A stretch of 26,739 nucleotides of DNA, taken from positions 1 through 26,739 of the IMG/VR virus record IMGVR_UViG_3300021960_000425; one strand, written 5' to 3'. This stretch comes from a virus. Under the pieces are notes generated by a model. It made no database searches. It was not told the DNA's origin and saw only the letters and a program-made list of their open reading frames with translations. Below are positions 1-26,739 of this stretch, piece by piece. How positions within the stretch are numbered: the stretch's first letter is position 1; each line of letters starts with the position of its first letter. Position numbers and translations under genes: made by a program.

Positions 1-3000
1 TCCTATACCGACATTATTACCACCTGATTGTAATACTAAATGACTATTTCTTGTTGCTCTTAAAAATTCATAATCAGTACTTTCATTATTAAGATACATA
101 TGAAAACTATTACTGCTACCATTGTATCTCATATATGAACCTGCTACATTATCACCATTATATTCATTAAATCTAATTGTACCTGATGATGCTTGATTTA
201 AAGAACTATGAGTAAACACTAATTCTCCATCTCTAATGTCTAATTTTTCTGAAGGTGTTGAAGTTCCTATACCGACATTTTGAGAAGCATCTACTGCTAC
301 TGCAAAAGTCCCTGCTGTAGATATACCTAATTTATTATCTGCAATTCTATATAATCCAGTATCACTATCATTGACTCTTAATGCAGGACTTGCTGCTGTA
401 CCTGATAAACTTGATTGTAGTCCAGTAGAATTAATTCTTGCGATTTCAGTAGTAGCAACAGATACTCCACTTGTAACATTACCTGCTAATTCAAATGCCA
501 TATATTCGCCACCTGAACTATCAACATTTACCTCAATTCTACCTGAATTACCATCTCTATCAGGAACTTTCGAAGTATGATTAAATGTTACATTAGCATT
601 ACCACCACCATCATTTACAGTTAAAGCAACTTCTCCTGCAGTTCCTACTCTTAATAAATTACTTATATGTGCAGAACCATTAACAGAAGGTGGATTTTGT
701 CCTACACCCAATGAACCATTTTCTACTTTTAATCCCGATTCAAGAACTCTTGTCCTTAAAGCACCACCTATTTTAAATTGTTGTGAAGTAATATTATCAA
801 AGATTGCTGTAGTTTCATCTATATCTACAATAATATCTGCTGTGTCTAAATCATTAGCAGTGGTTGGTCTTGACCTAATTTGAAAATCACCAGTACCATT
901 ATTACTGCCATCTATTAAAATATTTACATTGTTTACACCTGCTAAAGTAACTTGGTTTGTAACACTTGAATCTGAATCATCATCAAGAGTTAATCTATTA
1001 CTTCCATTACTACTATGTTTTAATACTCCACTAAGAGTTTGGTCTCCAGTTACTGCCAATGTGCTTGTATCATAAGTTAATCCTGATTCTCCAGTTAATG
1101 TACCATTTGCATTTAAAGTAACAACACCATCAGTAGTACCACTTGCACTTGGTATATTTAAAGCAGATTGTATTTCTGATACTGGTGCTAAAGCTGTCCC
1201 TTCATCTGCATTATATACTAATAGATTATCTCCACTTTCTAATGTGTCAACTAATGCACCCATATTTGATAAATCTATTTTAAATTGTAAGTCGTAAGGG
1301 TCGCCTGAACTTCCTGCACCTAAAGAACTTGCCCAGTCAATATCTAATCCACCATTAGTCAATGCTTGGAATTTTACATACTTGCCTTGTGATATTGTTA
1401 CATTATTTATATCGCCATCTTGTATTACAAATGTTGTTAATTGGTTAGTGTCTGTATAGTTTCCTGCATCAATATTGGTAGCACCTTGGTCTATAGTCCA
1501 GTCTATGTGTTCATTTGCTACATAACCATTTAAATTATTATGAACAATAGCACTATCATTTGTAGAAATAGTTGCAGTAGAACCTTCAGATGGTGTATGA
1601 GATACACTTATACCAGTTCCTGCAGATACATTTTCCATATAGTTACCAGTAGTCTGTGTTCCTAAAGCAACACTATTATTTGCTATAGTAGTTGCAATGC
1701 TTACATCTGCACTACCATCTAAACCTGATGCACCTGTTACTCCTGTAATATCTCCAGTTAAAGATACTTCTATTGGATTTGCCCATTTTGTAGCTGTTCC
1801 TGCATTGCCAGTAATACTTCCTGTAATAGTGCTTGAAAAAGTTTTAGCACCACTAAATGTTTGTGTACCTGATAAATGTGCAGTATCTGCATCTAAATTA
1901 GCAGAAGGTAAAACACCAGTAACATCAGTAGTTAAATCAATAGCATTTCTTGTTATCTGCTGACCACTTAATGTGATATAGTCTAAACTACCTGCTAAAG
2001 TAACATTAGTTGAATTATCAGTTCCTGCTGCATCTACACCTAAACTTGTTCTTGCTTCATCAGCACTTCCACCACCAGTACCACCTTCTGATAATGCTAT
2101 TGGAGATGATAAGCTTGTTACAGTTCCACCACTTAAACTTCCAGTTACATCTCCAGTTAAATCTCCAGTTACATTACCTGTAACATCTCCATATAGTCTA
2201 TTTGCCTGAATATCTGCATCTGTTATAGTTAAATCTCCAGTATCGTCTGCTTCTGCTAATGTAGTACCAAATAACACCCTATCGTTTGTTTCTTTCCAAC
2301 CAATAAATACATTATTACCTGTGCTACCTCGTTCTATAATTAATCCTGAATCGTTAGCATTGGAACTTGCCCCACGATTTAATCCTATAATATTATCTGA
2401 TACATCTAAATTGGTTTGATTAACAGTAGTTGTAGTTCCATTTACTTGGAAATCTCCAGTAACAGTAGCATTTCCAGTAACACTCAATGTTCCAATTTCT
2501 GTTGTTGATGTTCCTGCATCTACTTTAAATACTGCTGTACCACTACTATCTTTTATAATAGTATTTCTATCTTCTCCTTGTGTATTAAGAATAATTTGAT
2601 TTGAATTAATCGTTACTTGGAATGCTCCATTTTGTTTTAAATAAAAAGCATTATCAGTAGTTGTCCCAATAGCAGATAAAGTATCGGTTGCTCTCCAATC
2701 AGCTTGAACATTGTTTGTAGTATCTTTTACTGTAAATACTGGTGTACTTGCATCATTAAATAATATATCTCCACTAAAAGTAGGACTTGCTAAGGTTTTG
2801 TTAGATAAGGTTTGTGTGCCTGTAAGAGTAGCAACAGTAGAATCGATTGCTATGGTAATATTTCCACTTCCAGTTGCATCAATTCCTGTACCACCAGTAA
2901 TGCCTGATATGGCACCAGTAGCTACTAAATCAATAGCCCCATCACCTGCATCGTCATAGGTAGCAGTAATGTTTGTATGACTACCATTGGTATCAAGCAT

Positions 3001-3225
3001 ATCACCGACCACATCTTGTACATATTCAGTAATAGTTTTGCTACCAATGTATAATTGAGTAGATATTTTAACTTTATTACTTGCAATCTGTAGATCTGAT
3101 GCAGTTCCATCACCATCATACAATGTACGAAGTGTTCCATCTATTCCCCCAGTTTCTCCTGTGTGGATCAGTTGAACATAGCCCTGATTTACAGGAGTAT
3201 TTCCTATATTGGTATTACTACTCAA
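1..3225 (-). CDS. Tail fibre protein, partial (C-terminus off the left edge)
   Basis: This is an open frame of 1,075 codons with no stop before the window edge; every line of the plus strand was checked for in-frame minus-strand stops down to about 2280, and the rest was translated. It starts at a TTG overlapping the stop of the FmdB-like gene by 8 nt, with an AAGGA ribosome site about 9 nt upstream. The product is rich in T, S, G, N and D. It carries fibre hallmarks: GTQTLSNKTLASPTFSG near residue 100, a run of GDVTG/GNVTG repeats encoded at about 2147-2202, EGGTGGGSADEARTSLGV after it, and NVGIGTSTPSEKLDIRDGEL plus a second NVGIG at the very edge. These are typical of long beta-helical trimeric fibres, often ending in an intramolecular chaperone, which would lie outside. 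The likely role is host receptor binding. Family assignment is firm; the receptor is unknown. Confidence 0.88.
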   Translation of the reverse strand, partial: MSSNTNIGNTPVNQGYVQLIHTGETGGIDGTLRTLYDGDGTASDLQIASNKVKISTQLYIGSKTITEYVQDVVGDMLDTNGSHTNITATYDDAGDGAIDLVATGAISGITGGTGIDATGSGNITIAIDSTVATLTGTQTLSNKTLASPTFSGDILFNDASTPVFTVKDTTNNVQADWRATDTLSAIGTTTDNAFYLKQNGAFQVTINSNQIILNTQGEDRNTIIKDSSGTAVFKVDAGTSTTEIGTLSVTGNATVTGDFQVNGTTTTVNQTNLDVSDNIIGLNRGASSNANDSGLIIERGSTGNNVFIGWKETNDRVLFGTTLAEADDTGDLTITDADIQANRLYGDVTGNVTGDLTGDVTGSLSGGTVTSLSSPIALSEGGTGGGSADEARTSLGVDAAGTDNSTNVTLAGSLDYITLSGQQITRNAIDLTTDVTGVLPSANLDADTAHLSGTQTFSGAKTFSSTITGSITGNAGTATKWANPIEVSLTGDITGVTGASGLDGSADVSIATTIANNSVALGTQTTGNYMENVSAGTGISVSHTPSEGSTATISTNDSAIVHNNLNGYVANEHIDWTIDQGATNIDAGNYTDTNQLTTFVIQDGDINNVTISQGKYVKFQALTNGGLDIDWASSLGAGSSGDPYDLQFKIDLSNMGALVDTLESGDNLLVYNADEGTALAPVSEIQSALNIPSASGTTDGVVTLNANGTLTGESGLTYDTSTLAVTGDQTLSGVLKHSSNGSNRLTLDDDSDSSVTNQVTLAGVNNVNILIDGSNNGTGDFQIRSRPTTANDLDTADIIVDIDETTAIFDNITSQQFKIGGALRTRVLESGLKVENGSLGVGQNPPSVNGSAHISNLLRVGTAGEVALTVNDGGGNANVTFNHTSKVPDRDGNSGRIEVNVDSSGGEYMAFELAGNVTSGVSVATTEIARINSTGLQSSLSGTAASPALRVNDSDTGLYRIADNKLGISTAGTFAVAVDASQNVGIGTSTPSEKLDIRDGELVFTHSSLNQASSGTIRFNEYNGDNVAGSYMRYNGSSNSFHMYLNNESTDYEFLRATRNSHLVLQSGGNNVGIG

Positions 3226-3442
3226 TTTCTAATTCCTTATATAAATCTTTGTCTTTCATTCGTTTATGACCTCTACCAATATCATCGGAAAATATGGCAG
3301 GCTTGCCTATGAGTCTTGTCAAAGTTCCATTTCCTTCACATTCTTGGATACTTTGGTTGCATTTCACTAATTTATCATCATGCATACTTTGTAGTGTTTC
3401 AAATTGTTTACCACAACTGCATTTATAATCGTATAATGGCAT
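3218..3442 (-). CDS. FmdB-like small zinc-ribbon protein
   Basis: A 74-aa protein starting MPLYDYKCSCGKQFE, the opening typical of the FmdB zinc-ribbon family, which in bacteria is annotated as regulatory on thin evidence. Cysteines are at 8, 10, 28 and 35, so the spacing (CxC, then Cx6C) is looser than the usual CxxC/CxxC, and metal binding is likely but unproven. The ATG has a good AAGGGG site 6 nt upstream. It lies between the capsid gene and the tail fibre gene and overlaps the fibre start, so it is co-translated with late genes. A structural or transcription role in late infection is possible; nothing in the sequence decides which. Confidence 0.75.
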   Translation of the reverse strand: MPLYDYKCSCGKQFETLQSMHDDKLVKCNQSIQECEGNGTLTRLIGKPAIFSDDIGRGHKRMKDKDLYKELEIE

Positions 3443-3479
3443 CTAAATCCCCTTCAAATTAATATTTAATGGTAATATA

Positions 3480-3499
3480 GGGCTAACCGAAATTAGCCC
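3480..3499 (-). other. Hairpin between capsid and FmdB-like genes
   Basis: A perfect 7-bp stem GGGCTAA/TTAGCCC with a 6-nt loop lies in the 85-nt gap after the capsid stop. The minus-strand transcript has no run of U after the stem, so this is not a classical intrinsic terminator. It may slow or partly stop transcription, or protect the 3' end of abundant capsid mRNA. A related CTAACGAAAATCGGTTA sequence lies just before it (about 3505-3521). Confidence 0.5.
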
Positions 3500-3527
3500 C
3501 ATATTTAACCGATTTTCGTTAGTCCAA

Positions 3528-4394
3528 TTATGGATTTACGAAGTTTACAACACCTAATGATGTTGAAGATACAGCATGTGATAGTGCTGCACCGAATAGT
3601 ACATCAGCTACAACAGAAGTTGCCAAGTGATCAATGTCATATGCTGACTGAACTCTTGGAGCTAATTGCTGTGCAAAATACACAGAATTTCTGTTAAAGA
3701 TAGTTGCTGTTTCATCACCAGTACCACCATCGTCATCCCAGTCTACTGAAGGATAACAGCTTAAACCATAAGCTTGGATTACATTACCTGATACTAATGG
3801 ATTTGCATTATCACCTCTTTTTTGAGCTTCTGTGAAGTCCCCCAAAGAAAGTAATGACATATAAGCAGCAGGTGAAGCATATAAGAATGATTCGCCATCT
3901 GTGTAGTCAAATCCTGCATCAAGCATTTTTTGTAAACCTTCTCTGATTAAAGCAGTAGTGAAGGTGTTATCAGCAGCTAAAGTAACATCGTTACCTGTAG
4001 CTGATTGAAGTACATCAACAGCTAAGTAGTTTTCTACTTTCTTAGCTAAAGCATAACCCATTGATTTTGCATAAGCATTGAATAGGTCAGCAGATTCTTG
4101 AACTCTTACGATGTCCTCGATTCTTTTCGCTTCGTAGTGATGTTGATCCATTGATAATTGAATTACCCCATCTGTGTTAGCAGAATAAGTTACTGCTGTG
4201 TCTGCAGATTTAGATGCTGCAGTTTCTTCAGCAACTTTAGGGATGTTTAGTATGTCGCCACCACCTGAAACCATAGATGAGAAATCAGATACTTGATTAC
4301 GAAGAATAAATTTTCTTTCTGCATAGTCAAGAATAGCATCTCTCCACATTTCAGGAATAAAATTAGCAGCTGTTGTTGTTGTTACATTTGCCAT
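3528..4394 (-). CDS. Major capsid protein
   Basis: A 288-aa protein, the building block of the head shell, probably with the HK97 fold. It begins MANVTTTTAANFIPEMWRD, followed by a region resembling the N-arm and E-loop of capsid proteins (SMVSGGGDILNIPKV, AVTYSANTDGVIQLSMDQHH) and a central segment NYLAVDVLQS. It ends with a conserved-looking DVLFGAALSHA stretch. Length is normal for a small HK97-type coat without a protease-cleaved delta domain. It follows the scaffold gene directly. The ATG is preceded by AAGGAGATATAAAC, a very strong ribosome site resembling that of the T7 capsid gene, as expected for the most abundant protein. Function is assigned from composition and position. Confidence 0.88.
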   Translation of the reverse strand: MANVTTTTAANFIPEMWRDAILDYAERKFILRNQVSDFSSMVSGGGDILNIPKVAEETAASKSADTAVTYSANTDGVIQLSMDQHHYEAKRIEDIVRVQESADLFNAYAKSMGYALAKKVENYLAVDVLQSATGNDVTLAADNTFTTALIREGLQKMLDAGFDYTDGESFLYASPAAYMSLLSLGDFTEAQKRGDNANPLVSGNVIQAYGLSCYPSVDWDDDGGTGDETATIFNRNSVYFAQQLAPRVQSAYDIDHLATSVVADVLFGAALSHAVSSTSLGVVNFVNP

Positions 4395-4423
4395 GTTTAT
4401 ATCTCCTTAAAGATAGTTAGTTG

Positions 4424-4963
4424 TTAGTTTCTATAGCCATCTACTATCTGTTTCCAAAGTTTAGGATTCTTCCTGGCTTCTGTTCTGTCTTTTTCGGACA
4501 AATCAGACCATCTTGCATTTTCAGCAAACTTGCCTGAAGAAGTAACCTCTTTGGCATCAGATATTTGCACTTTTTTATTACCCAATCTTTCAATGTGCTT
4601 TTCCAACTTAATTGTTGGCAGGTCTGCATAGATTTCTTGATCATCATCTGAAAGTTGGGACAGCAGGTGTTCTCGTCTTTGTTTTTCTTGAATCTGAAAT
4701 TGTTCTACTACAGGTTTTAACTGTGAGTTTTCTTCTTTCATCTTCTCATACAAAGATTTAAACTCCTCTTTTTCTTCAAGTCGTTTTGTTTCTTGAAGTT
4801 TGAGGTTTTCTTTGAGTTCATTTAACTCGGCTTCTGCTGCTTGAGCTCTTGTTCGGTACTTCTTGCTTTCTGCAATTAAGCCACCGACTTCTTCATTATT
4901 TATTTCCTGTGTAGGAGCTTCTGCTACTGCTTGTTCTTCTACTATTTTTGTTTCTTCGGACAT
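4424..4963 (-). CDS. Capsid scaffolding protein
   Basis: A 179-aa, highly charged, glutamate-rich protein with no cysteine. Residues about 30-105 are predicted coiled coil with many E/K/L heptads (AQAAEAELNELKENLKLQE and onward). The C-terminus (ARKNPKLWKQIVDGYRN) is basic and aromatic, as expected for the part of a scaffold that contacts coat protein. It sits immediately upstream of the capsid gene, the normal place for a scaffold. The ATG has an AGGAGGGCAGA ribosome site. No protease motif is visible, so it probably acts only as an assembly core that is released. The assignment rests on position, charge and coiled coil. Confidence 0.78.
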   Translation of the reverse strand: MSEETKIVEEQAVAEAPTQEINNEEVGGLIAESKKYRTRAQAAEAELNELKENLKLQETKRLEEKEEFKSLYEKMKEENSQLKPVVEQFQIQEKQRREHLLSQLSDDDQEIYADLPTIKLEKHIERLGNKKVQISDAKEVTSSGKFAENARWSDLSEKDRTEARKNPKLWKQIVDGYRN

Positions 4964-4972
4964 TCTGCCCTC

Positions 4973-5443
4973 CTATTTTATTATCGTTGTTTTGGATACA
5001 TACTTTTTAATATTTCTATCCAAAAGTTCTTTGCTGAATCTCTCGGCTATAAATTCTTTATTCTTATTAGACAAGTCATAGATATCATATCCTCTTTTCT
5101 GATTGCCTAATACTATTTCCCCTTTATCGTAAGTAATGATTGCAGTATCAGTCTTTCCTGATCCTCTCATACCTCTTAGGGTTCTACCAGTTAGTTTCAT
5201 ATTAACAAAAGAAGTTTGAGTATCAGTAGATTGATTAGCATAGGCTTTAAGTTTTTTCCCAGTTCTAACTCCTCGCATACTATTAGCTTTATACTTTCTA
5301 TAAGTATCGCTTTTATAGGAGTATCCACTTCTGTCATTCTGAAACTTGCCTTTACTTGCATCTAAAGTAATTTTATCAATAGCATCTTGTGCTAACTTAG
5401 TCATCACTTTAGAATTAGGTTTAACTACTTGGTCTAATCTCAT
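4973..5443 (-). CDS. Putative virion morphogenesis / tail-completion protein
   Basis: A basic protein of 156 aa between the minor head protein and the scaffold. The segment VNMKLTGRTLRGMRGSG followed by a beta-rich stretch (AIITYDKGEIVLGN), YDIYDLSNK and a C-terminal helix with FSKELLDRNIKKY matches the general pattern of gpG/HK97-gp10-like tail-completion proteins (L-TG-x-L core, then a small beta domain). An upstream TTG at 5455 is in frame, but the ATG at 5443 makes a perfect ATGA overlap with the stop of the MuF gene, so I chose it. Function is inferred; it could also be a head decoration or neck protein. Confidence 0.55.
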   Translation of the reverse strand: MRLDQVVKPNSKVMTKLAQDAIDKITLDASKGKFQNDRSGYSYKSDTYRKYKANSMRGVRTGKKLKAYANQSTDTQTSFVNMKLTGRTLRGMRGSGKTDTAIITYDKGEIVLGNQKRGYDIYDLSNKNKEFIAERFSKELLDRNIKKYVSKTTIIK

Positions 5444-6141
5444 ACTCTTACCCAATCATGTCTGCAGTTGTATCCACCTCTATTAGCAAAGTCTACATAC
5501 CCTAAAGCATCTATTTCTTCTCTTGTTAGTGGTGGTTCTTGTAATGCTCGTTGGCATACTTCTCTTGTCTTGTTATCACTTGTTCCAATGTATTGAAACT
5601 TCACTTCAGGAAACTCCTCAAATGCTTTGGCTCTTGAAGTGTTACTGAATCGTGAAAAAGCATCATTAATCAAGAAAGAAGTTTCACTTGAACTAATATA
5701 AGTTCCTACCCCAAAGGTGCTATTAATGTTATTCATTATCTGAATATTACTTTCTCCAGTTATGATTCCTCTTAGCATAGCAGTCTTTAGTTGATCTGAA
5801 TATTGTCTTACCCCATTGGTCAAATAAGTCATTTCAAAGTTCTTTAACTCTCTTAAAGCATCGATACTTGCTGCAGATACTTGTCCTAACTCTCTTTTAG
5901 ATAGTTCTGCAAATACTCTTGCTATCTCATCATCAAAGGTTTTACCTACTCTATTCATTAGTTTCGTAAATCCTAATGTTTCCATTTCTGCAAAGAAATC
6001 TATCTGCTTAGCAATCTGCATTAGTTCAGTATCGGTTACTCTACCTAACCCTATTACTAGGTTATCCAATTTGTCAATTAACTGTTGTTGGATATTCTCT
6101 ATTTCTTTATTATAGAAATCTAAATTAGCCAACTTGCTCAC
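5440..6141 (-). CDS. MuF-like (SPP1 gp7-type) minor head protein
   Basis: A 233-aa protein directly after the portal gene, the standard place for MuF/gp7 proteins. The C-terminal domain shows the family signature: YIGTSDNKTREVCQ (residues 184-197) and GGYNCRHDW (222-230) with C196, C226, R227 and H228. The N-terminal 150 residues are mostly helical. In SPP1-like phages the product binds the portal inside the capsid and influences DNA ejection. The GTG at 6141 is used here; a TTG at 6132 has a better AGGTGA site and is an equally good candidate, which would remove three residues. The gene overlaps the portal end by 17 nt. Confidence 0.85.
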   Translation of the reverse strand: MSKLANLDFYNKEIENIQQQLIDKLDNLVIGLGRVTDTELMQIAKQIDFFAEMETLGFTKLMNRVGKTFDDEIARVFAELSKRELGQVSAASIDALRELKNFEMTYLTNGVRQYSDQLKTAMLRGIITGESNIQIMNNINSTFGVGTYISSSETSFLINDAFSRFSNTSRAKAFEEFPEVKFQYIGTSDNKTREVCQRALQEPPLTREEIDALGYVDFANRGGYNCRHDWVRV

Positions 6142-7456
6142 CTATTCTATCAATGATAGATTGTGTTTCGTCTGCTTCTTGTGGTTGTTCAGCATCTATC
6201 TGTTCCACAATAGCTTGTATTTCTTCTTCCTTGAAATCAGGATTCTTCTTTCTTAAATAACTTTGTCTTGTTTCTAAATCATTTTGGAATGCCCAAGAAT
6301 AGTATTTGATTTCCTCATCGGTACTCATAGGCACTTCTCTTTCAGCAAAGTCTATACTGAATTGATCCCCAAGATTAATACCACCTGATACTTCACAGAT
6401 TCTTTTAGCAATTCTAAATTGTTCTTTCTCAAATGGTCTATAGATTTGTTCTGTATCTGATCTTAGAGCATCCATTAAATCTAATTCAGACATCTTTTTG
6501 CTTAATCCACTTTCCTGAGATTTATCAGCCCAGTTGATTCTAACATTGTTGGATTGTGCAATACTATCTACCATATACTTGGTGGATTCAATCATTGCCT
6601 GGACATTAGCATTTGGTGTTGCATATTGGAAGTTCGCACCTTCAGGTAATACTAATGCTTTATCTTGTCCCATAGTAATTCGTTGTTCAGTATCTAATCC
6701 AGTAAAGACTGGTTGTCCTAATTGGAATCTTCCATGCAAAGCAAGTTCAGTTAACATAATGTTGATACTTCTCATACCATCTACTAAGTCTGATGCCCCT
6801 TCTCTAAAGAAATCTCTTGTGAATGGATGTCTATGTGCTATGTTAAATGGTAAGACATCTCCATAAGGATTTCTATCCCCTTCTACAATAGAAGTAATAG
6901 CACCTCTACTGCTTATCATAAAGTGTTTCCCTTCCATATCTTCTGTATCTTTTGACCAAAACATATATTGAGCATCTTCTGTTCTACCTTGTAGCTGTGA
7001 TTCTGCTTGATACATAATAGCAAAAGGTTCATCTTCATTAGGTTTAAAGAATGGGGTAAAGAAGTGGATTGGTCTATACTTTAGTTTCTTTGCATTGTCA
7101 TCCCAATGAGTATATAAAGCTTCTGTACCTAATAGATAAGTAAGCTGTTCAAATTGTTTCATTACAGAATCAAAGTTGCCCAAGACATCTGTATATTTTT
7201 CGTTGTATCTTACTGGTTGTTGTTGATATACCAATGCTCTCCTGGATATAATATTTCTAACAAGATTAATGTACATAGGTGGGATTTGTGATAAACTATC
7301 ACTATCAAAATATCCTTTAATGTCATGTTCAAGGTTGATACCCTCGAAATAATCAAGCATTCGTTCTCGTTGGCTATGTTCTTTTTCTAATCCTTCTTCT
7401 ATTGTATCCATTAACAAGTCATACAACATCTTTTCTGTTAAATTATAAATTATCAT
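6125..7456 (-). CDS. Portal protein
   Basis: A 443-aa protein forming the dodecameric channel at the packaging vertex. It follows the terminase block and precedes MuF, and its length fits SPP1-type portals. Recognisable parts are an N-terminal helical region with PPMYINLVRNIISRRALVY, a wing-type beta region (YRPIHFFTPFF, PFAIMYQAES), a central SDLVDGMRSINIMLTELALHGRF stem-like helix (about 230-252), and an acidic C-terminal helix (EEEIQAIVEQIDAEQPQEADE). The ATG at 7456 forms an ATGA overlap with the upstream 57-aa gene and has an AAAGG site. Assignment rests on context and overall pattern. Confidence 0.88.
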   Translation of the reverse strand: MIIYNLTEKMLYDLLMDTIEEGLEKEHSQRERMLDYFEGINLEHDIKGYFDSDSLSQIPPMYINLVRNIISRRALVYQQQPVRYNEKYTDVLGNFDSVMKQFEQLTYLLGTEALYTHWDDNAKKLKYRPIHFFTPFFKPNEDEPFAIMYQAESQLQGRTEDAQYMFWSKDTEDMEGKHFMISSRGAITSIVEGDRNPYGDVLPFNIAHRHPFTRDFFREGASDLVDGMRSINIMLTELALHGRFQLGQPVFTGLDTEQRITMGQDKALVLPEGANFQYATPNANVQAMIESTKYMVDSIAQSNNVRINWADKSQESGLSKKMSELDLMDALRSDTEQIYRPFEKEQFRIAKRICEVSGGINLGDQFSIDFAEREVPMSTDEEIKYYSWAFQNDLETRQSYLRKKNPDFKEEEIQAIVEQIDAEQPQEADETQSIIDRIGEQVG

Positions 7457-7626
7457 GATTCATACCTTTTATAAATTTTTTGTTCTTCGGTTTCCAAGAA
7501 TCTATCCTGAAAATCCTTTATCATTTCTCTACTTAGTTCTTCTTCTTTTATACTTAATCGGTATCCCCATACCATAGCACTTATCATGCTAACAATAATT
7601 CCAACACTCATTCCTAATAAAAACAT
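7453..7626 (-). CDS. 57-aa single-helix membrane protein between terminase and portal
   Basis: A small gene supported by coupling on both sides: its ATG overlaps the large-terminase stop (TAATG) and its TGA overlaps the portal start (ATGA). Residues 2-22 (FLLGMSVGIIVSMISAMVWGY) form one hydrophobic helix. The rest is a charged amphipathic tail rich in E, K and R, ending RYES. The pattern fits a membrane-anchored accessory protein. It could be a small holin-like or spanin-like component, but no lysis gene lies nearby. I do not recognise a family. Confidence 0.75.
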   Translation of the reverse strand: MFLLGMSVGIIVSMISAMVWGYRLSIKEEELSREMIKDFQDRFLETEEQKIYKRYES

Positions 7627-8819
7627 TACCATTCTATTGCCTTAGCTTGTCCTTTGAATCCATATCGGTAATCAACTGGATAACATAAAGCATCTAAGAA
7701 GTGTGATAAGGTTTCAGTCTTTAGTATCTGCCCATTCTCCATAGTACATAGTTCTAAATCTCTAATAGTGTTCTTACACTTAGGATTAATAAATAACCTT
7801 ACTTTCCCAGTTGCATCTTCCAACATCTTATTCAAGGCATTCAATCTGTCCTTTTGAGTAGGATTAGCTTTCTTAGCTATAACTGTAAACCCACTCTCTT
7901 GCAATATTCTATGGTCAGACTTGGTACTATTAGAAGTTCTTGCCTTCCCTGCTGGATCGGGATATACTGGAAGTCCTGGTGCTTTTTGTTGCATTAGCTT
8001 AGCCAATTCAAATGTATTTGAGTTCTGTAATCCAATCTCATCAAATACATAAACTTCCCCTGCAGTATTTTCACACATTAGGATAGCAGTCATATATGAT
8101 GCTACCCCAAAGTCGATTCCCCAAAACATTCTTGGAGATTTATCCATTACTTTACAATGAATATCTCTATTAAAATTATATGCTGCTCTATTTGCAGCAG
8201 TAAGAAAACTTGCAAGATATTCTTGTTCAAAAGTTCTCTTATCTAAATTCTTTTTGGCATTCTCTACTTCTGATTCAGAAATAAAGCCACCTTCTAATGT
8301 GGTAAACTGCCAGGACTTATAATCACTATTCTTAGATTGTCCTTTAACAAATAGATCATAAAAGTGGTTCTGTACTCCAGTTGGAGTTCCTACAAATAAA
8401 GCCGAACCTTTAGTTTCTGCTAAAGTCGGCTGTATAATCTCTCCCCACACATTCTCTTTCATATAACTGTACTCATCAAGCACTACCATTGTTGTAGATA
8501 CTCCTCTAAGTGAGTCAGGTTTGTCTGCCCCTTTAAGTTCAACTTTTGCACCATTATCAAGTGTAATAGATAATTCAGTTTCATTGATACTGACTTCTTT
8601 ATGTGCAAAGATGTCCTTGAGTATTGACCAAGATACCATTTTAGCTTGTCTATATGTTGGAAAAACAATCCACCTTCTCTCGTTAGCTTTAAAAGGCTTA
8701 GACAATAAAAATAAAATAGAGAAGTAAGACTTCCCCCACCTTCTACCACAGGATAAGATTTTGTATCGTGTATCGTCTTTAAGGATTGATTTCCTTGTGG
8801 CATCAATCGTCCAGTCCAT
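7626..8819 (-). CDS. terL: Terminase large subunit
   Basis: A 397-aa packaging motor with ATPase and nuclease domains. Walker A is CGRRWGKS (24-31), Walker B MVVLDE (111-116) and the coupling motif GTPTG (144-148). The RNase H-like nuclease follows: WGIDFG with D236, D288 in YPDPAG, and D376 in LSHFLDALCY, giving three acidic residues for metal binding. It cuts concatemeric DNA and pumps it through the portal. The length is slightly short for the family but all motifs are present. It overlaps the upstream DUF5681 gene by 17 nt and is coupled to the 57-aa gene downstream. Confidence 0.97.
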   Translation of the reverse strand: MDWTIDATRKSILKDDTRYKILSCGRRWGKSYFSILFLLSKPFKANERRWIVFPTYRQAKMVSWSILKDIFAHKEVSINETELSITLDNGAKVELKGADKPDSLRGVSTTMVVLDEYSYMKENVWGEIIQPTLAETKGSALFVGTPTGVQNHFYDLFVKGQSKNSDYKSWQFTTLEGGFISESEVENAKKNLDKRTFEQEYLASFLTAANRAAYNFNRDIHCKVMDKSPRMFWGIDFGVASYMTAILMCENTAGEVYVFDEIGLQNSNTFELAKLMQQKAPGLPVYPDPAGKARTSNSTKSDHRILQESGFTVIAKKANPTQKDRLNALNKMLEDATGKVRLFINPKCKNTIRDLELCTMENGQILKTETLSHFLDALCYPVDYRYGFKGQAKAIEW

Positions 8820-9171
8820 CTATATCAAATACCTTAATTGGTTCATCTGAAACATCTTTGATCCCTATGCTTTGACTTGGTTTACCCAAGATTCTATCTG
8901 CTAAAAAGTTAATGGCAGTCATATTACCATCTAATGCTTCTTCATATACTTTACCTACAACAGCTTCTAACATAGTCTTTTTGTCTTCTAATTCTACATT
9001 AGCAAGATCGGTGATATATTCATTTAAGGCAAAACCAGATTTAGGTCGCCCATTAGGATTACCTGATTGTCCTTTTTTCCAACCCTTGCCAGTTATTCCA
9101 CCAACAAGTTTTTCGTTGTTTTTTGGTTGTTTTACAACCTTTGTTGTTTTAGCTGCAGCCAAACTAATCAC
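8803..9171 (-). CDS. DUF5681-type protein, likely small terminase subunit
   Basis: A 122-aa protein with the motif GWKKGQSGNPNGRPKSGF at about residues 30-47, the signature of the DUF5681 family commonly found beside phage large terminases. Downstream is a helical region (about 48-95) and an acidic C-terminal tail (EPIKVFDIDGLDD). The basic motif plus helices suit recognition of packaging DNA and handing it to TerL. The start is uncertain: the GTG at 9171 has a weak site, whereas a TTG at 9162 lies 5 nt after GGGGTGA. The small-terminase role is inferred from position. Confidence 0.75.
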   Translation of the reverse strand: MISLAAAKTTKVVKQPKNNEKLVGGITGKGWKKGQSGNPNGRPKSGFALNEYITDLANVELEDKKTMLEAVVGKVYEEALDGNMTAINFLADRILGKPSQSIGIKDVSDEPIKVFDIDGLDD

Positions 9172-9193
9172 CCCACTATTTGAAGGTTATGTG

Positions 9194-9229
9194 TTCGTTA
9201 TTAAAACGAAAGGGAAGGTGTTACCCTTC
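9194..9229 (-). other. Tandem hairpins in the leader of the packaging genes
   Basis: Two adjacent perfect inverted repeats lie in the 174-nt gap upstream of the small terminase: TTCGTT/AACGAA (9194-9199/9205-9210, loop 5) and GAAGG/CCTTC (9214-9218/9225-9229, loop 6). In the minus transcript the second stem is followed by a pyrimidine-rich CCTTTCGTTTT stretch, so weak termination of the early transcript is possible. The gap also has TATATAG at about 9233-9239 and a repeated TTGTAGTC, which could mark a late promoter, but no good sigma70 -35 is in register. No gene is visible in the gap. Confidence 0.4.
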
Positions 9230-9345
9230 TACTATATAGGGAAAAAGACTACAAGAAACCCTTATCTAAGAGTTCTAAATGCTTGTAAGTGTTGATATTG
9301 TTGATAAAGATAATTTATTTAGGACTACAAAAAACTCCTCGATTG

Positions 9346-10002
9346 TCAAGAAAATAAGGAAATTATTTTTTTAGGCAATTTATCGACGAAGTTTGATATA
9401 ATCATATCTTCAGGTAGGTCATCTATTATGTATTTATAGCCATACTTCTTTATGGTATCGGTACTAAAGTCGTCTATTAGTCTATATGTACCTAATTCTA
9501 TTTGATGTGGCTCAAAGACTACTATCTGCCTATGTGGAATATTGAATTGGATCAGGAAACTATTTCTGTGGGTTAGCTTTTTAGCTTTATGTTCTTTGAT
9601 GTGGAAATAAGGCATATCAGCAAATAAGGATTGTACTTCTATCTTTATGGTTTTGTTTCTATAGGTTACTTTGAAGTCAGGTGCTGCAGTTATTTCCCTT
9701 CTCATGACTCTTATTATTCTATCTTGATCATGGTTATCAAAGGTCGCAGTTAGTTCTTTATATGGTGGCAAAGAGAATAGATAAGTAAATACATCCTCTA
9801 CTAACCAACCTCTGCATATATCCATAAAGTGTTGTTCAGGTGTTCTATTGTCTTGGATATGTGCCATTTCTTTATCCAGTTTATTATTAATGGTCTTTAG
9901 TTGCTCTTTATAGGTGTAATACTTGTTATGTAGGTAATGTTGATAATCTGTACTATGAGATAGTTCTTTAAGTTGATTATATGCTGTATCTAACTTATTC
10001 AT
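9346..10002 (-). CDS. PD-(D/E)XK-type nuclease, restriction-endonuclease-like
   Basis: A 218-aa protein. After a helical N-terminal part it has AAPDFKVTYRNKTIKIEVQS (106-125). Here P108-D109, then E122-x-Q124 after one beta hairpin, fits the PD-(D/E)xK fold with K replaced by Q, a known variation in restriction enzymes. Following segments (NSFLIQFN, RQIVVFEP) look like the remaining core strands. It is the last gene of the methylase-HTH-Mom cassette, and its ATG overlaps the Mom stop (TAATG). It could cut unmodified host or rival DNA, or act in recombination. The nuclease fold is likely; the restriction role is inferred from neighbours. Confidence 0.6.
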   Translation of the reverse strand: MNKLDTAYNQLKELSHSTDYQHYLHNKYYTYKEQLKTINNKLDKEMAHIQDNRTPEQHFMDICRGWLVEDVFTYLFSLPPYKELTATFDNHDQDRIIRVMRREITAAPDFKVTYRNKTIKIEVQSLFADMPYFHIKEHKAKKLTHRNSFLIQFNIPHRQIVVFEPHQIELGTYRLIDDFSTDTIKKYGYKYIIDDLPEDMIISNFVDKLPKKIISLFS

Positions 10003-10712
10003 TAGTCAAATAGTTGTGTTTGTGTACTCGGTTTATATGAAGCATCATATCTTTCGTTATTTCCTTTTGGGTAAGGTTTTATGCTATAAACCAATCTTTC
10101 TTTCATTTCTTTTTTCTGTTTTTTATTTCCCAATAAATAGAAATACCTGTGTTTTCTTGCCCTATCAACCATATAAACATTTTTTTCTCCAAATTTTTGT
10201 TTTAATAATTTTACTTTATCAAGGTGTCCATTTTTATCGCTTCTCCCCACCATATCTAAAACAGATGCACCATGAAGATGTTCATATCCTTTTACCATAT
10301 AATCTTTAAATTTTGCACTTAATCCAGTATATAGCCAATTAGTTGCCTGATAGATATATCCATGATGGTTTTGAGATGTGTCAGAATAAGATACTATTAC
10401 TTTAGGTTTTTTTAATAGTTTTAAGGATTGTGAAACAAAAAAAGACAGAACATTTTTATCTAAATTTTCATTAATTACAAGTCTGTTTAATTCTAAAAAA
10501 TTATCTTGATAATGCCCTGAAAATGCTTTTTTAACTAATATGTGTGCAACAGGTCTGCCAAAAGAACAAACACCTACTAATTCTTTGCTTTTAAATAATC
10601 CAAAAGAATAAGACACAGATGTCATTCTTTTTGCATAATGTTTATACATAAACCATTCTTTACATTGTTCTTTTTTAATATGGTTCACTTTATATTTATC
10701 TTTAATACTCAT
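10002..10712 (-). CDS. Mom-like adenine hypermodification protein
   Basis: A 236-aa protein resembling the Mom family, GNAT-fold enzymes that in phage Mu turn adenine into N6-(carbamoylmethyl)adenine and so block many restriction enzymes. Matching pattern: an N-terminal YKHYAKRM segment, GVCSFGRPVA (47-56), FLELNRLVI (72-80), SFFVSQSLKLLKKP (90-103), and the strongly conserved-looking VSYSDTSQNHHGYIYQATNW (107-126) followed by LYTGLS. The C-terminal third is basic (RARKHRY, KKQKKEMKERL) and may bind DNA. Its ATG forms an ATGA overlap with the HTH gene. I identify the family from memory of its motifs, not by search. Confidence 0.7.
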   Translation of the reverse strand: MSIKDKYKVNHIKKEQCKEWFMYKHYAKRMTSVSYSFGLFKSKELVGVCSFGRPVAHILVKKAFSGHYQDNFLELNRLVINENLDKNVLSFFVSQSLKLLKKPKVIVSYSDTSQNHHGYIYQATNWLYTGLSAKFKDYMVKGYEHLHGASVLDMVGRSDKNGHLDKVKLLKQKFGEKNVYMVDRARKHRYFYLLGNKKQKKEMKERLVYSIKPYPKGNNERYDASYKPSTQTQLFD

Positions 10713-11011
10713 TTTCTACGAAGCTTATATTTTACCAAAGTGGCTTCTTTCGATAGCTTTTTTATGGCTCGATTATAATAGGTCTTTGCTGAACTTTCTG
10801 ATATTCTCATGTTATAAGCTATATCATCAAATTTCTTTTTTTCTAATGCTCGTTCAATAAAGCATTGATATTCTTGGTCTGATAATGACCTTCCCCCTTG
10901 TATACCAGTAAGAACATATTTTAGTTCTTTTAATATCTTTGCTTGTTCTTTTTCTACCTCGTCTATTAGGTCTTGGTAGCCTTTTGCTTGATTGTCTATT
11001 GAGTTTTTCAA
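10709..11011 (-). CDS. Small HTH protein, sigma region-4-like
   Basis: A 100-aa protein with a coiled N-terminal half (DLIDEVEKEQAKILKELKYVL) and a C-terminal helix-turn-helix at about 57-90: ALEKKKFDDIAYNMRISESSAKTYYNRAIKKL, with the tempo of sigma-factor region 4 or LuxR-type HTH. The C-terminus is basic. The TTG start at 11011 overlaps the methylase stop (TTTTGA) and has an AAGGA site 8 nt upstream; no ATG lies near the N-terminus. Sitting between methylase and Mom genes, it may regulate the cassette or help late transcription. Mu mom is tightly controlled, so a dedicated regulator would make sense, but this is inference. Confidence 0.65.
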   Translation of the reverse strand: MKNSIDNQAKGYQDLIDEVEKEQAKILKELKYVLTGIQGGRSLSDQEYQCFIERALEKKKFDDIAYNMRISESSAKTYYNRAIKKLSKEATLVKYKLRRK

Positions 11012-12186
11012 AATAGTGTTCCTTGTATTTTAACTCCTTTTAGTCTTGCTTCTGCTATATCACAGTATTCTTGTTCTCTTTCTATACCTATATAATTGAA
11101 TCCTTGTTGCTTACAAGCAATTAATGTTGTTCCTGATCCTGCAAAAGGTTCTAATACTATGCCTTCTTTAGGTGTTACTAATCTTACTAAATATTCCATT
11201 AGTTTGATTGGTTTTACTGTTGGGTGGTAGTTTTTTCTATTTATTACTCTATTTAAACCTATATCATGGCTATGATCTAATGTTGATCTATGTTTTGCTC
11301 TATTGGACATTCCCATAGGTTTTTCCTCATAATCATCTAACCCCATATTTCGTTCTGCTTTACTTGCTTTGGCACAATAAAAGAATCTACTGCTTTCTTC
11401 AAATACTTCTAATACTTCTTCACTTCCATCGTGGATTATGTTTGCAGGGAATCTTCCTTGTGTGTTAATACTTTGTGTTGTATCTATTGGATTTTTTAGC
11501 TCACCACCTACATATTGTGTTTGATGACCACCTCCTGTATTTGCAAATGATTTTCTTTTTTCTATTGCTTTATCTAAATCATCTTCATTTCTATATCCTA
11601 TTCTACACTCATCTATGTTTATTCCACCTGTGCCATGTGTTAAGACATTTTCTGCTACTGATGTGTTAAATGGTTTTCTTGCCATTACAATAGGTTCGTG
11701 TGCAGGTTTTAGTGCAGTTCCCCAACCTTCCCATTGTGAATTGCCTTTGGTATCTTGTAAATCTAATCTATCAGAATTTAACATATAACCATCTTTGCCT
11801 TTTTTATTTTGATAATTTTTTTTAATTCCAATAACTTCCCTTTTATTCCCTTGCAATTTATCTACTGCTTTTCCAATATTATGTGATTTAGGAAAGCCAC
11901 TACCATACAACCACCCTAACATATCTCTTATTTCAAATCCAGCATCTTCTATATTGACTGCCATTCTGTGGTATGTTCTTGAACCTGCAAAAGATAAGAT
12001 ATGCCCACCTGGTTTTAGGACACGATATACTTCTTTCCATAATTCTACTTGGGGAACATCATAATCCCACGACTTTGACATGAATGAAATTCCATAGGGT
12101 GGGTCTGTTACTACACTATCAAAGTAATTATCTTCAAAGTCTTTTAAGACTTCTAAGCTATCTCCACATAATATTTTATTTTTCAT
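11008..12186 (-). CDS. DNA methyltransferase (beta-class amino MTase, N6-A or N4-C)
   Basis: A 392-aa SAM-dependent DNA methyltransferase. Catalytic motif IV DPPYG is at 28-32 and the SAM-binding motif I FAGSGTT at 348-354, so the motif order (IV first, I last) is that of the beta class. Further marks are LKPGGHILSF (motif V-VI region), NYHPTVKPIKLMEYLVRL before motif I, and a long central target-recognition region. The frame extends upstream to an ATG at 12330, but that would add 48 residues unlike any methylase N-terminus. The ATG at 12186 starts right at the motif block (MKNKILCGDSLEVL) and makes an ATGA overlap with a 38-codon frame, so I chose it. It heads the Mom/nuclease cassette. Confidence 0.9.
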   Translation of the reverse strand: MKNKILCGDSLEVLKDFEDNYFDSVVTDPPYGISFMSKSWDYDVPQVELWKEVYRVLKPGGHILSFAGSRTYHRMAVNIEDAGFEIRDMLGWLYGSGFPKSHNIGKAVDKLQGNKREVIGIKKNYQNKKGKDGYMLNSDRLDLQDTKGNSQWEGWGTALKPAHEPIVMARKPFNTSVAENVLTHGTGGINIDECRIGYRNEDDLDKAIEKRKSFANTGGGHQTQYVGGELKNPIDTTQSINTQGRFPANIIHDGSEEVLEVFEESSRFFYCAKASKAERNMGLDDYEEKPMGMSNRAKHRSTLDHSHDIGLNRVINRKNYHPTVKPIKLMEYLVRLVTPKEGIVLEPFAGSGTTLIACKQQGFNYIGIEREQEYCDIAEARLKGVKIQGTLF

Positions 12187-12299
12187 AATTTTTTTGGGAT
12201 ATGTCGCCAGACCAATAAGAATCGAAAGCATATATTTGACCAAGGGTAGACAGGATTGGTTACCTGCGACACTCCTTTTAAATGCCAATACATGTTCAT
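12183..12299 (-). CDS. Possible 38-aa peptide ahead of the methylase
   Basis: An ATG at 12299 opens a 38-codon frame rich in aromatic residues (MNMYWHLKG, NPVYPWSN, FRFLLVWRHIPKKL). It ends in a TGA that overlaps the methylase ATG (ATGA), the linkage used throughout this genome. The ribosome site (GGGAT) is weak. The competing reading is an N-terminal extension of the methylase in another frame, and the same DNA folds into a long hairpin, so the stretch may be mainly RNA. I recognise no family. Confidence 0.35.
   Translation of the reverse strand: MNMYWHLKGVSQVTNPVYPWSNICFRFLLVWRHIPKKL
12202..12271 (-). ncRNA. Candidate structured RNA element upstream of the methylase
   Basis: A 70-nt stretch that is GC-richer (about 45%) than its surroundings and folds in the minus transcript. 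The outer stem is TGTCGC (12271-12266) with GCGACA (12207-12202), followed by ACCAAT (12260-12255) with ATTGGT (12216-12211), and CAG/CTG can pair between them. This gives about 12-14 bp around a 38-nt loop. The loop contains CTTGGT, which can compete for the ACCAA strand, so two folds are possible. It sits just before the methylase start, where it could control expression of the modification cassette. No known riboswitch class is recognised. Both strands fold equally, so the strand is inferred from transcription. Confidence 0.4.
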
Positions 12300-12304
12300 T
12301 ATCT

Positions 12305-12511
12305 TTATCCCAAATCCTTGTTGTAGCCATGTTCTTTGGCTGTTTTTATTATATCTTTTACTGGTATGTATTTATTGTACTTAAAGCAATACAATTCCAT
12401 TGTGTCTTGTAAGTCCGATGAAACTCTCCCTGAAGATTCTACATATTGAATTTCATAGATATCATTTACTTTACAATATATTAATATGGAATTTAGTTCT
12501 TTGGTATCCAT
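12305..12511 (-). CDS. Hypothetical 68-aa protein
   Basis: Unrecognised small protein with an alternating hydrophobic/polar N-terminal half (LNSILIYCKVNDIYEIQYVESSG), an ELYCFKYNKYIPVKDIIKTAKEHGY C-terminal half and two cysteines. Its ATG overlaps the stop of the initiator-domain gene (TAATG), so the pair is co-translated. The compact mixed alpha/beta look suggests a small globular partner, perhaps of the replication protein. No function can be assigned. Confidence 0.6.
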   Translation of the reverse strand: MDTKELNSILIYCKVNDIYEIQYVESSGRVSSDLQDTMELYCFKYNKYIPVKDIIKTAKEHGYNKDLG

Positions 12512-12870
12512 TAGAACTCTCCCTCTAATTCTTCAAAATGATCATGTAACCCTTTATCAAATATTCTTTCTATGATTCGTTTATGGACTGGTGCTGTCAT
12601 TTTTAGCTTTCCATATTGAAATCGTATAAAGCTTTTTAATAGATATTGTGAATCATCAATAGGAATCATTTGTAGCTTTTCTTTAATGATGTCAGGTATT
12701 TCTCCTTCATATCCATTGCATTCAAAGGTCAATCTTTCAGGATCATACTCCCAAAAGCCATCGTGGCTGCAGTTGGATATAATATATAGCCATAATACTT
12801 TTTGTTGTGCCGACAGCTTTCTGAACCATTGCTTACTAAAGATATCAGCATCTAAAAATCTTTTTCTCAT
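12511..12870 (-). CDS. Replication-initiator N-terminal (winged-helix) domain protein
   Basis: A 119-aa protein beginning RKRFLDADIFSKQWFRKLSAQQKVLWLYI, then NCSHDGFWEYDPERLTF and FIRFQYGKLKMTAPVHKRIIE. This is the familiar N-terminal domain of phage replication-initiator/DnaD-like proteins, which recruits host replication proteins to the origin. Family members usually continue with a charged linker and a second domain; this one stops right after the first domain (HDHFEELEGEF). It is coupled to the nuclease gene upstream (ATGA), whose last codons encode its ribosome site. It is either a naturally single-domain version or a truncated initiator; a fossil of a similar linker lies at 16540-16727. 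Confidence 0.65.
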   Translation of the reverse strand: MRKRFLDADIFSKQWFRKLSAQQKVLWLYIISNCSHDGFWEYDPERLTFECNGYEGEIPDIIKEKLQMIPIDDSQYLLKSFIRFQYGKLKMTAPVHKRIIERIFDKGLHDHFEELEGEF

Positions 12871-13511
12871 CTTTTATTCTCCTGTATTTTTAGTAATAAC
12901 TTAAAAACTTTCCAACCCCAGTTCAAGTCTTTAATCTTTAAATGCTCTACTTGATACTCTTTTTTTTCTTTGTCTATTCGTACAATTAAAGCACCTTTGA
13001 TTTTTTCGCCTGTATTTTCTTCATACATTTTTGCATAAGCAGATATTTGTATTTTATGTTCTGAATGTATAGAATTACTACTTTTCCAGTCTAAGATCAT
13101 AAGCTTGGTGTTTTTACCAATCTTTACTTTGGCTACTGCATCACAAGTTCCACCAAACTTATATTTTTCTGAAACCATTTGTAATTCACTATGCAAGATT
13201 TCAGGCTGATAGTCGTTTTTAAAATCCAAATAGTTGTAATATGCTTGTTTAGCTTGACTAATTTCTGTTGGTGAATAGGTATCTAAATTTTGCACTCTAC
13301 CACCAATAGTAAACTGTTCTATCATATTATGTGCTAAAGTCCCTGTTCTACCTGCAGACCTTAATTCTTCTTTTGGATCTACTCCTTGTTTTAGTAATTT
13401 TAAATTCCAATTTAACAATGGATAAAAGTTCCACCCAAGATTGTTGCCTATGATTGTGGTAACCGAACTAACTCTTTTACCTTCCTTTGTTTTATATATT
13501 GTATGTGCCAT
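12867..13511 (-). CDS. RecB/Cas4-family PD-(D/E)XK exonuclease
   Basis: A 214-aa nuclease for phage recombination or replication. Motifs appear in the family order: GTLAHNMIE with H61, ELQMVSEKYKFGGTCD with D124, the catalytic LDWKSS with D141 and K143, then the RecB-type QISAYAKMY (Q155-x3-Y159). It lacks an obvious four-cysteine iron-sulfur set, so it resembles the phage RecB-like exonuclease rather than classical Cas4. It starts with the stereotyped AAAAGGAGAATAAAATG site. Together with the SSB at 15374-16000 it would resect DNA ends for annealing. No annealing protein is visible in the window. Confidence 0.85.
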   Translation of the reverse strand: MAHTIYKTKEGKRVSSVTTIIGNNLGWNFYPLLNWNLKLLKQGVDPKEELRSAGRTGTLAHNMIEQFTIGGRVQNLDTYSPTEISQAKQAYYNYLDFKNDYQPEILHSELQMVSEKYKFGGTCDAVAKVKIGKNTKLMILDWKSSNSIHSEHKIQISAYAKMYEENTGEKIKGALIVRIDKEKKEYQVEHLKIKDLNWGWKVFKLLLKIQENKR

Positions 13512-13523
13512 TTTATTCTCCTT

Positions 13524-14270
13524 TTATTGCATTGAATATTTCAATGCTTTATTATATGTACTTATTAATTTACTTTTATTCTTTTTAACATGATAAAATT
13601 GTTGTTCAATATATTCAATATATTCAGGTATGCTATAATCATGTTTACTTTTATTACAATGCCTACAAGCCATTCCAAGATTATTTACATGTCTTGACCC
13701 ACCACTAATTGTTGGAATAATATGTTCTATTTCCCATGTACTTGTTTTTAATGGATTTATCTTTTTTGAACAAAGATAACAGCAAGTTCCAAGATGCTTG
13801 AATAAATTATCATCAGACATTCCAACTATATCAAACTTTCTTTGTATTTTCCTTTTAAATTTATACATAGGAGTTTGCTGTCTTTTTCTTGTGGCTTTAA
13901 TTTGTTTTTTTCTTGTCTTTTCATTTAAAGCATAAGCAAGTGTCGATTTACCAATTCTTGGATAATACCATTTCATAAATTTAATAATATAATTATAAGG
14001 CAATCCCAATTCATTTAACAATTTAATTCTATTTTTTTTCTGTTTAATAAAATTAAAATTAGTTAAATCCTTTTTTGCTATTTTCTTTTTGAAGCCTTGA
14101 TCAAATTTAGCATAGTTATTTTCCCAATATGAAGGTTTAAAGAATAGCGATATATCCCTTTGTTCTAATACATAATAGTTTGTGTAAACTTCTTTTGAGT
14201 ATTGAGGATATGTTCTGTGCAAATATTGCTTAGACAATTCTCTCGTGTTTGATGTAAGTATTTCAATCAT
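13524..14270 (-). CDS. HNH endonuclease
   Basis: A 248-aa lysine-rich protein with a C-terminal HNH domain: zinc CYLC (164-167), EIEHIIP (180-186) giving the catalytic His, GG at 190-191, NNLGMACRHCNKSK (196-209) with the Asn and second zinc pair. The N-terminal 150 residues are basic and helical (KKKIAKKDL, KTRKKQIKATRKRQQ) and probably bind DNA. It may be a free-standing homing endonuclease or a packaging/recombination nuclease. Its ATG is preceded by a duplicated ribosome-site motif (14271-14291), a possible insertion scar. Because the small genes on either side are tightly coupled among themselves, a mobile origin is plausible. Confidence 0.85.
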   Translation of the reverse strand: MIEILTSNTRELSKQYLHRTYPQYSKEVYTNYYVLEQRDISLFFKPSYWENNYAKFDQGFKKKIAKKDLTNFNFIKQKKNRIKLLNELGLPYNYIIKFMKWYYPRIGKSTLAYALNEKTRKKQIKATRKRQQTPMYKFKRKIQRKFDIVGMSDDNLFKHLGTCCYLCSKKINPLKTSTWEIEHIIPTISGGSRHVNNLGMACRHCNKSKHDYSIPEYIEYIEQQFYHVKKNKSKLISTYNKALKYSMQ

Positions 14271-14291
14271 TTTATTCTCCCTTTATTCTCC
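14271..14291 (-). repeat. Tandem copy of the early-gene ribosome-site motif
   Basis: The minus strand reads GGAGAATAAAGGGAGAATAAA just before the HNH ATG: two copies of GGAGAATAAA one base apart. Single copies of the same motif precede the starts at 12870, 13511, 14751, 16482 and, on the plus strand, 16775. The duplication may be a footprint of gene insertion by recombination at these short repeated leaders. Confidence 0.7.
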
Positions 14292-14301
14292 TGATTATTA
14301 A

Positions 14302-14391
14302 TTAATCTAATTTGTGTATTTCTTTGTATACTTTTGGAAACAATTTATAACAACCATAAAGCACACCTATAGTAACTATTGTGTCTATCAT
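14302..14391 (-). CDS. 29-aa peptide with a short hydrophobic N-terminus
   Basis: A microprotein supported by an ATGA overlap with the 78-aa gene and an AGGAG site 8 nt upstream. It begins MIDTIVTIGVLYGCYKLF, one short membrane-type segment, and ends basic (KVYKEIHKLD). It may be a small membrane peptide. No family is recognised. Confidence 0.5.
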   Translation of the reverse strand: MIDTIVTIGVLYGCYKLFPKVYKEIHKLD

Positions 14392-14624
14392 TTACTTCTC
14401 TCCTTTATCATGTAATCTTCTATCCAAGGTCTTTGTTTAAAAGCAGCTACTTTCTCATAAGAGTCAAATACCCACCAAGCACGACCATGTTCTTTTGCAA
14501 AATCTTCTCTTAACTGTATTCCTTCTTCACTCCAAGCATCAGGTATGTTTGCCTTTTTGCAACGATCTTGTATTGTTCCCATGTGCTTACCAAACACATC
14601 ATAAGTAGGGTGAGATTTAGCCAT
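14388..14624 (-). CDS. Hypothetical 78-aa early protein
   Basis: Unrecognised. The sequence has an HPTYDVFGKHMG segment near the N-terminus, DRCKKANIPDAWSEEGIQL in the middle and WWVFDSYEKVAAFKQRPW near the C-terminus, with many aromatic residues, so it is probably globular and mixed alpha/beta. It overlaps the 44-aa zinc-ribbon gene by 8 nt and the 29-aa gene by 4 nt. It belongs to the early operon, perhaps as a host-takeover protein; that is only inferred from position. Confidence 0.65.
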   Translation of the reverse strand: MAKSHPTYDVFGKHMGTIQDRCKKANIPDAWSEEGIQLREDFAKEHGRAWWVFDSYEKVAAFKQRPWIEDYMIKERSK

Positions 14625-14751
14625 TCTTACCTGCTTTTTTTGCTTCTTCGTCTTTTTTATTCCAACATTTTATACAATATCCACCTTCGTCATTGTTTAT
14701 TAAAGTGTTGCATTTTTTTGTTAAGCAATATATTATTCTGTAACAACTCAT
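14617..14751 (-). CDS. 44-aa zinc-ribbon-like microprotein
   Basis: A small gene with a perfect AAAAGGAGAATAAAATG start. Cysteines at 3, 9, 14, 26 and 29 (including CIKC at 26-29) could bind one zinc ion, and the C-terminus is a charged helix (NKKDEEAKKAGKNG). It overlaps the 78-aa gene by 8 nt. Small zinc ribbons of this kind in phages often bind nucleic acid or RNA polymerase, but no function can be read here. Confidence 0.7.
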   Translation of the reverse strand: MSCYRIIYCLTKKCNTLINNDEGGYCIKCWNKKDEEAKKAGKNG

Positions 14752-14770
14752 TTTATTCTCCTTTTTTTTC

Positions 14771-15187
14771 CTAATCTAAATAGTCGTAAAAATCTTCTGA
14801 CTTTTTAAGATTTAAGTTATCTAACATTAATTGTACTTCTTTTCTAAATTCTTTTGATAATAAGTGTTTCTTTTGTCCTGACTTTAATGCAGTATTTCTT
14901 CTTTTCTGTAAAGCATCAAATCTTTCTTGTCCTAATTTATTCAATATAAATTCTCTATGTTCTTGTGGATTACCACCTAAGTATGAATGGCATCCATAGC
15001 ATAATGCCTGACAATTATCTTCATCAAATCTTACACTCCATGATCCTCTACTCCAGAAGTGTGAACAATGTAAAGCAGAAGTAGGTGGTGCATATTTCTT
15101 ATCACATCTTTGACAAGTCCAATTATCTCTTGTTCTAATGTATTTACTCCATATAGAGTCGCTTGGAAATATTTTTAATTTTGGCAT
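14771..15187 (-). CDS. NinG/Rap-like HNH protein
   Basis: A 138-aa protein of the lambda NinG type, a family linked to recombination and Holliday-junction cutting (Rap). It shows RTRDNWTCQRCDKKY (C25, C28), ALHCSHFWSRGSWSVRFDEDN (C41, H43) and CYGCHSYLGGNPQEH (C63, C66, H67), the zinc-bound HNH-like core, followed by a basic helical tail. The frame extends upstream to 15235, but the ATG at 15187 has an AAAGGAAAC site and begins right before the conserved part. Its ribosome site lies within a small hairpin, so translation may be controlled. It neighbours SSB and exonuclease genes, which fits a recombination set. Confidence 0.85.
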   Translation of the reverse strand: MPKLKIFPSDSIWSKYIRTRDNWTCQRCDKKYAPPTSALHCSHFWSRGSWSVRFDEDNCQALCYGCHSYLGGNPQEHREFILNKLGQERFDALQKRRNTALKSGQKKHLLSKEFRKEVQLMLDNLNLKKSEDFYDYLD

Positions 15188-15194
15188 ATTGTTT

Positions 15195-15270
15195 CCTTTC
15201 AGGAGAAAGGGACAGCTACTATTCGATTTGATCATGTTAATTAAACAAAGGAATAAGAAGTAGCTGCCCC
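15195..15270 (-). promoter_or_regulatory. Two overlapping hairpins in the NinG leader
   Basis: In the minus transcript GGGGCAGCTACT (15270-15259) pairs with AGTAGCTGTCCC (15220-15209) over 12 bp including one G-U pair, with a 38-nt loop. Next comes CCTTTC-TCCT-GAAAGG (15210-15195), a perfect 6-bp hairpin that buries the GAAAGGA ribosome site of the NinG gene. The two stems share two bases (15209-15210), so they can compete. This looks like translational control or attenuation. Confidence 0.5.
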
Positions 15271-15275
15271 AGTTT

Positions 15276-15374
15276 CTACACTATAATTAACCCCACAAAC
15301 ATAATTCCAAATAATGCAACTATCAACCAAACAATGACTAATAAGAGCATTATTACTGTATTTTCGTTACTCAT
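15276..15374 (-). CDS. 32-aa single-helix membrane peptide
   Basis: A microprotein whose ATG overlaps the SSB stop (TAATG). After MSNENT it is almost wholly hydrophobic (VIMLLLVIVWLIVALFGIMF and on to GLIIV), a single membrane-spanning helix with the short N-terminus probably outside. Its role is unknown; small phage membrane peptides can block superinfection or disturb the membrane. Coding support is the coupling and the clean hydrophobic pattern. Confidence 0.6.
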   Translation of the reverse strand: MSNENTVIMLLLVIVWLIVALFGIMFVGLIIV

Positions 15375-16000
15375 TAGAATGGTAGGTCGTCATCATTTAT
15401 TTGTACCGACTCTTGAGCAACTGGTTCATTAGGTTTACTTGCTTGTGGTATCGCTTTAGGATTTTCACAAGCTTCTACCCAAGCTTCAACTCGTTTAAAG
15501 TTGTTTACAAACTCGTCAGTAGTCCATACCATATCATTAGCAATATACAATTTAACTACATTGTTAAAAATCATACCCATTCTTGCACCATTGGTGTAAG
15601 TGGTATTCGTAGTTTCTACTGCTTGTTTTACTGCTTTGTCTGCTTGTAGTTTTTGGTCAAACTCATTGATGCTTTTCTTTACATTCTCAAATACTGGATT
15701 AGCAGATTCTTTACTAACTGGTTCTGCTTTCCAATAGTTTCTAAGCTGTCCTTCATCAGTAGTGAATTGTTCCCAACTTAATAAGAAATCACTTCCTTGA
15801 GGTATTGCATCTAACTTTCTTTTTAAAGCATCAGTAGCATCTAAGGTGCTGATTGTGCCATCTTGGATCACTTCGTATTTAAAGGTATTAAACTTCTTAC
15901 CTTGCCATTCTTTTTCTTCGTAGACACCTGCCGAGTTTAAAGTCAATCTCAACTGACCACCTACATTTGCTTTTAGGTCTTTTAAATTTACAAAAGCCAT
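15374..16000 (-). CDS. ssb: Single-stranded DNA-binding protein
   Basis: A 208-aa protein whose last residues NDDDLPF form the acidic tip that SSB proteins use to dock replication and repair partners. The first 110 residues are beta-rich (GGQLRLTLNSAGVYEEKEW, KYEVIQDG, FLLSWEQF, LRNYWKAEP), consistent with an OB fold. A helical part and a flexible proline/glutamine linker (PQASKPNEPVAQESVQ) precede the tip. It protects single-stranded DNA during replication and recombination. The start has an AAGGAGAAATAAT site. The fold is inferred, the tip is seen directly. Confidence 0.82.
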   Translation of the reverse strand: MAFVNLKDLKANVGGQLRLTLNSAGVYEEKEWQGKKFNTFKYEVIQDGTISTLDATDALKRKLDAIPQGSDFLLSWEQFTTDEGQLRNYWKAEPVSKESANPVFENVKKSINEFDQKLQADKAVKQAVETTNTTYTNGARMGMIFNNVVKLYIANDMVWTTDEFVNNFKRVEAWVEACENPKAIPQASKPNEPVAQESVQINDDDLPF

Positions 16001-16011
16001 ATTATTTCTCC

Positions 16012-16242
16012 TTATTCTATTTCATCAACAGCTGTACTCATAGAAGGATTTAATCTCACTTCTTCTGATGGCTTACTAGCCAATACTTCTGTATCTTTGT
16101 TTTTCTTAATTTCTGCATCTTTACGAATTTGTCGTAGTTCATGCCTTAACTTGTTTTCATCATCATTGTCAATTCGATTTCTTTCCATTACTTCAATTAA
16201 CAATTCTAATTCTTTAAAATTAAATTTAATTACTGTATCCAT
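16012..16242 (-). CDS. Hypothetical 76-aa early protein
   Basis: A charged protein: a helical N-terminal part (KFNFKELELLIEVMERNR), a basic coiled segment (ENKLRHELRQIRKDAEIKKNKD) and a disordered acidic tail (STAVDEIE). It has no recognisable domain. The ATG at 16242 has a GGTGG site encoded inside the upstream 28-aa frame, so the two are coupled. It lies just upstream of the SSB gene and may work with it. Confidence 0.6.
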   Translation of the reverse strand: MDTVIKFNFKELELLIEVMERNRIDNDDENKLRHELRQIRKDAEIKKNKDTEVLASKPSEEVRLNPSMSTAVDEIE

Positions 16243-16316
16243 TCTTGTACCACCTTTTTAAACATTTCCCAAAAAAATATTATGAATATTGTGTATGCGA
16301 TTATTTCTACTATCAT
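16230..16316 (-). CDS. 28-aa membrane-type peptide
   Basis: Strong AAAAGGAGAAAAAAATG start. Residues 2-16 (IVEIIAYTIFIIFFW) are hydrophobic and the end is basic/polar (EMFKKVVQEWIQ). It overlaps the end of the zinc-ribbon gene by 59 nt in another frame and the next start by 13 nt. Such deep overlap lowers confidence, but the ribosome site is better than that of many longer genes here. Confidence 0.5.
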   Translation of the reverse strand: MIVEIIAYTIFIIFFWEMFKKVVQEWIQ

Positions 16317-16482
16317 TTTTTTCTCCTTTTTTTGAATCTACTAATTCTTCACAAAGAAAACAATCTTGAACATGAATAGCAGGGGAATCTCCAAACTCTT
16401 GATTGCCACATCTATCACAAATGATTTCAGGTTCATAGATCTGATTGCTGTTTTCTTTTTGTATGTATTTTAAGTAAGTCAA
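16258..16482 (-). CDS. Zinc-ribbon protein, first gene of the early operon
   Basis: A 74-aa protein with CDRCG (C22, C25) and CFLCE (C41, C44), a clear four-cysteine zinc site 19 residues apart. The N-terminus is helical and basic (TYLKYIQKENSN), the C-terminal 25 residues are low-complexity (KKGEKNDSRNNRIHNIHN). It starts with TTG after AAAGGAGAATAAA, and lies directly downstream of a consensus-like sigma70 promoter, so it is probably the first phage protein made from this operon. Early zinc ribbons often act on transcription, but that is inference. Confidence 0.7.
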   Translation of the reverse strand: MTYLKYIQKENSNQIYEPEIICDRCGNQEFGDSPAIHVQDCFLCEELVDSKKGEKNDSRNNRIHNIHNIFLGNV

Positions 16483-16512
16483 TTTATTCTCCTTTATCTA
16501 ACTAACTCTACA

Positions 16513-16541
16513 AGAATATTGATTAATATTGAACTTGTCAA
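16513..16541 (-). promoter_or_regulatory. Early leftward sigma70 promoter
   Basis: TTGACA (16541-16536), a 17-nt spacer and TATTCT (16518-16513) on the minus strand, followed by about 30 nt to the ribosome site of the zinc-ribbon gene at 16482. The -35 is perfect and the spacing ideal, so host RNA polymerase should read the early genes immediately. Confidence 0.85.
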
Positions 16542-16632
16542 TGTTTATTTTCAACCTTCTTTTTCCAATTCTTTTAATTCTTCCTATTCTTTAGCTTTAT
16601 ATTAATCTTTGTCTTTTTCTTTTTCTTGTAGG

Positions 16633-16655
16633 GTAGGGGGTACAGTAGGGGGTAC
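16633..16655 (+). repeat. G-rich direct repeats beside the DnaA boxes
   Basis: GTAGGGGGTAC occurs twice (16633-16643 and 16645-16655), period 12 nt, ending in the palindrome GGGTACCC (16650-16657). They could be iterons for an initiator protein. On the other strand they encode a VPPT-VPPT repeat, so they may instead, or also, be a coding repeat of the fossil initiator. Confidence 0.7.
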
Positions 16656-16660
16656 CCTGT

Positions 16661-16681
16661 TTATCCACAATTTTATCCACA
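16661..16681 (+). other. Putative replication origin: two perfect DnaA boxes
   Basis: TTATCCACA occurs twice in the same orientation (16661-16669 and 16673-16681), 12 nt apart. It matches the strong bacterial DnaA box at all nine positions. G-rich repeats lie on one side and a very AT-rich stretch (CCTTAAAAAAATAATTACG, 16688-16706) on the other, a classic box-plus-melting-region layout, all between two divergent promoters. The phage has an initiator domain protein and SSB but no visible helicase or polymerase, so recruitment of host DnaA/DnaB is likely. Confidence 0.65.
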
Positions 16682-16713
16682 AAACACCCTTAAAAAAATA
16701 ATTACGAATATTA

Positions 16714-16742
16714 TTGACATTGGCCATTTTATTCCATATTCT
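16714..16742 (+). promoter_or_regulatory. Rightward sigma70 promoter
   Basis: TTGACA (16714-16719), 17-nt spacer, TATTCT (16737-16742), the same hexamers and spacing as the leftward promoter. It should drive the single plus-strand gene at 16775. Transcription would start near 16749, about 12 nt before the AAAAGGAGAATAAA ribosome site. Confidence 0.85.
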
Positions 16743-16774
16743 TATATATGTTAGTTAAACAAAAGGAGAATAAA

Positions 16775-17056
16775 ATGAATATTGATTTGAAAAATATTAA
16801 AGTATATGATGAATTAAGTGAAGAAACATTATGTTTTACTGCTACATTATATATTGATGGTGTTAATAGAGGTGAAGTTTCTAATCGTGGTCAAGGTGGT
16901 TGTAATGACTTTGATGATATTAATTGGAAAGAAGAAGAAAAAATTGATACATGGTGTAAAAATAACTTGCCTAAATATGAATGGAATGGATTAAAATGTG
17001 AAACAAGTTTTGAAGTACATTTAGCAGATATTTTATTTTCTAAATTACAATCTTAA
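16775..17056 (+). CDS. Hypothetical 93-aa protein, the only plus-strand gene
   Basis: A small acidic protein. The segment CFTATLYIDGVNRGEVSNRGQGGCND (about 20-45) resembles a short beta hairpin with a glycine-rich turn found in a family of small phage and bacterial hypothetical proteins; the C-terminal part (YEWNGLKCETSFEVHLADILFSKL) is mixed. There are four cysteines and no clear metal site. The frame extends to an ATG at 16748, but the ATG at 16775 follows a perfect AAAAGGAGAATAAA site and lies just after the predicted transcription start. It has its own promoter and terminator, so it is an independent, probably immediate-early unit. Function unknown. Confidence 0.85.
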   Translation: MNIDLKNIKVYDELSEETLCFTATLYIDGVNRGEVSNRGQGGCNDFDDINWKEEEKIDTWCKNNLPKYEWNGLKCETSFEVHLADILFSKLQS

Positions 17057-17089
17057 TAAATAATAATTGTTTTACCTCTACCTACAAAG

Positions 17090-17113
17090 AAGCCCCAGTT
17101 AAGGGGCTTTTTT
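17090..17113 (+). terminator. Intrinsic terminator, probably bidirectional
   Basis: AAGCCCC (17090-17096), loop AGTTAA, GGGGCTT (17103-17109), then T to 17113. It ends the plus-strand gene. On the minus strand the stem is followed by CTTTG, a weaker T-rich tail, so it may also stop the tail operon that converges from the right. Confidence 0.9.
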
Positions 17114-17157
17114 GTTTATGGGGTGATTATATACCTTTCAGTATAAAAGTCTTATAT

Positions 17158-17925
17158 TTACTGGATTTGTTGCCTTAAAACTAATTGTGTGCTAAATCTT
17201 CCATCTGCTATTTCAGTCATAACCATTGGTTTATCCAATCTAACAAAATGATGATTAGTTCCATCATACCAAACAAATTTCTTAGCTTCACCTTTGATTG
17301 CATCTTGCATAGTAATTAAATCAGATTTAAATGTGCTTGATATATTTTGAAATGATATGGTAAATACTTCTTGTCCTGGATTTACATTAATGGCATACTC
17401 TACACCACCTAATGATCTTTGGACTTCATTCTCATAATTAATAGATGATTGAACATTTACATCAGGTTCTATTTCAAAGTTTAGTTTTTTACCAATAAGG
17501 ATTTCAGATACATTAGCAATAGTTCCTGTGAATTGTGCATACCATTCGTCATCTGTTGTTTCAGTAAATGTATCCACTTGCCACCCTGCAGAAGCTGCTG
17601 TTGGTATTTCACCTAAATCGGTTATGCTACCACTTGTTCCTTTTAATATTCTTATAACAGGACTACTTCCTGTTGATGCTCCTGTAAAATAAACTGCTGC
17701 TGCATTTGCTGTTCCATCTCCACCTAAAGCATATTTAATAGCTTCATCTGTATTTACACCAGTAATAATTGTGCCAATATTTTGGTCTGATGCTCTTTCG
17801 TGATTAATAAGTGTATTAGAAGCCGAAAAAGTTTTTGTTGGTGTTGTGCCACTTATACTTCCTTCACTTAATGTGTTATCACTTCTATATTGATTGATTG
17901 AATCATAAATAAAATATGATGCCAT
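17158..17925 (-). CDS. Tail-tip associated structural protein
   Basis: A 255-aa protein and the last gene of the tail operon. The N-terminal half is T/S/G/A-rich (NTLSEGSISGTTPTKTFSAS, GDGTANAAAVYFTGASTGSS) and probably beta-structured. The C-terminal half (QEVFTISFQNISSTFKSDLITMQDAIKGEAKKFVWYDG, then HHFVRLDKPMVMTEIADGRFSTQLVLRQQI) looks like a compact tail-tip module. It follows the large hub-like gene by 2 nt. Distal tail protein or adhesion accessory are both possible; the specific role is inferred from position. Confidence 0.6.
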   Translation of the reverse strand: MASYFIYDSINQYRSDNTLSEGSISGTTPTKTFSASNTLINHERASDQNIGTIITGVNTDEAIKYALGGDGTANAAAVYFTGASTGSSPVIRILKGTSGSITDLGEIPTAASAGWQVDTFTETTDDEWYAQFTGTIANVSEILIGKKLNFEIEPDVNVQSSINYENEVQRSLGGVEYAINVNPGQEVFTISFQNISSTFKSDLITMQDAIKGEAKKFVWYDGTNHHFVRLDKPMVMTEIADGRFSTQLVLRQQIQ

Positions 17926-17927
17926 TT

Positions 17928-20210
17928 CTAAACCTCTCTACATTGTACTGAAACTTTCCCTACTTGTCGTTTCAGATTTGTTATTATAAATTTTTTACCT
18001 GACCAAGCATCTTTAAATAATCTTGTAGGCATAGCAACAAAACTATCAAAGGTGTCTGATATTTCATTAAATGGACTTCCAAGTTCTTCAAAGGTAATCT
18101 CTCCAAAGTCTATGTAATCTCCAACTTGTAGCATTCCATATTTTTCAGGATTGACTAAAGTTGCATTTACTGTAGTTTTGTAATCCCCAAAAATACTTTC
18201 TCTAAAATTAATCCAACTGGAATTTCTTGATCCTACCACATCTGCTACTGCATCATATACTAAATCAAGATTGACTTCTTGTTTTTGAATATCTGCATCA
18301 CCAAAAATAGTTGTATGAGTAGATGCTGTAAAAGTATCTTGTTCTAAATATTCATTTTCAGCAGGGTGTTTTTTGTAATTAACAAGCAGTCTTGTTTCTA
18401 AGTCTTGTGCCGAAGTAATTCCAAGTTCATATCCTGAAATATCATTTTGAGATAAATCAACATTAGCAGTAACACTATCTTCAATAGTAAAGTATCGTAA
18501 TTTTGCTACTCCTGTTAATTCTTGTTGTGCTTGTGGACTAAACTCAAAAAAGAAACATCCTTCATATTGTAATTGTTCCATAATACTTTCTAAGGATTCT
18601 TTCTCATCTAATGCTAATCGTGTTTTCCAATGTGTTGATGTTGGACTGGTCAAAGTAGAATCTCTTAATTCTGCTACTGTTTTAAATCCTGAATTTTCAA
18701 TATCAGTATCACCAGTAAAATCAGTAATATTGATGATGCTATGTAGTAGTTCTCTATGGATTGCTACTGGATTATTTAAATCACCAATGGTAGTTGCAGT
18801 TGTATGTTCTGTGAAACTTGGTGTTGTAATATCTCTACCTAAATATACTTTTTCAATTCCTGCATTAAATTCTTGTGATGCAATCGGTTCGTTAGCCAAG
18901 TCGTTGGTTGCAGTAATAGTTACAAACACATTACTTAATACGACTTCAAAATTACTATAATCTACAGCTTCACCTTCTGCATTAAATCTAAAACTCAAAT
19001 ATAGTTCATCAGGCAAAGCATTGTTTTCTAATATTCCTGATATATCTGTTGATGTTGGTAAAGCTACATTGGTTCTATCGACTTTATCTCCACTCGATGA
19101 AGTTCCTATTAATTCTATATCTCCACTTGATGATCCAAAACTTCCACTTAGTGCATCTGCTAAATTAAAGAATGCACCATCTGTACCACTTGGACTACCA
19201 GTTATGGTTTGACTATAATTACCTGATATGCCTAATGTGATTGCAGTAATTTTACCTGTAACTTGTGGCATTTCTAATTTAAATACTACCCCTCTTGAAT
19301 CTCCACTAAATCCTAATGTATTAGCATAGGTAGCATTATCTCCTGTGTTACCATTATAGGCATTTTCAAGACTTCCTGAAGTTAAACTGACATCAGCACC
19401 TACAATAGTTGCAGTTACATCATCAGGCAACATTTTAAATTGTCTTGTCATTAATGTTGGTACTTTTAATACTTTAACACTATCTACTGTTGCTATGGTA
19501 GTATTGGTATTGACAAGTTCTACAAATCGTTTCATTCCTTTATCATAGAACTCTAATTTATCAGAACCACTTGTTCCTTCTGGGACTATATACATAAAGT
19601 CTTTACCATCATTTTTAAGGAAAGGACAAGCATAGACATCTTGACCATTGACAAATTCAGTATTAGCAGTATAGTCCCCATAAACCAAAGGGACTATCTT
19701 ATTATTGTATTGAGGATTGTCGGCATTTACACTTCTGCCTTGTGGGATAGACACATTCTGAAATGGTCTGTTAGAGATGACATTCAATACAATCGTATTA
19801 TTTCTATAACCAAAACTTGACACTTTACCACTAAAGATTTGCAAAGCATTATTTGCAGTATCATCTCCATCTATTTGAGATAATACATTCACATGACCAT
19901 TAATATATTCATTCCCTAATAATTCTAATAAGGTCGTTCCATCTAAATCTATATTGGCTATGTTTAGGGTAATATTACCAGTCTTGGTTGTGAACCCTTT
20001 TAAGTCTAACGAATAAGAGATACTTGGCTTGTTTAAAATAGCAGGATAATAGTTTATGCTATTATAAGTAGTAGCAGAAAAACTAAATGTTAAATCAGGA
20101 GTATTAGTTGTTAAAATACTCGAATTATTATTTTTAAATATCTGCACTAACCAATTTTCAGTCATGGTTGGTGATAGCTTTGATTCATAGTTTGAATTAA
20201 CAAAACTCAT
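17928..20210 (-). CDS. Large tail-tip / hub protein
   Basis: A 760-aa late structural protein. The N-terminal 170 residues are beta-rich (SISYSLDLKGFTTKTGNITLNIANI, NALQIFSGKVSSFGYRNNTIVLNVIS) and resemble the start of hub or baseplate proteins. The middle (about 270-430) is a glycine/serine-rich insertion, perhaps an Ig-like or lectin-like domain. The C-terminal part has SLESIMEQLQYEGCFFFEF, DLSQNDISGYELGI and VNPEKYGMLQVGDYIDFGEI, a pattern of gp27/tail-lysozyme-type hubs. It starts with AAGGAGATATAC before the ATG. It lies after the tape-measure region, where tip proteins are expected. The exact subunit is not certain. Confidence 0.7.
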   Translation of the reverse strand: MSFVNSNYESKLSPTMTENWLVQIFKNNNSSILTTNTPDLTFSFSATTYNSINYYPAILNKPSISYSLDLKGFTTKTGNITLNIANIDLDGTTLLELLGNEYINGHVNVLSQIDGDDTANNALQIFSGKVSSFGYRNNTIVLNVISNRPFQNVSIPQGRSVNADNPQYNNKIVPLVYGDYTANTEFVNGQDVYACPFLKNDGKDFMYIVPEGTSGSDKLEFYDKGMKRFVELVNTNTTIATVDSVKVLKVPTLMTRQFKMLPDDVTATIVGADVSLTSGSLENAYNGNTGDNATYANTLGFSGDSRGVVFKLEMPQVTGKITAITLGISGNYSQTITGSPSGTDGAFFNLADALSGSFGSSSGDIELIGTSSSGDKVDRTNVALPTSTDISGILENNALPDELYLSFRFNAEGEAVDYSNFEVVLSNVFVTITATNDLANEPIASQEFNAGIEKVYLGRDITTPSFTEHTTATTIGDLNNPVAIHRELLHSIINITDFTGDTDIENSGFKTVAELRDSTLTSPTSTHWKTRLALDEKESLESIMEQLQYEGCFFFEFSPQAQQELTGVAKLRYFTIEDSVTANVDLSQNDISGYELGITSAQDLETRLLVNYKKHPAENEYLEQDTFTASTHTTIFGDADIQKQEVNLDLVYDAVADVVGSRNSSWINFRESIFGDYKTTVNATLVNPEKYGMLQVGDYIDFGEITFEELGSPFNEISDTFDSFVAMPTRLFKDAWSGKKFIITNLKRQVGKVSVQCREV

Positions 20211-20220
20211 GTATATCTCC

Positions 20221-20601
20221 TTATTTTCTAATCTCTTGTCTGATTTTATTTAAGATTTCTTCTTCTCTAAATTTCATAGAGAGGTCTGCTTCAAATCGTT
20301 TGACCTCTACTCCATACTCAAAGATAATAATGGTAGGTACTACTTTAATGTCCCATTCTTTTTGTATGACTGCACCAATATCTTTATTGGCAATATCTAC
20401 ATATCCAGTATAGCATTTTTCTAATTTTTCTAATGGTATTTTGTTTGCCCAATTCCAAGAAGCATTCACTTCTATAACTGCACAAAATTCATTCTTCATT
20501 AATTGAATATCTTGAAAACTATCCAAAGATGCTGATTGTGAGTATAGCGACGAAGTAAATAATCCAAGCACCAATAGCCACATATTTATCAATTTTTTCA
20601 T
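20221..20601 (-). CDS. Exported thioredoxin-fold protein lacking the CxxC pair
   Basis: A 126-aa protein with a clear Sec signal peptide (MKKLINMWLLVLGLFTSSLYS, cleavage near 21-23) and then a thioredoxin-like domain: strand CAVIEVNASW (40-49), long helix, YVDIANKD (67-74), KVVPTIIIFEYG (86-97) with the cis-proline P89, and EVKRFEADLS. The active-site position that should read WCxxC is W49-N50-W51-A52-N53, so both cysteines are asparagine and disulfide chemistry is not expected. C40 and C63 lie elsewhere. It sits in the tail module next to a one-helix protein, so it may act in the periplasm as a chaperone, binding factor or superinfection barrier. Confidence 0.75.
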   Translation of the reverse strand: MKKLINMWLLVLGLFTSSLYSQSASLDSFQDIQLMKNEFCAVIEVNASWNWANKIPLEKLEKCYTGYVDIANKDIGAVIQKEWDIKVVPTIIIFEYGVEVKRFEADLSMKFREEEILNKIRQEIRK

Positions 20602-20611
20602 AATCCATATC

Positions 20612-20908
20612 CTAATTGTTATTCATGTTTAGTAGGGTTTCATTGATACTTCTTGTATCTTCTTTAATGTCATCTACTTTATCTTCTAATTTTTCTACTT
20701 TTTCTTCAGTATTTAAAATTGAATTTCTAATCATCTGATCCTTAAGATCATATTCTGTTCTACTGATTGGTGGTTCAGGTAATTCTTTTGCTTCTTGTAT
20801 ATCAGCTTGAAGATTAAACCATAATCCAACTACCATAAATATTGTTACACTAATACTGATAAGTGTTTCAATACTGAATGTTAATTTAGTTCCTTTGCCA
20901 ATTTCCAC
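20612..20908 (-). CDS. One-helix membrane protein with C-terminal coiled coil
   Basis: A 98-aa protein. Residues 11-34 (TFSIETLISISVTIFMVVGLWF) form one membrane helix, followed by a proline spacer (ELPEPPIS) and a long acidic coiled coil to the end (NTEEKVEKLEDKVDDIKEDTRS). The GTG start has an AAGGAGATATTAAA site. The layout resembles inner-membrane spanins or small accessory holins, and it is followed by the exported thioredoxin-fold gene, but no endolysin lies nearby, so a lysis role is only possible. Confidence 0.7.
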   Translation of the reverse strand: MEIGKGTKLTFSIETLISISVTIFMVVGLWFNLQADIQEAKELPEPPISRTEYDLKDQMIRNSILNTEEKVEKLEDKVDDIKEDTRSINETLLNMNNN

Positions 20909-20909
20909 T

Positions 20910-21029
20910 TTAATATCTCCTTAATTTTAGTTTTGGTTTTTTTAGTTTTTGTTTTATGCTTTTCTTTTTCATTCCAAATAATCTCTTTGGTATGTATGCA
21001 AAAGCAGTTGATTTTGTTACATTGCTCAT
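20910..21029 (-). CDS. 39-aa very basic peptide after the tape measure
   Basis: A microprotein with an ATGA overlap with the tape-measure stop. It begins MSNVTKSTAFAYIPKRLFG and ends in a string of lysines and arginines (MKKKSIKQKLKKPKLKLRRY). Its last codons (TTAAGGAGATATTAA) form the ribosome site of the next gene. It may bind nucleic acid or be a translated coupling spacer. No family recognised. Confidence 0.55.
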   Translation of the reverse strand: MSNVTKSTAFAYIPKRLFGMKKKSIKQKLKKPKLKLRRY

Positions 21030-22516
21030 AAGTTTAATTTTTCTGCTCTCCTAATAGCTGGTATAATATGGTCTACTACTGTTTCATCTACCAATGGGGC
21101 AGATATGTTTATTGTGATGTTATTTCCACTACTTGTAGGACTTGGTAATGGTGTTACATCAATTCGTTCCATACCACTTGCATTGTCTCCTACTACTACT
21201 CCATTTCCAATAGGTAAGGTAGTTCTGCCTTTTGTTACAAAACTACCACCTGTTGCAAAAGAGGAAAATAAAGAATCTGTTACTTTTCCAATCATTCCAC
21301 CTGCCCCTGCAGCTACTGCAAGATTAATAGGGAATGGTAATGCTTTCATAATGCTTGAAATCAATCCTGCTTGTGCTTCTACTACTTCTGCTTTTACTAC
21401 CGATATACCTGCTTCTTTAGCAGATTGTCCTTGTAAGATTGCAGATTGTAAGTTATTTTGTATTCTATCTTTATATGCTTCATCTTCTAATTTTTTCAAA
21501 AATTTAATATTCTTCGCTTCTTCTTCTGCATACTTATTACTCAATTCAATTAGATGGCTATAAGTTTCATCTGCTACATCTAAGTCAGGTAAAATATCAT
21601 CATCTTCATCAGTTAATAATGGTATATCAGGTCTTTCAGGTGTAGGTAGAGGTTGTAATGTTCTTTGTTGTCCACCTGTTAAAGGTAATGCTTTTTTCAA
21701 TTCTTCATTTCTTAAAATTAATCTTTCTGTTTTTTCAATTAATCTTGTGAAAAAATTAGCAGTAACTTCAACTTCATCTTGTAATGTTTTTCCGATAGTT
21801 CCTTGTAAATTTTCAAATGCTGATGATAAAGCTAATGTAGCATCAGTAGCATCTAATTCTTCATCTCCAAGTTGTGCTACCTTTTCTGCAGTAGATTGTA
21901 ATGCTGCTTGGACAAATGCTTGTTTTCTTTCATTTTCATCTAAATCTTTTACTGCTTTACCATTTGCTTCTGCAAACTTTTGATAAGCTAAATTTGTATC
22001 TAACACAATACCAAGATTGTCTAACATAAGTTTGGATTGACGACCGATACCAGTTGTTAAACTCTCAATACCAAATAAAGCATCTTGTCCTACTGCTTTA
22101 GCAAGTCTTTGTGCATTGTCTATCAAATCTGCAAAAGCATCATCATTTTCTACAATACCAAGCAACATAGCATTATTTGCTTGAATCATTAGATCAACAT
22201 CTGATACAGTTCCATCAGTAGCTTTTCTAAACTTTGCTAATGATTCATCATTAAAATTGACTGCTCTACCAAGATTTCTAAAACTTCGTTCAAGTGATAT
22301 GGTTTGTGAACCTAATCTTACAGCAGAAGCAGTAAAATTCGCTATTGCCTGGATACTAAATGCTGCAGCTATTGCACCACCCATCGCAGCAAAACTTTTC
22401 TTTAATCCATCATTTTGCTTCTTTATATCTTTTTGTTCTTTTTCTACTTGATTTAATGCTTTTACAGCTTTTCTAACTTCGGCTTGAACTAATAATCTTA
22501 TTTTTTTATCTGCCAT
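21026..22516 (-). CDS. Tail tape measure protein
   Basis: A 496-aa protein that sets tail length. By the usual rule of about 1.5 angstrom per residue the tail would be near 75 nm, short for a siphovirus. It has a coiled-coil start (KALNQVEKEQKDIKKQNDGLKK), a first hydrophobic stretch about 44-66 (AAMGGAIAAAFSIQAIANF), a long helical middle with TGIGRQSKLMLDNLGI, a proline-rich hinge (LPTPERPDIPLLTDEDDD), and a second hydrophobic stretch at about 391-412 (INLAVAAGAGGMIG). A conserved-looking tail end follows (FATGGSFVTKGRTTLPIGNG and ITINISAPLVDETVV). It follows the G/T chaperone genes as expected. Confidence 0.92.
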   Translation of the reverse strand: MADKKIRLLVQAEVRKAVKALNQVEKEQKDIKKQNDGLKKSFAAMGGAIAAAFSIQAIANFTASAVRLGSQTISLERSFRNLGRAVNFNDESLAKFRKATDGTVSDVDLMIQANNAMLLGIVENDDAFADLIDNAQRLAKAVGQDALFGIESLTTGIGRQSKLMLDNLGIVLDTNLAYQKFAEANGKAVKDLDENERKQAFVQAALQSTAEKVAQLGDEELDATDATLALSSAFENLQGTIGKTLQDEVEVTANFFTRLIEKTERLILRNEELKKALPLTGGQQRTLQPLPTPERPDIPLLTDEDDDILPDLDVADETYSHLIELSNKYAEEEAKNIKFLKKLEDEAYKDRIQNNLQSAILQGQSAKEAGISVVKAEVVEAQAGLISSIMKALPFPINLAVAAGAGGMIGKVTDSLFSSFATGGSFVTKGRTTLPIGNGVVVGDNASGMERIDVTPLPSPTSSGNNITINISAPLVDETVVDHIIPAIRRAEKLNL

Positions 22517-22910
22517 TCTTTTCTACCTCATACTCTCTTATGGAGTTTAGTTCGTTATCTATAATTAAAAAATTATCTACAATAAATGAATCTGCTTCAT
22601 CTAAACTTCTTGCTATCGGAATATTAAGATTCTTACTCATCTTATATTCTTTAATGGTTTCCCCTATCCAATCTCGGTAAAGACATTTTGGATTGCAAAA
22701 AAGAGGTAATATAAAATATAGGTTTCTACCCATAGAAAATTTAGAATCTTTGAACTTGTCAAACACTCTATCAATTTCCAATAATACATCTTCCTGATCC
22801 TTATATGTCTTTACTTTATTAGTGATTGGACTTTGCCTTTTATAAGGAAACTCTTTGTCGAAGTGTGGATAACCATAGTGGCTAAACCACACATACGACG
22901 ACAAAGCCAT
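22506..22910 (-). CDS. Tail assembly chaperone, T-like frame
   Basis: A 134-aa frame, the second half of a lambda gpG/gpGT-type pair. It can start by itself at the ATG of the TAATG overlap, but is more likely reached by a -1 frameshift at A-AAA-AAA (22922-22916), giving a fusion of about 225 aa with the G-like protein. The sequence is aromatic and helical (SSYVWFSHYGYPHFDKEFPY, VLLEIDRVFDKFKDS, RSLDEADSFIVDNFLIIDNEL). The G-GT ratio guides assembly of the tube around the tape measure, whose gene follows with an 11-nt overlap. The domain is assigned by arrangement. Confidence 0.78.
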   Translation of the reverse strand: MALSSYVWFSHYGYPHFDKEFPYKRQSPITNKVKTYKDQEDVLLEIDRVFDKFKDSKFSMGRNLYFILPLFCNPKCLYRDWIGETIKEYKMSKNLNIPIARSLDEADSFIVDNFLIIDNELNSIREYEVEKNGR

Positions 22911-22922
22911 TAGCCTTTTTTT
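22853..22922 (-). promoter_or_regulatory. Programmed -1 ribosomal frameshift signal
   Basis: The slippery heptamer A-AAA-AAA (22922-22916) is in the zero frame of the G-like gene, three codons including the stop before its end (TCA AAA AAA GGC TAA). A 9-nt spacer follows, then a long hairpin: CTTTGTCG (22906-22899) with CGACAAAG (22860-22853), GTGTGG (22892-22887) with CCACAC (22868-22863), and TAGCCA (22884-22879) with TGGTTA (22875-22870), that is 8, 6 and 6 bp stacked with bulges. After the slip the ribosome reads R-L-M-A-L-S into the T-like frame. All parts of a frameshift cassette are present. Confidence 0.88.
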
Positions 22923-23182
22923 GAAACATCTAAAAATTCACTTAGACATTTCGAAAGCAAAGCATCTACCTCACCCATTGTTAAGGGCTTATCTTTGGCA
23001 ACATAATCGCTTTCTGATAAGCCACTTATTTTTTCTACAAACTCAAGACAATCATAAAACTTTTCGGTATCTACTTTACCAGTAGAATCTAAAGCCATCA
23101 TTCTTAATTTTTGTAGTTCTCGCTTTTCTTTGTAAGTAGGATTCTTCACTTCCCACTCTTTATCGAACATTTTAACCTTCAT
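22910..23182 (-). CDS. Tail assembly chaperone, G-like
   Basis: A 90-aa helical, charged protein located between tail tube and tape measure, the standard place of gpG-type chaperones. It begins MKVKMFDKEWEVKNPTYKEKRELQKL, then a helix with EKFYDCLEFVEKISGL, and ends LSEFLDVSKKG at the frameshift site. It would bind the tape measure during tail assembly. Strong AAGGAG start. The stop overlaps the T-frame ATG (TAATG), so both reinitiation and the -1 shift could make the second product. Confidence 0.85.
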   Translation of the reverse strand: MKVKMFDKEWEVKNPTYKEKRELQKLRMMALDSTGKVDTEKFYDCLEFVEKISGLSESDYVAKDKPLTMGEVDALLSKCLSEFLDVSKKG

Positions 23183-23197
23183 GTGTTACTCCTTCGT

Positions 23198-24307
23198 TTA
23201 CCAACTTGTATTAGTTACTGCATCACAAAATTCAAACTTAAATGCTGTACCACTTGCTGCACCACTTGCAGTAGGTTGTACTACTTTAAATGGAATTGTG
23301 ATTATAGCACCTGTGTCTGCATTTAGATCATAATTCACAGCAGTTGAATATACTTCTGCTGTAATATTCATTTCTCCTACACTTGATACTGTACCATCAC
23401 CTTGTTGTAAGGTTAATGTAGCAGTATCTCCATCTAAGAAGTCCTGTAATACATTATTAGCACTATCATTGTAGTTACCATCATACATAAATGATATTTC
23501 ACCTGTAATATTTACAGAAGGAACACCAAATGCATAGGCTTCTGCATCACCATTAGCATCTCTACCTACTCTTGCAACATTGTTTTCAAAAGTAAATGAT
23601 ACTGCTGTAATGATAGCATCAGTTGCAGATCCATTGACATCAAATTGTTTTGTATCAAAATATGATTCAATTTGTGTTGGTGATGTACTCATTAGTGTTG
23701 GTTCTCCACTATTAGCAGATAATGTTTGTCCAACTTTGAATCCTGTTGAACTTGCAAAACCTGAATAGAAAGTACCATTCAATAGTAATCTACCATCAGT
23801 CATATCAAAGTTCATTGTTAGTGATTGTAAAGTACCACTTGTGATGATTTTATCTTCGCCTGATGCAGGTCCATATAACCCAATATCAAAGATACTTGGA
23901 ATACCTGCTGTTGAACTTCCTGTAAAATCAGGTCTTGATAAAGCATTACTTGATGATGCTTCAATAGTGTGAACATAAGGATTAGCACCTGATTCACTAT
24001 GGTCTTGTAATACATTAGCCAATAATCTTACAAGCCCTGCTCTTTCTGCAGGAACTTCAAAATCAAGTGTTACAAATCCACCTTTTCTTGTTCTAAACTG
24101 GTCAAAGTCAGTTTCAATCATACCTGCATTGTTGCTTCGTATCTCCCCTGATTCTACAAGATTGAGGACTGGGGCAGATACATTGATTACAGGTAGTAAT
24201 TGATATGCTGTGTCGTCTGCACCTGCTGTTTCAAAAGCAGTTGCATTCTTTTGTTTAATACCTATGGCATATTGGCTTTTACCATAGACTTTGGAACTTA
24301 TAGCCAT
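23198..24307 (-). CDS. Major tail protein (tail tube)
   Basis: A 369-aa beta-rich protein. It has an N-terminal SKVYGKSQYAIGIKQKNATA, a central FVTLDFEVPAERAGLVRLL, and C-terminal repeated strands (ITGEISFMYDG, DGDTATLTLQQGDG, GEMNITAEVYSTAVN), the latter near the pattern of siphovirus tube proteins (ITGxxxF, ATLTLQ). Size and composition (many S, T, G, N, few K) fit an abundant structural protein. It lies after the connector genes and before the G/T chaperone pair, which is the canonical order. The ATG at 24307 has a GAGGAG site. Confidence 0.87.
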   Translation of the reverse strand: MAISSKVYGKSQYAIGIKQKNATAFETAGADDTAYQLLPVINVSAPVLNLVESGEIRSNNAGMIETDFDQFRTRKGGFVTLDFEVPAERAGLVRLLANVLQDHSESGANPYVHTIEASSSNALSRPDFTGSSTAGIPSIFDIGLYGPASGEDKIITSGTLQSLTMNFDMTDGRLLLNGTFYSGFASSTGFKVGQTLSANSGEPTLMSTSPTQIESYFDTKQFDVNGSATDAIITAVSFTFENNVARVGRDANGDAEAYAFGVPSVNITGEISFMYDGNYNDSANNVLQDFLDGDTATLTLQQGDGTVSSVGEMNITAEVYSTAVNYDLNADTGAIITIPFKVVQPTASGAASGTAFKFEFCDAVTNTSW

Positions 24308-24313
24308 TTGTTA

Positions 24314-24514
24314 TTACTCCTCTTTTTTAACTTTTTTCTTTTTAGGTTTGTTTTCTACTGGCTTGACTTGAACACCTAACGATTCAAATTCAGCCACATT
24401 TTCTTCATTTAACTCAACTTCTTTACCTTCTAACAATTCTCTAATCTTTTGATTAGGTGTATCTAAATAAGATGGTTTTTGCAGTTGAAGTCCTTTAATA
24501 TGTTTATATTTCAT
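24314..24514 (-). CDS. Hypothetical 66-aa protein in the connector region
   Basis: A small protein with an N-terminal basic segment (MKYKHIKGLQLQKPSYLD), a central acidic helix (KIRELLEGKEVELNEENVAEFESLG) and a lysine-rich tail (KPKKKKVKKEE). The ATG overlaps the upstream stop (TAATG). It may be a neck or tube-cap accessory protein given its place between the putative terminator and tube genes. No family recognised. Confidence 0.7.
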   Translation of the reverse strand: MKYKHIKGLQLQKPSYLDTPNQKIRELLEGKEVELNEENVAEFESLGVQVKPVENKPKKKKVKKEE

Positions 24515-24951
24515 TATGAAACCCCTTCATTTACATTACATTCTAAAGTCATTACAAATCTTTCTACTTCTGTATCTTCTTCGTCTCTTTCGTAGATAAT
24601 ATCGGTTACTTTGGCATTATACCATTCAGTAATACCCAATGCTTCTAAATCACGATTGTCAAAAAAGATTCTTTTTACAAGTTCTGCAACATCAGTTAAT
24701 CGTTGTATGTCTTTATCTCTTGTATAATCAGAACCTGAAATAATTTGAAAACTAATCAATGTTTCATATTGTCTTATATGAGCATTACTTGCATAATCAA
24801 TAAAAGTATCAGATTGTGGTCTTAATAAGAAACTTTCTTGTCCCCTGTGTTCATCGTAATACAAAGGAACACTTGGGATAGTCTGTTTAATAAGTTTTTG
24901 AATATTATTTAATACTCTATCTTTATATATATTTTCAAATTCTACTCTCAT
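24514..24951 (-). CDS. Putative tail terminator / minor tail protein
   Basis: A 145-aa protein immediately before the 66-aa gene and the tube gene, in the position of gpU/gp17-type tail terminators that cap the tube at the head. It has an N-terminal helix (FENIYKDRVLNNIQKLIKQTI), strands with SVPLYYDEHRGQESFLLRPQ and ETLISFQIISGS, and a long helix DIQRLTDVAELVKRIFFDN, an alpha/beta layout suited to that family. The acidic C-terminus (ERDEEDTEVERFVMTLE) also fits. The assignment is by position and general pattern, not by a sequence signature. Confidence 0.6.
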   Translation of the reverse strand: MRVEFENIYKDRVLNNIQKLIKQTIPSVPLYYDEHRGQESFLLRPQSDTFIDYASNAHIRQYETLISFQIISGSDYTRDKDIQRLTDVAELVKRIFFDNRDLEALGITEWYNAKVTDIIYERDEEDTEVERFVMTLECNVNEGVS

Positions 24952-25088
24952 TATCCTTGTCCTCTACTTCTTTTTTTATAATATTTTGTACTTGCTTTTG
25001 TACCATACTTGGTTCGTTTACTCATACCTTGTCTGGTTTTCTTTTTACCATTTCTTCTGACAATATTTATATTACTTTTTCTTGCCAT
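24951..25088 (-). CDS. 45-aa strongly basic microprotein
   Basis: A small gene overlapping the 109-aa gene by 17 nt and the next start by 1 nt (TAATG). More than a third of residues are K or R (MARKSNINIVRRNGKKKTRQ, then MSKRTKYGTKASTKYYKKRS) with no acidic residue at all. This is the third of three consecutive tiny basic proteins. It could bind DNA in the virion or RNA. A GAGG site precedes the ATG. Confidence 0.7.
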   Translation of the reverse strand: MARKSNINIVRRNGKKKTRQGMSKRTKYGTKASTKYYKKRSRGQG

Positions 25089-25401
25089 AAACCCTCTTTT
25101 GTGATTTAGGTGGATTCTTTTTACTTCCTCCTGGACTCCATAAGAACTTATCTGCCCAATATGCAGCAGATGATTTACCCTTAGCTATGTTTCTTCTATG
25201 TCTTGCTTTAAATGCTCGTCTTGCACCTGCAGAATAGTTATGTCCCATACCCTTAGCACCAAATCTAATTAGTTTTAGTTTATGTCCTATTTCTGACAAT
25301 ACAACTGCTTTCTTAGTCTTATGACTTGGTGTCATCTTCGGTCGATTGACTGCTTTCAAGCCATATCGTTTTAAGAGTTTTTTCTTTCTACCTAAATGCA
25401 T
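25072..25401 (-). CDS. 109-aa basic protein with RRAFKARHRR motif
   Basis: A highly basic protein with few acidic residues. The segment SAGARRAFKARHRRNIAKGK (about 57-76) followed by SAAYWADKFLWSPGG resembles a recurrent motif of small basic phage proteins (R-x-FKARH ... SAxYWA-K-W); I cannot name the family with certainty. The tail is KNPPKSQKRVYGKKK. The ATG overlaps the 16-aa microgene stop (TAATG). Being between the head-tail connector and tail terminator, it could be a virion DNA-binding or neck protein. Confidence 0.75.
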   Translation of the reverse strand: MHLGRKKKLLKRYGLKAVNRPKMTPSHKTKKAVVLSEIGHKLKLIRFGAKGMGHNYSAGARRAFKARHRRNIAKGKSSAAYWADKFLWSPGGSKKNPPKSQKRVYGKKK

Positions 25402-25451
25402 TATTTTTTACGACCTTTTTTCTTTTTCTTTTTTCCTTTATGATAAGGCAT
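25401..25451 (-). CDS. 16-codon polylysine microgene
   Basis: A start codon at 25451 has a strong AAAAGGAGATAAAG site and opens a frame MPYHKGKKKKKKGRKK followed by TAA. The stop overlaps the start of the 109-aa gene (TAATG). It is translated if the coupling works, so it is either a real polycationic peptide or a ribosome-loading leader for the next gene. The long A-rich run might also be slippery. Confidence 0.5.
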   Translation of the reverse strand: MPYHKGKKKKKKGRKK

Positions 25452-25453
25452 CT

Positions 25454-26440
25454 TTATCTCCTTTTAAGTTGGATTGTTTCTATTCCCCCACCTGATGTAT
25501 GGTCAAGTCCAGTTACTTCTACTTCCCATTCATCATTAGCAGTATAGACACCAGTTGAGAATCGTACATAAACTCCATGTCCTATTGATTGGAATGATCC
25601 ATCAATAATTTCTGCTTCTTGGTTGGCATTAATCTTTAATCCTGAATCATCTCCTACAAAAGTCTTATAGGTTACAGTAGATGTAGAACCTGCTGCAAAA
25701 GTACCACCTGTTTCAATTATAACCTTGATTCTATCATAAGATACACTTGGATAACCATAAGTGTCTACAATAGCCCCTGTAGTAGCACTATCAATCGATA
25801 CATCTTTTACTATCTTATCTCTACCATCTTCATCTTGATCTAAACTAATAATCCCTTTTCTAATTAGGTCTAATAGTCCAGTTCCACCTTCTTGGTCATA
25901 TACTTGAACTTGTAATCGTAGTCCATGTTGTTCATCGTATGGTAAGATTGCCATAGATGCTGCTAACAATGCAGTAGCCCTAACGATTACTTCAGGATAA
26001 TCCCTACCTAAACTATCCCCAGTTCCGACACCCTTGTTCTTGTAGATTGGTTTATTGATATAAGAACGAACAAAGTCAGAACTTCTCGATATAAACTCAT
26101 TAAAGAGTGTTTTATTATCCCTTCCAGCTGTCATAGTTACATCATAATTGGGATTGCTGTTTGTGCTTGGTCTGAAGTAAACAACATCAGCATCTTCATC
26201 AAAGTAGTATTTTCCATCTGCATCTATGCTTGGAATATCTGCTACTAATGTTTGTTCAATGTCATTTTCAAAAAGCATAGTGAACTTACCCACACTACCT
26301 GCTTTCCAAACCTCGTCATTCCCACTACCACTATGACTTACCCAGTTTGTGATTGTTCTTTTCCTGTCATAATCAAATACAAATGGGGCTACCAGTTGTA
26401 TATCATCTATTGTGCAATATGTATCAAGATATGTACTCAT
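25454..26440 (-). CDS. Head-tail connector (adaptor) protein
   Basis: A 328-aa protein. The N-terminus MSTYLDTYCTIDDIQ and the segment FNEFISRSSDFVRSYINKPIY, with later RATALLAASMAILPYDEQ, resemble gp36/DUF1320-type adaptors that attach below the portal. A beta-rich C-terminal domain (VSYDRIKVIIETGGTFAAGS, FSTGVYTANDEWEVEVTG) is an extra, longer than in typical adaptors (about 130-160 aa). The frame extends to a TTG at 26446; the ATG at 26440 has better spacing to AGGAG. It is followed by small basic genes and the terminator, a usual connector order. Confidence 0.68.
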   Translation of the reverse strand: MSTYLDTYCTIDDIQLVAPFVFDYDRKRTITNWVSHSGSGNDEVWKAGSVGKFTMLFENDIEQTLVADIPSIDADGKYYFDEDADVVYFRPSTNSNPNYDVTMTAGRDNKTLFNEFISRSSDFVRSYINKPIYKNKGVGTGDSLGRDYPEVIVRATALLAASMAILPYDEQHGLRLQVQVYDQEGGTGLLDLIRKGIISLDQDEDGRDKIVKDVSIDSATTGAIVDTYGYPSVSYDRIKVIIETGGTFAAGSTSTVTYKTFVGDDSGLKINANQEAEIIDGSFQSIGHGVYVRFSTGVYTANDEWEVEVTGLDHTSGGGIETIQLKRR

Positions 26441-26594
26441 TCTCAAATTCTCCTATTAATTGAGGAACTTCTAATTTGTCTATTAAACGAAACATTTCAG
26501 GTAGGTAATATTCTTTTTCTCTATCTGATATAGTGTTTGCTTGTAAAATAGCAGATAGTTCTTTTAATCGCTTTATTGATTCGCCTAAATCCAT
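26424..26594 (-). CDS. Hypothetical 56-aa protein
   Basis: A small helical, acidic protein (SIKRLKELSAILQ, SDREKEYYLPEMFRLIDKLE, GEFENEYIS). Its ATG overlaps the stop of the gene at the right edge (TGATG) and its end overlaps the connector start by 17 nt, where it carries the AGGAGA ribosome site. It may be a small assembly partner of the connector. No family recognised. Confidence 0.65.
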   Translation of the reverse strand: MDLGESIKRLKELSAILQANTISDREKEYYLPEMFRLIDKLEVPQLIGEFENEYIS

Positions 26595-26739
26595 CAATTC
26601 CCCTTTATAATCTTATTGTTCCAAGTTGTCATTCCATTATGTATGTCTAAGGTAATCAAGTTAAACCACCCATCTGTAAAGAAATCAACAATCCCTACAT
26701 TGTGAGTCCAGTTTACCTTTCTACCTTTTAAAAAGTCTT
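26594..26739 (-). CDS. C-terminal end of an unknown gene cut by the right edge
   Basis: The last 48 codons of a frame entering from beyond 26739. They read KGRKVNWTHNVGIVDFFTDG, then WFNLITLDIHNGMTTWNNK, and end in TGA that overlaps the next ATG. The alternation of strands and the GRKVNW and DIHNGM pieces faintly recall the end of calcineurin-like metallophosphoesterases, but there is too little to decide. Confidence 0.5.
   Translation of the reverse strand, partial: DFLKGRKVNWTHNVGIVDFFTDGWFNLITLDIHNGMTTWNNKIIKGN

What the first reader, a model, noticed from the sequence alone, without database searches (positions are those of the whole stretch)
9346..12186. Coupled methylase, HTH, Mom-like and PD-(D/E)XK nuclease cassette
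Four genes are joined by stop/start overlaps (TTTTGA, ATGA, TAATG). A beta-class DNA methyltransferase with DPPYG and FAGSGTT is followed by a sigma-region-4-like HTH protein. Next is a Mom-like hypermodification protein (VSYSDTSQNHHGYIYQATNW core), then a nuclease with PD-x(n)-ExQ. Mom in Mu is known to modify adenine and block restriction. A linked nuclease suggests the phage not only shields its DNA but can attack unmodified DNA of the host or rivals, a compact modification-restriction system.
Basis: partly seen in the sequence, partly recalled or inferred. Interest (0 to 1): 0.82.

Follow-up and report, generated by a model that had tools for sequence, protein, structure and literature searches.

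The report
Site-purged phage with restriction-like nuclease
A family of phages carries an unrecognised restriction-like DNA-cutting protein, and phages that have it have wiped one short DNA word from their genomes, as if they stay safe from their own cutter by having nothing to cut instead of by chemically marking their DNA.

Summary
The four genes are real: methyltransferase, sigma-region-4-like HTH, Mom, and an unannotated PD-(D/E)XK-fold nuclease. They are not one coupled modification-restriction cassette. In 34 nuclease-bearing records Mom occurs in 5, a PF01555 methyltransferase in 18, PF00145 in 12. The HTH-nuclease interval is a swap slot: Mom, methyltransferase-like genes, HNH, others, or nothing. 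A near-complete 29.9-kb relative keeps the nuclease with no modification gene found.

The unexpected result: the degenerate palindrome VCGB (a CG not preceded by T on either strand) occurs once in 439 kb of 34 nuclease-positive contigs, against 991 times in 274 kb of 26 nuclease-negative relatives. On a terminase+portal tree at least 7 changes of nuclease state are forced, and the 7 independent pairs agree (p=0.016, motif chosen on the same data). My best reading: a restriction-type endonuclease of VCGB-like specificity without a cognate methyltransferase, to which the phage is immune because its genome is purged of sites. Cleavage and specificity are inferred, not shown. Main rivals: host restriction causing the avoidance, or a junction resolvase.

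The parts
9346..10002 (-). PD-(D/E)XK-fold nuclease, 218 aa, unnamed family; candidate VCGB-specific endonuclease
   Evidence: Invariant G65xxxE69 / P108D109 / E122xQ124; AF2 pLDDT 76.6, pTM 0.72; VIA-align Z 9.1 to Hjc, 8.4 to I-Ssp6803I, 6.2-7.2 to DpnI, NhoI, MspI; distant homologue beside an MTase on a Thermus plasmid
10002..10712 (-). Mom family DNA modification protein, 236 aa, occupying the swap slot
   Evidence: PF25680 138.8 bits vs cut-off 27.1; PDB 8bv8 E=4e-10
10709..11011 (-). Sigma-70 region-4-like HTH protein, 100 aa; a likely late-gene regulator (inference)
   Evidence: PF08281 E=3.5e-6 over cut-off; phrog_36 transcriptional regulator; present in relatives with and without the nuclease
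11008..12186 (-). N6/N4-type DNA methyltransferase with variable middle part (ORF open to 12330)
   Evidence: PF01555 E=2.8e-36; 32% identical over its first part to the MTase beside the nuclease homologue in Thermus, E=5e-28 for this single comparison
1..26739 (.). Whole window: free of VCGB (0 of 208 CG dinucleotides)
   Evidence: synonymous codon shuffle of 21,150 bp of its CDSs gives 100.6 on average (min 83 in 300) against 0 observed
8803..9171 (-). DUF5681 protein, TerS-like position next to TerL, downstream neighbour of the nuclease
   Evidence: PF18932 E=1.7e-14
7626..8819 (-). Terminase large subunit, used for the trees and for finding nuclease-negative relatives
   Evidence: PF03237/PF17289

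Best explanation
The 218-aa protein is a PD-(D/E)XK endonuclease of restriction-enzyme type that recognises VCGB (or a narrower part of it, at least ACGC and ACGT) and works without a cognate methyltransferase. The phage is immune because selection has removed the sites from its genome. Foreign DNA in the cell (the host chromosome, or co-infecting phages that still carry sites) would be cut. Mom and the exchangeable methyltransferases are a separate layer, shielding the phage from host restriction. Shown here: predicted fold, conserved catalytic residues, no constant tie to Mom or to one MTase, near-complete site absence tied to presence of the gene. Inferred: catalysis, specificity, targets, timing.
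For: Fold and catalytic motif. The one distant homologue found, on Thermus plasmid pTCCB09, overlaps the end of a PF01555 MTase gene that is itself homologous to the window's MTase, an R-M-like arrangement. VCGB: 1 in 439,323 bp of 34 nuclease-positive contigs (33 with none) against 991 in 274,252 bp of 26 nuclease-negative relatives; about 705 expected by a Markov model in a 407,823-bp positive set (my sum of six words); 0 against 100.6 by codon shuffle in the window. Scan of 3-6-mers (8 or more occurrences) against 11 close nuclease-negative contigs: the 11 words that are zero in nuclease-positive phages all contain a VCGB word, next word at ratio 0.18. TCGB and VCGA are not depleted. 8 changes of nuclease state on the TerL+portal tree, 7 forced by starred branches; of 7 independent pairs 6.8 on average go the same way and none the other, median p=0.016.
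Against: No activity is shown. The motif was found in the same data on which the tree test was run, so its p is not corrected for the search. Against the 11 nearest relatives the contrast is carried by ACGC (0 vs 42) and ACGT (0 vs 10); CCGG, GCGC and also GGCC, which is outside VCGB, are nearly absent in both groups, so part of VCGB may be host-driven. 3 of 26 nuclease-negative contigs also have no site (all under 6 kb), and L134, distant by TerL, has only 1 in 12.6 kb; one nuclease-positive contig has one CCGG near its end. 24 of 34 nuclease records do carry at least one of the two MTase families (my union), so freedom from MTases rests on few long records, chiefly G013. Foldseek's best PDB matches are Holliday junction resolvases.
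Confidence: 0.55

Rival explanations
1. Host restriction drives it: hosts of the nuclease-positive phages carry R-M systems cutting VCGB words, and the nuclease gene merely marks phages of those hosts.
For: Many other sites are strongly avoided: GGCC, CTAG, GAATTC, CACTG in nuclease-positive contigs and in close negatives, so host restriction seems strong in this lineage.
Against: Those other sites are about as scarce or scarcer in close nuclease-negative relatives, VCGB is not; the independent switches agree; a host enzyme's range would have to track the gene even between sister contigs (L107 vs c14).
Confidence: 0.22
2. The protein is a Holliday junction or branched-DNA resolvase serving replication and packaging, with no role in restriction.
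For: Best structural matches are Hjc and, a little lower, RecU; the gene lies beside the terminase genes.
Against: It is accessory, absent from close relatives; the window already encodes a NinG/Rap-type junction nuclease and an endonuclease VII-like HNH protein by profile; a resolvase would not explain the missing VCGB. I-Ssp6803I and several restriction enzymes also match.
Confidence: 0.14
3. One reading: Mom modification protects the phage from the linked nuclease (compact modification-restriction system).
For: Mom and nuclease genes overlap in the window, L002, L003, L023 and L025.
Against: Mom in 5 of 34 nuclease records; interval empty in 12 of 31 contigs where it is visible (my tally); Mom without nuclease in L128 and L055.
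Confidence: 0.04
4. Free-standing homing-type endonuclease that spreads itself or neighbouring swap-slot genes.
For: Fold match to I-Ssp6803I, Z 8.4; patchy distribution; variable genes on both sides.
Against: In the intervals looked at it stands between genes, not inside one; homing enzymes have long rare sites (established knowledge) and would not force loss of a 4-bp word across the genome.
Confidence: 0.05

Closest known systems
Type II restriction-modification systems (PD-(D/E)XK endonuclease plus methyltransferase)
   Same: PD-(D/E)XK fold; near-total absence of one short palindromic site suggests short-site specificity; distant homologue sits beside an MTase on a Thermus plasmid. ExQ in place of ExK is also found in BglII (recalled, no call).
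   Different: No constant cognate MTase: PF01555 in 18 and PF00145 in 12 of 34 nuclease records, at least one of them in 24 (my union), and a near-complete genome with none found. Self-protection seems to be by absence of sites.
Chlorovirus virion restriction endonucleases (passages of PMC7253447)
   Same: Virus-encoded restriction endonucleases; per that paper they are packaged and help degrade host DNA.
   Different: [quoted passage not shown] here the genome lacks the sites. Whether this nuclease is packaged is unknown.
Mom (phage Mu; Pfam PF25680, PDB 8bv8)
   Same: The 236-aa protein is a clear member by profile and by similarity to the solved Mom.
   Different: No sign that it forms a unit with the nuclease; the modification was not testable.
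Archaeal Hjc and RecU Holliday junction resolvases
   Same: Closest folds (Hjc Z 9.1; RecU-type 8.2).
   Different: Accessory gene tied to a sequence-motif purge; other junction nucleases are already in the window.
Restriction-site avoidance by prokaryotic viruses (PMC6286503)
   Same: Loss of short palindromes from a phage genome; also seen here for GGCC, CTAG, GAATTC.
   Different: By the start of its abstract that work concerns host R-M systems (listing; a word search in it found none of my six terms; not read further); here near-total absence of one motif tracks a phage-encoded nuclease.

Membership tests
PD-(D/E)XK nuclease superfamily | Core fold alpha-beta-beta-beta-alpha-beta | tested here: met
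   AF2 with 18 sequences: pLDDT 76.6, pTM 0.72, five models 33.9-76.6; Foldseek E 2.8e-4, prob 1.00, TMq 0.40 to Hjc; VIA Z 9.1, rmsd 2.8, 118 aligned (the tool warns that Z under 8 may mean only a common arrangement). A first model on a less diverse alignment was poor, pLDDT 50.7.
PD-(D/E)XK nuclease superfamily | Conserved acidic triad PD...(D/E)xK or variant | tested here: met
   P108-D109, E122-x-Q124 and E69 invariant in 18 phage sequences and the Thermus homologue; variant ExQ
PD-(D/E)XK nuclease superfamily | DNA cleavage | not testable with these tools
   needs biochemistry
Type II restriction-modification system | Cognate methyltransferase accompanying the endonuclease | tested here: not met
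   No MTase type is constant: PF01555 in 18/34, PF00145 in 12/34, either in 24/34 nuclease records; 7 of the 10 with neither are under 10 kb; of the long ones G009 has Mom, G018 an unassigned 200-aa slot gene, G013 none: 20 of its 42 listed ORFs (one cut) scanned with Pfam without an MTase
Type II restriction-modification system | Short specific recognition site | tested here: inconclusive
   indirect only: VCGB purge linked to the gene
Mom family (PF25680) | Profile match over curated cut-off and similarity to solved Mom | tested here: met
   138.8 vs 27.1 bits; 8bv8 E=4e-10
Mom family (PF25680) | Adenine modification of phage DNA | not testable with these tools
   needs nucleoside mass spectrometry
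   Mom in 5 of 34 nuclease records; both single states exist
Holliday junction resolvase (Hjc/RecU) | Fold similarity | tested here: met
   Z 9.1 Hjc, 8.2 RecU-type; shared by other PD-(D/E)XK groups, so not decisive
Holliday junction resolvase (Hjc/RecU) | Sequence membership | tested here: inconclusive
   no Pfam, PHROGs or PDB sequence hit for the protein
Holliday junction resolvase (Hjc/RecU) | Four-way junction cleavage | not testable with these tools
   needs biochemistry

The most novel reading that the evidence does not exclude
Restriction without modification: a phage carries a frequent-cutting (4-bp, degenerate) restriction-type endonuclease as a weapon against host DNA and rival phages and is immune only because its own genome has been purged of sites; sibling phages that lack the gene regain sites and so become vulnerable.
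Probability: 0.5. Interest if true: 0.88.

Novelty: new variant of a known kind. Interest (0 to 1): 0.74.

Why it matters
Textbook restriction needs a modification partner. If confirmed, this would be a self/non-self system in which self is defined by the absence of a word from the whole genome, with a cost that can be read off in codon choice. It predicts an enzyme specificity from comparative genomics alone, gives a testable inter-phage exclusion mechanism, and offers a way to find such enzymes: look for accessory phage genes whose presence coincides with near-zero counts of a motif.

Tried and rejected
Mom-nuclease coupling: rejected by distribution. MTase-nuclease R-M unit in the phage: rejected as a general rule because no MTase type is constant, although both have homologues side by side on a Thermus plasmid and 24 of 34 nuclease records carry one MTase family or the other. 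Does Mom or an MTase relieve avoidance of other sites? In one search the largest differences were GATC and CTAG, in both directions depending on the gene and on few, related contigs; for Mom the largest was AGCTC (0.81 vs 0.33 of expected), small for the number of words tested. I drew nothing from it. Searches for the nuclease found nothing in phage records at E 0.01, by peptide patterns in genome contigs or in PDB sequences that makes sense; one plasmid record, whose protein found only itself; a relative as query against phages at E<=10 gave one hit, E=3. Further viral scans gave no nuclease record that searches had not. First AlphaFold model too poor. The TerL-only tree gave only 3 starred independent pairs, p 0.25, before the longer TerL+portal tree. 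Literature: searches listed no paper that I recognised as a phage nuclease protected by site-free DNA; I saw listings, passages of PMC7253447 and PMC12707154, and an empty word search of PMC6286503. Host not identified.
Full report
Observation. The four reverse-strand genes exist at the given coordinates with the stated overlaps. Methyltransferase, HTH and Mom are confirmed by Pfam and PHROGs and, for Mom, by similarity to the solved structure 8bv8. The fourth protein is in none of four family libraries. With a more diverse alignment of 18 sequences its predicted structure (pLDDT 76.6, pTM 0.72; the five models ranged from 33.9 to 76.6) shows the PD-(D/E)XK core order and matches Hjc (Z 9.1), I-Ssp6803I (8.4) and RecU (8.2) and, lower, DpnI, NhoI and MspI (the tool warns that Z under 8 can be a common arrangement). 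Its P108-D109 and E122-x-Q124 are invariant, also in the one distant homologue found, on Thermus plasmid pTCCB09 (tblastn E=1e-3; profile E=1.3e-9 within that record; alignment). There it overlaps the end of a convergent DNA methyltransferase gene that is homologous to the window's methyltransferase.

The cassette is not a unit. The scans gave contigs with nuclease relatives of 64-100% identity. Where the HTH-nuclease interval is visible (31 of 35 contigs, window and its twin L002 included) it holds Mom in 5, a 314-aa C5 methyltransferase in 4, a 209-aa C5-like protein in 3, a 122/123-aa unknown in 3, HNH-like proteins in 2 (one of them scanned), a 200-aa and a 169-aa protein in one each, and nothing in 12 (my tally; families). 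Over whole records Mom is in 5 of 34, PF01555 in 18 of 34 and PF00145 in 12 of 34; 24 of 34 have at least one of the two MTase families, and many records are fragments, so absences are soft. Of the 10 with neither, 7 are under 10 kb; the three long ones are G009 (Mom, outside the slot), G018 (a 200-aa slot gene without Pfam hit) and G013. G013 is the hardest case: 30,030 bases whose ends overlap by 151 bp at 99.3%, a 91% identical nuclease, no match to the three families, and no methyltransferase among 20 of its 42 listed ORFs scanned with Pfam. Nuclease-negative relatives with TerL up to 94.7% identical keep the same neighbourhood, one with Mom and no nuclease (L128); a profile search of 48 nuclease-negative or undetermined records found none.

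The motif. Counting short words in the nuclease-positive contigs showed strong avoidance of many palindromes. Comparing with nuclease-negative relatives separated two kinds. GGCC, CTAG, GAATTC and CACTG are scarce also in close negatives, as expected from host restriction. ACGT, ACGC, ACGG, CCGC and GCGC, which with CCGG make up VCGB, are at zero in the positives while present in the negatives taken together. Per contig: 34 nuclease-positive contigs, 439,323 bp, 3,713 CG, one VCGB (a CCGG 59 bases from the end of L005); 26 nuclease-negative contigs, 274,252 bp, 3,449 CG, 991 VCGB, with zero in three, all under 6 kb. In 33 other loci brought in by Mom, 1,509 of 3,485 CG are VCGB and none has zero. 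In the window's coding sequences the observed number is 0; shuffling synonymous codons within genes gives a mean of 100.6 and never under 83 in 300 trials. A scan of 3-6-mers with 8 or more occurrences against the 11 closest nuclease-negative contigs ranks VCGB-containing words first, 11 of them at zero, and then falls to a ratio of 0.18; TCGB and VCGA are as common in both groups. That close-relative contrast (1 in 452 kb against 58 in 131 kb) rests mainly on ACGC (0 to 42) and ACGT (0 to 10), so the true site may be narrower than VCGB.

Relatedness. On a TerL tree the nuclease state changes 8 times, 3 forced by well-supported branches, too few pairs for a test. On a TerL+portal tree of 43 contigs there are 8 changes, 7 forced, and of 7 independent pairs 6.8 on average have the nuclease-positive member site-free and the other not, none the reverse (median sign-test p=0.016). 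The motif was chosen on the same data. Examples are L107 (negative, 4 sites in 13 kb) beside c14 (positive, 0 in 5 kb), and L115 (negative, 3 in 12 kb) beside c71 (positive, 0 in 25 kb). Site density in nuclease-negative phages runs from under 0.2 per kb in L096/L098 to about 8-13 per kb in distant ones, as if sites return after loss of the gene; L134/L135, distant but with 1 and 0 sites, do not fit that trend. 52 of 58 sites of close negatives have an aligned homologue in positives; the commonest aligned replacement is ACGC to ATGC.

Mechanism. I propose a site-specific endonuclease that attacks VCGB-bearing DNA, with self-immunity by purging. Steps shown: predicted fold, conserved residues, accessory status, no constant tie to Mom or one MTase, gene-linked site absence. 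Steps inferred: that it cuts, that VCGB is its site, that the host or rival phages are the targets. The host-restriction rival cannot be excluded without biochemistry or host genomes. The resolvase rival fits the fold but not the motif, and the window has NinG/Rap-type and endonuclease VII-like HNH genes already. Mom and the exchangeable methyltransferases most likely answer host restriction; one search gave no clear relief of avoidance by them.

Novelty. Virus-encoded restriction enzymes are known with methyltransferases (chloroviruses, passages of PMC7253447), and phage site avoidance is known for host enzymes (PMC6286503, start of abstract in the listing). In nine literature searches that ran (named under Tried and rejected) I recognised no account of a phage restriction-type nuclease whose own genome is site-free. 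The library holds only open-licence papers and I saw mostly listings, so this is weak evidence of absence.

Noticed in passing
whole lineage: Very strong avoidance of GGCC, CTAG, CCGG, GCGC, GAATTC, CACTG/CAGTG and other sites in nuclease-positive and close nuclease-negative phages, suggesting hosts with many R-M systems.
   Followed up: partly
window 11008-12186 and relatives: The methyltransferase has near-constant ends and a middle part that varies in sequence and length between relatives (ORFs of 306-533 aa), like exchange of target-recognition regions.
   Followed up: no
window 12867-13511: Second PD-(D/E)XK protein (PDDEXK_1/Cas4-like, E=9e-7) just upstream.
   Followed up: no
window 13524-14270 and 14771-15235: Endonuclease VII-like HNH protein and NinG/Rap-type junction nuclease.
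   Followed up: partly
L022 1086-1748, L024, L025: Nuclease looks mosaic: L022 has a window-like N-terminal half and the divergent C-terminal half of L024/L025, yet VCGB stays at zero.
   Followed up: partly
interval nuclease-TerS (window 9172-9345) in relatives: A second variable slot of small unknown ORFs, many beginning with a similar VLIKLKEIKM-like start.
   Followed up: no
L072 (Thermus plasmid pTCCB09): Nuclease homologue WP_014271885.1 ('hypothetical protein') overlapping the end of MTase gene WP_014271884.1, a possible undescribed R-M pair.
   Followed up: partly

Follow-up and report, generated by a model that had tools for sequence, protein, structure and literature searches.

In bacteriophage lambda, an A-rich tract opens when the O protein binds (PMC5043065, PMC7466680). 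An earlier note on the DNA described here had invoked the lambdoid arrangement, in which the origin sits inside gene O, and the analogy holds: gene O contains four iterons followed by an A-rich, purine-skewed tract, ACTATTACAAAAGAAAAAAGAAAAGATTATTCG / ACAAAAGAAAAAAGAAAAGATTATTCG, which reads TITKEKRKDYSSE / TKEKRKDYS. Phage SPP1 has one origin, oriL, within gene 38 and another, oriR, in an intergenic position, both with direct repeats and an AT-rich unwinding element (PMC6316719). In the iteron plasmids RK2, F, P1 and pSC101, the origins of which also carry DnaA boxes, DnaA cooperates with the Rep protein (PMC5043065). The RepA protein of the PLE satellite has a winged-helix N-terminal domain and acts with a non-coding iteron origin that is distant from the initiator gene (PMC7145576).

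The DNA analyzed here (the window) is the IMG/VR record IMGVR_UViG_3300021960_000425, a whole virus record of 26,739 bases. From sequence comparisons we conclude, with a probability of roughly 80%, that positions 16513-16742 are a phage replication origin of the lambda/SPP1 iteron type that is free-standing, non-coding and located between divergent promoters. Two DnaA boxes, two G-rich repeats and a purine-rich tract lie between two diverging promoter-like sites. Both sites are sigma-70-like with the arrangement TTGACA-17-TATTCT. The site at 16513-16541 (minus strand) matches the consensus, faces the leftward early operon and is nearly unchanged in close relatives, and the divergent site at 16714-16742 (plus strand) is nearly unchanged in the relatives classified below as type A. 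A promoter scan recovered both, with about as many sites found in shuffled sequences. The two promoters share a leader, GTTAGTTA...AAAGGAG (16480-16520 and 16740-16775), and near-identical phages have different genes just past it, as though the leader copies marked the edges of cassettes.

Reading from right to left between the promoters, an A+T-rich stretch, AAACACCCTTAAAAAAATAATTACGAATATTA (16682-16713; 80% A+T over 16684-16713), is nearly unchanged in type A relatives and is a candidate alternative opening site. Two perfect DnaA boxes with the sequence TTATCCACA follow on the plus strand at 16673-16681 and 16661-16669, 12 bp apart. The iteron core GGGTAGGGGGTACAGTAGGGGGTACCC (16631-16657) comprises two 11-bp G-rich sites, GTAGGGGGTAC (16633-16643 and 16645-16655), again with a period of 12 bp; these are the putative binding sites of the initiator. 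The purine-rich tract (16551-16628, minus strand, 76% A+T) reads QEKEKDKD, YKAKE and EELKELEKEG with stops in between, and adjoins the iterons as the A+T-rich element of an iteron-type theta origin does; we propose it as an unwinding or single-strand loading element. The order DnaA boxes, iterons, purine-rich tract was constant across about 25 relatives. Relatives were collected with a 208-aa early protein (15374-16000, minus strand) that looks like a single-strand-binding protein by eye and gave no family match. GC skew showed no change at the site, although the gene orientation would mask one.

The putative initiator is a 119-aa winged-helix protein encoded at 12511-12870 on the minus strand. 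In alignments it covers the first ~115 residues of longer initiators; it is a winged-helix-only form that keeps just the N-terminal domain, as had been claimed. The accompanying idea of a decaying remnant does not fit its relatives, since the short form is stable at 117-123 aa throughout its clade, with one member of 166 aa. A profile built from the 119-aa family had more than 520 hits, and 80 viral and 12 bacterial-genome loci were among the matches listed; with the single sequence as query no close relatives were found in bacterial genomes. The short forms make up one branch of the initiator tree (support 100/99), and among the matches listed all homologues outside this branch are longer (203-365 aa, one 173 aa). 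Relatives in which one intact gene spans N-terminal domain, linker and repeats, which the earlier note suggested looking for, proved to be the rule among these distant homologues: nearly all long initiators combine a winged-helix domain, in-frame iterons, a Lys-Asp linker and further C-terminal sequence. Their linker DNA has Lys-Asp codons immediately after repeats of about 11-12 bp, which occur in both orientations. The site thus lies inside the initiator coding sequence in the long-initiator homologues and outside it in the window. Among the long C-terminal parts, some have PHROGs matches to families of replication-initiation, primosomal or helicase-loader proteins, and neither of the two sampled types of C-terminal domain is encoded in the window.

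The 119-aa protein itself gave no Pfam match above the cut-off and no PHROGs match, did not fall into the lambda O or replication-initiation families, and had no solved relative in the PDB by sequence. An AlphaFold model was confident and winged-helix-like (pLDDT 90.6, pTM 0.82). The best viral fold matches of this model were long phage proteins, several of them named replisome organizer. Matches in the PDB were weak; they included, at Z about 4, the RepA_N-type structures 4pt7, 4pta and 5kbj together with the related 4pql. We do not take the lack of a strong match as evidence for a new fold.

The minus-strand peptide described in the earlier note is real. It reads ...KMANVNNIRNYFFKGVLWIKLWINRVPPTVPPTLQEKEKDKD, YKAKE and EELKELEKEG, each ended by a stop, with RVPPTVPPTLQEKEKDKD at 16605-16658. 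To compare it with initiator linkers we built a nucleotide HMM from 49 long-initiator linkers, all taken from phages outside the window's clade. Its top match in the window was at 16641-16591 on the minus strand, overlapping RVPPTVPPTLQEKEKDKD, with 16.2 bits (E 2e-4), and the runner-up scored 4.9 bits. The maxima reached by shuffled sequences were 7.8 bits (200 dinucleotide-shuffled windows) and 7.5 bits (2000 shuffles of the region). Since the score was far above all shuffles, the resemblance is not due to chance, and the proposed likeness to phage initiator linkers was thus borne out. The same HMM matched about 30 short-initiator records, several of which are overlapping pieces of one contig, mostly at a recognizable origin. 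An exact search for core plus linker gave no match, and matches to a back-translated pattern for VQ(D/E)KDKDKDKYK were confined to the window's clade.

The reading frame is not what is conserved. In L002, L003 and L004, which are near-identical phages, the iteron core lies in the opposite orientation between conserved flanks (approximately L002:4530-4557, L003:803-830 and L004:4088-4115, corresponding to 16631-16657 in the window), so that VPPT is replaced by VGGTVGGTV and a stop precedes EKEKDKD. The core can be read in the same frame in both orientations, as VPPT or VGGT. The DnaA boxes and G-rich repeats do have a period of 12 within one open frame, as the earlier note stated, but its use of this multiple of three as evidence for a frame fails, because a spacing of about 11 bp also occurs in in-gene homologues and helical phasing explains it.

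What the non-coding copies conserve is not the codon but the hexamer (N)AA(N)(N)(N), and in-frame TAA and TAG stops are freely present. In one register, NNRGNN fits 10 of the window's 13 hexamers, against at most 2 of 12 in the other registers, and none of 5000 shuffles was as strong. Across about 25 relatives the substitutions at hexamer positions 1-6 numbered 19, 2, 2, 15, 17 and 26 (permutation p 0.0005), and third-position changes amounted to 2 in Lys codons and 26 in the alternate codons (sign-flip p 0.004). The TAA and TAG codons arise mostly at the variable first position of the hexamer. Counts over the first 13 codons alone (14, 8 and 21 changes at codon positions 1, 2 and 3) were not decisive and are superseded by the period-6 test. 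Within in-gene linkers the residue alternating with Lys is encoded by GNN in 290 of 360 cases, these residues being Asp (135), Val (69), Glu (52), Ala (29) and Gly (5). Valine would be hard to explain by a charged linker and easy to explain by AARGNN DNA. Because the hexamers ignore stops and the linkers are biased to GNN, the linker composition appears to reflect an origin element in the DNA, as it does in lambda O. We think that the linker-like appearance is maintained by this period-6 DNA pattern regardless of stops and not by residual coding.

Initiator allele and iteron type agreed in all 18 genomes having both, the window not counted. Four are type A, with the window's allele and iterons, and 14 are type B, with an allele of 61-66% identity and AAGGGT iterons; none is mixed. 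Because these 18 genomes share ancestry, the weight lies on cases in which the genes between initiator and origin, which are freely mosaic, have been exchanged. The PD-(D/E)XK exonuclease gene adjoining the initiator gene (12867-13511, minus strand) served as a recombination control; like the NinG-like nuclease gene (14771-15235), it is freely mosaic between relatives. In L024 the SSB-like, NinG and small genes are 95-99% window-like, yet initiator and iterons are type B. The exonuclease of L028 is 100% identical to that of the window, yet the genome is type B, and those of L003 and L025 are only 56-57% identical, yet both are type A. This covariation despite mosaic genes in between supports a pairing of initiator and iterons. 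GTAGGGGGTAC also occurs in unrelated contigs (L006-L010, L012, L014-L016, L018), in most cases as a coincidence of coding sequence. At L009:2650-3650, GTACAGTAGGGGGTAC is read in frame (GTVGGTV) within the gene of a different phage protein that looks like an initiator of replication. On the other side of the initiator gene, a Mom-like DNA modification protein (10002-10712) is encoded close to an N6/N4 DNA methylase (11008-12330), possibly for protection from host restriction.

Perfect TTATCCACA boxes occurred within 150 bp of 27 of the 29 origins of the short-initiator clade; of the two others, one is cut by a contig end and one is a weak match. No perfect box accompanied any of 72 copies in long-initiator genomes (0/54 in-gene, 0/18 outside), a contrast that, belonging to one clade, counts as one event. 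Since the C-terminal part is absent and DnaA boxes lie beside the iterons in the short clade, recruitment of the helicase probably passed in part from the lost domain to host DnaA. The difference could also reflect host lineage rather than C-terminal loss, since hosts may differ in DnaA box sequence.

About 15 long-initiator genomes, several of them near-identical, have another copy, mostly non-coding, besides the one in the gene, and most free copies in long-initiator genomes sit between genes. In five contigs the second iteron and hexamer copy directly precedes the gene for a small predicted membrane protein (L105:1280-1353, L112:624-704, L116:352-439, L123:1220-1299 and L133:521-599); by analogy, these copies are possibly second origins like oriR of SPP1. 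L113 and L134 encode a long initiator without linker and have the iteron and hexamer copy outside the gene only. The suggestion that the gene had decayed around a stationary origin was not supported, given genomes with both copies and a short initiator that is stable across its clade. Comparison of gene order did not decide whether gene or origin had moved. Since in-gene and free copies coexist, the origin is no less likely to have been copied out of the gene than to have been left behind by decay in place, and the series suggests such copying followed by loss of the in-gene copy.

The same observations bear on other explanations of the segment. A full-length initiator gene might once have stood here, with an origin that outlived the decay of the coding sequence around it, so that the peptide would be leftover protein. 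The similarity to in-gene linkers, the junction AGGGT(A/G)CAAGA(T/C)AAAG in the same frame and the nearly open frame in L037, L041, L051 and L082 are in keeping with this. We nevertheless consider it unlikely: no winged-helix or C-terminal remnant was found on either side of the site, substitutions follow period 6 and not codons, and some free copies read otherwise, the hexamers of L089 giving Lys-His and Lys-Tyr. The constant length of the short initiator and the position of most free copies between genes in long-initiator genomes also argue against decay.

Another account is chance: purine-rich, A+T-rich DNA easily reads as Lys, Glu and Asp and the tract is of low complexity, so that the segment could be unrelated to initiator genes. 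The conservation of the segment across relatives and the failure of the shuffles, for HMM score and hexamer register alike, to match it make this the least credible account. Somewhat better, though still quite improbable, is that the G-rich repeats are an operator at which the winged-helix protein represses both divergent promoters while replication starts elsewhere. The protein is small, the site lies between these promoters and some plasmid Rep proteins autoregulate via iteron-like sites. An operator leaves the adjacent DnaA boxes, the 78-bp hexamer tract and the likeness to in-gene iteron-linker segments unexplained, but operator and origin roles could coexist.

Taking the segment as a free-standing iteron origin, the 119-aa protein would bind the G-rich iterons (16631-16657) and host DnaA the two adjoining boxes (16661-16681). 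Bending and the negative supercoiling from divergent transcription would open the A+T-rich, purine-skewed hexamer tract, where the host helicase would be loaded. Outside the clade the iteron and hexamer segment is in-gene, and its translation is the Lys-[Asp/Glu/Val/Ala] linker between the winged helix and a C-terminal domain, which in some long members is related to helicase-loader or primosomal proteins. In the short clade the C-terminal part would have been lost and DnaA, with boxes beside the iterons, would take part of helicase recruitment. More tentatively, and with slightly less than even odds, the hexamer (N)AA(G)(N)(N) may be a dedicated origin element that is read single-stranded by the phage initiator or a helicase partner and dictates, as a by-product, the Lys-[Asp/Glu/Val/Ala] linkers found throughout a large family of phage initiators; outside the gene it would keep its hexamers and ignore codons, and DnaA boxes would permit loss of the C-terminal domain. 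If so, the Lys-Asp low-complexity linker that is very common in phage replication proteins would be a footprint of origin DNA, and origins could be located from sequence alone in many unannotated phage genomes. The arrangements form a natural series, from an origin in the gene, through copies both in the gene and outside it, to a solely free origin paired with a long initiator and finally a solely free origin accompanied by DnaA boxes and paired with a short initiator. Along this series one can test whether host DnaA replaced the phage domain that recruits helicase, and types A and B are a matched allele pair for testing initiator-iteron specificity.

The DnaA-trio consists of 3'-[G/A]AT-5' trinucleotide repeats adjoining a DnaA box. 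Its role is comparable to that proposed for the hexamer, whereas the tract in the window is a hexamer repeat adjoining iterons. The plasmid origins share with the window the combination of iterons, DnaA boxes and an A+T-rich region, but they have 13-mers where the phage has its hexamer tract, and by sequence the phage initiator is not of the RepA/TrfA double winged-helix type. PLE RepA resembles the window's system in having a winged helix and an iteron origin that is non-coding and lies apart from the initiator gene, and RepA_N-type initiators are among the weak fold matches; PLE RepA has no significant sequence match to the 119-aa protein, and the fold scores are too weak for membership. The likeness to SPP1 is one of origin layout: long-initiator genomes with both copies have an in-gene and a free origin of the same build, whereas the window has the free copy only and a winged-helix-only initiator. 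With lambda the window shares iterons, putatively initiator-specific in the window, placed directly before an A-rich, purine-skewed tract, in the same place and orientation and with transcription nearby. It differs from lambda in having two 11-bp sites instead of four of ~18 bp, two DnaA boxes, an initiator without C-terminal domain, and a non-coding origin about 3.7 kb from the initiator gene.
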